A DNA stretch of 64,000 nucleotides from Verminephrobacter eiseniae EF01-2 (lineage in GTDB: Bacteria > Pseudomonadota > Gammaproteobacteria > Burkholderiales > Burkholderiaceae_C). The stretch's first letter is position 1, and the number at the start of each line of letters is the position of its first letter. Of the stretch, positions 1 through 64,000 are shown piece by piece. Both the position numbers and the translations under genes were made by a program. The notes beneath the pieces were generated by a model, which ran no database searches, was not told the origin of the DNA, and was given only the letters and a program-made list of their open reading frames with translations. Location of the stretch: the NCBI RefSeq assembly GCF_000015565.1, contig NC_008786.1:4080501-4144500 (forward strand), given 5' to 3'.

Positions 1-2668
1 AGGCTTCTACACGCTCGTAGCCAGAGCGCCGATGGCGCGGTCGCGGCTTCTGAATCAACCATTGTTCGGTCAGTCGGGCCAGTTCAGCAGGTGCTGCTTG
101 TGCCAAGGTTCCGCTCATCGTCAGGATGCTTCGGACAAGATCATCGTTGTGCTCGCTGCGTGCCACCGCCTGAAGATATTCGGCTGCCAAATCCGGTGTT
201 GTGCGTGCGAACGCGAAGAAACTGCTTCGCAGAGCCGATTGCAAGGATTGCACTTGGTCGTTCCCGAGGTTTTTCCAAAATTTTGGCCCTTCACTTGGTT
301 CAGGCAATGCACTTCGCGGTTCCATCAACCTGAGCCAGCGATACAACTGTCGTGTCATGGGTGGTGTTATGGTCATCAATCCGTGTGAACCAACCGCGAA
401 CGAAAAGATTTTGTATAAGTCAACCACCTCTGGAATCGCTTCGCCGGGAACGCCATCGCCGACGTTTAGAAGCCAGAGGATTAGAGCGATCCAAGCAGGG
501 CCCCTCGGCAGGATCATGTCAGATGGTATGAGAGGTATGAAAGCGGGATCGACACCCGCAGCGGCAAACGCCTTCGAGGCTGGAACGACATCGACGACCA
601 TCACCGTGCGAATGAGCTCACAAAGCAGCAATGCGTGGTCGGCAAACAGGACTGGCTGAACCAGCGGGAGTATGGCATCCGCCGCTTCAGAACGGGCAAG
701 CGCGAGTAGTACAGCACGTCTCCATGACTTGTGGATGCCTTCACCACTCAAGCGGTTGAGAAGATTGCGCCATGCAATGCCATCTGCGGCCCGCTCAATC
801 GCCATTCTGGCAGCCAGTTCCATGCCGCGAGCAAGCACTGCGGTTGCAGAGCGCTTCAGGTCTAATTCGTCGATCAGGCTGGCATCTTCATGCAGCGTGC
901 ATGCAATCGCCCACTCGCGCAGCACATCATGGCGGAAAGACACACGGTCTACCGGCAATTTGCGCAATGTTCCGCTGTCAACCAACGCTTCAATTGATTG
1001 GGCAGGCTGCGCACTAACATCAAGAATATCGGAGTCAACAAGTGCCTGTTGTGCCAAGTTGCGTAGCAAACGGGCTCGATCCCGCCATCCGTCCGACTGG
1101 CCGTCGGCTGTGGCCCACCACTGATTGGCCATTTCGACTTCTGTACGTGGCCAAGAATCAGTCGCCTTCTGGCTTGCGAGACGCGCAAGCCGAAACAAGT
1201 TTCTGGTGATTTTCCGTGCGGGATGGTTGTCGCCGAGTAACGGTATCAACGCAGGATCGTTCGTTCTGAGTTGTTCAACTTCTGCATTGCTCAATTCATC
1301 GATTGATATTGGCGATGTCCGCCCCAGAAGCTCAAGAGCTTCGTCCGGCAACCAACTGCGTTCATCGACACCAAAGTCAGTTCTTGCAGTTGAAAGAATC
1401 GACACGCCTGGGACCTTCGCGGCCTCTCGGAGGATGTCCTTGACCGTGAGGCGTTCCTCGTCGCTAAAGGAATCGAGGTTGTCCAGAAACACGACGGCAC
1501 CACCATCACTCGCAAGCTCGACCAAAAGCTCACGCAGTGTTCCGTCGAACCCGATCTGAGCGCGCATGGCAGACCATCCACGGGGAATGCATCGGCCGGG
1601 ACTGAAAACGAGAATCTGGCCCTCTGTCTGTAGAGACTCGGCGACCTGACGTAGAACACCAGACTTGCCCACGCCAGCGTCGCCACGGATCTCGACGTAA
1701 CGCCCACAGCCGCGTGCCTCGTGCACTGCCGCAACACGCTCATGTCGCGCAAGGACGACTTTGCCTACCCGATTGTCAATGTCGGCAAGCGCCGAGCAGG
1801 CGATCTCAGCGAGAGCGGCGCGGGCATTTGCGTGCCGCCGGTCTCCGACAAACCGGAACCCCCTCAATGACTCCAGAAGAGTGGTACGGGTTTTGTCGCC
1901 ACCGTTCGTGGCCACGCTGATGACGAGTTCAACAAGGTTTCCCCAAAGCGCGTCAACTCGGGAGGCATCGTCGGCATGTAGCGTGTGGAGTGCGCGCTCC
2001 CGCGCGAGTTCCTTGATCGCAGAGCCTGGTGCAGTAAAGTTGAATGTGAGAATCTGAAGACGGCGTAGCAACTTCCAGATCGTTTCTTCATCGTGAGGTG
2101 AGCCCTTGTCTTTCAGGTGCTTCTGGAACGTCTTGACAAAGGCGCGCATGTCAGCGTTCGCAGCGCCCGCAAGTTTGATCTGCGCCATGAAGGTTGTTGC
2201 GTCGCCAATCTGCCGCGCCCGTGTCAGTACATCTTGATATGGTCCGTCGATCTTGCGGGAACTCCTCGCAGTGGCAATCGCCATTTCGTACTGCATCGAC
2301 CAAAAGTCAGGCTGACCCACAGTCTCAACAATCTGGCCGACAACCTCCTGAAAAACTGTATCGCAAGGGCTGAACGAAATCGTGCGCTTGACCTGAATCG
2401 CCAGTACCGCAGGTTTGCCAGAACCATCGGTTGCGTGAACGATGACATCGTCGAGTGGGTGGCCGATATTCGCCTGTTGAAGGGCAACCCGCTTGATCGT
2501 GGCTCCGGGCAGGCCACACGCCTGAGCCCCACTGAGCATGGCGAGCAGGTAGAACGCTGCTACCTGGCCTTCAAAATGGGCGCCTGCCGGTCCGCTAGAA
2601 GCAGTGCTCGTTCCTTGTCTGTCGCCAGTTGGTGCAAGGGGATCGCCTTCTGAATCTGGTTTATTCAT
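1..2668 (-). CDS. Nuclease-NTPase defence protein, STAND/Avs-like (C-terminus beyond window)
   Basis: This is an open leftward frame of about 889 codons that reaches the window edge without a stop. Residues 30-95 look like a restriction-endonuclease-fold domain: an HFEGQ start, an acidic pair in LDDVIVHA (about 73-74) and an IQVKR strand (about 91-95), the usual D...QxK pattern of DUF4297/Cap4-like nucleases. A P-loop, GDAGVGKS, lies near residue 330 and a Walker B strand, VVFLDNLD, near 393. After it comes a long helical region with no motif I recognise. By family knowledge this order (nuclease, STAND-type NTPase, sensor repeats) fits an antiphage sensor such as Avs; that role is inferred. 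The ATG at 2668 is chosen because GAAG precedes it at good spacing; an in-frame ATG at 2707 is possible. Neighbouring AbiE genes fit a defence island. Confidence 0.72.
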   Translation of the reverse strand, partial: MNKPDSEGDPLAPTGDRQGTSTASSGPAGAHFEGQVAAFYLLAMLSGAQACGLPGATIKRVALQQANIGHPLDDVIVHATDGSGKPAVLAIQVKRTISFSPCDTVFQEVVGQIVETVGQPDFWSMQYEMAIATARSSRKIDGPYQDVLTRARQIGDATTFMAQIKLAGAANADMRAFVKTFQKHLKDKGSPHDEETIWKLLRRLQILTFNFTAPGSAIKELARERALHTLHADDASRVDALWGNLVELVISVATNGGDKTRTTLLESLRGFRFVGDRRHANARAALAEIACSALADIDNRVGKVVLARHERVAAVHEARGCGRYVEIRGDAGVGKSGVLRQVAESLQTEGQILVFSPGRCIPRGWSAMRAQIGFDGTLRELLVELASDGGAVVFLDNLDSFSDEERLTVKDILREAAKVPGVSILSTARTDFGVDERSWLPDEALELLGRTSPISIDELSNAEVEQLRTNDPALIPLLGDNHPARKITRNLFRLARLASQKATDSWPRTEVEMANQWWATADGQSDGWRDRARLLRNLAQQALVDSDILDVSAQPAQSIEALVDSGTLRKLPVDRVSFRHDVLREWAIACTLHEDASLIDELDLKRSATAVLARGMELAARMAIERAADGIAWRNLLNRLSGEGIHKSWRRAVLLALARSEAADAILPLVQPVLFADHALLLCELIRTVMVVDVVPASKAFAAAGVDPAFIPLIPSDMILPRGPAWIALILWLLNVGDGVPGEAIPEVVDLYKIFSFAVGSHGLMTITPPMTRQLYRWLRLMEPRSALPEPSEGPKFWKNLGNDQVQSLQSALRSSFFAFARTTPDLAAEYLQAVARSEHNDDLVRSILTMSGTLAQAAPAELARLTEQWLIQKPRPRHRRSGYERVEA

Positions 2669-3072
2669 TGCTTCTTCACCATTGGGTCGATATTTTTGTG
2701 GATGCATGATGGGCGGACTTGCCGTAACTGGGAGCACTCGATAATGCTTGGCGCGTGTGCTGTGTGAGCATGATCAAAACGCCCATCGAGGCTGGGCCGA
2801 GGCGCCCAAGGCTGCAAGCCAAGCAAGCATATCAGATGTATTCACACAACATAATTTGCAATCTACAGGCACTAATTCTCAATTTGCCACATGTGCTCTA
2901 CCCCATACCAAACTGGCATGGTCATGTCCTCAAAATGGCCTGCTGTGCAACAGCCTTGGAAAAACCGTCTGCGCCGATGGTCTGAAAGAAGGCGGCCAGT
3001 TCGAGCACGGCTGGGGATGGCTACGCGGGGTCATGCTGTATGCCACGCACAAGGTTGTCCTCCATGCCTTCG
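2669..3072. other. Intergenic region without a convincing gene
   Basis: About 400 bases separate the divergent NTPase and AbiE genes. Open frames here are short and lack family features. A short leftward frame ending near 2935 could be the tail of a lost gene. The AT-richer stretch around 2830-2900 is the likeliest place for promoters of the two divergent genes, but no clear -35/-10 pair stands out. Confidence 0.4.
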
Positions 3073-3471
3073 ATGACTCTCCAGGAAAGGATCGAATCGA
3101 GCCTCTCCCGCTCGGAGGCCAAGGTGTTCCTGCGCAAGGAATTCGACCGCTTCGGCGGCTACGACCAAGTGGGGCGCGCCCTGCGCGGCATCATCGCCAA
3201 GGGCCTGCTGGTCAAGGCGGGGTATGGCATCTACGTCAAGGCCAAGAAGTCGAGCATCACGGGCAACCCGGTGCCAGTCGCTCCACTGATCGAGGTCGGC
3301 GCCGCAGCGCTGGCCAAGCTCGGGGGGCAGGCCCAGCCGAGCTCGGCTGCGGCCACCTACATGGCCGGCCGCTCCACCCAGATGCCCATGGGCGACGCGC
3401 TCTGCGTCGGCAGTTCACGCGTGCGCCGCAAGATCGGCTTTGCAAGCAAAACGGTGAGGTTCGAGCGTTGA
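3073..3471 (+). CDS. abiEi: AbiEi-type antitoxin (DUF6088 family)
   Basis: A 132-residue protein whose first 55 residues (MTLQERIESSLSRSE, then FLRKEFDRFGGYDQV and a winged-helix-like RALRGIIAKGLLVKAGYGIY) match the DNA-binding head of AbiEi antitoxins. In this family the antitoxin represses its own operon and neutralises the partner nucleotidyltransferase. The stop codon overlaps a TTG that opens the AbiEii frame, so the two are translationally coupled, and AGGAGG lies just past the stop. Starts at 3040, 3064 and 3073 are all in frame; 3073 fits the family N-terminus. The partner is frameshifted, so the antitoxin may now be an orphan. Confidence 0.78.
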   Translation: MTLQERIESSLSRSEAKVFLRKEFDRFGGYDQVGRALRGIIAKGLLVKAGYGIYVKAKKSSITGNPVPVAPLIEVGAAALAKLGGQAQPSSAAATYMAGRSTQMPMGDALCVGSSRVRRKIGFASKTVRFER

Positions 3472-4449
3472 GGAGGTTGCCGGCCGCCGACATCGAGAAG
3501 ATCGTCGATTTCGCCGCAGAAGCCGGAGAACTGCTGCCGCCCTACGCCCTCGAAAAAGACGCCCACATCCTCGCAGCCATGCGGCTGATCGAGAGGGTCG
3601 GGCGCGACAGCCCGTTCCGCTTGGGTCTTCTGCGGGGGCACATGCCTGTCCAAGGCCTACGGGATCCTCGACCGGATGTCCGAGGATGTGGACTACAAGC
3701 TCGTCCCCACTCCTGAGACGATGGTGCTCTCCAACGGCAAGAGGCGAGCCGCCCTGGGCGACTTCGCCAAGGCCGCGATCGACGCGCTGCAAGCCGGCAG
3801 GTTCGGCCAAGGTTCGGTGGAACGCAGGTCGCGCAACGCCAACGCCTACACGCGCCTGGACGTGTCCTACGAGTCGGCCTTCTCCAAGCCTGCGGCGCTG
3901 CGCGGGCATCTGCTCGTCGAGTTCAACCACAGCCCGCTGCGTCTGGAGCCCGACAAGCGCCTGGTGGGCCTGCTGCTCGACAAGTTGGCTCTCGGCGCCT
4001 ACACCGACCCGTTCGAGGTCGAGTGCATCGCCCTGCAGGAAGCATTGACGGAAAAACTCGTGAGCTTTCCGCGCCGACTCTCGATGCTGCTGGCCAGGCA
4101 TTCCGATCCTGCCCGGGCGCTCGGGTGCGAGGCCGATGGGGATTCCTCGCTTGTGCGCCACCTCTACGACGCGCGCCGGCTGCTGCAAGTCCACCCCGAG
4201 CTCGCCGAGGACGGTGCGGGCCTGGCCAAACTGGTGGACGCTGCCGTCCGGCAGGACATGGCCGCCTTCGCCAACCAACACCCGGAGTTCGTCGCCGATC
4301 CCGGCCTCGAGCTCTTGCTGGCCATGAAGTTCGCCAAGGCGAGCCCGGATCTCGCTGCCCAATTCGACGCTTTCGTATCAGACCAGACTCAGTTCACGCT
4401 GGCGGGCTGCTCCTGGAGAGCGCCAGCGCACCGAATCGGTCGATGGTGA
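3468..4449 (+). pseudogene. abiEii: Frameshifted AbiEii nucleotidyltransferase toxin
   Basis: The frame beginning at the coupled TTG reads LPAADIEKIVDFAAEAGELL and ALEKDAHILAAMRLIERVGR, the normal AbiEii beginning. Near 3625 the reading jumps frame: the family motif FCGGTCLSKAY...RMSEDVDYK is restored only in the next frame, from about 3630. One extra G in the run before TCTTCTGC explains it. The downstream frame then runs to 4449, but its last 20 or so residues no longer resemble the family, so the 3' end also looks replaced. The catalytic GGT and ExDxD-like motifs survive but sit on different frames, so the toxin should be inactive unless the shift is a sequencing error or programmed. Confidence 0.75.
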
Positions 4450-4539
4450 TTCCAACTGCCCGATCACCGCGCGTGCTGCCTTCGGTGACGAGGCCATCTC
4501 GCACCAGATCACCGCATCGAGTTCGGAGGCTCGAACATC

Positions 4540-4731
4540 CCATTCCTCGATCATCGCCTGCGAGGGCAGTGGCGGACCGAAGGCACCGCGCTCATGCAGT
4601 CGCTTGTAAGCCGCCAGGCCGACCGGAGCCGGGATGCCGTGGCCGCCCAGCAGACAGGCGGCGACTTCCTGCGCCAGCGTGCGGCCAAGTTTGTAGCCTG
4701 CTGGCCGGCCCGCGAGACACCGGGCCATCAC
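4540..4731 (-). pseudogene. Fragment resembling an OGG-fold DNA glycosylase
   Basis: About 64 codons (GYKLGRTLAQEVAACLLGGHGIP, VGLAAYKRL, PSQAMIEEW) resemble the N-terminal part of island-borne OGG-fold glycosylase-like proteins. After EEW the frame continues but loses any resemblance, running into the altered 3' end of the AbiEii remnant. It is probably the stub left when the recombinase-bearing segment and the AbiE segment were joined. The family call is from memory of conserved blocks only. Confidence 0.35.
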
Positions 4732-4797
4732 TTTGTGCGTGGCAACTCACGGGCACGAAGAGCCAAGCCGGATCGAAGCCAACCGGACTGCACCGCC

Positions 4798-5799
4798 TCA
4801 CCCCCCGCAGCCGCTGTCAGGCTCCTTCCTGAACTGCCCGTAGTACGCGCAGGTGACCTCGGGCCTGTGGTGGCCCATGTTGCGCGCGACGATGTTTTGG
4901 ATCTGCAAGCGCGATGCCTCGTCGATCTGCGAGATCCGCCCGCCCAGCACGGGCGGCACCAGACCATGCAACAGGGCAATGTTTTCCGCATACTCGGCCC
5001 GCAGTCCGTGGCCAACGCAATCGCTGTCACGGCCCGTGATGCCGATTTTCTTCATCAGGTACTTGTAGCGCTCGACGTTCTGCTCGTAGCTGCGCTCCGG
5101 CCAGCCCAGGAAATCATCCCTGCTCTGGCACAGCCGCTTGGCATGCTCCAGGCACACCCGCTGGAATGGATGCTCGATCGGAACATCGCGATCCTTGCCC
5201 GACTTGGCCATGTTCTGGCGGATCAACAGCAGTGTCCCTGCATCCATCAGATGTGGCCTGGCCCGTAGCTGCTCCTTGCGCCTGAGCCCGAAAGTCACGC
5301 CCAGCCGCAGCATTGCGCCGAACCGCAAGTCCAGCGCGTCTGCCTGCAGGATTTTGGCAACCACATCGATACCACGCTCGCTCCAGCTCTTGGAGCGCGT
5401 GGCATCGACTTTCACGGACAAGGCGTCGGCCGGCAGGTGGGGATACAACTGCTGCAAGAAGCGATGCGTGATCATCTCGGGCTTGCCGATCCACTCGGCC
5501 ACCCGGCGCAAACGGCTGATGTGGTTCTGGATCGTCTTGAGCGAGTAGCCATTGGCCATCCAGTGCCGAACCAGCGCCTGCACATGCGTGCGCGACAACT
5601 GGCGAATATCGCGCAACTGATAGCCCATTGCCCACAGGCGCTCGCAGGCCGAGTGCACCACATCGAGCGTCAGTTGCCGGGTGCGAATGGAGGCCACCGC
5701 CCCGTTGACGCGCCTGCCGGCATGGCTGTTGACCAGCGCCCGGGCCGAAGCCTTCAGGCTAACGAGATGCTTCGTGCCGATAGGAAATTCTTTGGGCAT
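4798..5799 (-). CDS. Tyrosine site-specific recombinase
   Basis: A 333-residue integrase-type recombinase. A core-binding SAM-like domain fills roughly residues 20-130. The catalytic set is visible: Arg in TFGLRRKEQL, His/Arg in GHGLRAEYA, His in MGHHRPEV and the Tyr nucleophile in CAYYGQF close to the C-terminus. It is the last gene of the leftward conjugation operon and its start overlaps the preceding lipoprotein by about 40 bases. It may be the element's own integrase or resolvase. In IncI plasmids a recombinase (Rci) also lies downstream of pilV and rearranges the shufflon, but no shufflon repeats were found here. An ATG at 5799 is preferred over a longer frame from 5877 because the family N-terminus begins there. 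Confidence 0.85.
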   Translation of the reverse strand: MPKEFPIGTKHLVSLKASARALVNSHAGRRVNGAVASIRTRQLTLDVVHSACERLWAMGYQLRDIRQLSRTHVQALVRHWMANGYSLKTIQNHISRLRRVAEWIGKPEMITHRFLQQLYPHLPADALSVKVDATRSKSWSERGIDVVAKILQADALDLRFGAMLRLGVTFGLRRKEQLRARPHLMDAGTLLLIRQNMAKSGKDRDVPIEHPFQRVCLEHAKRLCQSRDDFLGWPERSYEQNVERYKYLMKKIGITGRDSDCVGHGLRAEYAENIALLHGLVPPVLGGRISQIDEASRLQIQNIVARNMGHHRPEVTCAYYGQFRKEPDSGCGG

Positions 5800-6148
5800 C
5801 TTCGGGAACCTGCAAATCCCACCAACGGCCATCGACCAGCAGGCGGATGCCCCGGTGGTGCCCACGGATGACGACATAGGCGCCGTAGGGACCCCAATCG
5901 GCAGGCCCTGCGTCCGTGCGAATCTGCTCGATCAAAACATCCCTCTTGGGCACCAGCCAGACATCGCCGCGCTCATTGCGCCAAGCCACCGAGACGGGGC
6001 CAGGCACCTGTTGGACGAAACGCATCGAATGGTCGGCGGTTCGGAACAGTTCGACAAAATTCCTGAGCGCACCGCAGCCCGACAACATCGACACCGCAGC
6101 CGCCGACAAGACAATGGTCATCGGAAGCGATCTCACGATCTTCGTCAT
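5759..6148 (-). CDS. Small lipoprotein of the conjugation operon
   Basis: A 129-residue protein with a lipoprotein signal peptide: basic MTKIVR, a hydrophobic stretch, and the lipobox LSGC at about residues 22-25. The mature part has no motif I recognise; it is rich in aromatic residues (WGPYGAYVV, WWDLQV). Its ATG overlaps the trbI stop, so it is co-translated with the T4SS core. A lipoprotein in this position could play the VirB7 or TrbH role, anchoring the outer-membrane complex of TrbG and TrbI. That is inferred from position only. Confidence 0.7.
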   Translation of the reverse strand: MTKIVRSLPMTIVLSAAAVSMLSGCGALRNFVELFRTADHSMRFVQQVPGPVSVAWRNERGDVWLVPKRDVLIEQIRTDAGPADWGPYGAYVVIRGHHRGIRLLVDGRWWDLQVPEDAQRISYRHEASR

Positions 6149-7422
6149 TCGCGCCCCTGGTACGGCTCCATTTCAACGTCGCGCGCGATCGTGAGCGTGA
6201 ACGGTGTGCCGATCTCCACATGCCCGGTTGGCGCGATCTTGGTGTTGCGCGAGAGCACCTGCCCGATCGTGTCGTGCAGGGCCGAGCCGATGATGCTGCC
6301 GCCCGTTTGCGAGGCACCGTGGGTGGTGTCGATCGAGATCTGGCGCTCATCCTTGGGCAGCAGCAGCGATGCCGCGCCCAGCATGAACGAGGTCTTGAAC
6401 ATCTTCCAGAAATGGTTGTTCACATCGGCGGGCAACCCGGACGCGCCCTGCAAGTCACCCGCAGGGGTGCCCGTGAGCGAAAAGCTCTTGCCATTGGGCA
6501 GCCGCAAGCGATCGCACGCCGCCAGCACCACCTCCTGGCCGACCAGCAAGCCGGACTGGTAGGTGCAGGACACCTCCGAGCCACGCGGAATCACCAGCGT
6601 GTCCATCGTCACGCTGTCGAACACATCGCTCATGACCTTGGCCGTCACGCGGCCGGGCAGATCGGTGCGCAGCGAGCGTGTCAGCACCGTGCGGATCAGC
6701 GTGCCCTCGTAGAGGGTGTGCGCAGCCCGGGCAGGCTCCATGCCCAGCGCAGGCGCAATCTTGCGCTCGCGGGATTCCTTGAGGAAATCGTCGTGCAGGC
6801 CCTGACCCTGGCCTTTGCCCTGACCTTGGGCAGCGCCTTCTTCGCCGAGGGAGCGCATCGCCTCGCCCTGCCGAGCCAGCATGTCCCGCAGCAGGGTTGA
6901 ATCATCGGGCGGCCCCGCTGCACCAGAGCCACGCAACGGCTGCAACCCGGCAGAGTGGTTTCGCAACTCCACATCAGCTCGCATCGGCGAGGCGAGGATC
7001 AGCGCCATGCGCTCGGCGGCGTCATCCCTTTGCTCGGGCGTCTTGGCGACCGGCGCAGGCGGGGCCTTCGGCTCGTCGACGCGCATCTCTGGCGCTGCGG
7101 GGACGCGGCGCGCAAGCTCATCGGCGATGTCCTGATTCGGGATAGTCGCAACCTTGGAGCCGCCACCCGGATGGGGCTGGCGCGGCCAGAGCAGCGCGAT
7201 GATGACCACGGTGCCGAAGATGGCCACGGCCCAGGTCTTGAGATGGCGGCTTGGCATCCCGCGCTGCAGCGCCTCATGCCCGTCATCGGCAGGAAGCTCG
7301 GCCCTGGGGTTGGGCTGGCGGCCTGGTGGAGGCACTTGTGGAGGCGCTGGTGGACGCGCGATGTCTTCATCCATGTCCAGCGGATTGCTGCCAGGAGGTG
7401 GCAAGTGGGGGGTCTGCTGCAT
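6145..7422 (-). CDS. trbI: Type IV secretion protein TrbI/VirB10
   Basis: A 425-residue protein with the VirB10 layout: a proline-rich cytoplasmic N-terminus, one membrane helix (TWAVAIFGTVVIIALLW, about residues 64-80), a long Gln/Gly/Pro-rich periplasmic linker and a C-terminal beta-barrel domain from about residue 230 (YEGTLIRTVLTRSL, VIPRGSEVSCTYQSG, ANNHFWKMF-like block). In the family it spans both membranes and gates the conjugation channel in response to ATPase energy. It follows trbG with a 12-base gap. Confidence 0.92.
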   Translation of the reverse strand: MQQTPHLPPPGSNPLDMDEDIARPPAPPQVPPPGRQPNPRAELPADDGHEALQRGMPSRHLKTWAVAIFGTVVIIALLWPRQPHPGGGSKVATIPNQDIADELARRVPAAPEMRVDEPKAPPAPVAKTPEQRDDAAERMALILASPMRADVELRNHSAGLQPLRGSGAAGPPDDSTLLRDMLARQGEAMRSLGEEGAAQGQGKGQGQGLHDDFLKESRERKIAPALGMEPARAAHTLYEGTLIRTVLTRSLRTDLPGRVTAKVMSDVFDSVTMDTLVIPRGSEVSCTYQSGLLVGQEVVLAACDRLRLPNGKSFSLTGTPAGDLQGASGLPADVNNHFWKMFKTSFMLGAASLLLPKDERQISIDTTHGASQTGGSIIGSALHDTIGQVLSRNTKIAPTGHVEIGTPFTLTIARDVEMEPYQGRE

Positions 7423-7434
7423 GTCGTAGCGCCC

Positions 7435-8253
7435 TCAATCGCGTGCCACACGGACCTCGATGGACTGGCCGATGCGCAGCATCCACAGCGCTGCCGTACG
7501 GTCGATGATGATCACGTCCCGGTCGCGCAGGTTTTCGCGATCGGCAACCGTGTAGTTCACCGGCATCAGTTGCTCACGGCCGCGCTGGTCCTTGTCCACC
7601 ATGAAAACCGCCGGAAGGTCCTGCACTCCCGGGGGCAGCCGCATCCAGGTCTTGACGCCATCGGAATAGACATGCATGCGCTGGTACTGCGTGTTGTCCG
7701 TGCGCACCGAATAGAACGCCAGTTGGCTGGCGTCCATGGGGGCGTCCGACAGGTTCTGCGCCTTGCGGTGGCGCTCGATCTGCGCGGCTTGCTCGGCGGC
7801 ACGCTCGGTCTTGTTGCGCCAGGCCATCTGGATGCCGGCTTGCTCATCGGGGTAGGTGAACTGCGCCTTCTGGATGCGCTCGTTCGGCTTTGTCGTGGCG
7901 ATCAGCTCGAACTGGTATGTCCGCTTGTTGGTGACCAGCGTCAGGGAGGTGCGCACCCCCGGCTGCAGCGCCTTGATGTAGATGTTCTTCTCATTGCCTT
8001 CGAGCCGCCAGCGCACCTTCTCGCCGATCGAGGGCGGCTCCGACAGCTCTTCATCGGCCGTGAAAGGAATGTGGGTGTGCATGCCCACCGTCACCGGCAG
8101 TTGATAGACCACATCGGGCGTATAGGCGAACGTCACGATGCGCGGATCGAGATTTCCGGGGATCGGCACGGAGATTTCGCTCTCGGGCGCGGCCTGCGCC
8201 AGGGCGCTGCCAGCCAGAACAGATGCAGTGATGGCGAAGGTGCGCAGTTTCAT
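7435..8253 (-). CDS. trbG: Type IV secretion protein TrbG/VirB9
   Basis: A 272-residue periplasmic protein with a cleavable signal peptide (MKLRTFAITASVLAG, cut after LAQA). The body shows VirB9 features: the N-terminal RIVTFAYTPDVVYQLPV block, a TDEEL-like acidic turn and a C-terminal beta-sandwich (MHVYSDGVKTWMRLPPG, VNYTVADRENLRDRDVIIIDR). VirB9 pairs with VirB7 and VirB10 in the outer-membrane core. Its ATG overlaps the trbF stop (ATGA), indicating coupled translation. Confidence 0.92.
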   Translation of the reverse strand: MKLRTFAITASVLAGSALAQAAPESEISVPIPGNLDPRIVTFAYTPDVVYQLPVTVGMHTHIPFTADEELSEPPSIGEKVRWRLEGNEKNIYIKALQPGVRTSLTLVTNKRTYQFELIATTKPNERIQKAQFTYPDEQAGIQMAWRNKTERAAEQAAQIERHRKAQNLSDAPMDASQLAFYSVRTDNTQYQRMHVYSDGVKTWMRLPPGVQDLPAVFMVDKDQRGREQLMPVNYTVADRENLRDRDVIIIDRTAALWMLRIGQSIEVRVARD

Positions 8254-8945
8254 TGGTTGCCCGTTTCCTCGGAGATGGAGAAGTTCAGCGCCGCCAGACC
8301 TGCGGGGTTGTTGAACACGTCCTCGCGCCTCTTGTGGCCCACGGAGGTCAGCGTCAGCGACATCGAGAAGGACTTCGTCGATGGCGCCGTGTTCGGCTGC
8401 GGACGCGATACCAGGTCGTAGCGCACGAGGTAGGTGTCGTCGGTCACCTTGTTCACCGACTTGCGATGGAACTCGCGCACGTACAGCGGGTTCTTGTCGA
8501 GCAAAGCGGCCGGGTTCGTATCCTGCTGGTGCAGGTACGAGCGCGCCTGATCGAGCGCCACTCCAGTGGACAGCCTGACCAAGCGATCCACGTTGCGGCG
8601 CCAGATCGCCGGGGTGACTTCCGTGAGGGTCTGGGCATAGCTGGCGGCCCAGGCCATTTTGGAATCCTCATCCGGGCTGAAAGCGCGGGCGACCCCGACG
8701 ACTTGCAACTCCCCGGACATATCCTTGCTCACCTGCATCACGGCCACTTCCTGGCGTGAAGCGATGACGGTGGCCAGCGCAGCCATGACCAGCACGATCA
8801 GCAGGCAGACGATGGCCGTCATGCGCCAATAGAGCGCGCCCATGGCCTGGCTGGAGCCGCGCTCGAAGTAAGCCTGCGCCGCCGCCTGCTCCATGGGGCC
8901 TGGAACATGATCGGGCGGTGCGAGCCTGCTGCCTTTCGGTTTCAT
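8250..8945 (-). CDS. trbF: Type IV secretion protein TrbF/VirB8
   Basis: A 231-residue bitopic inner-membrane protein. After a short cytoplasmic part there is one strong helix (IVCLLIVLVMAALATVIASRQ), then a VirB8-type periplasmic domain of NTF2-like fold. In the family VirB8 links the inner-membrane platform to the VirB9-VirB10 core. The ATG at 8945 (MKPKGSRL) is chosen because the longer frame adds an arginine-rich stretch not seen in the family; no strong ribosome-binding site marks either. It resumes the trb order after the embedded pilus cluster: trbL lies 12 kb upstream. Confidence 0.88.
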   Translation of the reverse strand: MKPKGSRLAPPDHVPGPMEQAAAQAYFERGSSQAMGALYWRMTAIVCLLIVLVMAALATVIASRQEVAVMQVSKDMSGELQVVGVARAFSPDEDSKMAWAASYAQTLTEVTPAIWRRNVDRLVRLSTGVALDQARSYLHQQDTNPAALLDKNPLYVREFHRKSVNKVTDDTYLVRYDLVSRPQPNTAPSTKSFSMSLTLTSVGHKRREDVFNNPAGLAALNFSISEETGNQ

Positions 8946-9056
8946 ACGGGTGATTTTTCTGGCCCTTGCCCTCCTTGCAGGAACGAATGAGCGCAATAAC
9001 CCGCTGCATTTCCGTTCCGGTATGCCTGGACGGCAGAAAAAACCGGATCAATTGAA

Positions 9057-10298
9057 TCAGGGATTGCAATAGCTCAGAACCAGCGCCATCGCGTTGTTGC
9101 CGGCTGGCGCACCATCCGAGCCGGTGATCGTCACGCGCCACGACGGGTCGATGTTGGCCTGGAAGCTGCCGGTGTTGTTGCCGGTGTTGTTCGCGCCAAT
9201 GATGTTGGACGCCGACACCGCTGCAAGCACCGCCGAGGGTGACAGGCCCGCGCGGCAAGCAGGATGGGGCACGGTGGCGCCGTGCTGGTAATACGCGGCG
9301 CTGCGCAAGCCGATCTGCGCCTGCGAGACCCATTTGCCGTTCGAGCACACCAGTGCCACGTTGCCCGTGGTCAGCCCGAAGTCCGCATCCTCGGCGCAGG
9401 AGTCGCCCTCGGCGGCATAGGCCAAGCCGTTGCCAGGCTGCCAGAGGCCATTGGAGCATTGCAGCCATACCGGCTTGCCCTCGGTCTGGCCCCACAGCGC
9501 CATCCCCGGCGTCGTGCAGGTGGCGCCCTGGACAGCGGTGGAGCGCACATGCAGCGCGCCGCGCAAGGTCACGTCGTTCATGAACTGCGGGTCGCGGGTG
9601 TCGCGCACGCGCAGGAAGTTCCAATACTCGGCCACGCCATAGCCGAAGCGGGCGCAGACGATGCCGGCAGGCGCGCCCGCGATGGGGTTCGGTTGGCTCC
9701 AGCCGCCGCCGCTGCCGATGATCTCGCCCGTGCCGCCCAGCACACTCGTGCCGGCATTGCCGCCGATGCGAAGGAGCATCTTGCCGATGCCGAAGCTATC
9801 GACTTCAGCGCGGTCGTTCAAATCCCTCACCGGCCTGTCCGTGCAGACCAGACCAGTAATGCTGCAGTCAACGCCATGGGGCGACAGCTCGCAGCCTGCG
9901 GGCGCGCGTTGGATCGAGATGTCGTAGCCGGCCTGGGCGAGAGACTGGTAGCTGCCCACATCCGAGATGCCATCGATGCCCAGGTTCATCTGGGCGAGTT
10001 GCGCCACGGTGGGCCGCAGCGCCTGGCCCGGAGAATTGCCCCAGGCCAGGCTCACGCTGCCGCGCGTCAGGCCATTGCCCTGCTGGTAGTCCGCGTAGTG
10101 CTCGAACACCAGGATCTCTGCGGCAGTGCGGATCGCCCCGATGGTATCGGCCTGCACCTGCGCCAGCGCTGCCTGGGTTCTCGCGTGCTGCTCGCGAAAC
10201 AGGTACAGCGCCGCGAGCGAGAGGATGGTCAGCCCCAGCATGGCACTGATCAGGAACCAGCCCCGCGCGCGGTGGCGCTGTTGGAATCTGGAAGGCAT
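9057..10298 (-). CDS. pilV: PilV-like minor pilin / tip adhesin of the thin pilus
   Basis: A 413-residue protein starting RARG then WFLISAMLGLTILSLAALYLF, a class III prepilin signal and membrane helix. The rest is a large secreted domain with paired cysteines, a PilV-like body and a C-terminal module repeating the pattern CSNGLWQ / CSNGKWV. In IncI plasmids PilV sits at the pilus tip and selects the recipient cell. Here +1 is Trp and the usual Glu at +5 is Ser, which is unusual for an assembled pilin. There is no alternative C-terminal cassette downstream, only 111 bases before trbF. GGAGAG precedes the ATG at 10298. Confidence 0.82.
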   Translation of the reverse strand: MPSRFQQRHRARGWFLISAMLGLTILSLAALYLFREQHARTQAALAQVQADTIGAIRTAAEILVFEHYADYQQGNGLTRGSVSLAWGNSPGQALRPTVAQLAQMNLGIDGISDVGSYQSLAQAGYDISIQRAPAGCELSPHGVDCSITGLVCTDRPVRDLNDRAEVDSFGIGKMLLRIGGNAGTSVLGGTGEIIGSGGGWSQPNPIAGAPAGIVCARFGYGVAEYWNFLRVRDTRDPQFMNDVTLRGALHVRSTAVQGATCTTPGMALWGQTEGKPVWLQCSNGLWQPGNGLAYAAEGDSCAEDADFGLTTGNVALVCSNGKWVSQAQIGLRSAAYYQHGATVPHPACRAGLSPSAVLAAVSASNIIGANNTGNNTGSFQANIDPSWRVTITGSDGAPAGNNAMALVLSYCNP

Positions 10299-10335
10299 CG
10301 AACTCTCCACAAAAAAACGCCCCGGCCAGCACCGC

Positions 10336-11454
10336 TTATCCGCCAGCGCCCCGTTCCCTGACGGCATTCGCGCGCACGGTGACCGCCGAGGATCTGGTTT
10401 CCTCGATGGCGCCTGCCGCGATGGTCGCCTCCACCACAAACACGAGCGTTCCGGCTTCGCCGGGCACCACGAACACCGAAGCCAGCGCGGGGTTCGACAA
10501 AGCGGCTCTGGGGCCGGACAGTTGGCTCCACTTGAAGCTGGGCTTGCCCGTCGCCACGGCCGAGGAGACCGTGTAGCTTGCGCGCAGATTCGCCGGCGAG
10601 CCGACGAACACCTCGGGCTGGGCCGTGGCGGCCGACACCGTGAAGTCGAGCTGGCGCTGGGCACTCGACGCCGAGGCGGGCTCGGCATTCAGTGTGACCG
10701 TCGCCGTCTTGGTCCTGACCTCGGCGCCATGGGTGAACTTGGCCTTGACGAGCATGACGTAAAGGCCCTGCGCCGGCAGGACGAGCGTGACTTCGCTGCC
10801 GTTCAGAGCCAGGCCGCTGCCGGACGTGAAGTTGCCGCCCCCGACGAGGAACGACCATTCGTACTCAAGTTTGGCGGCGGCGGGGATCGGCTTGTCGAAC
10901 TTCACGTCGGCCACGATGCGCAGCGGACGGTTCAGAGCCACTGTGCCATCGGCATGACCATCGACACGCGCGGCGAGCGTGAAGTCGTAGTCCACCCTGG
11001 GCTTGGGCAGCACGTTGACGAGAATCCGCGCGGCGCTGCGGGTTTCATCGGCCGCCATCACCGTGCTGGAGATCGTGAATTGGCCCTCGGCGTTGGCCGG
11101 GACGCGGGCGCTGGTCTCGCAGATGCCCGAGCCCACGCTCAGGCCGGTGCTGCCTGGCACATCACGCGCAGAAAGCGCGCCATGGGCACATGCCGCATCT
11201 TCGATGCTCAGGCTGCCTGCGGTGTCGCCCGTGGCCGCAGCGCTTGACCAGACCATCGCGCGCAGCTTCGGGCCGAAGGTCTCGGCACTCGCGCGCAGCG
11301 GCACCGACGCGCCGGCCAGCACGGTCACATCGCTGGCGGGCAACACCTCGTGGCGCGTGATGACGTTCCCGGGGCCTTCACCGCCACCACCACAGGCAAC
11401 GAGCAAAGACACGAGGACAGTGCTGGCTGCAATGCGCAGGGCATCCTTGTTCAT
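10336..11454 (-). CDS. Ig-like/PKD-type lipoprotein within the pilus cluster
   Basis: A 372-residue lipoprotein: signal peptide and lipobox LLVAC followed by a GGGGEG tether. Two or three beta-rich repeats of PKD/Ig type follow (for example FKWSQLSGPRAALSNP, typical of PKD-like domains, and EYEWSFLVGGGN). It lies between pilS and pilV with 36-37-base gaps, so it belongs to the same transcript. I know no counterpart in classical pil operons. It may be a cell-surface anchor, a pilus-retention factor or an exclusion protein; none of these can be shown from sequence. Confidence 0.7.
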   Translation of the reverse strand: MNKDALRIAASTVLVSLLVACGGGGEGPGNVITRHEVLPASDVTVLAGASVPLRASAETFGPKLRAMVWSSAAATGDTAGSLSIEDAACAHGALSARDVPGSTGLSVGSGICETSARVPANAEGQFTISSTVMAADETRSAARILVNVLPKPRVDYDFTLAARVDGHADGTVALNRPLRIVADVKFDKPIPAAAKLEYEWSFLVGGGNFTSGSGLALNGSEVTLVLPAQGLYVMLVKAKFTHGAEVRTKTATVTLNAEPASASSAQRQLDFTVSAATAQPEVFVGSPANLRASYTVSSAVATGKPSFKWSQLSGPRAALSNPALASVFVVPGEAGTLVFVVEATIAAGAIEETRSSAVTVRANAVRERGAGG

Positions 11455-11490
11455 GGACTTCCTTGGTTGAGGGTTGGATCTGGCGGCCGA

Positions 11491-12054
11491 TCAGGAACGG
11501 CCGACCCAGAACTGGATGGCGACGGCCGACGCCGATTCGCAGGCGGTCTCCAGCGCATCGATATCCAGGGCGCCGTTGTTCGGCTTGACGGTGCTCGAGC
11601 CCACGGCGACCTGGCGCATCTCGCGCTCGGCGTTGCTCACGATGTCCGAGCACTGCGCCGTGGGCACGTTGGGCCAGGTGATCACCACCGAATCGTTCGC
11701 GCCATTGAGCGATGCCGGGGCCACCGTGACCGCGCCGCCATAGCTGTTCGTGGCGGTTGCGGCCGTGCCATCACGCAGCGTCTGCGGGATCGCACCCGAG
11801 CGCACCGCCAAGGCCGTGGTGACGGCCCCGTAGCGGTTGGTCTGGCCATATTTGGCCCGCAGGTTGGCCGCACTGCCCAGGATATGCTGCGTCGAGTCGT
11901 TGATGGCGATCTTGCGCAGGTTGTCGCGGTAGTACAGAACGGCCGAGACGATCGCGATCGAAACCACGAGCAGCACCAGCCCCATTTCGAGACTGAGAAA
12001 GCCCTTGGCGCCGCGCTGGCTCAAAGCGCACTGGTGAGCGGGAGATGGGGACAT
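11491..12054 (-). CDS. pilS: Major thin-pilus prepilin PilS
   Basis: A 187-residue type IVb prepilin. The leader ends in KG and the mature protein begins FLSLEMGLVLLVVSIAIVS, with Glu at +5 as required for pilin assembly. A C-terminal Cys pair (QCSDIVS near residue 138, TACESAS near 173) could form the disulfide loop typical of pilins. GGAG precedes the ATG at 12054. No prepilin peptidase (PilU) is present in the cluster, so processing must rely on a peptidase encoded elsewhere. Confidence 0.88.
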   Translation of the reverse strand: MSPSPAHQCALSQRGAKGFLSLEMGLVLLVVSIAIVSAVLYYRDNLRKIAINDSTQHILGSAANLRAKYGQTNRYGAVTTALAVRSGAIPQTLRDGTAATATNSYGGAVTVAPASLNGANDSVVITWPNVPTAQCSDIVSNAEREMRQVAVGSSTVKPNNGALDIDALETACESASAVAIQFWVGRS

Positions 12055-12080
12055 GGACAACTCCTTTGATGAACCGGTGA

Positions 12081-13322
12081 TCAGGAACGGTGGGTGGATG
12101 AGGCAGGGGAAGAAGGGGCACTCGGCTGGCGCTTTTCGTGATCGAGACGCAGCAGTTGCTGCTGACGCCGGGCGGCTTCGCGTTTCATGACCGCCGAGGG
12201 GCTGTTGGCCTCTTCGATGGACTTGATGATCACGGCCTGTCCGGCGTAGAAAAAGACGATCACGGCAAAGACGCTGACCAGCAGCATGGCGCTGAAGCGG
12301 GTAGCGCTTTTGCCCAGGGCCTCCTGCGCCTGGCGCTGGCCCTGGCTGCCGATGTCCACCAGCACCGAGGAGAACTGGCCCGCATCGCGGCGAACGGCGC
12401 TGTGCAGCCGCCCGGCCAGGAATGGCGAAAGCACGCCGTGCCCGAAAGCGCCGATGTGGTCGCCGGGATAGGTCTGCAGGTGCTCGATGATCCCGATCAG
12501 GTGCCGGCGCATCCACGGCGTCGCATCCCGGGCCATCGTCAGCAGCGCGTCTTGCAGCAGCATTCCCGACTTGAGCAGGCACGACAGGTCCGACAGCATG
12601 CGGGTGCCCTGAATGTCCCGGTACAACTGCAAGACAGGCCGGAAAGGAAACGCGAGGTTCCAGATCAGGCGCCGCGTGCCGGTCGCGCTCTCGGCATCCA
12701 AGCGCCACCTGGCCGTCAGATGGGCCAGCCCCCAGCAGATCAGCCAGAGCGTGAACGCCAGCAGGAAGGCGAACACCCAGGGGCCGATGCCCGCAAAGCT
12801 CTCGGCGGCAACGCGCACGAACCTGTTCAAGCCCGTCCACACCTGCGGCGGCGCCGTTTTGACGAATTCCGGAATGGACACCGCCGACAGCACATAGGCG
12901 AAGACGAAGCCCACCGGAATCAGCAGCATCGGCGAGGCCAGACTCTTGATGACCAGCTTCGTCATGGCCTGCTGCTCGTCCACGTTGTTGGCCAGGTTGC
13001 CCAGCGCCTCCGCCTGATCGGGCGCATGGCGCAGCACGCCCAGGGCCATGTGGTCTTTCGCCGGCATCGTGGCGATGAGCAGATCGGCCAGCGAATGGCT
13101 GCCCATGTCGACAATGCCGCGCATGAACGCCAGGCCCTGGGCGCGCGGCTTGTCCAGCGTCTTCGGGGACAGCGAAATCGCCAACTCGCCCTCCACGAAA
13201 TCGCGCAGCAGTTCCTTGGCCTGGACGCTGCGGGCAATGTCCCGGTACAGCTCGGCACGCCGTGCCCAAAAGCCGCTGCAGCCAAATTGCAGCCACCTGC
13301 GGAAATCGGCAATCCAGCTCAT
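12081..13322 (-). CDS. pilR: Pilus inner-membrane platform protein PilR (GspF family)
   Basis: A 413-residue polytopic protein with the two-fold GspF arrangement: helices near residues 115-140 (MLLIPVGFVFAYVLSAV), 170-190 (GPWVFAFLLAFTLWLICWG) and 345-365 (AMLLVSVFAVIVFFYAG). It forms the inner-membrane base on which the PilQ ATPase acts. The ATG overlaps the pilQ stop, so ATPase and platform are made together. Confidence 0.88.
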   Translation of the reverse strand: MSWIADFRRWLQFGCSGFWARRAELYRDIARSVQAKELLRDFVEGELAISLSPKTLDKPRAQGLAFMRGIVDMGSHSLADLLIATMPAKDHMALGVLRHAPDQAEALGNLANNVDEQQAMTKLVIKSLASPMLLIPVGFVFAYVLSAVSIPEFVKTAPPQVWTGLNRFVRVAAESFAGIGPWVFAFLLAFTLWLICWGLAHLTARWRLDAESATGTRRLIWNLAFPFRPVLQLYRDIQGTRMLSDLSCLLKSGMLLQDALLTMARDATPWMRRHLIGIIEHLQTYPGDHIGAFGHGVLSPFLAGRLHSAVRRDAGQFSSVLVDIGSQGQRQAQEALGKSATRFSAMLLVSVFAVIVFFYAGQAVIIKSIEEANSPSAVMKREAARRQQQLLRLDHEKRQPSAPSSPASSTHRS

Positions 13323-15175
13323 GGCAGGATCTCCAGCGTGGCAAGCTGGCCGAATCGCTCGATGTTGCGCGGGTCGATGACGCCCTTGCATGCCTTGTAC
13401 AAGGCATGCTCGATGACCAGTTTGCCGTTCATGTTTTCCGAGGTCGGGTTTTTGTCGGAAAACCGCAGCCGCCAATCGCGCATGGCTTCCCGATCCTTGC
13501 CCGCCGCGCTCAAATCGAGCCAATCGTCGTCGGGCAGCAGAATCTCCGCGCAAATCGTCAGCCCGGTGGTTCCGCGCCGGCGACAATGTTCACAGCCCGA
13601 AAGATTGCGAAACCGCAGAATGCGCGGCTCGATATCGAATCTTTCGTTGATGGTGCGTGCCAGGTATCTGATGTAGCGCGCTTCCCGCAGCGACTGCCCA
13701 TCGCCGGCGCGATGCAAGCAATCCACGATCCCTGCCTGATCCATGCAGCACCGGGGGCAAAGGATCGGCACCAGGGCCTGGTAATCGAGCAAGCCCAGCA
13801 GGCCCGCGCCGGTCAGTTCCTGGCGCGTCAGGCCGATGTGCGGATCGGTCAAACGGTTGATGGCGCCGGCAATCGAGCCCACATGCAGGGTGAACATCGA
13901 CAGGTGCCCGGACTTGGCCACGTTGGCCATGGCCCGGGCACTCAGGATGTCGCGCACCTCGCCGACATCCACCAGATCCGGATCGGAGCGCATCAGGCTT
14001 TCGATGGCCACGTTATAGGGGTCCTTCTTGCCGTGTTCGTTGAGCGTGAGCAAACTGCGCTGCACATATATCTGGTGCATGTGCAGCATCGGATACTCGA
14101 TCGGGTCGGCCACCTGGTACATGGCCGAGCGGCCATATTTCGGATGCGCTTCGACGAAGGTTTTTGCCGTCGTGGTTTTGCCCGAGCCCGTGATGCCCAT
14201 TTGCCCGATGGCGCCGCAATCGAGGCGCTGGGCCCGCTCGAACAGCTCGATGTGGCTGGGGGCAAAACCCATGCTCGCAAACGTCATGGCGCTGTCCGCC
14301 GCGCTGGAGGCGAGCAAGCGCACGACGGCCTTGGGGCCATACAACCCGCGCAGGCAAGAAAACCGCAGCCGGATATTTGCTATACCCAGCGCGGTGTCGA
14401 TCATCGACGACAGGGTCTCCGACTCGGAGAAAGTGCCGCTGCTGTTGCTGTGCCGATCAGACAGCATCTCGTAGGCCGACTTCATCGCATCGAGCGCATC
14501 GAACTTGGTGAACAAGCCCCGGTCGGAGCCGGTGATGGGCTCCAACTCGCCGTCCACGCGCATCAGCACCTCGGCCAGGCCGCCGTCGAGAATGCGGATG
14601 TGCAGGTCGGTTGCCTTTTCCTCCTTGGCCAGCGTCACCCATTCGCGAAACAGATTGGCGCCATCGGACTTGCCGCCCAGGCAAGAGGTGGTGTCCGCGC
14701 CGCGCTCGGCATTCAGGCGCACCGCCCGGATCACCGACGCATCGGCAAGCAGCGGCGTCCGGTGCACCCACACCCCGGCCGCGCCCAGGGCCGAGCGAAT
14801 CGGCGGGATGTAGCGCGCCACCTGCGCCTCGAATTGCGGATCCAGCGCTACGCGCGCGCGGGTGGCCTCCAGCCCGATCGCGATGATCATGTCCTGGAAC
14901 TCGGCGGGAATACGCAGGCCGATGTTCGGCGAGCGGGGGCTGGTCAGCACATCCTTGTGCGGCGGAAAATCGGCGATCTGCCGAATCACCTCGGGTGACT
15001 TGGCGCTCACTGGGGTACCTTCGCCTTCGGGCGGCCGTGCGGCGCTCATGGAATCGTCTTGCGGCTCGAGCGTCGCCTTCATGTCCACCCGGAAACTCCG
15101 GCCAGAGACCGGTTGAGGAGAAACAGCTTCCTCTGGTTGCTCCGCTGTGCGGGCGAGACGGTGCAGCAGATTCAT
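13319..15175 (-). CDS. pilQ: Pilus assembly ATPase PilQ (PilB/GspE family)
   Basis: A 618-residue secretion ATPase. The Walker A motif GITGSGKTTTA lies at about residue 320; further on come DPDLVDVGEVRD (Walker B/Asp region) and TLHVGS (His box). Cysteine pairs CPRC and CEHC near residues 480-540 match the zinc-binding C-terminus of GspE/PilB ATPases. In this family ATP hydrolysis drives pilin polymerisation through PilR. The ATG at 15175 (MNLLHRLA) has AAGGG upstream and is preferred to a start at 15238. Confidence 0.9.
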   Translation of the reverse strand: MNLLHRLARTAEQPEEAVSPQPVSGRSFRVDMKATLEPQDDSMSAARPPEGEGTPVSAKSPEVIRQIADFPPHKDVLTSPRSPNIGLRIPAEFQDMIIAIGLEATRARVALDPQFEAQVARYIPPIRSALGAAGVWVHRTPLLADASVIRAVRLNAERGADTTSCLGGKSDGANLFREWVTLAKEEKATDLHIRILDGGLAEVLMRVDGELEPITGSDRGLFTKFDALDAMKSAYEMLSDRHSNSSGTFSESETLSSMIDTALGIANIRLRFSCLRGLYGPKAVVRLLASSAADSAMTFASMGFAPSHIELFERAQRLDCGAIGQMGITGSGKTTTAKTFVEAHPKYGRSAMYQVADPIEYPMLHMHQIYVQRSLLTLNEHGKKDPYNVAIESLMRSDPDLVDVGEVRDILSARAMANVAKSGHLSMFTLHVGSIAGAINRLTDPHIGLTRQELTGAGLLGLLDYQALVPILCPRCCMDQAGIVDCLHRAGDGQSLREARYIRYLARTINERFDIEPRILRFRNLSGCEHCRRRGTTGLTICAEILLPDDDWLDLSAAGKDREAMRDWRLRFSDKNPTSENMNGKLVIEHALYKACKGVIDPRNIERFGQLATLEILP

Positions 15176-15212
15176 ACGGCCCTTTGCTTGAACGAGGCAG
15201 TTGGCGGAGCGC

Positions 15213-15839
15213 TCAACGGGGCAACTCCAGCGCCTCACCGACCCGCATCACGGTGGAGACGGGCTCGATGGGCCGGCAGGCTTTGCGCTTGGCGGTTTTC
15301 GCCGTGCAGCCATGGGGCAGGCGCTCGGGAATCTCGACATGCACCGTGCCGTCCATCTCCGCCGGTTTGATCAGGATCGCCAGATTGCCCGTCTGCACCC
15401 GGGCGCCCACCTTGCTGGTCATGAAGGTCCCGTTCAGTGTCAGATCCACCGACGGCAGCGCCCGGGGGCCATAGATGGCGACAAAGCTCAGCAGATGCGC
15501 AGGCGCAGGTGGCGCCTGCTCCTTGGCTGGCGCAGCGGCCACGATGGCTGGCTCCTGCATAGTGAAACCATGCCTGGCCAGAAAGTCCTCGGCCAGCTTC
15601 TTGCGCTGCATCTCGGACATCTGGCCAATGGTCAGTGGGCTGCTGCCATCCCAGTGCTTGAGCTTGGGGCTTTCATCCTTGCCCTTGTCTGGCACCGGGG
15701 CGCCCGACACCATGGCCATGGCCTTGAGCTGGCCCACCGTGGTGGTTTGGGCCAAGGCTCCGATCGGGGGCAAGCCGGCAGAAAGCATGGCAGCAAACAC
15801 GGCGGCAGAGGTGGCGGCAGAGGCGGACTTACTTTTCAT
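15213..15839 (-). CDS. pilP: Pilus biogenesis protein PilP
   Basis: A 208-residue secreted protein with a signal peptide (MKSKSASAATSAAVFAAMLSAG, cut after GALA). It carries the short PilP beta-domain near the C-terminus (GVARV-like GARVQTGNLAILI, VHVEIPERLPHGC). PilP connects the inner-membrane PilO to the PilN secretin. Its start overlaps the end of pilO by about 11 bases. The family call rests on size, signal, position between pilO and pilQ, and the C-terminal block. Confidence 0.75.
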   Translation of the reverse strand: MKSKSASAATSAAVFAAMLSAGLPPIGALAQTTTVGQLKAMAMVSGAPVPDKGKDESPKLKHWDGSSPLTIGQMSEMQRKKLAEDFLARHGFTMQEPAIVAAAPAKEQAPPAPAHLLSFVAIYGPRALPSVDLTLNGTFMTSKVGARVQTGNLAILIKPAEMDGTVHVEIPERLPHGCTAKTAKRKACRPIEPVSTVMRVGEALELPR

Positions 15840-17130
15840 AAAGGAACCCCTTGATCGAAATCGACATGCCCTGCTCTGTCGCAAGGACGTAGCTGTCCGG
15901 CACCCAGTTCGGCGGCATTGCCTGCAGCGCCTGCACGGCGAACGGGAGCTTGAAATGGATGTCCAGCCGGGTGCGCCTGACGACCACATCCGGGCGAACG
16001 CCCGCCATCGGCATCACGGGCCATGTGCCTGTTTCACCGAACTGCCCCGTCGCGCCAGCGTTTTCCAACAGGTTCAATGGCGGCTTGACGGCCTTGTGCA
16101 GCGCAATGCCGGCGCCAGCAATCGCGGCACCGGTGAGCACGGCCGCCTGGCCCCCGCAAGGCATCTCGATGACGGCCTCCTTGTCGCCCATGGATCGCTC
16201 GGGCACATAGCGCCCGCCCGAGCGCATGTCCATCAGGTCGGTCACCATCCCGCCATGGCGCGACCAGCTTTCGGTGCAGGTCATCACGTTGCAGTCCACA
16301 GACTTGAGCGCCCAGCCGCGGTAGAAAAACGGGCTCGCCGCCAACCGCTCCAGATGCTGCGCCAGCGAAGGCGCGGACCAGCCGGCATTGCCCATGGCCT
16401 CCCCCAGCGCCCGCAGGTACAGCGGCGTTCGATCCTGCTCGGCCTTCTTGCGCGCCTCCTGTGCGCGCTGGTGCGGCATCACCACCATGCGGTGGTGCGC
16501 GCCGTAGAGAGCCACGGCGGTCAGTGCCGCCCATGCCAACACGCGTTGCGCCGGATGGCGCGCAATGGCCCGGGTCAGCGATGCCTTGCCGGCGTGGGCC
16601 GCCAGTTCCGACAGATCGATGAGGCTGGCTTCGTCATACTCCGGGCGATCCGCGAACAACTGGAAGTCCTCGCCGCGCGCTCGGTATTCATCGACGATGT
16701 CCGTCGCCCGGCCACGGGCTTGCAGGCTGTCATGGACGATGCGGCCGCCTTCGATGATGACCAGCGCCCGGGTCTGGCCCTGAGCGCCATCGGGCGCGGC
16801 CGACAAGATGGCGTTGACCCGTTCGCGCTGCACATTCGAGGAGCGCACGATGGCAGCAATGAAGACCAGCGCGAGCGAATGGATCCGTCGGGCCTTGTGG
16901 CCGCCGATGGTCACCGACGTCACCGACGTCGCCGAAGGCAGCGCACCCGGGGTGTACAGGCCCAGGTATTTGCCCGCCCCGAAGTCGTCGATCGCGTAGC
17001 GCGAGGCGCCGATCGCGCGGCCCGCCGTCCGGATGGAGGCATTGGCTTTGCGGCCCGCCGCGTCCAGCACGGACCAGCGCAGCCCGCAGGCCAGTCCAAG
17101 TCCCTGGTGCACATGGACGATGGTGCTCAT
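15829..17130 (-). CDS. pilO: Pilin accessory protein PilO
   Basis: A 433-residue protein. An N-terminal cytoplasmic half of actin-like fold (LACGLRWSVLDAAG, IGASRYAIDDFGAGKYLGLY) precedes one membrane helix (VLAWAALTAVALYGAHH, about residue 195) and a periplasmic half with three widely spaced cysteines. This two-part layout is characteristic of PilO from IncI-type thin pili, which bridges cytoplasm and periplasm. It lies 7 bases after pilN. Confidence 0.85.
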   Translation of the reverse strand: MSTIVHVHQGLGLACGLRWSVLDAAGRKANASIRTAGRAIGASRYAIDDFGAGKYLGLYTPGALPSATSVTSVTIGGHKARRIHSLALVFIAAIVRSSNVQRERVNAILSAAPDGAQGQTRALVIIEGGRIVHDSLQARGRATDIVDEYRARGEDFQLFADRPEYDEASLIDLSELAAHAGKASLTRAIARHPAQRVLAWAALTAVALYGAHHRMVVMPHQRAQEARKKAEQDRTPLYLRALGEAMGNAGWSAPSLAQHLERLAASPFFYRGWALKSVDCNVMTCTESWSRHGGMVTDLMDMRSGGRYVPERSMGDKEAVIEMPCGGQAAVLTGAAIAGAGIALHKAVKPPLNLLENAGATGQFGETGTWPVMPMAGVRPDVVVRRTRLDIHFKLPFAVQALQAMPPNWVPDSYVLATEQGMSISIKGFLYEK

Positions 17131-17137
17131 GCCGTCC

Positions 17138-18898
17138 TCACAGGGGCGTGGCGCGAACCAGGATCAGGAAATGCTCGCGCTGGTACGCAAGCCGGCGCGT
17201 GCCGCCCAGCACGAGGGGCAGGTTCTCGGCCAGACGGGTATCGTCACGCTTGGCGACCAGGCGCGACAAGCCCGTGATCACGGCCGCCTCGCCCGGCGCC
17301 AGCGCGATGGTCGAGGAGGCGTTCAGGGACTCGGTGCGCGGCGTCTGCACCTTCTGCAAAGTGGCGCCGCTGCCGGTCGTCACATCGAACATGCCCAGCA
17401 GATCCGACAGGCCGATGGAGTAGCGCAGAAGCACCGTGTTGTCGTTCTGCACATAGGGCAGCACGGCGAATTGGTCGCCCGTCGTGATGGTGTCGGTCTT
17501 CAGGCCCGGGGCGCCGGCAGCGCCGGAGCCGGACGACAGGCCGGGCACGGTTTCCTTCAGATAGCCTTCGGTGGCAAGACGGGACTTGGTATCCCACATG
17601 CCATTGAGCGTCGTGATGCTGATCGGCCGGTGCTGCGAAGCCTCGCCATACTGGTTCAGCAGCGCGAGCATGGCCTTCGTCGTGGCCGTGCCGTTGCCCC
17701 AGACCATGCTGGCACCGATGCTCCCGGCGGTGGCGCCCGTGGACAGGCTGGGCGTGGAGAACGTGAGGCCGTATTTGCGGCTCAGCGACTGGAACACGCT
17801 GCTCCAATCCAGGCCCTTCTCATCGGCGTCGCTCGTCTTGACCGAGTACAGGTCGAAGGTCACGTTGACCATGGTGCGCAGCCACTTGTTTTCTTGGCGC
17901 AGGAACTCGCGCACCTGGGCCTGCGCCTCCTTGCTGGTGACCACCAGCATCCGGCCGGAGCCATCGGCCCAGGTGGCGCTGCTGCCCGGCACCTTGGAGA
18001 TCAATTCCTGCACCGCCCGCAGCAGCGACTGGCGCACATCCATCGCTCCCTTCTGGGTGACCGCCGTCGTGGCCTGACTGAGCATGCTGGCATTGCTGGC
18101 CCCCGCAGTGCCGGAGCCGCCGCCACCCATCGTGGTGCTGAAGTCCTGCGCGCCGGGCAATGCCGCCACTTCATGGCTTTGCGTGACCAGCCGCATCAGC
18201 ACCACGGCACCATCGCGGTACTCCCAGGACAGGGAAAGCGTATTGCTCAGGTGGTCCAGGAAGTCCCGCAGACGGCCGTTCCACTTCATGCCCACTGCGT
18301 TGACCGAGATGTCGGTGTCGGAGGAAACCGCACTGGCCGGCGGGCCGCCCACGGCAAGCGCGGCCGCCGGGGTGCCCGGCGCATTGCCGCCGGCCATCGG
18401 GAGGCCGGTAATGGGTGTGGGCAGGGGCGTGGGCAGCACGGCCTTGACAGTCGTCGCGCCAGCAGCGCCGGATGCGCCCTTGCCGCCGTCGTCGATGCGC
18501 ACGCGAACGGGGATGTTGGTGAGCCGGGTCAGCCGGGCCGCCACGACGCTGATGGGCACCTGGCTGTCGCCGAAGTCGAGCACGAAGTTCTCATCGAAGA
18601 TGGCCGGCAACCGGCGCTCGGTGCGCGCGACCGTCTGTATGCCCCCGACCCAGGGAGACTGCACGAAGCGCACCAGTTGGCGGCTGCGCTGCAACTGCCC
18701 GCCGCGCTCGGCCACATGCGCCGGGGCGCCGTAGGCCCGCTCGTGCGCGGCCATTGCAGCGGGCAGGGCTTGCGTCGGGATGCCCACCATGGAGCGATCG
18801 ACTCGGCGCTCCAGATCCGTGGCGCAGCCGGACGCGAGCACGGACATGAACACAGATGCGGCGCTGCCGAGGACAGATGGCGCAAAGCGGGAAAACAT
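17138..18898 (-). CDS. pilN: Thin-pilus secretin PilN
   Basis: A 586-residue outer-membrane secretin lipoprotein. The signal ends in the lipobox LASGC (Cys about 25). N-domains occupy residues 80-260 with a Gly/Pro-rich linker, and the secretin domain fills the C-terminal 300 residues (EFLRQENKWLRTMVNVTFDLY, ALLNQYGEASQ, IALAPGEAAVITGLSR). It forms the ring through which the pilus leaves the cell. It follows pilL with a 6-base gap. Confidence 0.9.
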   Translation of the reverse strand: MFSRFAPSVLGSAASVFMSVLASGCATDLERRVDRSMVGIPTQALPAAMAAHERAYGAPAHVAERGGQLQRSRQLVRFVQSPWVGGIQTVARTERRLPAIFDENFVLDFGDSQVPISVVAARLTRLTNIPVRVRIDDGGKGASGAAGATTVKAVLPTPLPTPITGLPMAGGNAPGTPAAALAVGGPPASAVSSDTDISVNAVGMKWNGRLRDFLDHLSNTLSLSWEYRDGAVVLMRLVTQSHEVAALPGAQDFSTTMGGGGSGTAGASNASMLSQATTAVTQKGAMDVRQSLLRAVQELISKVPGSSATWADGSGRMLVVTSKEAQAQVREFLRQENKWLRTMVNVTFDLYSVKTSDADEKGLDWSSVFQSLSRKYGLTFSTPSLSTGATAGSIGASMVWGNGTATTKAMLALLNQYGEASQHRPISITTLNGMWDTKSRLATEGYLKETVPGLSSGSGAAGAPGLKTDTITTGDQFAVLPYVQNDNTVLLRYSIGLSDLLGMFDVTTGSGATLQKVQTPRTESLNASSTIALAPGEAAVITGLSRLVAKRDDTRLAENLPLVLGGTRRLAYQREHFLILVRATPL

Positions 18899-18904
18899 GC
18901 GTGC

Positions 18905-19657
18905 TTACTCCTTGACGGATTGATCGCCCAGGCGCGTGATGCGCACCACGGGGGGCGTGTTGGCGTAGAAGACGGCTTCGAGCGGGTAATCGCTGTCGCG
19001 AATGGCCGGCGAAGCGAGCACGCGGTCGATGGCATCGGGCAGGGTGCCGGTGAAGGCATCGGCGGCCGAGATCAGGATGTCGCGATCCGCATCCCAGACC
19101 AGCTTGTGGCCGGCCTGCTTCGCCCAGCGGTCGAAGGTGGCCTCCAAACGCACATCCGAGGTCAGGATCGTCCAGTGCTGCACCGGGGTGCCAGCGGCCT
19201 GTTGCAATCCCTGGTCGAGGCCCGCAGAGGGCTGCGCGGGGTGCGCACCCTGGTATTGCCCGGCGTACTGGCCCGGATAGGCCGCCTGTTGACCGGGCGC
19301 GGCTTGAGGCGCCTGGACGCCCCCCGGGGCGCCGCGAAGGAAGAACTTGCGCTCGTTCCAGTCGATACGCGCCGTCATGCGCTCCTGGGCGAGCCAGCGA
19401 TCGAGCGCGATCAACCAAGGCTCGCCTGCTGACATGTGCAACTGGCTCGGGCGCCGGACATCCATGTCCTTGTGCGCAAAGCCATCCCAGCCGGGCGGGA
19501 ATATCGTTCGTGCCGCCGTCATCAGGTCGGTGCGCATATCGACCATGGACGGCGCGGCTTCGCTGCGGGATGCCTGGCCGATATGCTCGATACGCGGCTG
19601 CGCATGAACCTGCGCAACCGCAACCAAAATGATGCAGCGGGCGATTGTCTTCAGCAT
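18905..19657 (-). CDS. pilL: PilL-like periplasmic protein with TcpQ domain
   Basis: A 250-residue secreted protein: signal peptide cut after VHA, a helical N-terminal part, a repetitive Gln/Gly/Tyr/Pro linker (residues 115-150) and a C-terminal TcpQ-type domain (HWTILTSDVRLEATFDRWAK, AVFYANTPPVVRI). TcpQ/PilL proteins stabilise the secretin in the outer membrane. Its start overlaps the preceding transglycosylase by 7 bases. Confidence 0.82.
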   Translation of the reverse strand: MLKTIARCIILVAVAQVHAQPRIEHIGQASRSEAAPSMVDMRTDLMTAARTIFPPGWDGFAHKDMDVRRPSQLHMSAGEPWLIALDRWLAQERMTARIDWNERKFFLRGAPGGVQAPQAAPGQQAAYPGQYAGQYQGAHPAQPSAGLDQGLQQAAGTPVQHWTILTSDVRLEATFDRWAKQAGHKLVWDADRDILISAADAFTGTLPDAIDRVLASPAIRDSDYPLEAVFYANTPPVVRITRLGDQSVKE

Positions 19658-20385
19658 AGGTGCTTTTCGGGGGGTTCAACGGTGGATGTCTGAATGCGCC
19701 TCAAATGCCCCAGCACATCGGCCAGATAGGGCTGATGGAGCGCCGGGGTGCGGCTGTGGTAGCGGGCGATGGCCGAGCGCCAATTGCCGGTGGCCAGAAA
19801 ATGCTCGTTCAAGATCTGGCCGGCCACCTGGATGTTGGCCACCGGATCGAACGCGGCTTGTATGCTTGCGAACTTTCCGGAATGCCAGCGCCAGTTCACC
19901 TGCATCACCGAGACATCGAAGTTCGTGATGCCCTGTGCCAGCAGATATTTCGCCGCAGCCACGGCTTGCTGCCGCGATGGAAGGCGGTAACTGCGGCCGC
20001 TCCAATGGATCGACCAGGGCCAGAAGCGGCCATTCAGGCCCGTTTCCTTGAGCGCGATGGCCGTCAGGATTTCAGCGGGAATTGGCGCGCCCGTGATGCG
20101 CGCCAGCGTCGTCAACGGCGCTGCAGACCAGATTCCCCGGCCCTCGGCCATCGCATCGATGATGTTTTCATCGAGCCGTCCATTCGTCCAGACAGCGTGC
20201 CCCGCGCGCAGCAGCCGGCTTGCATTCGATGAATCATTGCCGTCCACACGGGATTGAACCAGTTTGCCGTTGGCGCAGGAATAAACCGACAACCAGCCAT
20301 CGGACGGGCCTGCATCCGCATCCATCGGGCAAGCGAATGTGGCAATGGCTGCTGTGACAAAGAAATGGAGACAACCTGAGCGCAT
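19651..20385 (-). CDS. pilT: Lytic transglycosylase of the pilus/conjugation cluster
   Basis: A 244-residue secreted SLT-type transglycosylase. After a signal peptide, the catalytic Glu lies in ILTAIALKETGLNG, and VMQVNWRWH and IARYHSRTPA fit the later SLT motifs. Such enzymes (PilT of IncI plasmids, VirB1 in other systems) open the peptidoglycan for pilus or channel assembly. The symbol follows IncI naming and is unrelated to the PilT retraction ATPase. The ATG at 20385 is chosen because the longer frame lacks a signal-like start. It is the first gene after the terminator-like hairpin at 20532-20561. Confidence 0.85.
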   Translation of the reverse strand: MRSGCLHFFVTAAIATFACPMDADAGPSDGWLSVYSCANGKLVQSRVDGNDSSNASRLLRAGHAVWTNGRLDENIIDAMAEGRGIWSAAPLTTLARITGAPIPAEILTAIALKETGLNGRFWPWSIHWSGRSYRLPSRQQAVAAAKYLLAQGITNFDVSVMQVNWRWHSGKFASIQAAFDPVANIQVAGQILNEHFLATGNWRSAIARYHSRTPALHQPYLADVLGHLRRIQTSTVEPPEKHLC

Positions 20386-20531
20386 CGGCAGATTACAAAC
20401 TGCCAACCCCTGGTGTCCCGAGTGAATGTTTGATCTGACCCGGCAGCTTTTACCGCATCAGCCCGTTCTGATGCGCCAACGGATTCACCAACGGATCGGT
20501 ACGATCGCGCTTGGCGAAAAGGTGCTTCACC

Positions 20532-20561
20532 CAAAAAAAGACCGGCCAAATTTGGCCGGTC
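20532..20561 (-). terminator. Palindromic terminator between the trb and pil blocks
   Basis: Read leftward, an 11+11-base perfect palindrome (half GACCGGCCAAA) is followed directly by seven T residues. It is a rho-independent terminator or attenuator downstream of the small periplasmic protein gene. The palindrome is a one-base-per-arm variant of the element's repeated 22-bp palindrome. It could lower expression of the pil-trbFGI half relative to trbB-L. Confidence 0.75.
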
Positions 20562-20585
20562 GCTTGCGTTGGGACAGCAGTGGTG

Positions 20586-20888
20586 TCAGCGCTGGAACAG
20601 GGGAACGTATTCCTCGGGCTTGCCATTGTGTGATTCCTGCGGATACAGGGGCCGATAGCTGGCCGGTGCAGGCGCAGCATGGTCGCCATCGGCCAAATCC
20701 TGGATGCGCCCAGCCGTTGCCGTCCGGCACAGGGCATTGGCGCGTTCGGCGCCCAGCGTGTTGCGCCAGACGAGCGCGGCCTCGAACACACCGTCAGTGT
20801 TCATGCTGCATTGCACATTCGATTGGGCGGGCACAGGGCCAGCGCAGCACAGGGCCAGCCCGATGACGGACAGATGGTTCAGTTTCAT
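20586..20888 (-). CDS. Small periplasmic protein downstream of trbL
   Basis: A 100-residue protein with a signal peptide (MKLNHLSVIGLALCCAGPVPA) and two cysteines in the mature part (QCSMNTDG, NALCRTA). I do not recognise a family. Its place between trbL and the pilus cluster, where small entry-exclusion or assembly proteins such as TrbK often lie, suggests a conjugation role, but there is no lipobox and no specific motif. Confidence 0.65.
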   Translation of the reverse strand: MKLNHLSVIGLALCCAGPVPAQSNVQCSMNTDGVFEAALVWRNTLGAERANALCRTATAGRIQDLADGDHAAPAPASYRPLYPQESHNGKPEEYVPLFQR

Positions 20889-20912
20889 GGGTTCTCCCGA
20901 TTCAAAAACAAG

Positions 20913-22109
20913 TCACTTCTGCGCGCCATCCGTCAAATCAGCCGCCTGCCTGATGGCCTGCTTGGCCTCACCGCCTCCGGCCGAGCCGCGATCAAAGCCG
21001 GCCTGCGCGGCGCTGCCCATTGCGCTACCCATTGCGCCGCCCACTCTCGACATCACGGAACCCGCACCAGCGGCTGCCATGGCACCAGCGGCCATGGCGC
21101 CTGCGCCTTTCACCGCATTGGCCACACCTTCGCCAGCCTTGCCACTCATGGCATTGCCAGCACCCGTGCGCCCGGGCAGCAGCGCGTCGGCGAATCCGGG
21201 AATCGCACTGAACACCTTGCCCAGCCCGGCCGCCACCAGGGCAATGGCGATGGCCTTGCCAATGGTTGCCTTGTCGTTCGGGGTTTGAAACTTGTCCGCC
21301 ACATCGATGACCAGTTCCTGCACCAACACCATCGCAATGATTGCAAGGGCCGTGAGCATGGCGGCGTTGATCAGGAAATTCAGCCATTGATCGAGCCATC
21401 TGCGGGTTTTGGGCAGTGGCAGGGTGGCGATGAACAGCGGCCCGAGCGCAACGCCAATCCCCAGGGCCACCGGGCCAATCAGAAACACGCCGATCAACTC
21501 CTTGCAGGCCAGCAAAATGAAAACAAAAGCGATGGCCAGAAACAGCAGGGTGATCAGCATTTCACCAAGCACTTCTGCAAATTTGAGGGTAAATCCCGCC
21601 TCTTTCACACTTGCGGCAAACATTTTGGAAAACGTCCTCAGAAACACATTCACGAAACCCATGAATGCCTCCCCCACGCTTTTTCCGGTGACCTCGATGA
21701 CCTCCTGCCCGAGCTGGACGATATCGTTGACGAGCATGCCGTAATTGGCCAGCAGGAGCGCCGTCAGCACGGCAAAAATCAGCGGCTCGACCATCGCTGT
21801 CAGCGCCGAACTCTTGTCGATCATCGCCACCAGCAATGCCCACAGCATGGCAATCAGCGCCAGCCCGGCCGCCAACCCCATCGCCAGGGGATCGAGCTTG
21901 TCCGCAATCGTCATTGCCGAATCGACAAAGAGTTGAATCAGGTTTTTCCCAAGGATGGAGTTGATGATGTCGGCAATGAAAACCAACGAATCGGCAGGGC
22001 CTGGTTCTTGCCCTTGCGCATATGCACCGCCCGAAATCATCGACAGCGCCAATGGCCAGACAGCGGATTTTCCTTTGCCAACACCCATGGGAGCCCCTGG
22101 ATCCTTCAA
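20913..22109 (-). CDS. trbL: Type IV secretion channel protein TrbL/VirB6
   Basis: A 398-residue polytopic protein with at least six hydrophobic helices between residues 15 and 300 (LAAGLALIAMLWALLVAMI, LLFLAIAFVFILLACKELIGVF, AMLTALAIIAMVLVQELVI). A Gly/Ala-rich tail with GAGAMAAGAMAAAG follows, as in TrbL. VirB6-type proteins form the inner-membrane channel. Its ATG overlaps the trbJ stop. Confidence 0.9.
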   Translation of the reverse strand: MKDPGAPMGVGKGKSAVWPLALSMISGGAYAQGQEPGPADSLVFIADIINSILGKNLIQLFVDSAMTIADKLDPLAMGLAAGLALIAMLWALLVAMIDKSSALTAMVEPLIFAVLTALLLANYGMLVNDIVQLGQEVIEVTGKSVGEAFMGFVNVFLRTFSKMFAASVKEAGFTLKFAEVLGEMLITLLFLAIAFVFILLACKELIGVFLIGPVALGIGVALGPLFIATLPLPKTRRWLDQWLNFLINAAMLTALAIIAMVLVQELVIDVADKFQTPNDKATIGKAIAIALVAAGLGKVFSAIPGFADALLPGRTGAGNAMSGKAGEGVANAVKGAGAMAAGAMAAAGAGSVMSRVGGAMGSAMGSAAQAGFDRGSAGGGEAKQAIRQAADLTDGAQK

Positions 22110-22858
22110 TCGCCTTGATGGCGGTTCGACAGCGAACGAACGATGGCAGCGTCCCGCTCGAAGGCCTGCTTTTCCCTGCGGCGGTATTTGTCCAGATAGC
22201 TGTCGTAGTTCTTGCGCTGCAGGGCTTCGTCCTCGACCTTTTGCGCATGCATCTTGTTCGCCGCACTCATCGTGTACAGCATGCTCGAGCTCTGGTCGAT
22301 GAGCGTGCCGACCGCATTGACGGCCGCCTGGAGCGCTTGCGTCGGGCCGCTGACACTCTTGAGGTTCAGCAGGATTTTCCGGTTCGCCTCGTAGGCCTGC
22401 CGGACCTGCTGGTCGGCCGCGTAGGCCGAGTCCAACAGCATCGTTGCCTGCTCGTCGCCGCGATCCTTGCGTTCGGCAATCCCGGAGGCGAACTCCTGCC
22501 AGTGGCCGTAAGGCGATGCGCCGAAGACGTTCTGGATGTCTTCGATGGCCGTCTTGCTCTGGCGCAACGCACCCTGGAGTTGCTGGCCTGCCTGGATGAT
22601 GCCCAGCAGTTCCTGCATCTCGGCCGATGCCGCGAAGGAATCGAACAGCGGCTGGGAAGCCGCGTTCGATCGAATGTCCTGCTCCAGTTGCCGGGTCTGG
22701 GTGATCAGGCTGGCCGTGGTCTTGACTGCCGTGATGATGTTTTCGACATGGTTCAGCGGGTCATAGACCAGACGCTGAGCGAATACGGAGGTTGTCGGAA
22801 GCGCCGCTGCGCAGGCGAGCGCGCCACAAGCGAGCCATGTTCGATGCAATCTTTTCAT
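22106..22858 (-). CDS. trbJ: Conjugal transfer protein TrbJ (VirB5-like)
   Basis: A 250-residue secreted protein with a signal peptide cut after VFA and then QRLVYDPLNHVENIITAV, the hallmark start of TrbJ. The remainder is mostly helical, like VirB5 proteins at the pilus tip. ATG at 22858 overlaps the trbE stop. Confidence 0.9.
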   Translation of the reverse strand: MKRLHRTWLACGALACAAALPTTSVFAQRLVYDPLNHVENIITAVKTTASLITQTRQLEQDIRSNAASQPLFDSFAASAEMQELLGIIQAGQQLQGALRQSKTAIEDIQNVFGASPYGHWQEFASGIAERKDRGDEQATMLLDSAYAADQQVRQAYEANRKILLNLKSVSGPTQALQAAVNAVGTLIDQSSSMLYTMSAANKMHAQKVEDEALQRKNYDSYLDKYRRREKQAFERDAAIVRSLSNRHQGD

Positions 22859-25326
22859 TGCTTTCTCCGCAGAGCCTGTCCGATGTACCACCCGCGCCAG
22901 TCTTGCCTGCCGCTGGCCTTGGCCTGGTCGAACAGATCCTGATAGGCCGGCTCCGAGCGCAGGTGGGCCAATGTATAGTCATCGAAATCCGTGCGCAGCG
23001 TCTGGCAATTGCCGCTGAAAATCCGCAGGTAATCGCGCTTGGGGGTCAGCTCGCCGATCAGGGACACCTGTTCGTGCGTCATGCCGAACATGCTTCGATA
23101 CAACGGGCGGTGGTTTTCCAGGCGCGGGTTGTAGCCCAGGATCAGGTTCGGCACGTTGTCGGCCAGGGTGGCCCGGATCTTCTCGCTTTCGATGCCCGAT
23201 ACCGCTTGCGGCGACTGCACCGTGAGCCACACCATCGCGTTGAGTTTGCGGAATGTCTTGAGCCAGCCGTCGATGGCGTCGAGGAACGCGCCGTCGTTCA
23301 GCACAAAGGAAGCCTCCTCCAGGTAGATCAGCGTCGGGCGCCCGGTCAGTTGCCGCTCGATGACCGTCAGGGCATGGTCGAGGAAGGCGCGCGCGAGCCG
23401 CTCCACGGACATGATGCCGCGCATCTCGATGCAGGTCCAATCCGCAACCTCGAAATCGTCTTGCACCGAATCGAAGTACCCGAAAGGCCCGCCCTCGACC
23501 CACTCGGACAGCAGCACCTGCAGCTTGCGGGGCAGCAGCGTCCACACCGTGGACAGGCGCAGCTCCTGCGAGGATTGCGCGACGTTGTCCAGCACGCGGT
23601 ACAGCTCCTGGCGATCCTCGGCGAGCACGCCATCACCGGCCTCGGCAATGCGGCGCAACAGGAACTCGCGCGCCTGCACCTTGCCCAGGTCGCCATGGCG
23701 CAGGTTCGACAGGGGATTGAGCCGCATGCCGTTGGATCGCATGTCCATGTGCGTGCCACCGGCAAGCCCGGTGATGATCCGGCATGAGCGATCGCGGTCG
23801 AAGATGATGACCTGGCCGCGCTCGTAGCGCGTGAACTGGGACAGGCAGTAGTTGACGAACGTCGTCTTGCCGCCGCCCGTGGGCATGACCAGCAGGGTGT
23901 GTCCGACCTGCCCGACGAACGGATCGAAATGCACCTGCGTGCCCAGCATCGACTGGAACGTCGCCAGCGGCGGAACATGCTTGCCATAGACCTGGCTGGA
24001 CAGATGCTGGCAGTAGTTCGAGCCAGCCTCGGCGGTCACGAGCGGCGCCGCCTGGGCCACCAGCTCGGCGTTCGCGAGCATCAGCCGCCGGTTGGTGGCC
24101 CACTGCCCCGGCAGCATGGACAGGTAGGACGCTTTCAGGCCCACACGCTCGCGAATCAAGGGGATCTTGCTCAGCGAGCGCAGCGCCTCATCGGCACGCT
24201 GCTCGGCCGCCCGGGCGCTCTCATCGAGCACGATGAGCGTCATCGAGTGGTGCACGAAGCCCAGGTTTTCTGCCAGTTGCCGGCGCATCGCTTGCAGGCA
24301 TTGCGCATACAGATCGGCCTTGCCCGGATCGACTTCGGGCTGCGCTCCGTTCAGGTATGCGCCCACCCGCTGCAGCAGCGTGCTCTGGGTCATGCGGTAG
24401 TAGCGCGTGACCTCATCGAGCGTGGCCCGCGCCGTGGCCGCACTCATGCACTTGATCACATGCACGAGGCGCAACTCCATGTGCAGGCCCAGGATGCCCA
24501 GCAAGGTGGCCGCAGACGCCGGGTAATCCTTCAGGGTCAAGGCAACACCGAAGACATGGCGATCGGGCCCATAGCTGATCAACACCTCCCGGCCGAATTT
24601 CACATCCGACAGCGCCGCCGCTGCGTCGAGCATCGAGTGGGGCAGCACTTGGTGATCCGGCTCGGCCCGGTGGCTGAGGTTCGCCATCCGCACCAGGCAG
24701 TTGTCCAACTTCCAGCCGCCCATGCGGCGCAAGGAGACGACGCTGTTGGCCGCGATGAATTGACGGATGCCGCCCTCGGCTTGCCGGATGTTCTCATCGA
24801 GCTGCCGGGCGTCATGCAGCACGGCGTTCCTGAAATTGCGCGCCGGATCGAGCCCCGACAGCAGCGCCGCAGGCAGCGACTGCCCTTGCTCTGTCATCCT
24901 GCGGCGAACCTGGTCCATGAAGGCATACACGCCAGTCTCGCCGGTGTAAGAGATGAACGCCCGAAAGTCGATCGTGAAGACCCGGCCGCTGTCGTACTGG
25001 AGCTTGCGCCGGGCCGCCATCGCCGCGTGCAGGCCGTCATGCGCGTCCGATTCCCACTGATCCGGGGCCAGCTTCTTGCGCTTGTCGATCACCCACCAGA
25101 TGTAGAACCGCTCATCGAGCGCCTGCAGCGCCTTTTGCAATTGCAGCACGGCGCTGTCGATGACGAGCGGATTGTCCTCATCGATGTCCACGCCCGTGTA
25201 CTCGAACGCCGCGAGCAGCGAGCCGTCCTTGCACAGCACGAGATCCGGCGTCACATGCACCAGCCACGGCAGAAACTGGGCCAGGGATTCGGTGCAGCCT
25301 TCGGGCGAGCGGGCGCGCAAAGCCAT
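22855..25326 (-). CDS. trbE: Conjugation ATPase TrbE/VirB4
   Basis: An 823-residue ATPase of normal length for the family. Walker A PTGGGKTTF lies near residue 485 and the Walker B region TLIYLEEASFVL near 665; VWLTVQSPQAV matches a later conserved block. VirB4 ATPases energise pilus biogenesis and substrate transfer at the inner membrane. The start at 25326 shares one base with the trbD stop (TAATG); a much longer open frame upstream is only antisense to trbD and trbC. Confidence 0.93.
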   Translation of the reverse strand: MALRARSPEGCTESLAQFLPWLVHVTPDLVLCKDGSLLAAFEYTGVDIDEDNPLVIDSAVLQLQKALQALDERFYIWWVIDKRKKLAPDQWESDAHDGLHAAMAARRKLQYDSGRVFTIDFRAFISYTGETGVYAFMDQVRRRMTEQGQSLPAALLSGLDPARNFRNAVLHDARQLDENIRQAEGGIRQFIAANSVVSLRRMGGWKLDNCLVRMANLSHRAEPDHQVLPHSMLDAAAALSDVKFGREVLISYGPDRHVFGVALTLKDYPASAATLLGILGLHMELRLVHVIKCMSAATARATLDEVTRYYRMTQSTLLQRVGAYLNGAQPEVDPGKADLYAQCLQAMRRQLAENLGFVHHSMTLIVLDESARAAEQRADEALRSLSKIPLIRERVGLKASYLSMLPGQWATNRRLMLANAELVAQAAPLVTAEAGSNYCQHLSSQVYGKHVPPLATFQSMLGTQVHFDPFVGQVGHTLLVMPTGGGKTTFVNYCLSQFTRYERGQVIIFDRDRSCRIITGLAGGTHMDMRSNGMRLNPLSNLRHGDLGKVQAREFLLRRIAEAGDGVLAEDRQELYRVLDNVAQSSQELRLSTVWTLLPRKLQVLLSEWVEGGPFGYFDSVQDDFEVADWTCIEMRGIMSVERLARAFLDHALTVIERQLTGRPTLIYLEEASFVLNDGAFLDAIDGWLKTFRKLNAMVWLTVQSPQAVSGIESEKIRATLADNVPNLILGYNPRLENHRPLYRSMFGMTHEQVSLIGELTPKRDYLRIFSGNCQTLRTDFDDYTLAHLRSEPAYQDLFDQAKASGRQDWRGWYIGQALRRKQ

Positions 25327-25643
25327 TACAGCGCAACCCCCCGGGCATGGCCCGCCGGGCGGGAGTCGAACCTCTCGCCGTGGCTGGGCACGCCCGCCTT
25401 CAAGTCGTTGGGCACGCATTCGTGCAGCAGGTACAGATCGACGATCCCGGGGTCGATGCGGAAGAACCAGGACAGGGCTTTGTGGACCATCGCCGCCACC
25501 GGCAGCCACACCAGGCCCCAGGGCAATCCCACGGTCAGCATGGCGAGCAGGCACAGCGACCAGATCAGGCTCGCCGAGCGCGCCCCGACTCCCGCCGTCA
25601 TGCGCGCTCGCCGCAGAACCGGGTAATCGACTGCTGCTTGCAC
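25326..25643 (-). CDS. trbD: Conjugal transfer protein TrbD/VirB3
   Basis: A 105-residue inner-membrane protein with one long or two short helices (ASLIWSLCLLAMLTVGLPWGL, LPVAAMVHKALSWFF). Size, topology and position between trbC and trbE fit VirB3, which docks VirB4 to the pilus machinery. The C-terminal tail is longer than usual. Confidence 0.85.
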   Translation of the reverse strand: MQAAVDYPVLRRARMTAGVGARSASLIWSLCLLAMLTVGLPWGLVWLPVAAMVHKALSWFFRIDPGIVDLYLLHECVPNDLKAGVPSHGERFDSRPAGHARGVAL

Positions 25644-25646
25644 GGC

Positions 25647-25997
25647 TCAGATCGAGCAGGTCGGCGACAGGCCCGTCAGACCGATCAGGTACACCACGGC
25701 GGCGGCAATCGAGCAGCCGATGATCACGTACAAGATGATGTCGCCCACCACGGACGACTTCACGAAAAAGCTGTTGATGATGTACACCAGCACCGAGATG
25801 ATGGCCGCTGCGGTAAGAATCGTCTTGATCCACCCCGCAACCTCGCACAGGCCCGATGCCGATTGGCTCGCGCCTGCGCCGCCCGTCTGCGCAAAAACCT
25901 CCGGACTCAGCGCCAATGCCATCAGCATGAACCAGCCAAACGACTTGCAGAGCCGGAGCGCCAGGTCACTGGCAAAGATATTCAAGAGCATATTCAC
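25647..25997 (-). CDS. trbC: Conjugative pilin TrbC/VirB2
   Basis: A 116-residue pilin precursor: long signal sequence ending PEVFAQ, then two membrane helices (IKTILTAAAIISVLVYIINSFFV and ILYVIIGCSIAAAVVYLIGL). TrbC-type pilins are trimmed and sometimes cyclised. Its start overlaps the 3' end of trbB by about 30 bases; a shorter start at the MLMALALS methionine is possible. Confidence 0.88.
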   Translation of the reverse strand: MNMLLNIFASDLALRLCKSFGWFMLMALALSPEVFAQTGGAGASQSASGLCEVAGWIKTILTAAAIISVLVYIINSFFVKSSVVGDIILYVIIGCSIAAAVVYLIGLTGLSPTCSI

Positions 25998-26970
25998 CCT
26001 CTTTCACTCCCTGAACCAGGGCGATTTCAGCCACACGGCGCACACTTTTGGCCACACCGCTGTCCATGCAATACCGGCGCTCGCAATACACGATCAAATG
26101 AATGCAATTGGTGATGTACCTTTGCGCCGCCGCCGGCGACATCTGCACCCCGGGCGGCAAGGACATCTGAAACAGCATCTCCAGGGTGCTCAAGGCCCCC
26201 GCAGCCGATGCGGCGTGCAGCGTCGTCACGCTGCCGCCATGGCCGGAGGAAAGTGCGCGCAACAAATCGAAGGTGTCGTCGCCGCGCGTCTCGGAAAGAA
26301 TCAAGCGATCGAAGCGCGAACGCATGGCATGCTGAATCAGCACCTTGGCCGTCAGCCCGGTTTGCGGGCTCGCCAGCATGCATTCCTTGTTCTCGACGCG
26401 CAGCGCAATCTCGCGCGCGTCTTCGATGAGGCCGATGCGCTCATTGCCAGGCAGGTCCATCAAAATGGCGTTGGCGAGCGTCGTTTTTCCGCCTGACGTG
26501 GGGCCGGCAAAAACGCAGTTCTTCTTGTCTTCGATGATCAGGCGCGTGAGCAGGTCGGCTTGATCGCGCCGGAGCATCCCCCATTCGATCAATACATCCT
26601 TGGTCGGGCGCTCCTGCGGCTCCAGGTGCTTGCGGATGGTGATCGTCGTGCCACGGGAATCGACACCGATCAGTGCGCCGGCAAACCGCAGGCCGCCCAC
26701 CGCCGCACTTACCACCGCATCCTTGCCGCCGGCGATCAGATCGATGCCCGTGCCGTTGACGCCACTGGCCTTGGCCACGGCAGTCAGTGCAATGCGGCGA
26801 TCGGCCTCCGGGAGCACCAATTCCGTTTTATCGATGACCCCCTGGCGCTCCACCCAGACACGACCGTCGGCCGTCACCATGATTTCGGTGACGCTCCTGT
26901 CGCGCATGATTTGAGAGATTGGCGATAGCGCTCTCTCGATGATGCCGTTGACGATTTCCGCGTTGATCAT
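25966..26970 (-). CDS. trbB: Conjugation ATPase TrbB/VirB11
   Basis: A 334-residue hexameric secretion ATPase. The N-terminal domain contains VTEIMVTADGRVWVERQG; Walker A GPTSGGKTTL lies near residue 160, followed by the Asp box (IGLIEDAREI), ILSETRGDD and the His box SVTTLHAASA. VirB11 works with VirB4 in pilus assembly and transfer. It is the first gene of the leftward operon. ATG at 26970 is chosen; a TTG three codons upstream is also open. Confidence 0.93.
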   Translation of the reverse strand: MINAEIVNGIIERALSPISQIMRDRSVTEIMVTADGRVWVERQGVIDKTELVLPEADRRIALTAVAKASGVNGTGIDLIAGGKDAVVSAAVGGLRFAGALIGVDSRGTTITIRKHLEPQERPTKDVLIEWGMLRRDQADLLTRLIIEDKKNCVFAGPTSGGKTTLANAILMDLPGNERIGLIEDAREIALRVENKECMLASPQTGLTAKVLIQHAMRSRFDRLILSETRGDDTFDLLRALSSGHGGSVTTLHAASAAGALSTLEMLFQMSLPPGVQMSPAAAQRYITNCIHLIVYCERRYCMDSGVAKSVRRVAEIALVQGVKEGEYALEYLCQ

Positions 26971-27038
26971 TGCCGGCAATCATCAGCGCCCGCATGAACC
27001 GCCCAAAACCGAAAGCGGTGTCAAATCGGCAAGGATTC

Positions 27039-27060
27039 GACCGGCTAAATTTAGCCGGTC
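27039..27060. repeat. 22-bp perfect palindrome (single copy)
   Basis: Half-site GACCGGCTAAA followed by its exact complement. It lies about 70 bases upstream of trbB, in the leader of the conjugation operon. The same palindrome recurs in pairs at 47819-47927, 48113-48222 and 63597-63705. There is no T-run on either side, so termination is not its obvious role; it could be a protein-binding site. Confidence 0.85.
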
Positions 27061-27235
27061 ACGCGAAAGATAGGTGTGTTTCCCCAGGAATGTCTTTGGG
27101 GGCAGTGCGAATCGAGGCCATACTGACCGCAGACCCGGGCACCCGGCCCTGCACCGATACCCCGGCAAGCCGACCCGGCGCTTGAATCTGGCCATTCGAT
27201 GAGTATCCTGATTGTCTCGCCTCGCAGCCGCCGCC

Positions 27236-27301
27236 ATGAAGGAATGGAACGTGTATCTGAACGGCCGCTGCGTTGCCACCGTCAACGAAAATCATGAGTA
27301 A
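27236..27301 (+). CDS. Possible 21-residue leader peptide before the NERD gene
   Basis: ATG at 27236 opens a 21-codon frame (MKEWNVYLNGRCVATVNENH plus Glu) whose stop overlaps the start of the NERD gene by 8 bases. The overlap would couple translation. The sequence looks like the beginning of a small soluble protein, so it may instead be a truncated gene. Confidence 0.3.
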   Translation: MKEWNVYLNGRCVATVNENHE

Positions 27302-27911
27302 AAGGTCTAATGAATCCGAGGCATTCGGAACCAATCAAATTCTCCGGGCGTTCCGGCGCACCTATCCCGAATCCCGGGTGCTGCAGAATGTCATCCTGCC
27401 GCTGGATAACTTTGGCGCCTGTCCCACGGCCGAGTTCGACGTGATCGTGGTCTGCATGGCCGGTGTGTATCTCTTCGAGATCAAGGGCTATGATGAAGGC
27501 CGGATCGTGATCGACAAAGGCCCCGATGGCATGCAGCTTTGGAAGATCAACAAAATCAGCGGCCCGGTCGATATTCCCAACCCGATAGCCCAAGGTGGCC
27601 GCAAGATCCGCTACCTGCGCCAGTCGATCCCCAACTGCCAGATTCGCGGCTTCGTATATTTCACCAGCGAGCGCATCACCATCCCCGCCGACATCTCTGC
27701 CGACGTGGTGACTACGGCCGACCTGAGCTACCTGCCCCGTGTGCTGCGCTCCGATGCCAAGCGCCGCGACAGGCTGCTCACCGTCACAACGGTCAACGAC
27801 ATTGCCGATTCCATCCTGATGCTCGCCGAGGGCCACACCATGGAAGAACACATTCAGAACTGCCTTGCGACACACAAAAAGCCCAGGACCGAAGGCCACG
27901 CCATCCACTGA
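27294..27911 (+). CDS. NERD-domain protein
   Basis: A 205-residue protein with a nuclease-related (NERD) domain: GTNQILRAFRR, then CPTAEFDVIVVCMAGVYLFE and IKGYD. The Glu, Asp and E-x-K positions match the restriction-endonuclease-like core of NERD proteins. The C-terminal half is all alpha/beta with no helicase or kinase fusion. NERD proteins are often found near mobile elements and have a suspected nuclease role; the substrate is unknown. It is transcribed away from the trb operon, starting about 320 bases from trbB. Confidence 0.78.
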   Translation: MSKRSNESEAFGTNQILRAFRRTYPESRVLQNVILPLDNFGACPTAEFDVIVVCMAGVYLFEIKGYDEGRIVIDKGPDGMQLWKINKISGPVDIPNPIAQGGRKIRYLRQSIPNCQIRGFVYFTSERITIPADISADVVTTADLSYLPRVLRSDAKRRDRLLTVTTVNDIADSILMLAEGHTMEEHIQNCLATHKKPRTEGHAIH

Positions 27912-28130
27912 GGTCGGTGCGGTCTTGTTCCGCCTCTGGCGTCCAGACGACGATCACGCCTGGCCTGCCGCTGCCTGGTTGCGCTTGGCAGCGAACGCGG
28001 CTTGAACTTCATCATTCGACCGGCCACGGCCGGCACGCATCGAAGCGCGGGCGGCTTCGACCTTGCGCCGCAGGTAGTCGTCATATGCGCGGGCCTGGCG
28101 GCGCTGCTCGATGTAGCCGCGCCGGTATCA
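27906..28130 (-). pseudogene. Toxin-antitoxin remnant (ParD/RelB-like antitoxin, RelE/ParE toxin start)
   Basis: One leftward frame reads YIEQRRQARAYDDYLRRKVE and SMRAGRGRSNDEVQAAFAAK, close to the DNA-binding/C-terminal part of ParD-type antitoxins with a typical NDEV block. It continues without a stop into VIVVWTPEAEQDR, the start of a RelE/ParE-family toxin, which breaks off within 20 residues at about 27906. There is no start codon upstream before an in-frame TGA near 28131. Both genes are truncated and apparently fused. Confidence 0.5.
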
Positions 28131-28177
28131 AAAGCAATCCACACAAAAAAGGCCGCATCGGGGTCTCAATCACGGCA

Positions 28178-28354
28178 TCAGCTATCTATCGAATTGACTT
28201 GGCGGTGGATGCCTGGCCCAGCCCACCCTTGGTCGCAAGGCGACAGGTAGCGAGAACTCTCGCCCTGGCCTTTGCGCTTCAAGCGCAGGAACATGGCTCG
28301 TTTGGCAAAGAAGTCCTTGTGATGCGAGAGCATCGGCACCAGCAATGCAGTCTG
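28178..28354 (-). pseudogene. Unidentified C-terminal gene fragment
   Basis: A leftward frame of about 58 codons (LVPMLSHHKDFFAKRAMFLR, RYLSPCDQGWAG) ends at a stop at 28178. Upstream it is cut where the duplicated lipoprotein unit begins, near 28354. The protein-like composition suggests a real gene tail, but I do not recognise it. Confidence 0.3.
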
Positions 28355-28416
28355 CGCGATCCCTCCTCGTCATCGATGACAGGTTTTTTTGCACGCCCGG
28401 ACGAAACCGCCAGGAT

Positions 28417-28444
28417 TTGACTTCGAACTCTTTCAGCATAATGT
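28417..28444 (+). promoter_or_regulatory. Sigma-70-type promoter, lipoprotein copy 1
   Basis: TTGACT (28417-28422) and TAATGT (28439-28444) with a 16-base spacer, about 70 bases before the start codon. The same boxes and spacer are conserved in the second copy, which supports function. Confidence 0.65.
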
Positions 28445-28514
28445 GCATTCGAGGGCAGGCCAACGCACCGGCCGCCCTCGACATGACTTCCATTGATGAC
28501 TGAAGGAGACCGAT

Positions 28515-29447
28515 GTGAAGAACATCAAGATCACGCTGGTGATGACAGCAACTGCTGCGATGCTGGCCGCCTGTGGTGGCGGTGGTTCAGATACGCCTGC
28601 GGTGACAGCGGACACCCTGAACCGTACCAACACCCCCGGCGTGTATGCCGACAACGAACGCAAGTACATGTTCGATTCGCTCAATCAGGTGCGCGGCATC
28701 ACGGGCGTGGGCTTTCTCAAACAGAACGAGGCGCTGGACAAGGCTGCCCAGGCGCATGTGGAATACATCAAGATGAATCCCGGTGAATGGAGTCATACTG
28801 AAAAACCCGGCTATGCCGGATTCACTGGAGAAACTCCTGCAGACCGTGCCAGACACTTCGGATATGCAGGGTATACAGGTGAATCCTTGTCAGGCGGTAT
28901 TACTGCCATGGGCGCCATCAATGGACTGCTTGGAGTGCCCTACCATGCCAGACACTTGCTGGAGGACGATAGCGACCTCGGTACTGGCAGAGTATCCAGT
29001 GGTGCTCATACCGTGGTTACTGGTACTAATTCATGGAATAGCCTCCAAAAACTCGCCGGCGATCAGATTGCAATGTATCCATGCAACAACATTCAAGTGA
29101 ATGTGCAGGGTCAAGGTAACGAAAGACCAAACCCAGTCGTCTTGAATGGCAAGAAGGATTTCGGTTACAGCAGCATGGCCATTGTTCGTCGCGGTCAGAC
29201 CTTGGTGGTTGACTCCTGGGAACTGCGCGATGCGGCCGGTAATCTGGTTCCGACCGTGGTGATGACGGGGGCCAACGATACGCTCAAGTATTTCTCGAAT
29301 CACGAGGCCGCACTGATCCCGTTGAACGCATTGCCCCGTACCGTGACCACTTACACCAGCGTCCTCAAAGGCAAGAACAATGGCGTGCCGTTCGAGAAGA
29401 CTTGCACTTGGCGCACCGTGGCCGGTGAGACAGTGCCATCGAACTGA
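28515..29447 (+). CDS. CAP-domain (SCP-like) lipoprotein, copy 1
   Basis: A 310-residue lipoprotein. The GTG at 28515 is the start: the ATG two bases earlier is followed at once by TGA, and GGAG sits 6-7 bases upstream. Signal peptide and lipobox LAAC are followed by GGGGS. The CAP domain fills residues 45-190 (FDSLNQVRGITGVGFLKQNE, LDKAAQAHVEYI, SHTEKPGYAGFTG, DRARHFGY), and the C-terminal 100 residues are well conserved with copy 2. CAP proteins are secreted with varied roles; the role here is unknown. The middle third differs strongly from copy 2. Confidence 0.8.
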   Translation: MKNIKITLVMTATAAMLAACGGGGSDTPAVTADTLNRTNTPGVYADNERKYMFDSLNQVRGITGVGFLKQNEALDKAAQAHVEYIKMNPGEWSHTEKPGYAGFTGETPADRARHFGYAGYTGESLSGGITAMGAINGLLGVPYHARHLLEDDSDLGTGRVSSGAHTVVTGTNSWNSLQKLAGDQIAMYPCNNIQVNVQGQGNERPNPVVLNGKKDFGYSSMAIVRRGQTLVVDSWELRDAAGNLVPTVVMTGANDTLKYFSNHEAALIPLNALPRTVTTYTSVLKGKNNGVPFEKTCTWRTVAGETVPSN

Positions 29448-29465
29448 GCCATGCCCCACAAAGCA

Positions 29466-29490
29466 AAAACCGCCCTCAGGCGGTTTTTTT
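29466..29490 (+). terminator. Rho-independent terminator, lipoprotein copy 1
   Basis: AAAAACCGCC, loop CTCA, GGCGGTTTTTTT; about 20 bases after the stop codon. Copy 2 has the same structure. Confidence 0.9.
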
Positions 29491-29535
29491 GTGCGCTTGC
29501 CCATCCTGAAAGACGAGGTTTGACGCGCCTTTCGA

Positions 29536-30107
29536 TCAAGGCCCGATACCGGTGCAACCATTAGGATCGGTATAACCAAAATCGACCACGATGTCACAGG
29601 AATCGGTATGGGGCGAGGTGTAAACAGTAGCGCAATAACCCCGAATCACGTAGCACACCCTCGGCACCTTCGTCGTGATGGGCGTTGTGGGGGGTGGTGT
29701 GATGGGCGTTTCAGCAGGACACCCCCCAGGAGGCATCAACTTCCCATCCGGGCAATACTGCGGGCACCCATTTGGCCCCATGATCGAGCCATCTGAGCAC
29801 ACCAGAGGCTGCTCGGGGCAAGTGCTGCCATTCTTTACCGAACCATCGGGGCAATACTCGATAGGGTTGATTAATGGCGGCGTGGGCGCAGGCGTGGGCT
29901 GCGAAGGTGAAGGCGAAGGCGGGCACGCCTGCGAGAAAGGAATCCGCGAGCCATCCCAACATGTCTGCAGGCAATAGCCACCCTCCGGATGAGCGCCCGA
30001 GCCGACGCAAATCAGATCCTCGGGATCACGGCAGCCATTGGCGCCAGGTGCACCATTCGGGTCATACCGAGGATCGCGGCGGCAATGCTTGATGAAGACG
30101 CCAGTCT
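29536..30107 (-). pseudogene. 5'-truncated Cys-rich repeat protein (copy 1)
   Basis: An open leftward frame of about 190 codons that matches the intact gene at 31284-32081 from FIKHCRRDPRYDPNGAPG onward, but begins at the duplication junction with no start codon, signal peptide or ribosome-binding site. It holds four repeats of the pattern C-x-D-G...C-P (CWDGSRIPFSQACP, CPDGSVKNGSTCP, CSDGSIMGPNGCP, CPDGKLMPPGGCP); the intact copy holds three. The C-terminal 40 residues differ entirely between copies. Confidence 0.7.
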
Positions 30108-30170
30108 GCGCGATCCCTCCTCATCATCGATGACAGGTTTTTTTGCACGCCCGGACGAAACCACCAGGAT

Positions 30171-30198
30171 TTGACTTCGAACTCTTTCAGCATAATGT
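30171..30198 (+). promoter_or_regulatory. Sigma-70-type promoter, lipoprotein copy 2
   Basis: TTGACT (30171-30176), 16-base spacer, TAATGT (30193-30198); duplicate of the promoter at 28417. Confidence 0.65.
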
Positions 30199-30268
30199 GC
30201 ATTCGAGGGCAGGCCAACGCACCGGCCGCCCTCGACATGACTTCCATTGATGACTGAAGGAGACCGAT

Positions 30269-31228
30269 GTGAAGAACATCAAGATCACGCTGGCGATGGC
30301 AGCAACTGCCGCGATGCTGGCCGCCTGTGGTGGCGGTGGCAGCAGCAATGAAGGCCAAAACCCCGGCGTGTCGGGCACACCGCCTGCTGCGGACACCCTG
30401 AACCGCACCAACACCCCTGGCGTGTATGCCGACAGCGCGCGCAAGTATGCGTTCGACGCGCTCAATCAGGTGCGCGGCATCACGGGCGTGGGCTTTCTCA
30501 AGCAGAACGAGGCGCTGGACAAGGCGGCGCAGGCGCATGCGGATTACGGCAGACTGGCTGGACTGAATCCTGTTGATGTTGAACATACCGAGAATCCTGG
30601 GTATGCAGGCTTCACAGGCAAAACACCGGACGAGCGTGCTCGGCATTTTGGCTATACGTATGGCGCATCCGAAGTATTGTCTGGTGGCGTTAACGACATG
30701 CAATCTTTTTGGAGTTTACTTGGAGTGCCGTATCACTCCATCAACATGCTGGATACTTATGCAGACATTGGAGTGGGTGTTTGGCCGAAGGTGATCCTGG
30801 TGATGAATCCTGGAAATTACTTCGCACAACTTTTGGATGGATCCTTTGTGGCGGTATATCCATGCAATGACATACAGGTCAACGTGCAGGGGCAGGGATA
30901 TGAGACGCCGCAGCCGTCTGTTCTGAATGGCAAGGAAGATTTTGGCTACAGCAGCGTAGCACTCGTTCGCATGGGACAAACTCTCGAAGTCAGTTCATGG
31001 GAACTTCGTGATGCAAGCGGGAATGTGGTTCCAACGACACTGATGACGAAGGCCAACGATGCGAATAAGATGATTCTCGCAAACCAAGCCAGCTTGATTC
31101 CGTTGAACGCATTGCCCCGTACCGTGACCACTTACACCAGCGTCCTCAAAGGCAAGAACAATGGCGTGCCGTTCGAGAAGACTTGCACTTGGCGCACCGT
31201 GGTCGGGGAGACAGTGCCGTCGAACTGA
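30269..31228 (+). CDS. CAP-domain (SCP-like) lipoprotein, copy 2
   Basis: A 319-residue paralogue of the gene at 28515, with the same GTG start two bases after ATGTGA, the same GGAG and the lipobox LAAC. The tether is longer (GGGGSSNEGQNPG). The CAP-domain start (FDALNQVRGITGVGFLKQNE) and the last 100 residues are nearly identical to copy 1, whereas the central 80 residues (GVNDMQSFWSLLGVPYHSIN and following) diverge. This mosaic suggests selection or recombination in an exposed surface region. Confidence 0.8.
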   Translation: MKNIKITLAMAATAAMLAACGGGGSSNEGQNPGVSGTPPAADTLNRTNTPGVYADSARKYAFDALNQVRGITGVGFLKQNEALDKAAQAHADYGRLAGLNPVDVEHTENPGYAGFTGKTPDERARHFGYTYGASEVLSGGVNDMQSFWSLLGVPYHSINMLDTYADIGVGVWPKVILVMNPGNYFAQLLDGSFVAVYPCNDIQVNVQGQGYETPQPSVLNGKEDFGYSSVALVRMGQTLEVSSWELRDASGNVVPTTLMTKANDANKMILANQASLIPLNALPRTVTTYTSVLKGKNNGVPFEKTCTWRTVVGETVPSN

Positions 31229-31245
31229 GCCATGCCCCACAAAGC

Positions 31246-31270
31246 AAAAACCGCCCTCGGGCGGTTTTTT
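31246..31270 (+). terminator. Rho-independent terminator, lipoprotein copy 2
   Basis: AAAAACCGCC, loop CTCG, GGCGGTTTTTT; just after the copy 2 stop codon, and also close to the converging 3' end of the Cys-rich gene. Confidence 0.9.
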
Positions 31271-31283
31271 GCAGGGAATGAAA

Positions 31284-32081
31284 TTAAGGATGACCGCAAT
31301 CACCTATGGCATCATCGATGGGACCGAGCCAAATGAAACTATCGCAACCCTCCCATTGGCCCTCCGACCATGTAGCGCCGCCACAGGTTTGATGGAGTGT
31401 TCGAACGCACACCTTTGGCTCTCGTTGCCGAGGACACCCCTCAGGAGGCATCGACCGCCCATCCGAGCAATACTGCGGACACCCACTTGGCGTCATGATC
31501 GAGCCATCGGAGCAAATTTGAACGGGCGGTGGTACGGGATCCGGCGTAGCAGGTGGGGTCACCGGTGGTGCTGGCCGTGTTGGTGTTGGCGGACGAGGTG
31601 CCGGTGGCTGCGGGGGAGGCGGGCACGCCTGCGAGAAAGGAATCCGCGAGCCGTCCGAGCATGTCTGCAGGCAATAGCCACCCTCCGGATGAGCGCCCGA
31701 GCCGACGCAAATCAAATCCTCGGGATCACGGCAGCCATTGGCGCCAGGCGCACCATTCGGGTCATACCGAGGATCGCGGCGGCAATGCTTGATGAAGACG
31801 CAACTGTCCGCATAGGCCAGGCCCACGTTCAAACAGTGCGGCGGCGTGCCACACCAGAACGGCACGGAACTGGGCTCATCCCGATCAGAAATGCGCTGAA
31901 GACCTCCTGGCACATTGCAGCCCTCGATGGGCAGCATCGCGCGCAGGTCGGCCATGCCTTCCTTGGCGGGGTCATAGGTCCACTTGCCCTCAGCGGTGAC
32001 GCCCGCGAAGGCACCTCCCCCGCCGAGGAACGATAGCGCCACGACGGCGCCCGTCAAAAATCGCTTCAAGAATCCGAGCAC
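31284..32081 (-). CDS. Secreted Cys-rich repeat protein (intact copy 2)
   Basis: A 265-residue secreted protein. The GTG at 32081 is favoured because GGGAG lies 8 bases upstream; the signal peptide is FLKRFLTGAVVALSFLGGGGAFA. The mature part has many paired cysteines, three C-x-D-G...C-P repeats (CSDGSRIPFSQACP, CSDGSIMTPSGCP, CSDGRSMPPEGCP) and a Pro/Thr-rich linker between repeats 1 and 2. I recognise no family. It converges on the CAP lipoprotein gene and travels with it in the duplication, so the two may act together at the cell surface. Confidence 0.7.
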   Translation of the reverse strand: MLGFLKRFLTGAVVALSFLGGGGAFAGVTAEGKWTYDPAKEGMADLRAMLPIEGCNVPGGLQRISDRDEPSSVPFWCGTPPHCLNVGLAYADSCVFIKHCRRDPRYDPNGAPGANGCRDPEDLICVGSGAHPEGGYCLQTCSDGSRIPFSQACPPPPQPPAPRPPTPTRPAPPVTPPATPDPVPPPVQICSDGSIMTPSGCPQYCSDGRSMPPEGCPRQREPKVCVRTLHQTCGGATWSEGQWEGCDSFIWLGPIDDAIGDCGHP

Positions 32082-32192
32082 GGTATATCTCCCATGTAGT
32101 CGATGGGGGATTCTTGACCGCATCTGATGACCTGCGGGTGCCGAAAAACGCAGGAAAAGACGAAGGAATGGCGTGGACGCCATGCCATTTGA

Positions 32193-32321
32193 TCCCTACT
32201 CAGGAAAGCTGCGCATCGTACTGTCGATGGACTTTGGAAGGCCATCGGGCGCTTGCTCGATGGCTTTGCTCCACAGGAACTGGCGAACTACTTTGCATCT
32301 TCTGGATATGCTTCTACTTAA
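32193..32321 (+). pseudogene. C-terminal remnant of an IS630-type transposase
   Basis: A frame reading RKAAHRTVDGLWKAIGRLLD then GFAPQELANYFASSGYAST and stop is the usual C-terminus of IS630-family transposases. An in-frame stop precedes it and the rest of the gene is missing. Confidence 0.55.
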
Positions 32322-32332
32322 ATAAAAATACT

Positions 32333-32530
32333 CTAACGGAGCAGGCTCTCTGCTTGATTTTGAACCTGGTAGCTGACAATGGAGGACGATATGCCGAATT
32401 CTTTGGCAATGTTGTCGATGTTGGTTTCCGTGGGGTTATTCATAGACCATTTGTCCTTGATGCCTTCAATGGGTGCAAGGAATTCTGCGGCGAAGGCCCG
32501 GTTGGATTTCTGCCGGTCGGTCGAGGCACC
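32333..32530 (-). pseudogene. C-terminal fragment of an ImmA/IrrE-type metallopeptidase
   Basis: The leftward frame NRAFAAEFLAPIEGIKD then IDNIAKEFGISSSIVSYQVQ and QNQAESLLR resembles the C-terminal part of ImmA/IrrE family peptidases (AAELLAP block and the small helix-turn-helix-like tail). The HExxH region is absent. It is joined directly, in another frame, to the methyltransferase fragment upstream. Confidence 0.5.
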
Positions 32531-32835
32531 AAGTACGGCTTGGCGAACACGATATGCCCGGCCACACGGAAGCCAGCGGCACGCCACGCGCTGAAAAACC
32601 GATCAACGCGGCTCCAGCCGTAGAACGAAATGCAAAAGGCATCATCGCGCAGGATGCGGTGAATCTCCCGGAAGGCGGGTAGCAGCCAACTATCGTCCGT
32701 GTCGTTGGCGATGCGGCGCCCCTCGCGGTCTTGATAGTCCACCAGATAGGGCGGATCGGTGAGAACGAAATCCACGGCTCGATCGGGCAGCGTGGGAAGA
32801 ACAGTCAGGCAGTTTCCGAGAACAATGCGGCTCAT
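32440..32835 (-). pseudogene. Truncated DNA methyltransferase
   Basis: A 131-codon frame with the catalytic DPPY box (LTDPPYLVDYQDREG, about residue 27) and ISFYGWSRVDRFFSAW of beta-type adenine/cytosine-N4 methyltransferases. Resemblance stops at HIVFAKPY (about 32540); the S-adenosylmethionine-binding FxGxG half is missing and the remaining 30 residues are antisense-like readthrough over the ImmA fragment. A normal gene would have about 230 residues, so this should be inactive. Confidence 0.7.
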
Positions 32836-33593
32836 GTCATGCTCCTAAGTGAAAGAAGGTTTGCTGTTCACCGCACACCGGATTCCAAGATTCGGAGCCC
32901 AGCCTTTGTGGCTGTTCGGTGCGGTCGGCACGAGGAACCCGGTTGGCCCTGTTGCCACCGTCTTTCCTGAGTTCATCGCCCGCGACGGTCAGGAGCGCGC
33001 GGACGGGGGCCGTCAAGGAGACAAGCGCAGGGTTGGTGCGGCCCGCAGGCGAAGTCGAGGACACGGCCCTGCGCGCCTTGACGGCACACGGCCGCGAGCT
33101 ACAGTCGCGGACAAGGTGATGGAGTCAGGGAAGACGGCTGGATATGGCAACGGCCTTCCCCATGCGCTGACCGCACCGCAAGCGAAGCGCGCAGGCCCGA
33201 AGCTGGAAGCCGGGCCGGAGGCGTCAGCCGAGCGGAGCGAGGGAACGATGGAAGCCCGTCAGGGGCGAGACGCCGCAGGCGGCTCGATGCGCAACGCGCA
33301 CGACAGCGCGACCGGCCATGTTTCTTGGCCGGGGACGCCCAGCCTTCAAGGCTCGATGCACAAGCTCATGCGCCAGTCATCGGGAAACAGGTTCGACAGC
33401 GACTGCCGTGGTCTGGCCGAGCCGGCGCAGCCGGTTCGGCGGTCTTTGAGGGGAGCCAAGCATCGCGCGGCGGGGATAGCCCGCAGGGCTTTCCCCTGGA
33501 GGCAAGCGCAGGCGCGAAGGCATCGACATCGGGCGCAGCAAAAGAAAAGGCGCGTCGCCCAAGAAGACGACGCGCCAGGTTGTCAGCGTGCGA
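32836..33593. other. Long GC-rich intergenic region
   Basis: About 760 bases with no convincing gene on either strand: all open frames have Arg/Ala-biased, low-complexity translations. Around 33180-33300 it contains a block (GCGCAGGCCCG ... GGGCCGGAGGCGTCAG ... ACGATGGAA) that recurs in degenerate form at about 34187-34320, suggesting a repeated non-coding element. Confidence 0.45.
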
Positions 33594-33983
33594 TCAGCTC
33601 GCCGCCGGCGACACCATCGCCTCAAGCTGTTCGATCACGCCCGGTTCGACTAAGACGCAAGGCTGGCTCGCCTCAATCGTCACGTTGAACACCTTGGCGA
33701 ACACATGACGCTTCAGGTGCGCCAGCCGGCCCGTGCGATAAGCCTGCTCGGGCTTCACGCTGCCGCCCGGCGAGCCGCTGCGCTGCGGGTTGCACTCGAC
33801 CAGCGCGACGAAACCATCGTCGGCCAGTTTCTGGTGTTCGGCGCACAGACCCCAGCCTGTCGTCGTGTGGCGCTCCATGCTCGCGCGAAGGCGCTTGTCG
33901 AGCAGGATGGCGCCGGTGTCGAAGGCCACGCCGCAGACCAGGCAGACGCGTTGTTCCATCGAGACGTGTGATTTGTCGTTCAT
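33594..33983 (-). CDS. Hypothetical protein with CxxC motif, common on conjugative elements
   Basis: A 129-residue protein (MNDKSHVSMEQRVCLVCGVA start) with one CxxC pair at residues 14-17 and a WGLCAEHQ block that could complete a zinc site. Well-placed GGAG precedes the ATG at 33983. The even amino-acid composition argues for a real gene. I know no function; similar small proteins occur on Tn4371-like elements and plasmids. Confidence 0.65.
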   Translation of the reverse strand: MNDKSHVSMEQRVCLVCGVAFDTGAILLDKRLRASMERHTTTGWGLCAEHQKLADDGFVALVECNPQRSGSPGGSVKPEQAYRTGRLAHLKRHVFAKVFNVTIEASQPCVLVEPGVIEQLEAMVSPAAS

Positions 33984-34349
33984 GACGATCTCCGGTTGCA
34001 CGGGCGGAATTGCCCGGAACCGTCGCCAGCACAGCGCAGCGCAAGCAGTCAGGGGTCGCAGACGGCCGCCAGGACGCAAGCGCGCAAGGCGCGCGCAGCC
34101 CTTGACGGCGAGAACGCCGTGATACGGTGAAGGGGACAGCAAGACCGCCTATCTACCTCCATCGAAGGCACGGATAGACAAGCGGAGCGCGCAGGCCCGC
34201 ATGGGCCGGAGGCGTCAGGGATCAAAGCCGGATGGCCGAGATTTGGCACGAAGCGCGGGGCGCAGCCCGCGAGCTCGACGCGAGCTCGACGATGGAACGC
34301 CGGGACGCCCGACAGGGGCTCGGCATGGGCTGTAGGCTGCCGTCGCTCT
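33984..34349. other. Intergenic region with degenerate repeat
   Basis: No gene seen. It shares the block described at 33180-33300 (GCGCAGGCCCG, GGGCCGGAGGCGTCAG, ACGATGGAA, ACAGGGGC). The two copies flank the gene at 33594-33983. Confidence 0.4.
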
Positions 34350-34419
34350 TTCACTGCACAGTAAAAATTGCCATTTGGCTAAATTTTCGCTAGAGTTCGC
34401 ATATTTACTGAACAGTGAA
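34350..34419 (+). promoter_or_regulatory. Promoter flanked by inverted operator repeats
   Basis: Two 16-base sites, 34350-34365 (TTCACTGCACAGTAAA) and 34404-34419 (TTTACTGAACAGTGAA), are inverted repeats of each other with one or two mismatches, and each is itself partly palindromic. Between them lie TTGCCA (34368-34373) and TAGAGT (34391-34396) with a 17-base spacer. The layout fits negative autoregulation by the AbiEi-like protein encoded 17 bases downstream. Confidence 0.75.
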
Positions 34420-34436
34420 CAAGGCTTCGACGCTGC

Positions 34437-35528
34437 ATGCTTGAGTCCACCCTGACTGAACGAGAGTTGATCGCGCGCTTGGTTGACGCCCTGCGGGAGC
34501 TTCCCGAGGTAGAGGCCGACCTCGCCCAGGAGCCAGTCGGCCAGCACAGCGACCGCAGGTACGACGCCCAGGTCGATCTGCACGTCGCTGGGAAGTCCTT
34601 CGTCCTGCTGCTCGAAGCCAAGAAGGCCGTCTTTCCGCGAGATGTCCGCCAAGTGATCTGGCAACTCCGGGCGGCGAGCCACGGGAGGCCCACCGGGCAG
34701 CCGGAGAACCCCTTGTCACTCCTCGTCGCCGAGTCCATCTCCCCCGGCGCGAAGGAACTGCTCAGAAGCGAGCGCGTCGGCTACTACGACAGCGGCGGCA
34801 GCCTGTACCTATCCGCCCCCGGTGCGTACCTCTATATCGACAAGCCGCCGCCCAAAGCCCTGGCGAAGTCGGTGCGGACGCTGTTCACCGGGCGACGTGC
34901 CCAGGTGCTTCACGCCCTGCTGGTGCAGCATCAGAACTGGTTCGGCGTCACCGAGTTGGCACAGCAGGCGACGGTGTCGCCCGCCACCGCCTCCCAAGTG
35001 CTGACCGAACTGGAGCGCTTCGACTGGCTGGTAGCGCGTGGGCAAGGCCCGGGCAAGGAGCGCCACCTTCGCGAGCCGGCGGCCTTGCTGGACGCATGGG
35101 CCAAGCAACTCGCCACCATCCGTCCGTCACCTGTGCGACGGTACTACGTGCCGGGCACGAAGGCAGACACGCTGGCGACGCGGATCGACCAGGTCTTCGA
35201 CGCGCACGAGGTCCAGTACGCGATCAGCCACGAAGCCGCCGCGCAGCGCTATGCGCCGTTCATTTCTCATGTCTCCCAAGTGCGGGTGCGCGTGCTGATC
35301 GGCGCGAACGCCGATGCCGCGATCGGTGACCTGGATGCGCGTGTCGTCAACGAGGGCGCTAACTTGGGGGTCATCGAAGCCAAGTCGTCAGGCGAACTGC
35401 TGTTTCGCGAGCAGATCGACGGCCTATGGCTGGCGAGCCCAATCCAGATCTATCTCGACCTGTTGCGTGGCGAAGGCCGCTCCAAGGAAATGGCCGAGCA
35501 CTTCCGCAAAGAAAGGATCGGCTTCTGA
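34437..35528 (+). CDS. AbiEi-like DNA-binding antitoxin
   Basis: A 363-residue protein. Residues 1-110 form a restriction-endonuclease-like domain (QVDLHVAGKSFVLLLEAKKA, with D...ExK spacing). A winged helix-turn-helix follows near 160-215 (GVTELAQQATVSPATASQVL), and the C-terminal third resembles type IV toxin-antitoxin AbiEi proteins. It overlaps the next gene by one base and is preceded by paired operators. Likely role: repressor and antitoxin of the operon. Confidence 0.75.
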   Translation: MLESTLTERELIARLVDALRELPEVEADLAQEPVGQHSDRRYDAQVDLHVAGKSFVLLLEAKKAVFPRDVRQVIWQLRAASHGRPTGQPENPLSLLVAESISPGAKELLRSERVGYYDSGGSLYLSAPGAYLYIDKPPPKALAKSVRTLFTGRRAQVLHALLVQHQNWFGVTELAQQATVSPATASQVLTELERFDWLVARGQGPGKERHLREPAALLDAWAKQLATIRPSPVRRYYVPGTKADTLATRIDQVFDAHEVQYAISHEAAAQRYAPFISHVSQVRVRVLIGANADAAIGDLDARVVNEGANLGVIEAKSSGELLFREQIDGLWLASPIQIYLDLLRGEGRSKEMAEHFRKERIGF

Positions 35529-36424
35529 TGGCCAAGCCCGCAACGCTCGACGGCTACAGCGACCAGTACACCGTGGACTGCGAACGTGTCCTCGTGACGC
35601 TGCTGCGCGGTCTCGGACCGTGGAAGGATTCGGTCTACCTGGTTGGCGGGCTCACGCCGCGGTATCTCGTCGCCGCACGGCCACCCGCGGTGCCGGCGCA
35701 CGCCGGCACGCTGGATGTGGACATCGTGATCGATCTGCAAATCCTGGCTGACACCGAGGCCTATCACACGCTGGAGGACAACCTCAAGAAGATGGGCTTC
35801 GAGCGTGCCGAGAACGAAGCCGGGAAGAAGCTCTCGTGGCGTTGGCAAACCCGCACCGAACACGGCGCTCTGATGGTGCTAGAACTGCTGGCCGACGCAC
35901 CGGACCTTGCCGGCGGCAAGGTACAGCCGTTGCCGACCGAAGGGACGATCTCGGCCCTGAACATCCCGCACTCGTCGATCGTCTTCGACCTGCACCAAGT
36001 CACCGAAATCCAGGCCGAACTATTGGGCGGCAATGGTGTCGCCACCGAGAAGATCAAGCACGCCAATCTCGTCAGCTTCACCTGCCTGAAGTCCTTCGCG
36101 TTCGATCAGCGCTTCGAGCGCAAGGACGCGCACGATCTGATCTATTGCATCGAGCACGCGCCCGAAGGCATGGCCACCGTGGCCGAAGCCTTCCGCAACG
36201 AGCGGAGCGGCAAGCACGGTGCCGTCATCGATGCCTCGCTGGCGATCGTGCGCAACCGTTTCGCAGGCGACGAGAAGACCGAGGGCTACCGCAAGGATGG
36301 CCCCGTATCGGTCGCCAGGTTCGAGCTGGGCGAAAGCGACGAGCCAGATCTGCGTGAAGCACGGGCACTGCGGCAGCGGCAGGCCTGTGACGTGATAGAG
36401 CAACTGCTGGCCCGGATCGGTTGA
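35528..36424 (+). CDS. AbiEii-like nucleotidyltransferase protein
   Basis: A 298-residue protein. VYLVGGLTPRYL supplies the GG of a nucleotidyltransferase fold and LDVDIVIDL the paired aspartates; KSFAFDQRFERKDAHDLIYC matches the KxxD block of AbiEii toxins. In the family such proteins modify tRNA or other targets when unbalanced by the antitoxin. Start ATG shares one base with the previous stop. The third gene starts 11 bases downstream. Confidence 0.72.
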   Translation: MAKPATLDGYSDQYTVDCERVLVTLLRGLGPWKDSVYLVGGLTPRYLVAARPPAVPAHAGTLDVDIVIDLQILADTEAYHTLEDNLKKMGFERAENEAGKKLSWRWQTRTEHGALMVLELLADAPDLAGGKVQPLPTEGTISALNIPHSSIVFDLHQVTEIQAELLGGNGVATEKIKHANLVSFTCLKSFAFDQRFERKDAHDLIYCIEHAPEGMATVAEAFRNERSGKHGAVIDASLAIVRNRFAGDEKTEGYRKDGPVSVARFELGESDEPDLREARALRQRQACDVIEQLLARIG

Positions 36425-36435
36425 GGATCGGCGAC

Positions 36436-36964
36436 ATGAGCTTTCCCGCCGACATCAAAGGCTGCATGAAGGACTGCATCCTGTCCCTGTTCTGGCCACG
36501 CAAGGACATCGTGGGCTTCTTCGAGAAGCACGGATGCACGAAGGCGGAGATCGTGCCGTTGCAGATCGAGGGCGAGAATGCGCTCAAGCGGCATGAAGTG
36601 GTCGATGCGCTGTTCTCCGCACTCGCAGCACGTCCCGACAACGGCCTTGGCCCGCCGGGCGATGCTGCAATCACTGCTGAACTGGTCGCATTTCGACCCG
36701 TACTACTTCGACAAGCTGCGCAAGCTGGACCGCGGCACAGCCAACAAGAATCTGGAGCATCTCCGCCAACTGCAGGAAATTCGAGACACCAGGATCAAGG
36801 CCGATCGCGAGCGCAGAGCTGCGCAGGAGGCAGCTCGCCAGCAACCCACGGCGTCGCTCGATCAACTGCGCGCCGAATACCTCGATCTCCTCGCCGACAA
36901 GACCTCACGGCAGCAGCGCGGGTCGCCGAGCTGGGTGCTGGGCTTGTTGCGCTTCTTGGAGTGA
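36436..36964 (+). pseudogene. Frameshifted, 3'-truncated Mrr-like restriction nuclease
   Basis: The first frame gives MSFPADIKGCMKDCILSLFW through AARPDNGLG; a two-base loss near 36650 shifts to the frame with RAMLQSLLNWSHFDPYYFDK and LRQLQEIRDTRIKADRERR. Together they match the helical N-terminal part of an island-borne nuclease in which a PD-(D/E)xK domain should follow. At about 36921 (after RQQRG) the gene ends against an integrase fragment in opposite orientation, so the catalytic domain is gone. It was the third gene of the AbiE-like operon. Confidence 0.65.
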
Positions 36965-37293
36965 TCCCCCATGAACTTCTTGCACAACTCCTCGACGGTG
37001 GGCGCTTTGCGCGCTTCGGCCTTGGCCGCGCCGGGATCACTGCCCCGACGTACCTGGGCCAGCCACTCCTGTGCCAAGGATCGGGCCTGTTCGACGGTCA
37101 GTTCCCCGTACTGGCCCAAGGCAGGCTTGCGGCGCTCCCCGGCGTTCGTCCGATACTGGAGCATGAACACTTTGCGGCCCGACGGGGTAATCTTGCACAG
37201 GAAGCCGGGCACCAGCGTGTCCCGGAGTTCGACGGCCTGCGCCTTGGGTTGCGCCGCATCGACTGCTGACTTGGTGAGCTTGATCTTTGCCAT
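36922..37293 (-). pseudogene. N-terminal fragment of a P4-type integrase
   Basis: A leftward frame from ATG 37293: MAKIKLTKSAVDAAQPKAQ, TPSGRKVFMLQYRTN and GELTVEQARSLAQEWLAQV are the arm-binding DUF4102 domain of P4/SF370-type integrases. It breaks at about 36922, where it abuts the nuclease remnant; the catalytic domain is missing. It marks the scar of a former island insertion. Confidence 0.75.
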
Positions 37294-37470
37294 GATGACT
37301 CCTCGGAAAGACCCAGTTCTCAGGAGCCTTCTAGGGGCCAGCAGAGGGAAAGCCGGGTCAAGTTTCGGAAAGCACCGGCATATGTTGAACTTGCCTAAGT
37401 CGTTGATAAACCTGCTGTATCTGGCTTGGGCGTAGTCCAGCAAAGTTCGGTGCTGGAGTCATGATGAAAT

Positions 37471-37500
37471 GAACAAACCCCGCCGAAGCGGGGTTTGTTC
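37471..37500 (-). terminator. Strong terminator downstream of the replication module
   Basis: Perfect 13-bp stem (GAACAAACCCCGC) with a TTCG loop when read leftward. It lies at the end of the clamp operon and overlaps the stop codon of the 44-residue frame by two bases. Only ATTT follows, so it may act in both directions. Confidence 0.65.
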
Positions 37501-37633
37501 ATTTTCGGTTCAGTATCCCCAAAGCACTCCTTTTTTTCAGGAACCCCTTGTATTGCGCCGTCGTATCGAACACCCGGCAAGGCACCGTGAAATACACGGC
37601 CCGGCCAGCATCCCTTTCGTCAAACTGGAACAT
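37499..37633 (-). CDS. 44-residue hypothetical protein
   Basis: ATG at 37633 with GGAGG 7 bases upstream opens a 44-codon frame (MFQFDERDAGRAVYFTVPCR to KKRSALGILNRK). It lies 20 bases downstream of the sliding-clamp gene on the same strand and ends at the terminator. The strong ribosome-binding site and mixed composition favour a real small gene; no family is recognised. Confidence 0.5.
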   Translation of the reverse strand: MFQFDERDAGRAVYFTVPCRVFDTTAQYKGFLKKRSALGILNRK

Positions 37634-37653
37634 TGGCCACCTCCAGGCTTGCA

Positions 37654-38754
37654 TCAGACCTTCGCCTGCATCAGAAAGCCCAGCCAGTCCTTGACGGTAC
37701 CTTCGACGGGGTTGAGCACGATCTTGGCGTGCTGGTCCTTGCCATCGAGGGACAGTTGCACCGCAGGCGTTTCGAGCGCATCGATGGCCTGCACCAAAAG
37801 CTGGCCCGTGACAGTGACGCGGACATCCTTGTCAACGCTCGTGTCTGTGGCAAAAACCTCGCACTGCTCGCCATCGACCGAGCGCACCTCCAAGCCTTTG
37901 CGAGTCAAATGCAGCGCCACAAACACATCGCCCGAAGCGGCAAGCACACGGCTGACCGCAGCGGAGAGGGCATCGCGAGACAGCTTGCACTGCCCGATGC
38001 GCTTCGGGCCGGGCATGACGCGACGGAAGTCGGGAAACTTTCCAGCCACCAGCGCCGTGTTCCACTGGATCGTCTCGCTGTGCATGAGCAGCCTCAGGTT
38101 GGCGTCCTTGCCGAGCTGGCACACGGTGATTCGTTCATCCGCCCCGAAGACTGCGCCGATGCTGTCGGCTGCGGTATGGGGCACGATGCAGTCCACCATG
38201 GACGCGCTCGCGTCGATGGCGCCGGCGGCGGTGCAGAGCATGAAGCCATTGCTACCGGTCAGGCGCAGCGCACCCGCATCGCATGTCGCATGAACGCCCA
38301 CCAGGTAGTAGCGCACATCCGACTTCGCGGCGTACTGGACAGGCCCCGCCATCAGGCCCGCGAAGTCCCGGCCGCTGGTCTCGAACACCACGCGCTTGTC
38401 GCCATCGGCTGGGGCATCGAACAGGTCGATGCCATCGTTTGCGCCAGCGGGCCGCATCAGCTTGATCCTGGCGCCGCCGAACACGAGTTGCGCGCCCTGC
38501 TCGATGGCCTCGATCGTGCACTCGGTGCAATCGAGAACGCTGCCGAGGATGGCCCCGGCCTGTTTGGCGCCGATGACTGCGCAGCAATCCCCGGCATTGC
38601 CTTGGGCAGGCACGAGGATCTTCACGCTAGCCTGCGCCGACATGGCAATCACGGACAGTGCACCGCTTTCGACCTTGATCGCGCAAGAGGCGCAATCGAC
38701 AGCTTTCAATACCTTCTTGATGGCCCTTTTGAGTGCGCCAATAGTGGTTTTCAT
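37654..38754 (-). CDS. dnaN: DNA polymerase III beta sliding clamp, element-borne
   Basis: A 366-residue protein, the normal beta-clamp length. KFPDFRRVMPGPKRIG and the domain order fit DnaN, although overall sequence is divergent. An internal repeat in domain 1 (VDCASCAIKVESGAL and LDCTECTIEAIEQGAQ) carries two C-x-x-C pairs, which chromosomal clamps lack. AAAGGAAAT precedes the ATG at 38754. A second clamp on a mobile element would let it recruit the host polymerase or translesion polymerases in its own way. It lies in the same block as a primase-like protein, SSB and SbcCD. Confidence 0.8.
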   Translation of the reverse strand: MKTTIGALKRAIKKVLKAVDCASCAIKVESGALSVIAMSAQASVKILVPAQGNAGDCCAVIGAKQAGAILGSVLDCTECTIEAIEQGAQLVFGGARIKLMRPAGANDGIDLFDAPADGDKRVVFETSGRDFAGLMAGPVQYAAKSDVRYYLVGVHATCDAGALRLTGSNGFMLCTAAGAIDASASMVDCIVPHTAADSIGAVFGADERITVCQLGKDANLRLLMHSETIQWNTALVAGKFPDFRRVMPGPKRIGQCKLSRDALSAAVSRVLAASGDVFVALHLTRKGLEVRSVDGEQCEVFATDTSVDKDVRVTVTGQLLVQAIDALETPAVQLSLDGKDQHAKIVLNPVEGTVKDWLGFLMQAKV

Positions 38755-39059
38755 GAGATTTCCTTTCAAAAATGCCCGAAACCGGGCGACAAAGAAAGGA
38801 AAAGGAAAGGAATTCGACGACCTTGCCGATGGGCACACGCAATGACCATGGGCAAAACCATCGATCGGTGGAAACTGATTCCACGGGGGGCGGCGGATGG
38901 CGACAGAGGGCGGCGGATGGATGACGGGTCTATCGACACCCAATGACAGCGCGCACGAAAACATAATCGTTCCAGCGCCCCATTTCAATTTGATTGCAGA
39001 GTCATTTTTCCTACCATCGAATCCTCACCCACCAGGAAACCACCCGGAAAGCAAATCCC

Positions 39060-39281
39060 ATGGCAAACCCAAAGCATTTCATCGTGTCCAGCAAATCCGG
39101 TGCAAAGCGCCTCGTTCTCGCCAAAGGCAAGTCGGCCGCACTGGCGCATGTCATCGGCTCCAACTACAGCTGCGAGGTCGCCAAGATCACCGACGTGGTG
39201 GACATGCTCGGCAAAGGCGGCAAGGTCGAAGACGCAACCGGCGCGATGGCCACGCAGCAAAATCCGGACATATTGCTGTAA
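39060..39281 (+). CDS. 73-residue hypothetical protein
   Basis: A rightward gene inside the otherwise leftward module. MANPKHFIVSSKSGAKRLVL and ALAHVIGSNYSCEVAKITDV suggest a small alpha/beta protein; no family known. GGAAAG precedes the ATG, TTGATT-16-TACCAT (38990-39017) could be its promoter, and a terminator follows at once, so it is an independent transcription unit. Confidence 0.65.
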   Translation: MANPKHFIVSSKSGAKRLVLAKGKSAALAHVIGSNYSCEVAKITDVVDMLGKGGKVEDATGAMATQQNPDILL

Positions 39282-39298
39282 AAAAATCTGCGGCCACA

Positions 39299-39326
39299 AG
39301 AAAAACCCGCCGAGGCGGGTTTTTTC
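39299..39326 (+). terminator. Rho-independent terminator
   Basis: AAACCCGCC, loop GA, GGCGGGTTTTTT. It ends the 73-residue gene and also lies just past the stop of the converging primase gene. Confidence 0.9.
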
Positions 39327-40410
39327 ATGCAACCGAGGCAACACCGCAATGCTCATTCGACGCCATCGCAAGGCGGCGCAGATCAAACATCTCGGTATTG
39401 CCTTCATTCCACAAGTCATCGAAGTCGACGCCCACCACAGGCGAGGGCAACATGCGCGCCCGCAGACCCGCCTCGATGGCCCGATCCTTGAGGATGGCGC
39501 CGTAGTGCTGCCCCGTGCAGACGCCCGACCTTGGATTCGGTGGATCGTTGTCCGCCGCGACCAAAATCGCCTCGGTGCCCCCGGGCCATTGGAACTGGCT
39601 CATGTTGAAGCAGTTGAGCGCCGCAAAGACCGTGTAGCGGTTTTGCGTTGCCGCAACCCATGCCAGCGCAGCCTCCAAGCCTTCGGCGATGATCACGAAC
39701 TTCGTGCCTGCCGTGTTCACCGCGATGACCTCACCGCAGAGCTTGTCCACGGTGGCCGTCATGACCTTCTTGACCTGCTTCGCAGACACAGGGGCCTTCT
39801 CGCCGTCGGCCGTGATGTAGGTCCGGTGGATCGTCACGATGCGATCGCGCCGGAAGGCATCGACCACATCGCAGACGATGGCAGTCCGGTACGTCACGCA
39901 GCCGCCCAAGTCCTCGTCCACATGCTTGAGGTGTGGATGGTACCGGAGCGCCTTCGACAACCAGCCCAGTTCCAGGCCACGCACGCGCTTGCACAGGTAC
40001 TTCCAGGCCGGTGTCTCTGCGGTGATTGGCTTGCTGCCCGAGCGCACCCTGTCAAGACCCTTGCGCGCCTTTTCGATGGCCTCGGGCGTCTTCTTGCCAG
40101 CAGGCACGAATTGCCGTGGCGCCTGGCGGTATGCCGGATAGCCATGGATGACCTGCCTGATCCGCCTTGCAGCCTCGGCATCGTCGATTCCATTGACCAG
40201 CGCCACCAGACGAACACCATCGCCAGCGCCGCAATTGCAGACCCAGGTGCCGCGACCGTCCTTGTTGTCGAAGCGGAAACGGGTCGAGCCGGTCTGCTCG
40301 ATCGGGCAAGGGCCGCGCCGCTTCGGGTTTTCAATCAAACGCGCTTCAACGCCCAAATGGGCAAGCACGTTTTGCCAATCGATTCTCGAAAAATCAATTT
40401 TGCCTTGCAT
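39325..40410 (-). CDS. Primase-like zinc-ribbon/TOPRIM protein
   Basis: A 361-residue protein. Residues 30-65 are a primase/helicase zinc ribbon (RRGPCPIEQTG ... GRGTWVCNCGAGDG); the second Cys of the first knuckle is replaced, so only three cysteines are obvious. A TOPRIM domain follows: the acidic FVIIAEGLEAALAW block near residue 240 and ILVAADNDPP near 285. Phage and plasmid proteins of this type prime DNA synthesis. No helicase domain is attached. Confidence 0.8.
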   Translation of the reverse strand: MQGKIDFSRIDWQNVLAHLGVEARLIENPKRRGPCPIEQTGSTRFRFDNKDGRGTWVCNCGAGDGVRLVALVNGIDDAEAARRIRQVIHGYPAYRQAPRQFVPAGKKTPEAIEKARKGLDRVRSGSKPITAETPAWKYLCKRVRGLELGWLSKALRYHPHLKHVDEDLGGCVTYRTAIVCDVVDAFRRDRIVTIHRTYITADGEKAPVSAKQVKKVMTATVDKLCGEVIAVNTAGTKFVIIAEGLEAALAWVAATQNRYTVFAALNCFNMSQFQWPGGTEAILVAADNDPPNPRSGVCTGQHYGAILKDRAIEAGLRARMLPSPVVGVDFDDLWNEGNTEMFDLRRLAMASNEHCGVASVA

Positions 40411-40452
40411 CGGTTTCTTCCCTATTCAGGAGTTGAGAAACCACCCGTAAAT

Positions 40453-40487
40453 GCTTGCCCATGGGATCAAAGGACCCATGGGCAAGC
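40453..40487. repeat. 13-bp hairpin between ssb and primase genes
   Basis: GCTTGCCCATGGG, 9-base loop, exact complement. No T-run, so it is not a classical terminator. Confidence 0.75.
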
Positions 40488-40543
40488 CCTTTCAGGCTTG
40501 AACTGCAAAAGCAGCTTCCAGGAAAAAACCTGGTCATTCGAAT

Positions 40544-41047
40544 CTAGAACGGGATATCGTCGTCGTAATCTTCGGGATTGCCATTCTGGAACGAATGCGT
40601 AGCCGCAGCGGCCTGCATCTCGTTCGATTCACTACTCTTGCCGTGTTGACCCGGATATTTGCTGCCGTTATCGGCAGGGCCAGCGGGAGAGCCGGCAGAC
40701 GAGGCGCCATGGTCACGAGAGCCGAGCATCTTCATCTGATCCGCGCGGATCTCGGTGCTGTACCTGTCCACGCCGTCCTTGTCGGTCCACTTGCGGGTAC
40801 GCAGACTGCCTTCCACGTACACCTGCGCGCCCTTGCGCAAGTACTGGCCGGCGATCTCGGCCAGGCGGCCATTGAAGACCGCGCGGTGCCACTCGGTGGC
40901 CTCCTTCAATTGACCGGTCTGCTTGTCTTTCCACCTGTCGGTGGTGGCAATGCTGACGGTGGCGACCTGGTCCCCGCTGGGGAAGGTGCGCATTTCGGGG
41001 TCGCGGCCCAGATAGCCGACGATGATGGCTTTGTTCACGGATGCCAT
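40544..41047 (-). CDS. ssb: Single-stranded DNA-binding protein
   Basis: A 167-residue SSB. The OB-fold occupies residues 1-110 ([52 protein letters not shown]), then a Gly/Ser/Asn linker and the acidic tip DDDIPF, which recruits partner enzymes. AAGGAA precedes the ATG. It protects single-stranded DNA during conjugative or replicative synthesis. Confidence 0.95.
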
Positions 41048-41117
41048 GTCGATTCCTTTCGGGTTGAAAATTCTGCTCCCGGCTTTCGCTCGGGGGCTGT
41101 TGAAAAATTGCACTCGG

Positions 41118-42047
41118 TCAGCGGCTTTTGAGAATCTTGACCACGTACACGTTCTTGGTGCGCTCTTCTGGCACACCATTTCTTTGCACAGTGAAATCGA
41201 CGACGGTTTTCTTCACATAGACCCAGTCGCCAATGTGAAATGCCCCTTCGCTGAATTTCTTTGCCAGATCCACTCCATTGAAATTGACTGCACCGTCTTC
41301 CGTCTGGAGGCTGATGGAGAAAATCTCGATGGGACGATCGTCGCGCCCGAGCACTTGCGTCATGCCCGCTTGCACGATCTGCCCGGTCGCCTCGGTCGGC
41401 GAGGACGCATGGGCACGAGGTTCAGACTCGGGCGCCATTGCATGAGCCGGCGTCCGCAATGGCCTGGGCTTGGGCGCTATCGCCGGCGCGGGTGCCGAAA
41501 ATGGCCTGGGCTTGGGAGCGGCAGGTGGACTCGGCATTGGTGCCGCCACTTGCTCCACCACTTGCACCGCCATTTGCACCGGTGCTTGCAAAGGCGGCGG
41601 GTCAGGCTGCCCCGGTGGGTCAACCGCCGCTGAAGCGCCAGATCGTTGCGGCGGCGCTGCGTGATGCCGTCGCGCGGACCCCAGTTCCTCATGGGTGAAG
41701 TTGATGGCCTCCCCCAAATTGAACGGCACGCCCAATCGGTCGGCCAAGTGCGCCGTGAAATCACTCAGTCCCTTGACACCCGGCTCGGGCGCGCCCTTGG
41801 GTTTATCCTGGGCCAAGATGACCGCGCGGCAGATGCGATTCTTGTACACCACCATCTCGACCACCTTGTCGCCGATTCTTTCAACGTAGCCGGCAAAGGC
41901 CTCGTTGTCGTCCCCGGTTTCAGATGGTTCCTTTTTTCCCGTATGGGGGTTTCCTTCGTAGATTGGTTCGACTTCCTTGAAGAAGACATCGAAAAATCCA
42001 CGAAAGAGCCCGCCCGCCAACAGGTTTGCACCTGTGATGTTTTTCAT
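41118..42047 (-). CDS. Hypothetical two-domain protein with Pro/Ala linker
   Basis: A 309-residue protein. Residues 1-120 form one domain ([38 protein letters not shown]). Residues 125-215 are a Pro/Ala/Gln-rich linker with near-repeats ([28 protein letters not shown]). A C-terminal beta-rich domain follows ([16 protein letters not shown]). Not recognised. Its place next to ssb suggests a DNA-metabolism role on the element. Confidence 0.6.
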
Positions 42048-42074
42048 GGTTTGCTCCTCGATGGATGAGGGTTT

Positions 42075-42299
42075 TCACTGCCGCCCGAACGGACGACAAA
42101 TCAGACCCAGGATGAATCCGCAGAAATAGGACAAGGCCATCGGGATGAAAACCACCCCAGCCCAAGAGCCCCTGGCCAGCCATTTCGTGAACGGTTTTTC
42201 CAGACGGGATTCCAGAAGGTTTTCCAATCCCAATTCCTTTCGGTTGGGAACTTTCAATGAACCCCGAGGCAGACGTAGCGTCCCAAATGCCGCGTCCAT
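42075..42299 (-). CDS. Small membrane protein
   Basis: A frame of up to 74 codons with one membrane segment (WAGVVFIPMALSYFCGFILG) and a basic C-terminus. It overlaps the next upstream gene by 46 bases; a downstream TTG start near 42232 with AAAGGA nearby would remove the overlap. Function unknown. Confidence 0.45.
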   Translation of the reverse strand: MDAAFGTLRLPRGSLKVPNRKELGLENLLESRLEKPFTKWLARGSWAGVVFIPMALSYFCGFILGLICRPFGRQ

Positions 42300-42673
42300 T
42301 TTTCATGGAGATGCGGCAACCGGGCCGTGATGACGCCATGCATCATCCGGATTTCATTGGCGAATTCCCGGCTGATGGCAGCCCGGATGTTTTCGTCGTT
42401 GGCGCCGCACACGCAGCAGGCGACCTCGAAGGGGACATTGGAAGGCTCGTCCAGCCCGAAAACCCAGACCAGGTCGATCCATGCCGTCTTGCGCGCCGCA
42501 GTGATCTGCGCCTTGTCTTTCAGTCTGCGCAGCTTTTTGAGGTTCACTGCCAGGTCTTTCAGCAGCTCACCTTCGTTGAGGATGTTGTCGAAAATCCCGT
42601 CGATCTCGACATCGCTGAAAACCGCCTTGGCCGTGTGCTTTGGCGGCACTTCTTGTCCAAACAGATCAAGCAT
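42254..42673 (-). CDS. Hypothetical protein
   Basis: A 139-residue protein starting MLDLFGQEVPPKHTAKAVFS with AAGGAC ahead of the ATG. It contains ACCVCGAN and a C-terminal helical region (IRAAISREFANEIRMMHGVI). Gene-like composition; no family recognised. Confidence 0.6.
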   Translation of the reverse strand: MLDLFGQEVPPKHTAKAVFSDVEIDGIFDNILNEGELLKDLAVNLKKLRRLKDKAQITAARKTAWIDLVWVFGLDEPSNVPFEVACCVCGANDENIRAAISREFANEIRMMHGVITARLPHLHEKWTRHLGRYVCLGVH

Positions 42674-42734
42674 CTTTCGTCCTTTGCCGCAAACAGCGGT
42701 GTTGATGAGACGAATGCCTTTCCACAAGACGAAT

Positions 42735-42772
42735 GCCTTTCCAATTGACCCGCGTGGATCAACTGGAAAGGC
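42735..42772. repeat. 14-bp hairpin upstream of the 42254-42673 gene
   Basis: GCCTTTCCAATTGA pairs with 42759-42772 (one G-T wobble) around a 10-base loop, in the gap downstream of sbcC. Confidence 0.6.
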
Positions 42773-42799
42773 TTTGCAGCCCCTCCTTTACCTCCTTTC

Positions 42800-45226
42800 T
42801 CAAATCGCGCCCACGTCGATGACGGCATCGCACATATCCAGCAACTGCGGCGTTTGCGTGATCAGGTACTCTTGCGAATAGCCTCCGCGTTCCAGCACGG
42901 CCCGCTTCATTTGCATGAACTGCCGCTTGCGTTCGGGGTCGAGCGAGCCGTCGCTTTCGTCGGAGAACAGCGTCTCGAACTTCGTGTCGGCGCTCTGCGC
43001 CATGTACAGCGCAATGGCCCGCACCAGGCATTCGTTGATCCACACCTTCTCGCCACCGGACATCGCATCGAGCAGCTTGCTCTCGCCGCGATGGGTGTCT
43101 TCGACCTGGATCAGGAACGCCTCTTTGCGGATGCCGGCTGCCGTCTTGGCCTGGGTCTGCAGCGAAATCTGAAACCGCCCGCCGTAGCAGTCCTGCAGCA
43201 ACTGGTTGGCCAGCAGCGCGATGGCCGGGCCGGCATCGTCGATTTCCATGGCGATGATTCCGTCCGTACCCAGCGCCTTGCCCAGCAGGGTCCACCAGGC
43301 GATTTCCGCGCTGATCGCATTGACGGCAGCCTGGGCCCGGTTCAAGTCTTGCCTGGCTTGGGCGATGCGCTCGGCTTTCGATGCCTCATCACGGATTGCC
43401 TGGGCAAGCCGATCCTCGCTCGCCTTGGCCTGGGCATCGAGCGCATCGATGTCCTTGACGCGGTCTTCGGCGGCCTGGAGATCGCCTTGCCCGAGCACCT
43501 GCGGCAGGTTGTCGAGTTGCTCGCGCAAGCGTTTGCCCTCTTGCGCTGCCGCGTCATCGAAGGCCCGCAAATCCGCCGCCTGCGACTGGGCCAAGGTATC
43601 GAGCCTGGCCTGCAATGGCGCGACATGGCCACGGGCACTGGCCAGTTCTGCTTGGGCCTGCCTCAGCTTCTCGCGCAGCGCAGGCAGCTCCAGGATGGCC
43701 GCATCGACATACTGCTTTTTTGCGATCTGGGCAGTAAGCTGCGCGATGCTGCGCTCCAGGCCGGCGAGTTCTTCACCCTCTTTTTTCGCGTGCGCCTCTT
43801 GCGCCAGCAGTGCATCGAGTTCAGCGGTCTTGCTCTTGACGCTCGCCCTGCCCTCTTTCCAGGCCCGGCGCACGTCTTCCAGCTTGACCGATACCGATTG
43901 CATCTCTGCGGCCGCCCTGTTGGCTTGTGCCAGCAGTTTGCACTGGCGCGCCATGGCGCTGCCTTGGCATGGGACTTCACCGAGCAATGCCGCCGTGGCC
44001 TTGACCTTCTCCAGCGCGACCGCGATGTGCTCGCCGCTGGACTGGGTTCGGGCCAGTTCCTGTTGCAGTTCGGCGATGGCGGCACGGATGCCACCGAGCT
44101 TGTCGATCGCCGGCTGCCGCGCGGCCATCGACTGCTGCAGCGGTTCGCGCCTGGCCGTCAGTGCCTGCCACTGCCCTTCAGCAGCGGCCAGTTGACCGGC
44201 CTGGGAGGCCAGAAGCTCTTGGTCGGCAATGCGCCTGACGAGATCCTGCTCGACGCCCGCTGCGACCTGCACCGCCCGATTCGACTGTGCGAGCTGCTCG
44301 CGCAGTTTGCGGCTCTCAGACTCGTGCCGTTGCTGGATTTCCGACCGCTTGGCGACACTCGCCGCCCTGGCCTCTTCGATCTGCTTGTGCAGCGCCGCGC
44401 GTGCTGCGCGGTTTTGCTCCTGCATCTGGAATTCGCGCTTGGCAACTCCCCATGCGGCAATGGCTTCATCGCGCTGCTTGCGCAGCGCCTGGCGCCCTTG
44501 CGCCGTGCTCTGGGCGTTGGCCTGCAGGGACGCGATCGTATGCCCCGCATCTTCAGTGCCGACCTGGGTCTGCAAGCGTGCCACGGTGTCATGGGCGATG
44601 TTCAGGTGGGGTCGCAGTTCCTTGACCAGGGCCTGCGACTTGGCGCCCAGCGCTGCGGTCTTGTCCATCCCCAGCATCTGGCCCAGCAAGGTTTTGACCT
44701 CGCCGGCCGTCATCTTGCCGATGGGCTGCTTGCCCTGGGCGCTGAACTGGGCCGTGAAGAATACTTCCGGCTTGCCCAGGATGGCTTCGATGGCGCGGTC
44801 ATAGGTGTCGGTCTTGCCATCGCTGATCAGGCCCGTGGCCTTGTCTTGCCATGGCACGGCCTGAGCGCCATCGAGCACGAACAGGAATGCCTCCTGCTTG
44901 CGCGTCTTGGCCGTGGTTTTGAACTTCAGCACCGAGCGGTACCTGATTCCTTCGTGCTCCCAGTCCAGGTCCTTGCCGCTGTCCCCGTTCACAAGGTGAT
45001 CGTAGAAAGAGAAGGCGCCAGGCGTCGGGCTCGACGCGCGTGAGGGCATCACCCGGTACGGATGCAGGTTGTCCATGATCGTCGTCTTGCCCGCGCCGTT
45101 GGGGCCGGCAAGGGCGACGATTTGCGCGTCGGCGTCCACCGCACCGAAGTCGATTTCCACGACCTCCTTTGCGCGCCCCGAGGCAATGCCGGCGAAACCG
45201 GCAAGTCTGATTTTCAGCGGCCTCAT
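42800..45226 (-). CDS. sbcC: SbcC/Rad50-like ATPase
   Basis: An 808-residue SMC-like protein. Walker A GPNGAGKTT lies near residue 45, long coiled coils run from about 200 to 640 with a central cysteine pair (VPCQGSAMARQC) in the place of the zinc hook, then the ABC signature MSGGEK and Walker B/D-loop FSDESDGSLD. With SbcD it forms a nuclease that opens hairpins and trims blocked ends. It is shorter than E. coli SbcC (about 1050), as in phage versions. GGAG precedes the ATG. Confidence 0.88.
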   Translation of the reverse strand: MRPLKIRLAGFAGIASGRAKEVVEIDFGAVDADAQIVALAGPNGAGKTTIMDNLHPYRVMPSRASSPTPGAFSFYDHLVNGDSGKDLDWEHEGIRYRSVLKFKTTAKTRKQEAFLFVLDGAQAVPWQDKATGLISDGKTDTYDRAIEAILGKPEVFFTAQFSAQGKQPIGKMTAGEVKTLLGQMLGMDKTAALGAKSQALVKELRPHLNIAHDTVARLQTQVGTEDAGHTIASLQANAQSTAQGRQALRKQRDEAIAAWGVAKREFQMQEQNRAARAALHKQIEEARAASVAKRSEIQQRHESESRKLREQLAQSNRAVQVAAGVEQDLVRRIADQELLASQAGQLAAAEGQWQALTARREPLQQSMAARQPAIDKLGGIRAAIAELQQELARTQSSGEHIAVALEKVKATAALLGEVPCQGSAMARQCKLLAQANRAAAEMQSVSVKLEDVRRAWKEGRASVKSKTAELDALLAQEAHAKKEGEELAGLERSIAQLTAQIAKKQYVDAAILELPALREKLRQAQAELASARGHVAPLQARLDTLAQSQAADLRAFDDAAAQEGKRLREQLDNLPQVLGQGDLQAAEDRVKDIDALDAQAKASEDRLAQAIRDEASKAERIAQARQDLNRAQAAVNAISAEIAWWTLLGKALGTDGIIAMEIDDAGPAIALLANQLLQDCYGGRFQISLQTQAKTAAGIRKEAFLIQVEDTHRGESKLLDAMSGGEKVWINECLVRAIALYMAQSADTKFETLFSDESDGSLDPERKRQFMQMKRAVLERGGYSQEYLITQTPQLLDMCDAVIDVGAI

Positions 45227-45302
45227 GTTTGCTATCTCCTTTCCCCCAAAAGGGGTGACATGAAAGCGGGTCCGACTGGTTTTTCGATGCCTTGCGATGG
45301 CA

Positions 45303-45327
45303 TTGAAAAACCCGCCGTAGCGGGTTT
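45303..45327 (-). terminator. Terminator between sbcD and sbcC
   Basis: Read leftward: AAACCCGC, loop TACG, GCGGGTTT then TTC, about 20 bases after the sbcD stop. Confidence 0.7.
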
Positions 45328-45348
45328 GGGCGCCGCGTGCGCGCTCGT

Positions 45349-46695
45349 TCAGAACATGTCCAGGGTTTGCCGGTCATCCACGCTGGACGAGCCGGACGAG
45401 CCATATTCCTTGACACGCACCGGGGTTGTGCCGGCAACAGGCGCGGCCTGTGCGAGCGTCTCTGGCGATGTCAATGTCGCCAGCAGGCCGGCAGCGATCT
45501 GCTCGGGCTCATCGATCAGCAGCGTTGCCAGCCGCGACTGCAACTCCTGCGCGCCCGGGGTCTTGGTGGCTTCGCACCAGATGCCCAGCTTTTGCTCCAG
45601 GCCCACGGTCGAGATACCCGCTGCGCGTTGGCGCTGCACGATCGCGGTCTTGCCCTCGATCTGCACGTCCTTCGCGCCTGCCGCTTGCAGAATCTCCCGG
45701 ATGGCATTGCGATCGACCTTCTGGCGCTGCTCTTCGTCCACCAGGTAGCGGACACGCACGCAAGCGCCTTCGCAGTCGCGTGCGCGCGCACGCAGGCAGT
45801 CCAGGTCAGGAATGCCCTCGAACTCCAGATCGACCGTGCGCTTGGACGGCGTTGCGTGCTTGACGAGTTGGGCCGCATTGGCTTGCAGCACCCACTCTAG
45901 CCAGAACTTGTCGCCTTGCTCACCGTGGTGAAATCGACCGATCGAGCCAGCGTAGGCCACGATCTGCTCGACACCATGGATGCTCTCGCGCCACTGCTGC
46001 TGCTTGTGGATGTGCCCCAGGGCCACTGCCACCGCCTCGGATGCGAACAGCGAGCCCAGGCCCAACTCGTGGTCCGTGCCTGCCATGGGAACGCCATGTT
46101 CGCTCACCGAGTCGAATACCGTGCCATGGCCCAGGACCATCGATGGAATGCCGGACGCGCGCAACTTGCGATTCACCGCAGCCCAGGACTCCAGCACATC
46201 GGCGACGACGCGGCGGGCCAGGACATGGGGCGATTCATCCATCGTGCCCTTGCCCATCGCGGCGATGTCCGCCTTGTTGAGCGTCGGCAGTGTGTGAAAC
46301 ACCACGGCGTACTGCGCCTGCGCCTGTACCGGTTCGATGGCCTTGCCGTCCAGGCGCAGGCCGAAACTGCCGACACGCTCGGCGATCGTGATCGGATGGC
46401 GCGAGGCCAGCATGGACAGCATGCGCAGGAAGCCGGGCGGCTCATGGGAGAGTGTGCCTTGCAGCATCAGCACCGGGCAGTGATCGGCCAGACGCTGAAC
46501 CTGCCGGGCCAGAGCGCGAACCGCTGGCTGGTGCGCTTCGAGCGCGTGATCCGTGCTGTCGCCGGTGATGATGGCGCATTGCACCTTGGCCTCGATGGCG
46601 CCCGTGACCGCAGCAGTCAGGCAGCGGTCGGACTCTTCGAGGTTGCCGGGCGAGTAGTGGAGATCGCTCATGTGGGCGAGCCGGATTTGCTTCAT
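45349..46695 (-). CDS. sbcD: SbcD/Mre11-like nuclease
   Basis: A 448-residue calcineurin-like phosphoesterase. Metal motifs visible: HMSDLHYS (about residue 8), ITGDSTD (about 44), LGHGTVF and ALGHIHK. The usual GNHD motif is replaced by QGTLSHEPP, so the active site is atypical. The C-terminal part is helical with a Ser-rich tail. It should act with SbcC on hairpins or replication ends of the element. AAGGA precedes the ATG. Confidence 0.85.
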   Translation of the reverse strand: MKQIRLAHMSDLHYSPGNLEESDRCLTAAVTGAIEAKVQCAIITGDSTDHALEAHQPAVRALARQVQRLADHCPVLMLQGTLSHEPPGFLRMLSMLASRHPITIAERVGSFGLRLDGKAIEPVQAQAQYAVVFHTLPTLNKADIAAMGKGTMDESPHVLARRVVADVLESWAAVNRKLRASGIPSMVLGHGTVFDSVSEHGVPMAGTDHELGLGSLFASEAVAVALGHIHKQQQWRESIHGVEQIVAYAGSIGRFHHGEQGDKFWLEWVLQANAAQLVKHATPSKRTVDLEFEGIPDLDCLRARARDCEGACVRVRYLVDEEQRQKVDRNAIREILQAAGAKDVQIEGKTAIVQRQRAAGISTVGLEQKLGIWCEATKTPGAQELQSRLATLLIDEPEQIAAGLLATLTSPETLAQAAPVAGTTPVRVKEYGSSGSSSVDDRQTLDMF

Positions 46696-46732
46696 GGCAG
46701 TCCTTTCGTTTCCCCAGCAGGGGTGTTGACAA

Positions 46733-46776
46733 GCCGATCGAGCCTGCGCGTTGGCTTGCGCGCAGGCTCGATCGGC
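46733..46776. repeat. Perfect 18-bp hairpin upstream of sbcD
   Basis: GCCGATCGAGCCTGCGCG (46733-46750) and its exact complement (46759-46776) around an 8-base loop, 38 bases upstream of the sbcD start. Very stable, no T-run. Confidence 0.85.
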
Positions 46777-46816
46777 CTGTCCGGACTTTCAATGCAGCCC
46801 AAGACACTCTTGGTCA

Positions 46817-46850
46817 GGGCACCCATGCACATGAAAGTGCATGGGTGCCC
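46817..46850. repeat. Perfect 14-bp hairpin
   Basis: GGGCACCCATGCAC, loop ATGAAA, exact complement. Second of three hairpins in a row upstream of sbcD. Confidence 0.8.
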
Positions 46851-46886
46851 ACGACGGCGAGCGAAGTCGCCAAGGGGAGGCAAAAG

Positions 46887-46920
46887 GCAAGCGCTGACCC
46901 GAAGGGATCACAGCGCTTGC
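46887..46920. repeat. Perfect 10-bp inverted repeat
   Basis: GCAAGCGCTG and CAGCGCTTGC around a 14-base loop. Third of the series. The remaining bases to about 47200 hold no convincing gene; they probably carry divergent promoters for sbcD and the gene at 47201. Confidence 0.7.
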
Positions 46921-47200
46921 GGCTCCCTACGGACCATTGGCACACACTGCGGTCAAGCAATGCTGATGCGGGCAGGCTCACCCTTCGCTGACCCCGAGCA
47001 AATTCCCGTTGGAGGGACATAAATTCTGGCGGGTCAGACCAGAAAGTGAGACCGCATGGTCTCTGAGGTGAATTCCGCAAATTGCGGTGTCGAGCAGGCT
47101 CATGATGCTCCCTCTCCGGGGGCGGATGAGCGCCGAATGAAATCCTCGAACTCCGAGCATTTGACCGTTGGCGCCACACCCCCCCGGAATAATCGCAAGG

Positions 47201-47779
47201 GTGCAAACACCACCCACCCAAACCCTCGATGTCTGCGACTCATCTATCGAGGATGCGATCGCCGAGGCCTGCGTTGAACTGAAAAACGAACACCGCATGA
47301 ATGCGCTTCGCACCCGCATGCGTGCCCATGTCGATGTGACGTTCCAGGCGTCCCCTGTGGCCCGCGTGATGCGACGCGACTGGAACATCGTCAGCAGCAA
47401 GCTGTACGTCAACGCCCTGGCCCAAGACTATCGCCAGCGCATCGAATCGGACATGATCGAGATGACCTGGCAGATGGATGACACCGCCGACCAGGTTCGC
47501 GCCATGCCTTTCGAGAAACTCGACACCAGCTGGCTGCACCCTCGCCGCATGCAGGTGCAGGTAGTCCACCCCATCACTGCCGCCTGGCTGCGCTCCATGG
47601 TCGCTATGGACGAGATGTACGCAAAGCTGATATGTGCCGAGAAAGCCGGCATGATTACGCTGCGCAAGCGCCATGCCCTGCTGCTGCCCTGCCAGCTCTC
47701 CTACATGGCTTTCAAGGCAACGGCCATGAAGATGCAATTGCGCTGCACGGATGAACTGCTGATCCAGGCCAACCTCTGA
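47201..47779 (+). CDS. Conjugative-element protein, possibly DUF1845-type
   Basis: A protein of about 192 residues (GTG 47201; a TTG at 47168 is also open). The helical C-terminal half (PITAAWLRSMVAMDEMYAKL, GMITLRKRHALLLPCQLS) resembles DUF1845-type proteins of integrating conjugative elements; that match is tentative. Role unknown. The last 126 bases, together with downstream palindromes, have been tandemly duplicated. Confidence 0.6.
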   Translation: MQTPPTQTLDVCDSSIEDAIAEACVELKNEHRMNALRTRMRAHVDVTFQASPVARVMRRDWNIVSSKLYVNALAQDYRQRIESDMIEMTWQMDDTADQVRAMPFEKLDTSWLHPRRMQVQVVHPITAAWLRSMVAMDEMYAKLICAEKAGMITLRKRHALLLPCQLSYMAFKATAMKMQLRCTDELLIQANL

Positions 47780-47818
47780 GCGCGGCGATTAAATCCTTCA
47801 TGGAATTGACGAGTTTTC

Positions 47819-47927
47819 GACCGGCTAAATTTAGCCGGTCGGTCGTCACTCAGACGCCAGCCTGGGAAGATCGGCGCCCTGCTGCCTGTCCGATACGTTT
47901 GTCAGTGACCGGCTAAATTTAGCCGGT
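47819..47927. repeat. Palindrome pair, copy A
   Basis: Perfect 22-bp palindromes (half GACCGGCTAAA) at 47819-47840 and 47906-47927. Confidence 0.9.
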
Positions 47928-48112
47928 CGGTGTCGGCGCTCAGACTATCACGCTACGCAAGCGCCACGCCCTGCTGTTGCCCTGCCAGCTCTCCTGCATG
48001 GCTTTCAAGGCCACGGGCCATGAAGATGCAATTGCGCTGCACGGATGAACTGCTGATCCAGGCCAACCTCTGAGCGCGGCGATTGAATCCTTCATGAAAG
48101 TGATGAGTTTTC

Positions 48113-48222
48113 GACCGGCTAAATTTAGCCGGTCGGTCGTCACTCAGACGCCAGTCTGGAAAGATCGGCGCCCTGCTGCTTGTCGGACACGTTTGGCAGC
48201 GACCGGCTAAATTTAGCCGGTC
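48113..48222. repeat. Palindrome pair, copy B
   Basis: Same palindrome at 48113-48134 and 48201-48222. The second supplies the TAA that ends the AbiEii remnant read leftward. Confidence 0.9.
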
Positions 48223-48483
48223 AGTTTCTGGAACTCGCCGCGTAGCAGCGCGACGACCTCGGCGAGGTTCAGCGCCTTTAGTCGATTCTTTTTCAGGAAG
48301 GCGGCCCATTACCTTTGCTTGGCGGCATCCTGCACGAATGCATCGCTCAAGCCCGAGGGGAGGGTGCTGGGCATCGCCAGTTTCCGTCGATCGAACGTGG
48401 TCTCGACTGCGCGGCGCAATTCGGCGGTTTCCAAAACATCCTCGGTCAGCAGTATCCAGAGATCGAAGTAGTCCTTCATGCGG
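48213..48483 (-). pseudogene. C-terminal remnant of an AbiEii toxin
   Basis: A leftward frame RMKDYFDLWILLTEDVLETA, TFDRRKLAMP, FVQDAAKQR, then an in-frame TAA at 48309-48311, then WAAFLKKNRLKALNLAEVVA. This is the C-terminal third of AbiEii/AbiGii-family nucleotidyltransferases. The 5' side is cut by the ISAs1 end at 48484 and the expected upstream part is not on the other side of the insertion sequence. Confidence 0.65.
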
Positions 48484-49621
48484 CAGGGCCGGAGCATCAA
48501 AGTTTGTTTACATTCAACGACTTACGATAAGCCGTTGTAAAAGCGGCTCAGAAAAAATCGTGTCTACTCTTGGGTTTCAGGAGCAAGAGATGGCGGAGAA
48601 AGACACGATAGAAGAGCTCATCGAGCAGTTGCGCCAGTTGAAGGACCCGCGGGTCGAGGGTCGCACCGACCACAACCTGCTCGACATACTGGTTTTGGCA
48701 CTGTGCGCGGTCATGTCAGGGGCACAAGGGTGGGATGACATTGAAGATTGGGGGCGAGCGCGCGAAGGCTGGCTGCGTCGCTATCTGAAACTGCGCAACG
48801 GCATTCCCGGGCCCGACACCATCCGTCGGGTATTTGAGGCGCTCTCGCCAAGGCAGTTGTCGACCTGCTTGAGTTCCTGGATGGCGCCAAGTCTGTCCTG
48901 CGGTGGGTGGCCTGGTCATCGCCATCGATGGCAAGAGTCTGCGCGGGGCGGCACGTCCGGCCTGCGGGTTGCGCGCACTGCATCAGGTATCGGCCTACGC
49001 CGCCGAATATGGCCTGACGCTGGGACAATTGGCCTGCCAAGAAAAGTCCAACGAAATCACGGCCATTGGCGAGTTGCTGCCAACGCTGGCGCCCGAGGGA
49101 GCGGTTGTCACCATCGATGCCATCGGCTGCCAGAGCGCGATTGCCGAGCAGATCGTGGACGGTGGTGGCGATTACGTGCTTGCCGTCAAGGACAACCAAC
49201 CACATCTGGCCCACGCCTTGCGCGACTTCTTTGGCACGCTCGACGCGCCCGGCGACCCGGTCAGACAGACCTGCGTGCATGAAACGCTGGACAAGGGCCA
49301 TGGCCGCATTGAAACCCGTCGCTGCACGGCGGTGGGCGATCTGGATTGGCTGGCTACCCTGGGGCTCAAGGAACGCTGGAAGAAGCATTGAAAATGGCTT
49401 GCACTGGTGCCTGGATGTGACCTTTGGAGAGGACGCCTGCCCCATCCGGCTACGCAATGCCGCACTCAACTTCTCATTGCTGCGCCGTGCCGCCATGAAC
49501 CTGTTTCGTGCTGACCACTCTCGCGCCATGAGCCTGCCAAAAAAACGCAAGGCCGCTGCCTGGAACCCGGACTACCGCGCCAATATCCTTCATCTGCGGG
49601 AAATTTGATGCTCCGGCCCTG
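48484..49621 (+). mobile_element. ISAs1-family insertion sequence (defective)
   Basis: Inverted ends CAGGGCCGGAGCATCAAA at 48484 and its complement ending at 49621. The enclosed transposase is of ISAs1 type. I find no matching target duplication beside the ends, so flanking DNA has been rearranged since insertion. Confidence 0.8.
48590..49608 (+). pseudogene. ISAs1-family transposase, frameshifted
   Basis: Three segments in different frames: MAEKDTIEELIEQLRQLKDP with LLDILVLALCAVMSGAQGWD (from 48590), IAIDGKSLRGA with VVTIDAIGCQSAIAEQIVDG and GGDYVLAVKDNQP (about 48910-49391), and SIENGLHWCLDVTFGEDACP (about 49391-49608). The catalytic DDE core is split by frameshifts near 48890 and 49385, the latter with loss of an internal stretch. 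Inactive. Confidence 0.85.
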
Positions 49622-49727
49622 CTGGCACTGGCTTCGTTCGCCAACTTTACTTTGATTTGTGAGAGAATAGATCTAGTCCAACCATGTTTTTGGTTTTATT
49701 TATACAAATCAATGAGTTAAGGAAGTG

Positions 49728-50891
49728 ATGGGCGAAATGAAGGAAGAGCAATCAGATTTAGCCCAGATGGTTCGCTTGGCTCTGACCGAGCAGACGGAAG
49801 ATGTGCGCCTGTTCGCGGCGCGGCTGGTCCGCAAGTACCGTGGGACGGCGCCCGACCTCGCCGAACAGCTCAAACTGTTCCTGAAGTCGAAGCCGGCACG
49901 CAGAGTTTCTCCCATGCGCAAGCTGTCGCCCCAGCCGTCGGCGACCCACGCCTTGCCGGTAGACGACGAATCCCGCCTCTCGCTCCTGAAGGTGTTCAAG
50001 GACACGCCGACGAAAGACGCGCCGCTGCTGTCCAGCGATGTCGAGGATGTCTTGGGACAACTCATCGCCGAGCGCCGGCAGAGTGATCGGCTGCGGGCCA
50101 TGGGGCTGACGCCGACCCGCTCAGCCATCTTTGTGGGGCCGCCTGGGGTGGGCAAGACGCTTACGGCCCGCTGGTTGGCTACGCAGTTGAAGGTGCCGCT
50201 GTACGTGCTCGACCTGACCGCCGTGATGAGCAGCCTGCTGGGCAAGAGCGGCGCCAACCTGCGGGCGGCCATCGACTTCGCAAAGCGCGAGTCCTGCGTG
50301 CTGCTGCTGGATGAGATCGACGCTATTGCCAAGCGGCGCAGCGATGACACCGACGTGGGCGAACTCAAGCGCCTGGTCACGGTGATCCTGCAGGAGGTCG
50401 ACGAATGGCCTTCCAGCAGCGTATTGCTGGCGGCCACCAATCACCCGGAGTTGATCGATCCGGCGTTGTGGCGCCGTTTCGACTTGGTGGTCCAGTTCAA
50501 GACACCCGATGAGCAGGCCCTCAAGGAAGCCGTCAAGCGCTTCCTCGGACCGGACTACGCCCTCTTTGCGCGCTGGATCGACATCCTGGTGTTTGCATTC
50601 GCCGGGCACTCGTTCAGCGACATCGAGCGCGATGTGCAGCGCTTCCGGCGTGCCGTGGCTCTGGGCACGACCACCGACGCCGACTTGGTCGAGGACTTTA
50701 TGAAGGCACGCGCCTTGGCGCTCGACAGGCAGGGCCGCATCGATCTGGCGGTGATGCTTGCCAAGCAGACCCGCTTGTCCCAGCACACCGTCTCCGACAT
50801 CACCGGGGTGAGCCGGGACACGATCCGCAAGTACACCAACGAGACACCTGCGGCACGAAAGGCCGCGCCCCGGAGAAAGGCTGACGCATGA
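49728..50891 (+). CDS. ietA: IetA-like AAA+ ATPase
   Basis: A 387-residue AAA+ protein: helical N-terminus, Walker A GPPGVGKT (about residue 140), Walker B LLLDEIDAI, sensor 1 AATNHPE, arginine finger RRFD, and a C-terminal helix-turn-helix-like segment (VSDITGVSRDTIRKYTNE). Paired with a subtilase it matches the IetAS module, first described as a plasmid toxin-antitoxin pair on Ti plasmids and later as an antiphage system. GGAAG precedes ATG 49728; ATG 49737 is an alternative. First gene of a rightward run of eight. The upstream 100 bases are AT-rich and likely hold the promoter. Confidence 0.85.
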   Translation: MGEMKEEQSDLAQMVRLALTEQTEDVRLFAARLVRKYRGTAPDLAEQLKLFLKSKPARRVSPMRKLSPQPSATHALPVDDESRLSLLKVFKDTPTKDAPLLSSDVEDVLGQLIAERRQSDRLRAMGLTPTRSAIFVGPPGVGKTLTARWLATQLKVPLYVLDLTAVMSSLLGKSGANLRAAIDFAKRESCVLLLDEIDAIAKRRSDDTDVGELKRLVTVILQEVDEWPSSSVLLAATNHPELIDPALWRRFDLVVQFKTPDEQALKEAVKRFLGPDYALFARWIDILVFAFAGHSFSDIERDVQRFRRAVALGTTTDADLVEDFMKARALALDRQGRIDLAVMLAKQTRLSQHTVSDITGVSRDTIRKYTNETPAARKAAPRRKADA

Positions 50892-53110
50892 GCCAAACCA
50901 ATTTCCTGATCGGTCGTGGCGAACTGCTGACCCATGACATCGTCGGCCCGAGACGCATGCCCGGCAAGGCCGAGGTTTACACCTTCGCGCAGGCGCGGGA
51001 ACGAATGGTTCCTCAGTTTCGAAGTGCCGCCAAGGCGCTGGACGAACTGCCTGCTGATGCCTGTCCGGGCGACTTCGCAGTGGCCCGGCTGATGATGAAC
51101 CCCAGTTTCATCGCTCGTTCCTACTTCCCGACCGGGCTGTTGCGCAGTACGGGGCTGGAGTCCATCGGCAGCCGCACCGTCAAGGTCAAGCCGCAGGCCT
51201 GGACCCGCAAGGGGCAGCCGCAGGAGACCACAACGACCGAGCTGTTCGTCGCCGGCAAGCGCCAAGCCTTCCGTAAGCTCTCGCAGTGGACGGAAACCAT
51301 CGACGCGCAGTCCGACGAGGGCGAAGACCTGACCCACATCGAACAGTTTGCCGCGTTCGCGGCGGCCGAGCGCATCGTGAACCTGGGCGGCCCAAAGGAT
51401 CGCTTCTTCGAGGTGGGCTTGCATTTGTTGCCGGACGAAGATCCTGGCCTGATCCAGAGGGCCTTCGTGAAGTTTGCCAGGCGGGAGGAGGTCAAGGTCC
51501 ACACTGAAGTCGACTTCGTCGCAGGCAACCTGTGGTTTGTGCCGGTCGAGGGCAAGCCGCGCGAAGTCGAGAGGCTGGCCGGCTTCGCCTTCGTCCGGGT
51601 GATCCGGCCGGTGCCCAAGCTGCGCGGCATTCGCCCGTTGCAACGCAGCGGCGGCCCCTCGGTGGGGTGCAGCCTTCCCACCGAGCAGGCCCTGTCGTCC
51701 GAGCCTCGAGTCGCCATCCTGGACGGCGGCCTCCCAAAGCACCACCCCATCGGTCCCTGGCTGCACTTATACCGCAAGCTCGACGAAGATGCCGCCGATG
51801 ACCCGGACGGCCCGGAGCACGGTCTGGGCGTGACATCGGCCGTGCTGTTCGGCCCGATCCAGCCCAACGGGATGGCCGGCAGGCCTTTCGCACCGGTGGA
51901 CCATTTGCGCGTGCTCGACCAAGATTCGAGCGGCGAAGACCCGCTGGAGTTGTATCGCACGCTCGGTCTCATCGAACAGGTTCTGCTGTCGCGATCCTAT
52001 GAGTTCATCAACCTGAGCTTGGGGCCGGACCTGGAGGTTGAGGATCAGGAAGTTCATGCTTGGACATCCGTCATCGACGAACTGCTCAGCGACGGCGACA
52101 CGCTCATGACCGTGGCTGTGGGCAATAACGGAGAACGCGACCGCGAACTTGGTTACAGCCGTGTGCAGGTTCCGTCGGACTGCGTGAATGCGCTCTCGGT
52201 CGGCGCAGCCGATGACACGGGCACGGGTTGGGCTCGCGCGCCCTACAGTGCGATCGGGCCAGGCCGCAGCCCCGGTGTCGTCAAGCCGGACCTGATGGCC
52301 TTCGGCGGCAACCCGGCGTCCAAATACTTCCACGTCCTGGCGCCGAACGCGAGGCCGGTGCTGACGCCCCAACTCGGCACCAGCTTTGCGGCGCCGTACC
52401 TGCTGCGCAGTGCTATCGGCATCCGTGCAATCCTGGGCGGCAACCTGACGCCTCTCGCCATCAAGGCCTTGCTGGTCCATGCGGCCGATCCCGGCGAGCA
52501 TGATCCGATCGAAGTTGGCTGGGGCAAGATTCCCGAGGACACCCTGGACATCATCACCTGCCCGGATGGCGTGGCCCGGGTGGTCTATCAGGGCGAGCTC
52601 AAACCCAGCAAATACCTGCGCGCCAGCTTGCCGCTGCCGAAGGAGGGTCTGACGGGCAATGTTCGCATGAAGGCCACCTTCTGTTACGCATCTCCTACTG
52701 ATCCGCAGGATGCCGCGGCCTACACCAAGGCCGGTCTCGAAGTTGTCTTCCGTCCCAACGACGAGAAGATCAAGGATGGCAAGAGCAACGCCGACACCAA
52801 GGGATTTTTCGACCTGAAGAAGTTCGCCACCGAGCAGGAGCGCCGCTCTGATCAGGGCAAGTGGGAAACCGTGCTGCACGGGGCCAAGACCTTCCGTGGT
52901 TCTAGCCTCAAGAACCCCGTATTCGACATTCACTACAACGCCCGCGACGGCGGCGGCCGGGCCACTGGTCCTGAGAAGATCCGCTACGCATTGATCCTCT
53001 CGGTCGAAGCCCCGAAGCACGCCGATCTCTACAACGAGATCCTGCGCACCTATGCCAAGACCCTCGTGCCGATCCAGCCGCAGGTGTCCTTGCCGATCCG
53101 CATCCGGTGA
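50888..53110 (+). CDS. ietS: IetS-like subtilisin-family serine protease
   Basis: A 740-residue protein, without signal peptide, so intracellular. The S8 catalytic triad is visible: Asp in VAILDGG (about 279), His in EHGLGV (about 311), Ser in LGTSFAAP (about 499), plus the oxyanion Asn in AVGNNGE. The N-terminal 270 residues are a family-specific domain, and a beta-rich domain follows the protease. Its ATG overlaps the ietA stop by 4 bases. By analogy the AAA+ partner restrains or directs the protease; the protein target is unknown. Confidence 0.87.
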   Translation: MSQTNFLIGRGELLTHDIVGPRRMPGKAEVYTFAQARERMVPQFRSAAKALDELPADACPGDFAVARLMMNPSFIARSYFPTGLLRSTGLESIGSRTVKVKPQAWTRKGQPQETTTTELFVAGKRQAFRKLSQWTETIDAQSDEGEDLTHIEQFAAFAAAERIVNLGGPKDRFFEVGLHLLPDEDPGLIQRAFVKFARREEVKVHTEVDFVAGNLWFVPVEGKPREVERLAGFAFVRVIRPVPKLRGIRPLQRSGGPSVGCSLPTEQALSSEPRVAILDGGLPKHHPIGPWLHLYRKLDEDAADDPDGPEHGLGVTSAVLFGPIQPNGMAGRPFAPVDHLRVLDQDSSGEDPLELYRTLGLIEQVLLSRSYEFINLSLGPDLEVEDQEVHAWTSVIDELLSDGDTLMTVAVGNNGERDRELGYSRVQVPSDCVNALSVGAADDTGTGWARAPYSAIGPGRSPGVVKPDLMAFGGNPASKYFHVLAPNARPVLTPQLGTSFAAPYLLRSAIGIRAILGGNLTPLAIKALLVHAADPGEHDPIEVGWGKIPEDTLDIITCPDGVARVVYQGELKPSKYLRASLPLPKEGLTGNVRMKATFCYASPTDPQDAAAYTKAGLEVVFRPNDEKIKDGKSNADTKGFFDLKKFATEQERRSDQGKWETVLHGAKTFRGSSLKNPVFDIHYNARDGGGRATGPEKIRYALILSVEAPKHADLYNEILRTYAKTLVPIQPQVSLPIRIR

Positions 53111-53164
53111 CGGTGGAAGGGCAAACGTATGTACAGAACGGACTGACGGGAAAGGAGGAGATCG

Positions 53165-53944
53165 ATGCCGGAACCGTTGAAGAGCAAAGACAAACACGGG
53201 GCGCCGTTCACACGGCCGCCCGAGATCGAGGCATCCTTGGGAAGGCTGGAGGCGGTCGATGCTGCGGCACGCCTGCAGGCCTTCGCTGTCGCGTCGAGGA
53301 AGAGCAGCGGCTATGTGCCGTCGGAAGCGCTGACGTATTTCCTGCGGCGTGCCTGGGCTGCCGATGCCCGGGACGAGTTCAAGCAGATCTTCGAACTGCT
53401 CATGAAGCGCGTGGAGCAGTCCCTGTATTCAACGGTCGCCGACTCCCGCATGACTGGGGCGCAAGGCATACGCGAAGAGATCATGGGCCGCTTCGCCGAG
53501 CGAATCGCCAAGGACTGTCAAGGCCGCTTCGCCATGCTGGACTTCTTTGAGGTGCGGTTCGACCTGGCATTCGCCCGATTCCGCAAAACCGTGCTGAGGC
53601 AGATTGGTCCGGCCTCGGTTCTTACCGTGCCGCTGTCCACGGATGGCGATGAGGGTCAGGACATTTCTCCGGAGGTCGAGGCAGCAGCGGCCGACTTCCT
53701 CGGAGGTGACCCTCAAAAAATTGACGATCCGGCTTTCCGGTTGGAGTTGGATGCTGCGATTGATGCGTTACCAGATGATCAAAGACGGGTCGTGGGCTTG
53801 CTGCGGCAAGGTTTCCAGATCGACTCAAAGGACTCGAACATCATGACTATCGCCAAGATGCTGAAGTGCGATGAAAGAACCGTACGGAATCGCCGCGACC
53901 GTGCATACAAGACCCTCAGGTCTGCTCTGCAGGAGGACGCATGA
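53165..53944 (+). CDS. Sigma-factor-like protein
   Basis: A 259-residue protein. Residues 195-255 (AIDALPDDQRRVVGLLRQGF, MTIAKMLKCDERTVRNRRDR AYKTL) are a region 4 helix-turn-helix of sigma-70 type. A helical middle part (EIMGRFAERIAKDCQGRFAM, FEVRFDLAFARFRKT) could be a divergent region 2. AGGAGG precedes the ATG. It overlaps the next gene by 4 bases, a common layout for sigma/anti-sigma pairs. Possible role: switch-on of the cassette itself; inferred. Confidence 0.65.
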   Translation: MPEPLKSKDKHGAPFTRPPEIEASLGRLEAVDAAARLQAFAVASRKSSGYVPSEALTYFLRRAWAADARDEFKQIFELLMKRVEQSLYSTVADSRMTGAQGIREEIMGRFAERIAKDCQGRFAMLDFFEVRFDLAFARFRKTVLRQIGPASVLTVPLSTDGDEGQDISPEVEAAAADFLGGDPQKIDDPAFRLELDAAIDALPDDQRRVVGLLRQGFQIDSKDSNIMTIAKMLKCDERTVRNRRDRAYKTLRSALQEDA

Positions 53945-54534
53945 GCACTTCAAAGCCGTTCGCCGCGGACGAGGAATCCGTGCTGATGGCGTTCTCAATG
54001 GAGCCCAGCCATGGCCGGGAAACGCTTGTGCGTTACATCAAAGAGTACCCGCAGCACGCGACTGCGCTGATCGACTGTTCGATCGATCTGCGTCATGAGC
54101 CACCGGCGGAAGATGTCCCGGCGACCGTGGTGCCGGACAGTGCGGTGGACAAGGCCTGGCAGCGGTTTGAGCGGGCTGTCCAGCAGCTCGACGTGGAGGT
54201 CGCGAACCCCTTCGCCAAACTCAATACGAGCGGCTTCAAGTCGCTCGCACGCAGCCTGGATGTCAGCAATCTCTTTCTGATGCGCGTGCGTGATCGAGCC
54301 ATCAGTGCTGCCACCATCCCCGCCCGATTCATCGAGAAGCTTGCGTCGGAGTTGGGCGCCACAGCGCAAGCTGTGGCTGCGTACCTGCAGGGTCCACCGG
54401 GCATGGTCTCCGGACATGCCTTTCGGTCCAGCGTGAAGCCGAGCGTGGGTGAACAGATCACTTTCGACCATGCGGTTGCGACTTCTCAGTTGACGCCGGA
54501 ACAGCAGGCGACGCTGAAGGCGTTGTCGGACTGA
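53941..54534 (+). CDS. Hypothetical partner of the sigma-like protein
   Basis: A 197-residue soluble protein with no membrane segment. FKSLARSLDVSNLFLMRVRD and IPARFIEKLASELGATAQAV resemble a helix-turn-helix of the XRE/IrrE-associated type in its second half. It starts inside the stop of the sigma-like gene and ends 3 bases before the ImmA-UvrD gene. ImmA-type proteases usually cleave a helix-turn-helix repressor encoded next door, so this is the natural substrate candidate. Confidence 0.6.
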   Translation: MSTSKPFAADEESVLMAFSMEPSHGRETLVRYIKEYPQHATALIDCSIDLRHEPPAEDVPATVVPDSAVDKAWQRFERAVQQLDVEVANPFAKLNTSGFKSLARSLDVSNLFLMRVRDRAISAATIPARFIEKLASELGATAQAVAAYLQGPPGMVSGHAFRSSVKPSVGEQITFDHAVATSQLTPEQQATLKALSD

Positions 54535-54537
54535 GCG

Positions 54538-57500
54538 ATGGACGCCACCGAGGCCGCTCGCCGGGAAGCAGAACGTCTGCACCGGGCGAACGTCGCGGCC
54601 GGCGGCGATCCGACCCGACCTCTGGCGTTTGCGCTTCGGGAGGCCACGGGTTGCGGCTTGGATGTGTACGCGCTGCAAGAAGGAGATCCACAGCTCAAGG
54701 GAGGTAAAGCCACCTTCGACAGTCAGGCTGGATGCATCCTCTACGAGGATTGCGGATCGGACTTCGAGCGCGCCTTCTTGATCGCACATGAACTCGGCCA
54801 TGTCGTGCTGGAAGGTGGCACGCTGGACGTGGTGACGGTGGACGTCGAGCCCGACCGATCGATGGAGGACGCGCCGGTCGGTGTCGATCGCGTTCTTGAC
54901 TACGGGGCGCGCGAGCGACGTGAGGTAAAAATGGACCTCTTCGCGCGCGAGTTCCTGCTGCCGCGCCCTGTCTTGCGCGAGTTGCATGTCGACGAAGGGC
55001 TGACATCCGACGCGATCGCGATGCGCTTCGGCGCGCCGCGCGTCGTGGTACAGCAACAGTTGCTGGATGCATTGCTGCTGCCACCCGCCGAAGAGCCGCA
55101 CCCCGTGGGCGCAGTCGCGGTGGCAGGCCCGCTCACCCCTGACCCCACGCAGGCTCAGGCGGCCGCACATCGTGGCTTGGCGTTCCAACTGCAGGCAGGG
55201 CCCGGTACCGGCAAGACGAGGACACTTGTTCGTCGCATCGAAGGGTTGCTTGCGGACGGCGTCGATCCAACCACGATTCTTGTCCTCACCTTCTCCAACA
55301 AGGCGGCCAATGAACTGTGCGAGAGGATTGCCGCCAGCAATCCTGTCGCGGCGGCGGCGATGTGGATCGGCACATTCCACGCATTCGGCCTGGACATCGT
55401 TCGCCGTTTTCACGACCGACTGGCGTTGCTGCCGGACCCAAGGTTGATCGACCGGACGGAGGCCATTGAACTCCTGGAGGACGAGTTTCCGCGGCTCGAC
55501 CTGAAGCACTATCGCAACCTCTGGGATCCGGCCCTGGATTTGAGCGACATGCTGAGCGCCATCTCGCGCGCCAAGGATGAGGTTGTCGATGCTGCGGGCT
55601 ATCGCGCCCTCGCGCAGTCGATGGCTGTCCGGGCGGGAACCGACCAGGACGCGAAGGTCCGCGCGCAGAAGTGCCTGGAGGTCGCCACGCTCTTCGAGGC
55701 ATACGAGCGGCTGTTGACCGTGCACCAGTTGTTGGACTTTGGCGACCTGGTTGCGCTGCCGGTCCGTCTGGTGGAGGGCAGCGCCGAGGTCAGGGACGCC
55801 CTGCGTGCTCGCCATGAGCACGTGCTGGTGGATGAGTACCAAGACGTGAACCGCGCCTCGGTGCGGCTCCTGAAGGCCATCGTCGGCGACGGCCGCAACC
55901 TGTGGGTCGTCGGTGATGCACGCCAGTCCATCTACCGCTTCCGCGGCGCCTCTGCGACGAACATCGCGCGCTTTGCGATCGACTTCCCCGGCGCGCAGGC
56001 CGCACAGCTGGGCGTCAACTATCGCTCCGACGAGCGCATTGTCGATGTTTTCACCGAGTTCGCGCGCGGTATGCGGGCATCCAGCGGAGCTTTGCCGCTG
56101 AAGCTGACGGCTGACCGCGGCACCGAAGGAGACCGGGTAGAGCTTCGCGTTGCTGACTCGGCTGACGACGAAATCTCCGCGCTTGCCGCGTCGATTACCG
56201 CCTTGCACGCGCAGGGCATTCGCTACGGTGGCCAGGCGGTGCTGTGCGCGTCCAACGCGCGCCTGAATGCCATTGCCGAAGGTCTTGAGGCCAGAGGCAT
56301 TCCCGCGCTGCACCTGGGTAGCCTGTTCGAGAGGCCAGAAATCAAGAATCTCCTGGCCTTGCTGTCGCTGGCGACCGACCCGCGAGCCGCCGCGATGGTG
56401 CGCGTGGCAACCACGGCCCGGCATCAAATGCCGCTGCAGGATGTCATGCGGGTCATCGAGCACCTGCGAGCGGCGAATCCGGCCTCGCTGGCATGGTCGG
56501 CCATGCATGCCGAGGTGGACGGCCTGGCAGATGACACTCGGGAAGCACTCTCGCGCTTGTCCACGCTTTTCGCGGGCGTGAGCGCATCGACGAACCCCTG
56601 GACTCTGCTAGCCGGATGGACGATAGATGGTCTCGGACTCGCGAAGACGCTGTATCAGGCTGATGATGCGCAGAGCCGCATGCAAGGTCTGGCCATCTGG
56701 CAGTTCCTGAACTTCTGTCGCCGGCAACCAAGAGGTCAGGGCGTGCCAGTGCTTCGGCTGCTTGATCGCATCCGGCGCCTGGTGCTGCTCTCGGAGGATC
56801 GTGGCTTGAGCCAGCTGCCCCGCAGCGCCGAGAGCATCGACGCAGTGCGCCTGATGACGATCCACGGAAGCAAGGGGCTGGAGTTCGATGCCGTTCATCT
56901 GCCGGGCATGGTGACGTCCGGCCTGCCGCGCAACAACGTGCCGCCGCGTTGTCTTCCACCGGATGGCCTAATCCATGGCTCGGAGGGCCTGACCGGCATT
57001 GAGGCCGTGAAGGCCGGCCATGACGAGGAAGAAGAGTGCTTGTTCTTTGTCGCGCTCTCGCGAGCGCGCGATAGGTTGCTGTTGTATTCCTACGCCAAGC
57101 AGGCGGATGGACGTGCGCGCAGCCCCTCCAGATTCGTCGCCCCGATCGAGCGATTCCTCGCCCGCCCTGCCTTCGTGCCGTTGCGAGCCGGCCCGCCATC
57201 GACGGGCGTGCCGCTTTCCATCACATGGCAAGGGCGTCCTCAATGGACCGATATCCAGGTCAACCTCTTCGAGCGTTGCCCGCGCCGTTTCCTGTACACG
57301 CACGTGCTGAGGCTGGGCGGTCGGCGAACCGAAACGGCGTTCATGAAGATGCACAACGTCGTGAACGATGTGTTCGAGTGGCTGAAGCGCGAGCACGAGA
57401 CGACGAGTCCAACCGTCGACGAGTTGGCGGCGCGCTTCGAGGAGGCGTGGCGCTCCAAGGGAGCGGCGGAGCATGGTTACGCGGAAGACTACCGGCGCAT

Positions 57501-57966
57501 CGGCAGACGGCTCGTCGACTTTCTCATCGAGAGCCGCAGCCGTGGAGTATCCGCGCCGGCATCTCCGATTTCGTTGGGGTGGGCCGAGGGCGAGATCCTT
57601 GTCAGCCCCGACGGCGTGGCCCGCGGAGACGGCGGCCGCGTCACGGTGCGACGCGTCAAGACGGGCAAGCAGCGATCGAACGCCTTCGATGACATCGAGT
57701 ACACGGTTCTTCATCTCGCTGCCGTCCAAGCCTACGGCCCGCATGCGCAAGTCGAGGTGACCTACCTGACCAGCGAAACCATCCAGCCGATGGAGATCTC
57801 CTCGCGCAAGTTGGAGACCAGGCGCGAGAAGCTGCGGTCCTTCCTTCAGGCGATGCAGGCTGGGCAGTTCCCGGCGAAGCCCGAGGCGCGCAGCTGTCCG
57901 CGCTGCCCGAGCTTCTTCCTCTGCGGCGACTTGCCCGGAGGGGCGTGGGTGCAAGAAAAACTTTGA
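54538..57966 (+). CDS. ImmA/IrrE metallopeptidase - UvrD helicase - Fe-S nuclease fusion
   Basis: A 1142-residue fusion. Residues 1-190 are an ImmA/IrrE zinc peptidase with HELGH at 84-88 and FAREFLLPR. A full UvrD/Rep helicase follows: Walker A AGPGTGKT (about 220), motif II VDEYQDV (about 430), motif III region GDARQSIYRFRGA, TIHGSKGLEFD and motif VI VALSRARDRL. The C-terminal 230 residues resemble the AddB/Cas4-type nuclease: FERCPRRFLY (about 911) and SCPRCPSFFLC (about 1119-1129) give four cysteines for an iron-sulfur cluster. The usual acidic residue before K in the D...ExK core appears replaced (TVRRVKTGK), so nuclease activity is doubtful. Confidence 0.85.
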   Translation: MDATEAARREAERLHRANVAAGGDPTRPLAFALREATGCGLDVYALQEGDPQLKGGKATFDSQAGCILYEDCGSDFERAFLIAHELGHVVLEGGTLDVVTVDVEPDRSMEDAPVGVDRVLDYGARERREVKMDLFAREFLLPRPVLRELHVDEGLTSDAIAMRFGAPRVVVQQQLLDALLLPPAEEPHPVGAVAVAGPLTPDPTQAQAAAHRGLAFQLQAGPGTGKTRTLVRRIEGLLADGVDPTTILVLTFSNKAANELCERIAASNPVAAAAMWIGTFHAFGLDIVRRFHDRLALLPDPRLIDRTEAIELLEDEFPRLDLKHYRNLWDPALDLSDMLSAISRAKDEVVDAAGYRALAQSMAVRAGTDQDAKVRAQKCLEVATLFEAYERLLTVHQLLDFGDLVALPVRLVEGSAEVRDALRARHEHVLVDEYQDVNRASVRLLKAIVGDGRNLWVVGDARQSIYRFRGASATNIARFAIDFPGAQAAQLGVNYRSDERIVDVFTEFARGMRASSGALPLKLTADRGTEGDRVELRVADSADDEISALAASITALHAQGIRYGGQAVLCASNARLNAIAEGLEARGIPALHLGSLFERPEIKNLLALLSLATDPRAAAMVRVATTARHQMPLQDVMRVIEHLRAANPASLAWSAMHAEVDGLADDTREALSRLSTLFAGVSASTNPWTLLAGWTIDGLGLAKTLYQADDAQSRMQGLAIWQFLNFCRRQPRGQGVPVLRLLDRIRRLVLLSEDRGLSQLPRSAESIDAVRLMTIHGSKGLEFDAVHLPGMVTSGLPRNNVPPRCLPPDGLIHGSEGLTGIEAVKAGHDEEEECLFFVALSRARDRLLLYSYAKQADGRARSPSRFVAPIERFLARPAFVPLRAGPPSTGVPLSITWQGRPQWTDIQVNLFERCPRRFLYTHVLRLGGRRTETAFMKMHNVVNDVFEWLKREHETTSPTVDELAARFEEAWRSKGAAEHGYAEDYRRIGRRLVDFLIESRSRGVSAPASPISLGWAEGEILVSPDGVARGDGGRVTVRRVKTGKQRSNAFDDIEYTVLHLAAVQAYGPHAQVEVTYLTSETIQPMEISSRKLETRREKLRSFLQAMQAGQFPAKPEARSCPRCPSFFLCGDLPGGAWVQEKL

Positions 57967-57981
57967 CCGGCCTTTCCGGTC
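57965..57981. repeat. Small hairpin at the 3' end of the helicase gene
   Basis: GACCGG, loop CCTTT, CCGGTC, at the stop codon. No T-run. The arms equal the outer six bases of the element's palindrome. It lies in the largest gap (99 bases) of the eight-gene run, so a second promoter may start here. Confidence 0.5.
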
Positions 57982-58065
57982 TGGCTTTGGGCTGCGATTG
58001 ACTGAGTAAGGAGGCCAGAAAGCCTGCAATCCAGCAGGTGATGGCTCCCCAAGAAAGGCAATCAA

Positions 58066-58995
58066 ATGCAAACCAAAACCCACAACGGCGATGACCGTTC
58101 CGATGTCGAAGATGTCGCGGCGGCGATCCGCGAAGGCCGCAGCCTGCGCGCGGCGGCGCTCTACCGGATCGTCGTCTTGGACGACCAGCTCAATGAGCGC
58201 AACATCGATCTCACCGATCCGGTGCCGACCGCGCGCCAGATCCTCCAGGCCGCCGGCTTGCGCCCGGGCGACGGCTACAGTGTCTACGCGATCCTGACCT
58301 CCGGCGAGTTCGAGGACCTGCGCCTGGACGAAACCTACGATCTGCGCGGCCGCGGCGCGGAGCGCTTCGTCATCTTCCAGACCGACCGCTCGTTCAAGTT
58401 CACGATCGACGACCGCCAACTGGAGTGGGGCAAGCCCAGCATCAGCGGCCGCGTGCTCAAGGCGCTGGCCGGCGTCCCGCCGGAGACCTACGACGTCTAC
58501 CTCGAAGTGCGCGGCGGCGGTCAGGATGTCCTGATCCGCGACGGCGACCTGATCGATCTGGGCAAGCCGGGCATCGAGCGCTTCATCACGCTGATCCGAG
58601 ACACCACGGAGGGCCTGCTCGCGCTGCCCGACGCGGACGAGCGCTATCTGAGCAGCCACGGCGTGGTCTTCGAGACAGTGAGCGACGGTGCGCACACGGG
58701 CGTCATCTTCAAGCAGCTGCCGCTGCCCGCCGGAAAGTTCAACCACGCCGCGGCCGACGTGCTCGTTCTCCTGCCGCCCGGCTATCCCGATGTCGCGCCG
58801 GACATGTTCTATTGCGACCCCTGGCTGACGCTGCAAAGCGTGGGGCGCTGCCCGACCTGCGCCGACCAGGCCCACGCGTTCCAGGGTCACAGCTGGCAGC
58901 GCTGGTCGCGCCACAACACGGCGTGGCGGCCGGGCATCGACGGCCTGCACACCATGCTCAAGCGCATCGAGCACGCCATGGCGGAGGCGAAGTGA
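58066..58995 (+). CDS. Poly-ubiquitin-like / E2-like fusion protein
   Basis: A 309-residue protein. Two beta-grasp, multiubiquitin-type domains at about 30-105 (YRIVVLDDQLNERNIDLTDP, then GDGYSVYAILTSG) and 105-185 (FTIDDRQLEWGKPSISGRVL, YDVYLEV) precede an E2-like domain from about 190 (FKQLPLPAGKFNHAAADVLV, LPPGYPDVAPDMFYCDPWL, SRHNTAWRPGIDGLHTML). In known bacterial operons these parts are often separate genes. The only Cys near the E2 site is in MFYCDP and is not a conserved catalytic position, so the E2 may be non-catalytic. Ribosome-binding site AAAGG precedes the ATG. Confidence 0.83.
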   Translation: MQTKTHNGDDRSDVEDVAAAIREGRSLRAAALYRIVVLDDQLNERNIDLTDPVPTARQILQAAGLRPGDGYSVYAILTSGEFEDLRLDETYDLRGRGAERFVIFQTDRSFKFTIDDRQLEWGKPSISGRVLKALAGVPPETYDVYLEVRGGGQDVLIRDGDLIDLGKPGIERFITLIRDTTEGLLALPDADERYLSSHGVVFETVSDGAHTGVIFKQLPLPAGKFNHAAADVLVLLPPGYPDVAPDMFYCDPWLTLQSVGRCPTCADQAHAFQGHSWQRWSRHNTAWRPGIDGLHTMLKRIEHAMAEAK

Positions 58996-60401
58996 TGTCG
59001 GCGGCTGCTCTGGACATTGTCTTGCTGGAGCCGCACGAGGCGGCCCTGCGCTCGCTGCTGCACAGGGATGACGGGGCCGAGGCGTCCGCCTATGTGCTGT
59101 TCGGCAGGGCCGACATCTCGGCAGACCCCTGGTCGGGCCTGCCCCGCGCCAGGCTGATCTCGCACGAGGTCATCCCCGTCGCGGCCGATGAGATGGTCTC
59201 GGCATCCCCGGTCCACGTCACGTGGTCCACCCGAGGCTTCATGCGCGTTCTCGGCGTCGCGAAGGAACGCGGCTTGGTCGCGGGCCTGGTGCACACGCAT
59301 CCGAACGCGGCAGCGTTCTTCTCCGACCAAGATGATCGAAACGAGGCAGAGCTGGCCCGGACGACGTTCAACAAGGGCGTTTCCGGCCTGGCCAGCATGG
59401 TTTTCGGCCGCGACGATGCTATGGCGGGCAGGCTCTGGATCGCACCCGGCGAGACCGTCACAGCCTCATCGATCTCGCTGGTAGGCAGCCAGATCAAGAT
59501 CGCCCGCGCGGAAGCGGCAGCTGACGAAGGCCAATTCCTGGCGCGGCAGGCCGCGCTCTTCGGCCGCGGGTTCAATACAGTCGTGCGCGGGCTGCGGGTC
59601 GGCGTCGTAGGGGGCGGCGGCACGGGCAGTGCTGTCGCGATGCTGTTGGCGCGACTGGGCGTCGGCTTTCTGGGGCTAATGGACAAAGACACCATCGATG
59701 TCACCAATCTCAACCGCGTGCATGGCTCGCGTGCCGCGGACGTTGCCGCCGGCCTAGCCAAGGTGGACATCCTCGCGCGCGAGACTCGCGCGGCGGGTCT
59801 CGGCACCCAGGTCGTCACCAAGAAGGAATGGGTCGGCCACCCTGATCTGCGCGACCTGCTGCGCTCCTGCGATGTGCTGTTCGGTTGTACCGACGACCAT
59901 CAGGGGCGGCTGACGCTCAACCGCCTGGCGCACTACTACGGCATCCCGCTGATCGATGTCGGCCTGCGCATGCGCGCGGCACGCAGTGGCGCGGACTTCG
60001 ACATGACGGGCCGCGTGTCGATGATTCGCCCCGGCAACCCTTGTCTCATGTGTCTGGGGGTGGTCGATACTCGCCGCGCTGCGGCCGAAGGGCTCCGGCG
60101 CAGCGACCCGGCCGAGTTCGAGCGGCGTAAGGCGGAAGCCTATGTGGATGGCGGCGGCGACCCCTCGCCCGCCGTGGTCACGTTCACCACTGCCATCGCC
60201 TGCGCGGCCGTCGATGAGCTCATTCAGGGCCTGACCAGCTTTCGCGGCCCCGGGGGCATGACACACAACAGGATTCGCCGCTTCGACCGCGTGGAAGATC
60301 GTTCCATGACCTGCCGACCTGTCGCTTCTTGCCCGGTTTGTGCCAGCCAGGCGAGCTGGGGGCGCGGCGATGTCAACCCTTTCCTCGGCGTGATCGGATA
60401 A
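58995..60401 (+). CDS. JAB peptidase - E1/ThiF fusion
   Basis: A 468-residue protein. The N-terminal JAB/MPN domain has a perfect H-x-H-x7-S-x2-D motif (HTHPNAAAFFSDQD, about residue 99), so it should be a zinc deubiquitinase-like peptidase. The E1 domain has the nucleotide loop GVVGGGGTGSAVA (about 204), DKDTIDVTNLNR, and a Cys candidate in NPCLMC (about 350). E1 activates ubiquitin-like C-termini as adenylates; JAB removes or trims them. Its ATG shares one base with the previous stop. Confidence 0.9.
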   Translation: MSAAALDIVLLEPHEAALRSLLHRDDGAEASAYVLFGRADISADPWSGLPRARLISHEVIPVAADEMVSASPVHVTWSTRGFMRVLGVAKERGLVAGLVHTHPNAAAFFSDQDDRNEAELARTTFNKGVSGLASMVFGRDDAMAGRLWIAPGETVTASSISLVGSQIKIARAEAAADEGQFLARQAALFGRGFNTVVRGLRVGVVGGGGTGSAVAMLLARLGVGFLGLMDKDTIDVTNLNRVHGSRAADVAAGLAKVDILARETRAAGLGTQVVTKKEWVGHPDLRDLLRSCDVLFGCTDDHQGRLTLNRLAHYYGIPLIDVGLRMRAARSGADFDMTGRVSMIRPGNPCLMCLGVVDTRRAAAEGLRRSDPAEFERRKAEAYVDGGGDPSPAVVTFTTAIACAAVDELIQGLTSFRGPGGMTHNRIRRFDRVEDRSMTCRPVASCPVCASQASWGRGDVNPFLGVIG

Positions 60402-60403
60402 CC

Positions 60404-60739
60404 ATGAAGCGACTTATCGCGCGCGCGCTGCGCCGGCTCGGGTGGCTGCGCTACGACCTGCTCATTTCTCCGGTCGCGCAGCATCCGGGCAAGAACGCCG
60501 TGCCGCCGGGCGAGCTGTGGCTGGTCATCGACACCGGCGTCAAGAAGTGGGCTTGCATGAGCTGCCCGGGCGGTTGCGGGGTGCAGATCGCGCTTTCACT
60601 TAACCCGGATCGACGGCCTCGCTGGTCTGTTGAAACAGACTTCTGGGGGCGTCCCACCGTGTCGCCTTCCATCCACCAGCATCGGGCATGTTCCTGTCAC
60701 TTTTGGGTGAAGAAGGGCGTGATCGAGTGGTGCCGGTAA
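60404..60739 (+). CDS. DUF6527 metal-binding protein
   Basis: A 111-residue protein starting 2 bases after the E1 stop. It has CMSCPGGCG and CSCHFW clusters and PRWSVETD...PSIHQH, the conserved blocks of DUF6527, a predicted zinc protein that regularly accompanies JAB-E1 ubiquitin-like operons. Its exact part in conjugation is unknown. An IS4-type element follows 31 bases downstream. Confidence 0.8.
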   Translation: MKRLIARALRRLGWLRYDLLISPVAQHPGKNAVPPGELWLVIDTGVKKWACMSCPGGCGVQIALSLNPDRRPRWSVETDFWGRPTVSPSIHQHRACSCHFWVKKGVIEWCR

Positions 60740-60770
60740 GAGACGCACGCTTTCCGCCCCGGTCCAAAGC

Positions 60771-62306
60771 CTGAGGTTTACCCACAAATACAAGCTCATT
60801 CGTTTTGCCTGAAGATGCGATACATCTCAGTGCACTCGTGCAAGGCAAGAAATCCACGCCACATGGCCGTGGGCCCTGGAGGGTGGCATGCTTGCGGTTC
60901 AGATAGCTGCCGAGTTGGGCGATCCATAGCACAACCTGGGCCAGCGTCGGTGGCGTGTCCGGCGGTTTGGCCGTGCCGTTTGCCCGACAGTACAAGGCGC
61001 GCCATTCGAGCGGTTGCAGCAGTGTCTCGCATGACAGGTCTCCATCGAGCCGGCCTACCAGCGTCGCATACAGAATGCGCCAACTGATGACCCCAAACAA
61101 TGCCGTGGCGCGCACAAACCGATCGTAGTTGCCGAACTGCCGGGCCTCAACGCGGCAGCCGCTTTTGAGCACGCGGTGCCACGATTCGATCGTCCAGCGG
61201 CGCGCGTACCATGCCAGGCGCTCCAGCGCTTGTTCGCAGGTGTGCGTGGGCACCGAACTCAACAGCAACCATTCGAGCGGTTCGATTCCATCGTCCGCGC
61301 CGATCTCCAGCGCGTGAATGGCGAACACTTCTATCGATGGCAGTTTCTCTGCGATCCGGTGCCGCGGTGCCTGCAAGCGCACCTTCGTGCAGCGCAGCGC
61401 CAGCCGTGCAGTGCGTGCCGGTTTCCGGGTGTTCGCACTCGCCGGCACCAGCAAGTCGGTTTCTCCCAGCACGGGTGTGCCCAGAACGGTTTGCCACAGG
61501 TACTGCTCTTCATGCTCAACCCGCCGGTTCCAGGCCGCCCGGACCAGCCAGTCGACACCTTCGACGCGCTGCGCCATGAATACGTCGTAGATGTCGCCTT
61601 CCCGATCACTGATGCCAACGATGTGCGTGTCTTTGCAGTGGGCCTCGAGGGCTACCAGTCGTTCATGGCCTGCGCGCCATTTCACGCTTTCCTTGTCCGC
61701 AATGGGCAGTTTCTTGCGCTTTGTCCTCTTGCCCGATTCTTCGGCTGGTCGAACCCGGGTCTTCATGCCCAGCACACCGAGGGGCAGGCCCTCGGGGCTG
61801 ACGGCCAATTGGCTGTGAATCATGAAACCATGCCGGTTACCGCCGGTGCCGAGCCCCAGTCCTTCGGTGGCCGGCAAATGCGTCAAATTGAACTCGCTCG
61901 TGCCCTGCGGCACCAGCACCACAACCAGCACCACAGGCAGTTGCCGGATGCGTTCGAGCGTTTGTCCGATATGCGGCTCCAGCACGCCCTTGGCGTCGAC
62001 CTTCGGGTTGTCGAAGAACCGGTAAGCTGCCTTCAGGGTCGCTGCGTCGAGGGCTTGCGGAAACGAGCAGTGCGGGGCCTGCGATATTTTTCTGGCCAGC
62101 ACCGCCAGGCGTTGTGTGGGCCGGGCATCCCCGAAGTCGGCCTCTCCAAATTCGTCATCTGCCCAATCGTTGCTTTGCGTTCTGGCCGTCAATTTCATCC
62201 CTCGCTCGTGAACTGTCATCATACAAAGCTAACATCGTCCGACACCGCTTACAACCCCCTTCAAGCCTGCGCTGGCCTGCGGTGCGGAGTTGTGGGGAAA
62301 CCTCAG
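60771..62306 (-). mobile_element. IS4-family (Tn5-like) insertion sequence
   Basis: Ends CTGAGGTTTACCCACAA (from 60771) and the complement of CTGAGGTTTCCCCACAA (ending 62306) match at 16 of 17 positions and enclose an IS4-type transposase. No identical 9-base target duplication is seen at the two flanks. Confidence 0.8.
60796..62222 (-). pseudogene. IS4-family transposase with C-terminal frameshift
   Basis: About 450 codons of a Tn5-type transposase: DNA-binding N-terminus (WADDEFGEADFGDARPTQRL), catalytic blocks VGISDREGDIYD and RRWTIESWHRVLKSGCRVE (Y-R-E signature). Near 60885 the frame slips by one base; the normal end (PGPTAMWRGFLALHECTEMY ... FRQNE) is in another frame and stops at 60796. 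The unshifted frame runs on to 60600. Probably inactive or weakly active. Confidence 0.85.
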
Positions 62307-62348
62307 ACCTGGAGCGAGGCAAACGAAGGCAAATGAAGGGGTCCAAAC

Positions 62349-62912
62349 ATGGCTGACGAACCAGGCCTTGATGCCTATCCAAAGCTGCAGGGGCACATCC
62401 TTTCACGCAAGGAATTTGGGCCGCTACTTCGCAGTCGCGCAAGGGCCAAACATCAAGCCGAATGGCGCGATCTGATCCGCGCCTTGGCTGCCATGCCGCC
62501 CTCCTCTGCCGAGCTCGCCGAACGCTTCCATACGCAGTGGCACGTCTGCCACCACTTCCTGCGCGAGCTCGTCGCCGACGACGACCTGTTGCTGCCGATG
62601 CTGAGGGTTTGGCTGCCTCGCTACGAAGGCCCGGACATGGTCCTCTATCGCGGCGAGAACATCGACCGATTTGAAGCCGGCCGGATCGGCACCGCGTGGA
62701 GCGACAAGCTCGAGACGGCGGACATGTTCGCCCAGGGCCTCAACGCCGTCGGCAAGGGCGGAGTGATCTTGCGAACGCTGGCCCCTGCTGCAGCAATCAT
62801 CGCCGGCCCGTCATGGCATAGCGCGCAATGGCTCGGCGAGAGCGAGTTCACTGTGGACAGCGGCAAGCTCGGCAAGATTCAAGCCGTAGCGCGATTCAAG
62901 CCAAGTCACTGA
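62349..62912 (+). CDS. ADP-ribosyltransferase-like protein
   Basis: A 187-residue protein. The second half has the order expected of an R-S-E type mono-ADP-ribosyltransferase: LYRGEN (Arg, about 99), GTAWSDKLETADMFA (about 114-128, the strand with a W/S-T block) and GESEFTVD (about 162, ExE-like). The first half is helical (RARAKHQAEWRDLIRALAAM). This is pattern reading and could be a look-alike fold. No antitoxin is visible next to it. It begins 42 bases beyond the IS4 end. Confidence 0.55.
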   Translation: MADEPGLDAYPKLQGHILSRKEFGPLLRSRARAKHQAEWRDLIRALAAMPPSSAELAERFHTQWHVCHHFLRELVADDDLLLPMLRVWLPRYEGPDMVLYRGENIDRFEAGRIGTAWSDKLETADMFAQGLNAVGKGGVILRTLAPAAAIIAGPSWHSAQWLGESEFTVDSGKLGKIQAVARFKPSH

Positions 62913-63084
62913 GACGTTAGCCATCGGGTAATTGCCGGGACATGTGGGACTGCAGTGGCCGCGCGCAACCCATAAGAAGCGCGTCTCGGCGTCCTGCTAC
63001 CATCACGCAGATGCACAGACACTTGCGGGGCTAGTGGACCATAACGTTTAAATAGATAGTAAAATTACCTCCTTGGAAGACACG

Positions 63085-63540
63085 ATGAACTTGACCGAAG
63101 CCGAAATCGTGGAACTGCGGCAGCAAGCCAATGGAAGGGCCGTTCGAGCGGATTTGGCGCGTCGTGCGCGTCTGATCTTGCTGCTTGCCGAGGGACTGAC
63201 CTGGAGCGCCATCAGGGCCAAGCTCGATTGCAATGACAGCTACATTGCTCTCTGGAGCAAGCGCTTCGCTGCGGACCGTTTGGCAGGCTTGTTTTCTCGC
63301 CATGCCGGTCGCCAGCGCTACAAGGTCACCGACCGCCTTGAGGCGCGTGTGTTGGCGCGCACGACCAAGCACAAGCCCGCCGATGGCTCCACGCACTGGT
63401 CCACGCGCAAGCTCGCTGCCGAACTTGGTGGCGACATCTCGCACATGACCGTGGCGCGCATCTGGGCCAAGCACGGACTCAAACCGCATCGGCTTGAAGG
63501 CTATCTCGCCTCCAACGATCCGGACCGGGTGAACTGCTGA
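63085..63540 (+). pseudogene. IS630-family transposase, N-terminal part
   Basis: MNLTEAEIVELRQQANGRAV, the helix-turn-helix region (WSAIRAKLDCNDSYIALWSK) and HWSTRKLAAELGGDISHMTV are IS630 N-terminal. After SNDPD the gene is joined to repeat copy C, which supplies an early stop. The DDE domain is missing. Confidence 0.8.
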
Positions 63541-63705
63541 TCCAGGCCAACCTCTGAGCGCGGCGATTAAATCCTTCATGGAATTGACGAGTTTTCGACC
63601 GGCTAAATTTAGCCGGTCGGTCGTCACTCAGACACCAGTCTGGAAAGATCGGCGCCCTGCTGCTTGTCGGACACGTTTGGCAGCGACCGGCTAAATTTAG
63701 CCGGT
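63527..63705 (+). repeat. Partial third copy (C) of the palindrome-pair repeat
   Basis: Starts within the 3' end of the 47201-47779 gene sequence (TGAACTGCTGATCCAGG) and includes palindromes at 63597-63618 and 63684-63705. The left half matches copy A (ATTAAATCCTTCATGGAATT) and the right half copy B (CAGTCTGGAAAGATCGG, TTGTCGGACACGTTTGGCAGC), so it is a mosaic of both. Confidence 0.85.
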
Positions 63706-63906
63706 CAAAAAATACTCCCATCAGGCGAGGTATCGACGAAATCATGGCATCGGATTGACCGCCAAAGGCTTGCCCGCGAAGGTGTTCACCTCCCGGTGCG
63801 GCTCTGCACTGACCCACTGCGCACCCCGCGACCCTCCCTTGCCCTGGGTGACCGACCGCTTTCCCGCCCGTCATGTCCTCGACCAAGACACTTCTGACCT
63901 GACCAG
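63706..63906. other. Intergenic, nothing recognised
   Basis: About 200 bases between repeat C and the leftward gene end; no gene, promoter or hairpin of note. Confidence 0.4.
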
Positions 63907-64000
63907 TCAGACGCCCGTCTGGAAGTTCGAGGCAGTCACCCACAGGGCCAGTGCAATGGCCGCAACGGCCCCGTAGAGGATGCTGATACTGATCGTGAAG
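63907..64000 (-). CDS. C-terminus of a membrane protein (5' part beyond window)
   Basis: The last 30 codons of a leftward gene: one hydrophobic helix (LYGAVAAIALALWVTA) and the end SNFQTGV. Too short to assign; a conjugation membrane protein is possible from context. Confidence 0.45.
   Translation of the reverse strand, partial: FTISISILYGAVAAIALALWVTASNFQTGV

Follow-up and report, generated by a model that had tools for sequence, protein, structure and literature searches.

M78 proteases are encoded next to an XRE-type protein in the IrrE/PprI-DdrO and ImmA-ImmR switches, and DdrO is the substrate of IrrE. ECF sigma factors, which combine a sigma2 and a sigma4 fold, are paired with an anti-sigma factor encoded by an overlapping downstream partner gene. 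Bub operons, or operon type 6e, encode a multi-ubiquitin-like (multi-Ubl) protein, an E2-like protein, a JAB-E1 fusion and a small metal-binding protein, and a term search of the available text of the paper describing type 6e did not return "sigma factor", "UvrD" or "IrrE" (Iyer et al. 2006, PMC1779556). According to the excerpts of PMC13373217 used here, the DNA-damage-sensing regulators CapH+CapP, CapW/BrxR and CapK+CapS lie 5' of Bub/CBASS operons, CapP is an ssDNA-activated protease that cuts the repressor CapH, and phage protection by Bub operons had not been demonstrated.

We investigated a block of eight genes in the window, that is, the whole 64,000-nt stretch of DNA analysed (Table 1). 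The eight ORFs listed by the earlier note were verified, all on the plus strand and in the order described, and profile searches recovered the families it had named. Neighbouring genes overlapped by as much as 4 bases or lay as much as 99 bases apart. Pfam matches over cut-off were obtained for AAA, Peptidase_S8, UvrD, Peptidase_M78, PDDEXK_1, Multi_ubiq (twice), Prok-E2_E, Prok-JAB, ThiF and DUF6527. The window adjoins conjugation genes and a transposase.

Table 1. Coordinates of the eight genes and associated elements in the window
Feature	Position	Strand	Evidence
Element E1, RTGAGANAAT-N5-TAGTCC type, 5' of ietA	49659..49679	+	20/23 IetAS cassette loci
Gene 1, ietA-like AAA+ ATPase	49725..50891	+	PADLOC IetA 272 bits
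Gene 2, ietS-like S8 (subtilisin) protease	50888..53110	+	Pfam S8 72 bits; PADLOC IetS 148 bits
Gene 3, two-domain (sigma2 + sigma4) ECF-like sigma factor	53165..53944	+	predicted fold
Element E2, internal copy in gene 3, CTTTCCGGT-N14-GCGATTG, ~180 bases 5' of gene 4	53733..53762	+	codon entropy
Gene 4, helical N-terminal part + predicted XRE-like HTH domain (residues 88-153)	53941..54534	+	
Gene 5, ImmA/IrrE (M78) protease - UvrD helicase - Fe-S/PD-(D/E)XK-like fusion	54538..57966	+	Pfam
Element E2, upstream copy 5' of Ubl arm, CTTTCCGGT-N13-GCGATTG	57972..58000	+	34/35 sigma-bearing loci
Leader hairpin with internal loop, 3' of E2	58010..58048	+	z <= -2.0 in 23/30 loci
Gene 6, two ubiquitin-like domains fused to E2-like domain	58066..58995	+	Pfam Multi_ubiq x2, Prok-E2_E
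Gene 7, JAB deubiquitinase-E1 fusion (BubCD-like)	58992..60401	+	PDB BubCD 9ea4
Gene 8, DUF6527, zinc-binding-like	60404..60739	+	Pfam DUF6527 82 bits

The same gene order was found in many unrelated bacteria. The complete eight-gene set was present in 16 of 32 other loci carrying genes 3 and 4, and the rest were cut by contig ends (7), lacked IetAS (6) or lacked gene 5 (3), indicating that the arrangement is more than chance. The earlier note's reading would have fallen had the blocks occurred together only here; their union instead recurs in the same order. Seen from three anchors, genes 3, 4 and 5 were adjacent and lay directly 5' of a Ubl-type arm, even where that arm was very different. 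Distances of genes 3-8 correlated at 0.91-0.99 over 13 distinct complete loci. Among the matches listed in the open-licence literature we found no description of this combination, of which an earlier description is possible, and a search of that literature for DUF6527 gave no match.

Genes 1 and 2 resemble the IetAS defence pair, consisting of an adjacent AAA+ ATPase and S8 protease with the active-site residues kept. IetA residues K144, D196, E197, R250 and R251 were present in 35/35 rows and T145 in 33/35 (32 distinct), and the D/H/S triad of ietS (D279, H311, S499) in 31/31 (28 distinct); the first codon of ietA is uncertain (GTG 49725, ATG 49728 or ATG 49737). Their NCBIfam scores fall well short of the equivalog thresholds, at 233.7 of 510 and 108.5 of 900 bits, and they are therefore relatives rather than characterised equivalogs. 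They also differ from that pair in being joined in order with genes 3-8. Element E1 was found once in the window against 0.05 expected (<=2 mismatches), and under the strict rule only L018, L020 and L024 failed among the 23 IetAS cassette loci. E1 at first seemed specific to sigma, but stand-alone IetAS pairs (L103 and L104), relatives with 73-74% identity, carry the same upstream element. E1 was therefore rejected as a sigma promoter, the genomes of L103 and L104 being without a gene 4 match; it is probably the IetAS promoter region.

IetAS was absent from 6 of 30 sigma-anchored loci with the upstream side present and from all seven further core loci (L058, L062, L063, L068, L070, L075 and L077), and it was swapped once, in L020. 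A set of correlations between IetAS and genes 3-8 (0.70-0.76), which counted one contig twice (L074 = L031), had suggested plainly separate units. On recount the values were 0.66-0.74 with L020 and 0.88-0.95 without it; the low correlation was due to L020 alone, and the separate-units claim was therefore cut back. With L020 excluded, all eight genes correlated at 0.88-0.98 over 12 distinct complete loci, among which IetAS therefore moves together with the other genes. In the loci compared, IetAS is a steady partner within one clade and is absent in other clades.

The earlier reading of one regulated system in one operon can therefore be kept in part. The recurrent union stands, as does the unit of sigma factor plus conjugation genes, which is well supported because the promoter-like element E2 goes with the sigma gene whatever the type of arm. 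IetAS as an obligate part is not supported, since it is missing, swapped or free-standing elsewhere. The single operon is doubtful, with conserved promoter-like elements lying 5' of ietA and 5' of gene 6. Sigma-70-like promoters in the block were rejected, with two found against 1.6 expected.

Single-sequence support for gene 3 as a sigma factor was weak (Sigma70_r4_2 24.2 bits, Pfam cut-off 25.7), and the sigma match does not cover about 50 residues at the N terminus. The predicted fold contains both sigma2 and sigma4 domains, as in ECF factors, and on that model the sigma assignment is firm. Fold matches of gene 4 were weak and included DdrO at low Z. Its product is a candidate anti-sigma factor and/or repressor and protease substrate, and with a predicted XRE-like domain and DdrO among its matches, a protease-to-sigma switch is plausible. 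In gene 5, HExxH and the helicase motifs were present in 36/36 rows and the Fe-S cysteines in 35-36/36 (31 distinct), so that, as in the CapH/CapP type, an M78 protease with HExxH stands beside an XRE-type HTH protein. The acidic residue of what we take to be the D/E-x-K motif was missing from 36/36 rows (31 distinct), in contrast to active Cas4/AddB-like nucleases. Retention of HExxH and loss of the nuclease acid fit a role for gene 5 as a sensor.

The arm, with multi-Ubl, E2-like and JAB-E1 components, is of the Bub or type 6e kind. Gene 6 matched Ubl-BilA 8u38, a chain so named by its depositors (E 6e-34), multi-ubiquitin 9d5b (E 7e-34) and, in its E2-like part, BubB 9eae (E 2.5e-11); gene 7 matched the solved BubCD 9ea4 over residues 13-418 (E 7e-34). 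JAB residues H101/H103/S111/D114 of gene 7 were present in 38/38 rows (>=75% coverage; 34 distinct). Gene 8 was compared with the C-x3-C-x35-38-H-x2-C pattern of the metal-binding protein of such operons: C54, C58 and C96 were present in 24/24 rows (22 distinct) but the histidine in only 8/24, with 34 residues between in the window.

The locus differs from described Bub/type 6e operons in that sigma factor, gene 4, ImmA-UvrD and element E2 precede the arm. It shares with the Cap regulators, as far as the excerpts of PMC13373217 describe them, the regulator position 5' of a Bub-type operon; those act by repressor release, whereas the present locus has a dedicated sigma factor and a helicase-fused protease. 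Like IrrE/PprI-DdrO and ImmA-ImmR it pairs an M78 protease with an XRE-type neighbour, but it adds the helical N-terminal part of gene 4, the sigma partner and the helicase fusion. Like ECF sigma/anti-sigma pairs it has a partner gene overlapping the sigma gene at its 3' end, but that partner carries a predicted XRE-like domain, the ImmA protease comes next, and the sigma gene itself contains a promoter-like copy.

Element E2 has a two-part, promoter-like consensus (TTWCCGG, a 15-16 base spacer and CGATT). It was found 5' of the arm in 34/35 sigma-bearing loci versus 0/11 arm loci without sigma (Fisher p 9e-10, which ignores the relatedness of loci, some of them near-copies, L025/L040 and L038/L041), and was kept where gene 7 was only ~26% identical (L021, L022 and L025) or the arm was of another type (L030). 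With N13 spacing, the upstream copy was the only perfect match in its own genome; weaker matches with two mismatches numbered 2 with N13 and 6 with N14, and a backwards control gave 0 (N14). When 399 genomes of the order Burkholderiales were scanned for exact E2, four were positive, the same four with a close gene 4. Across 60 codon columns of 35 gene 3 sequences, entropy was lowest at the three codons R192, A198 and I199; synonymous variation has been lost from the internal E2 codons. The T/A agreement of the two copies traces to one event on the tree. Exact E2 also occurred in 12 viral stretches, which were taken as chance because none matched genes 1-8. Phage-borne cassettes were rejected, with these stretches lacking the genes and only one viral contig (L050) carrying partial genes 3/4. 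The leader hairpin has stems that differ in sequence among distant loci, and it had no Rfam match above cut-off to a known RNA.

On balance we lean slightly towards genes 3-8 acting as a single inducible unit for immunity (or DNA stress), made up of a switch (sigma factor, gene 4 regulator and gene 5 sensor-protease) and a Bub-type ubiquitin-like conjugation arm. The sequences themselves show the order of the genes, its recurrence, their co-evolution, and the distribution of E2 with its constraint on codons; we infer each molecular step, including gene 4 cleavage, E2 promoter activity and the phage-defence role. In resting cells, gene 4, made together with sigma from overlapping frames, would silence sigma and/or the promoter. 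The UvrD/Fe-S part of gene 5 would bind abnormal DNA (phage- or damage-derived ends or single strands), activating the fused ImmA protease, which would cut gene 4. Freed sigma would bring RNA polymerase to E2; the copy 5' of gene 6 would fire the arm, and the one within the sigma gene would re-make genes 4 and 5, giving amplification and shut-off. IetAS would be a defence pair with a promoter of its own that joined the front of the unit and was afterwards retained in one large clade.

Gene 4 may instead be a CapH/DdrO-like DNA-binding repressor, with E2 and the hairpin-forming sequence as its operator, so that ImmA cleavage derepresses and sigma only helps. The XRE-like fold with DdrO among its matches, the inverted repeat right 3' of E2 and the Xre+M78 pairs beside two other arms speak for this, but E2 is two-part with promoter-like spacing, the hairpin follows the internal E2 in only 4/31 loci (missing in 27/31), and the sigma-like gene 3 precedes gene 4 in every core locus seen. 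We regard it as unlikely, and it and the sigma switch can both be partly true. A still less probable alternative is that IetAS, an ImmA-helicase system and a Bub operon are chance neighbours in a defence hotspot. The adjoining conjugation genes and transposase, and IetAS with its own element, its swap in L020 and its absence in other lineages, are in keeping with this; against it, order and spacing are kept in 16/32 loci, genes 3-8 co-evolve (IetAS too without L020), and E2 links sigma to the arm. For genes 3-8 chance neighbourhood is largely refuted.

That gene 5 itself is the effector, a Gabija- or AdnAB-like helicase-nuclease whose dose sigma merely sets, would suit its strong UvrD/PcrA and GajB profile matches, PDDEXK_1 match and Fe-S cysteines. 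This is very improbable, given the absent acidic residue and the loss of gene 5 from 3/32 loci keeping genes 3 and 4, two of them (L018 and L033) with the arm intact. Least credible of all is that E2 is a recombination or gene-conversion site for arm swapping and no promoter. Most sigma-bearing loci do have two E2 copies, the upstream one at the arm-swap junction, but the half-sites are conserved and the spacer is not, and the spacing of the two copies differs by one base in the window. L018 lost gene 5 yet keeps both copies; excision between them was therefore ruled out as the route of that loss.

A few loci depart from the sigma-switch model. L018 and L033 lack a working gene 5 but keep genes 3 and 4, the arm and both E2 copies, and the sensor model leaves them unexplained. 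L068 has an E2-like upstream copy only, with none in gene 3, and in L076 weak gene 3/4 relatives lie 5' of another Ubl-like set, where neither gene 5 nor E2 was seen. In favour of the model, in two of the 11 arm loci without sigma (L064 and L079), an Xre-HTH + M78 pair lies divergently beside the arm (M78 called by Pfam in L064 and by our own profile only in L079, E 2e-4); by analogy, these pairs appear to be the same logic in another form.

What is new here, in the loci compared, is that E2 5' of the arm tracks the sigma gene and that a second copy lies within that gene. Tentatively, and a little short of even confidence, we propose a new class of immune switch, in which a helicase-fused ImmA protease would read foreign or broken DNA and destroy an XRE-type anti-sigma factor, freeing a private sigma whose only perfect genome targets would be the two E2 copies, one for the arm and one self-embedded to re-arm the switch. 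For the trigger of bacterial ubiquitin-like pathways, this offers a candidate trigger chain and a candidate promoter sequence. If true, a dedicated sigma factor would govern an immune system whose protease, sensor and effector are encoded side by side, and a coding sequence would double as a promoter.

The eight frames described by the earlier note were confirmed in the window with the order and spacing claimed. Profile searches assigned gene 1 to IetA, gene 2 to IetS, gene 3 to sigma region 4 (weakly), gene 5 to M78-UvrD-PDDEXK_1, gene 6 to two Multi_ubiq domains plus Prok-E2_E, gene 7 to Prok-JAB plus ThiF and gene 8 to DUF6527, and gave no family for gene 4 in the window. The genome is 5.6 Mb, and the window belongs to its large contig. 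Conjugation genes (TrbI, CagX, TrbE-like and PilS) lie beside the window, a Tn5-like transposase frame lies immediately 3' of gene 8, and frames resembling, by eye, a broken insertion-sequence transposase lie directly 5' of the cassette.

Genome contigs were scanned with the sigma (gene 3) alignment, which yielded 40 loci from beta-, gamma- and alphaproteobacteria and Acidobacteria. Gene 4 followed gene 3 in 32 of them (L010-L041), including the near-copies L013/L015, L025/L040 and L038/L041; the remaining eight shared only weak sigma similarity. The same eight genes in the same order, which the earlier note had proposed to look for elsewhere, were found in 16/32 (table), and its observation as a whole was borne out. 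The three loci that lost gene 5 or keep a remnant retain genes 3 and 4 and both copies of the E2 element (a two-part promoter-like DNA motif, distinct from the E2-like protein domain of gene 6); in L016 the loss was accompanied by a broken ubiquitin-like (Ubl) conjugation arm (genes 6-8) and a broken ietS. A Multi_ubiq search of 398 Pseudomonadota genomes gave matches in 15 (13 above cut-off), with genes 3-4-5 directly upstream in 6/14 uncut loci (the window, L058, L062, L063, L068 and L070). Searching 399 genomes of the order with gene 4 gave seven matches, three on contigs already counted (L072 = L027, L073 = L025, L074 = L031), and in all seven the genes that follow belong to a Ubl-type pathway.

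Features and locus classes of the cassette and its relatives
Feature	Locus	Position	Remark
All eight genes in order (n=16)	L010-L014, L017, L019-L022, L025, L026, L029, L031, L032, L034		
Cut by contig ends (n=7)	L015, L023, L024, L027, L035, L037, L040		
Most or all of gene 5 lost (n=3)	L016, L018, L033		
No IetAS before sigma (n=6)	L028, L030, L036, L038, L039, L041		
Transposase-like frames	window	48338-49608	
E1 element	window	49659-49679 (+)	before ietA
Internal E2 copy	window	53733-53762	inside gene 3; same sequence, spacer one base longer than upstream copy
Methylase and helicase	L028	134-4221	
AbiEi/AbiEii	L032	12253-13771	
pKAZ5 fragment	L009	20001-22431	
Xre-HTH + M78	L064	10471-11342	
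Xre-HTH + M78	L079	5711-6654	
Distant gene 3/4 relatives and Ubl-like set	L076 (G485:C48)	6752-10979	

The slot downstream of gene 5 was constant, and its arm content was variable. Gene 7 was only ~26% identical in L021, L022, L023, L025, L027, L032 and L040, while gene 5 was ~70% identical. The L030 arm consisted of a small frame, a sub-threshold JAB and an E1-N/ThiF protein, and in L058 and L075 the E1 carries DUF6791 instead of JAB. AbiEi/AbiEii toxin-antitoxin genes lie immediately 3' of the L032 cassette. The conjugative multi-resistance plasmid pKAZ5 (KR827394.1) bears a 91% identical fragment, which covers no more of the cassette than a portion of gene 6 through gene 8 and adjoins an efflux-transporter frame.

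The gap between genes 5 and 6 in the window contains CTTTCCGGT-N13-GCGATTG, and the Acidobacteria form of this E2 element is CTTACCGGT...GCGATTA. The element was retained where the arm differs. Under a single rule throughout, it preceded the arm in 34/35 sigma-bearing loci and had no match anywhere in the 11 arm loci without sigma (0/11; in one, L080, only the E2-like protein domain was detected), counts that are not independent trials because the loci are related. Strict matches numbered 56 in 0.84 Mb on both strands, at most two per locus; the most distant locus, L068, passed a looser rule only. In the genome of the window, the sole perfect match of each spacing (N13, N14) was the cassette's own, and two mismatches added two matches with N13 and six with N14. 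The exact element matched in four of the 399 genomes, the same four that hold a close gene 4, and was absent from the three with a more distant gene 4 (G039, G303, G485); a backwards-control pattern gave no match in the 399. A hairpin with an internal loop follows the upstream copy at z of -2.0 or lower in 23/30 loci, and in distant loci these hairpins were alike in form and different in sequence.

Codon constraint on the internal copy was assessed in 35 gene 3 sequences, which offer 60 columns whose amino acid is degenerate and nearly constant. Codon entropy was lowest at R192 (CGG, 34/35), A198 (GCG, 33/33) and I199 (ATT, 35/35), the next value being 0.49 on a 0-1 scale; L012, L058 and L062 were half-site exceptions. 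At position 4 of the element the two copies agree, both carrying T or both carrying A, but this reflects a single change on the tree. A hairpin behind the internal copy reached z of -2.0 or lower in only 4/31 loci (L017, L021, L030, L032). Instead of the single operon pictured before, sequence elements predict at least two promoter regions.

Whether IetAS is part of the system was assessed from pairwise distances in 13 distinct complete loci, divergent-arm loci being left out for low gene 6 coverage. Correlations were 0.91-0.99 within genes 3-8 and 0.96 between genes 1 and 2. Between the two sets they were 0.66-0.74, a gap that L020 accounts for: its IetAS shares ~75% identity with that of the window, versus 82-95% for its other genes. 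Leaving L020 out raised them to 0.88-0.95, so IetAS travels with genes 3-8 inside the clade, with one swap. IetAS was absent from six sigma-scan loci and 7/7 further core loci, and a highly divergent pair (35 and 24% identity) stands in its place in L032. An N6/N4 DNA methylase and a type III restriction-like helicase occupy that position upstream of sigma in L028. The IetA search of the same 399 genomes gave 22 matches at E 1e-40 or better; among the six at least 73% identical, four were in genomes with gene 4 (the window, G735, G605, G545) and two stood alone (G466, G766). These comparisons indicate that the core is genes 3-8, with IetAS a regular companion inside one clade and not an obligate part, and the interpretation in the earlier note was partly right. 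Cassette and stand-alone IetAS (L103, L104) alike have an E1 element (RTGAGANAAT-N5-TAGTCC type) ~50-60 bases before ietA, which resembles an extended -10 promoter, with TCC as a further conserved block.

We propose that the helicase/Fe-S part of gene 5 would sense a DNA cue and that its ImmA protease, once activated, would cause loss of gene 4 protein and free sigma. Free sigma would then act at the E2 element to switch on the arm, and the internal copy would re-make the products of genes 4 and 5. Phage as the cue is a guess, general DNA damage being equally possible. L018 and L033, which retain the switch and arm without gene 5, are unexplained by this chain and may be decaying. The nearest precedent in the literature consulted, CapH+CapP, is reported with Bub operons, of which CapW or CapH+CapP accompany 219/544 and CapK+CapS 59/544 (PMC13373217). 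Xre-HTH and M78-like pairs are oriented divergently from other arms in L064 and L079, the M78-like call in L079 coming from a custom profile only.

In L076, one of the seven gene 4 loci, weak, distant relatives of genes 3 and 4 lie directly before a different Ubl-like set, comprising a frame judged Ubl-like by eye, DUF7665, a sub-threshold JAB and a 461 aa protein without assignment, and no gene 5 was found at this locus. Judging from L076, sigma and gene 4 may together regulate Ubl pathways more broadly.
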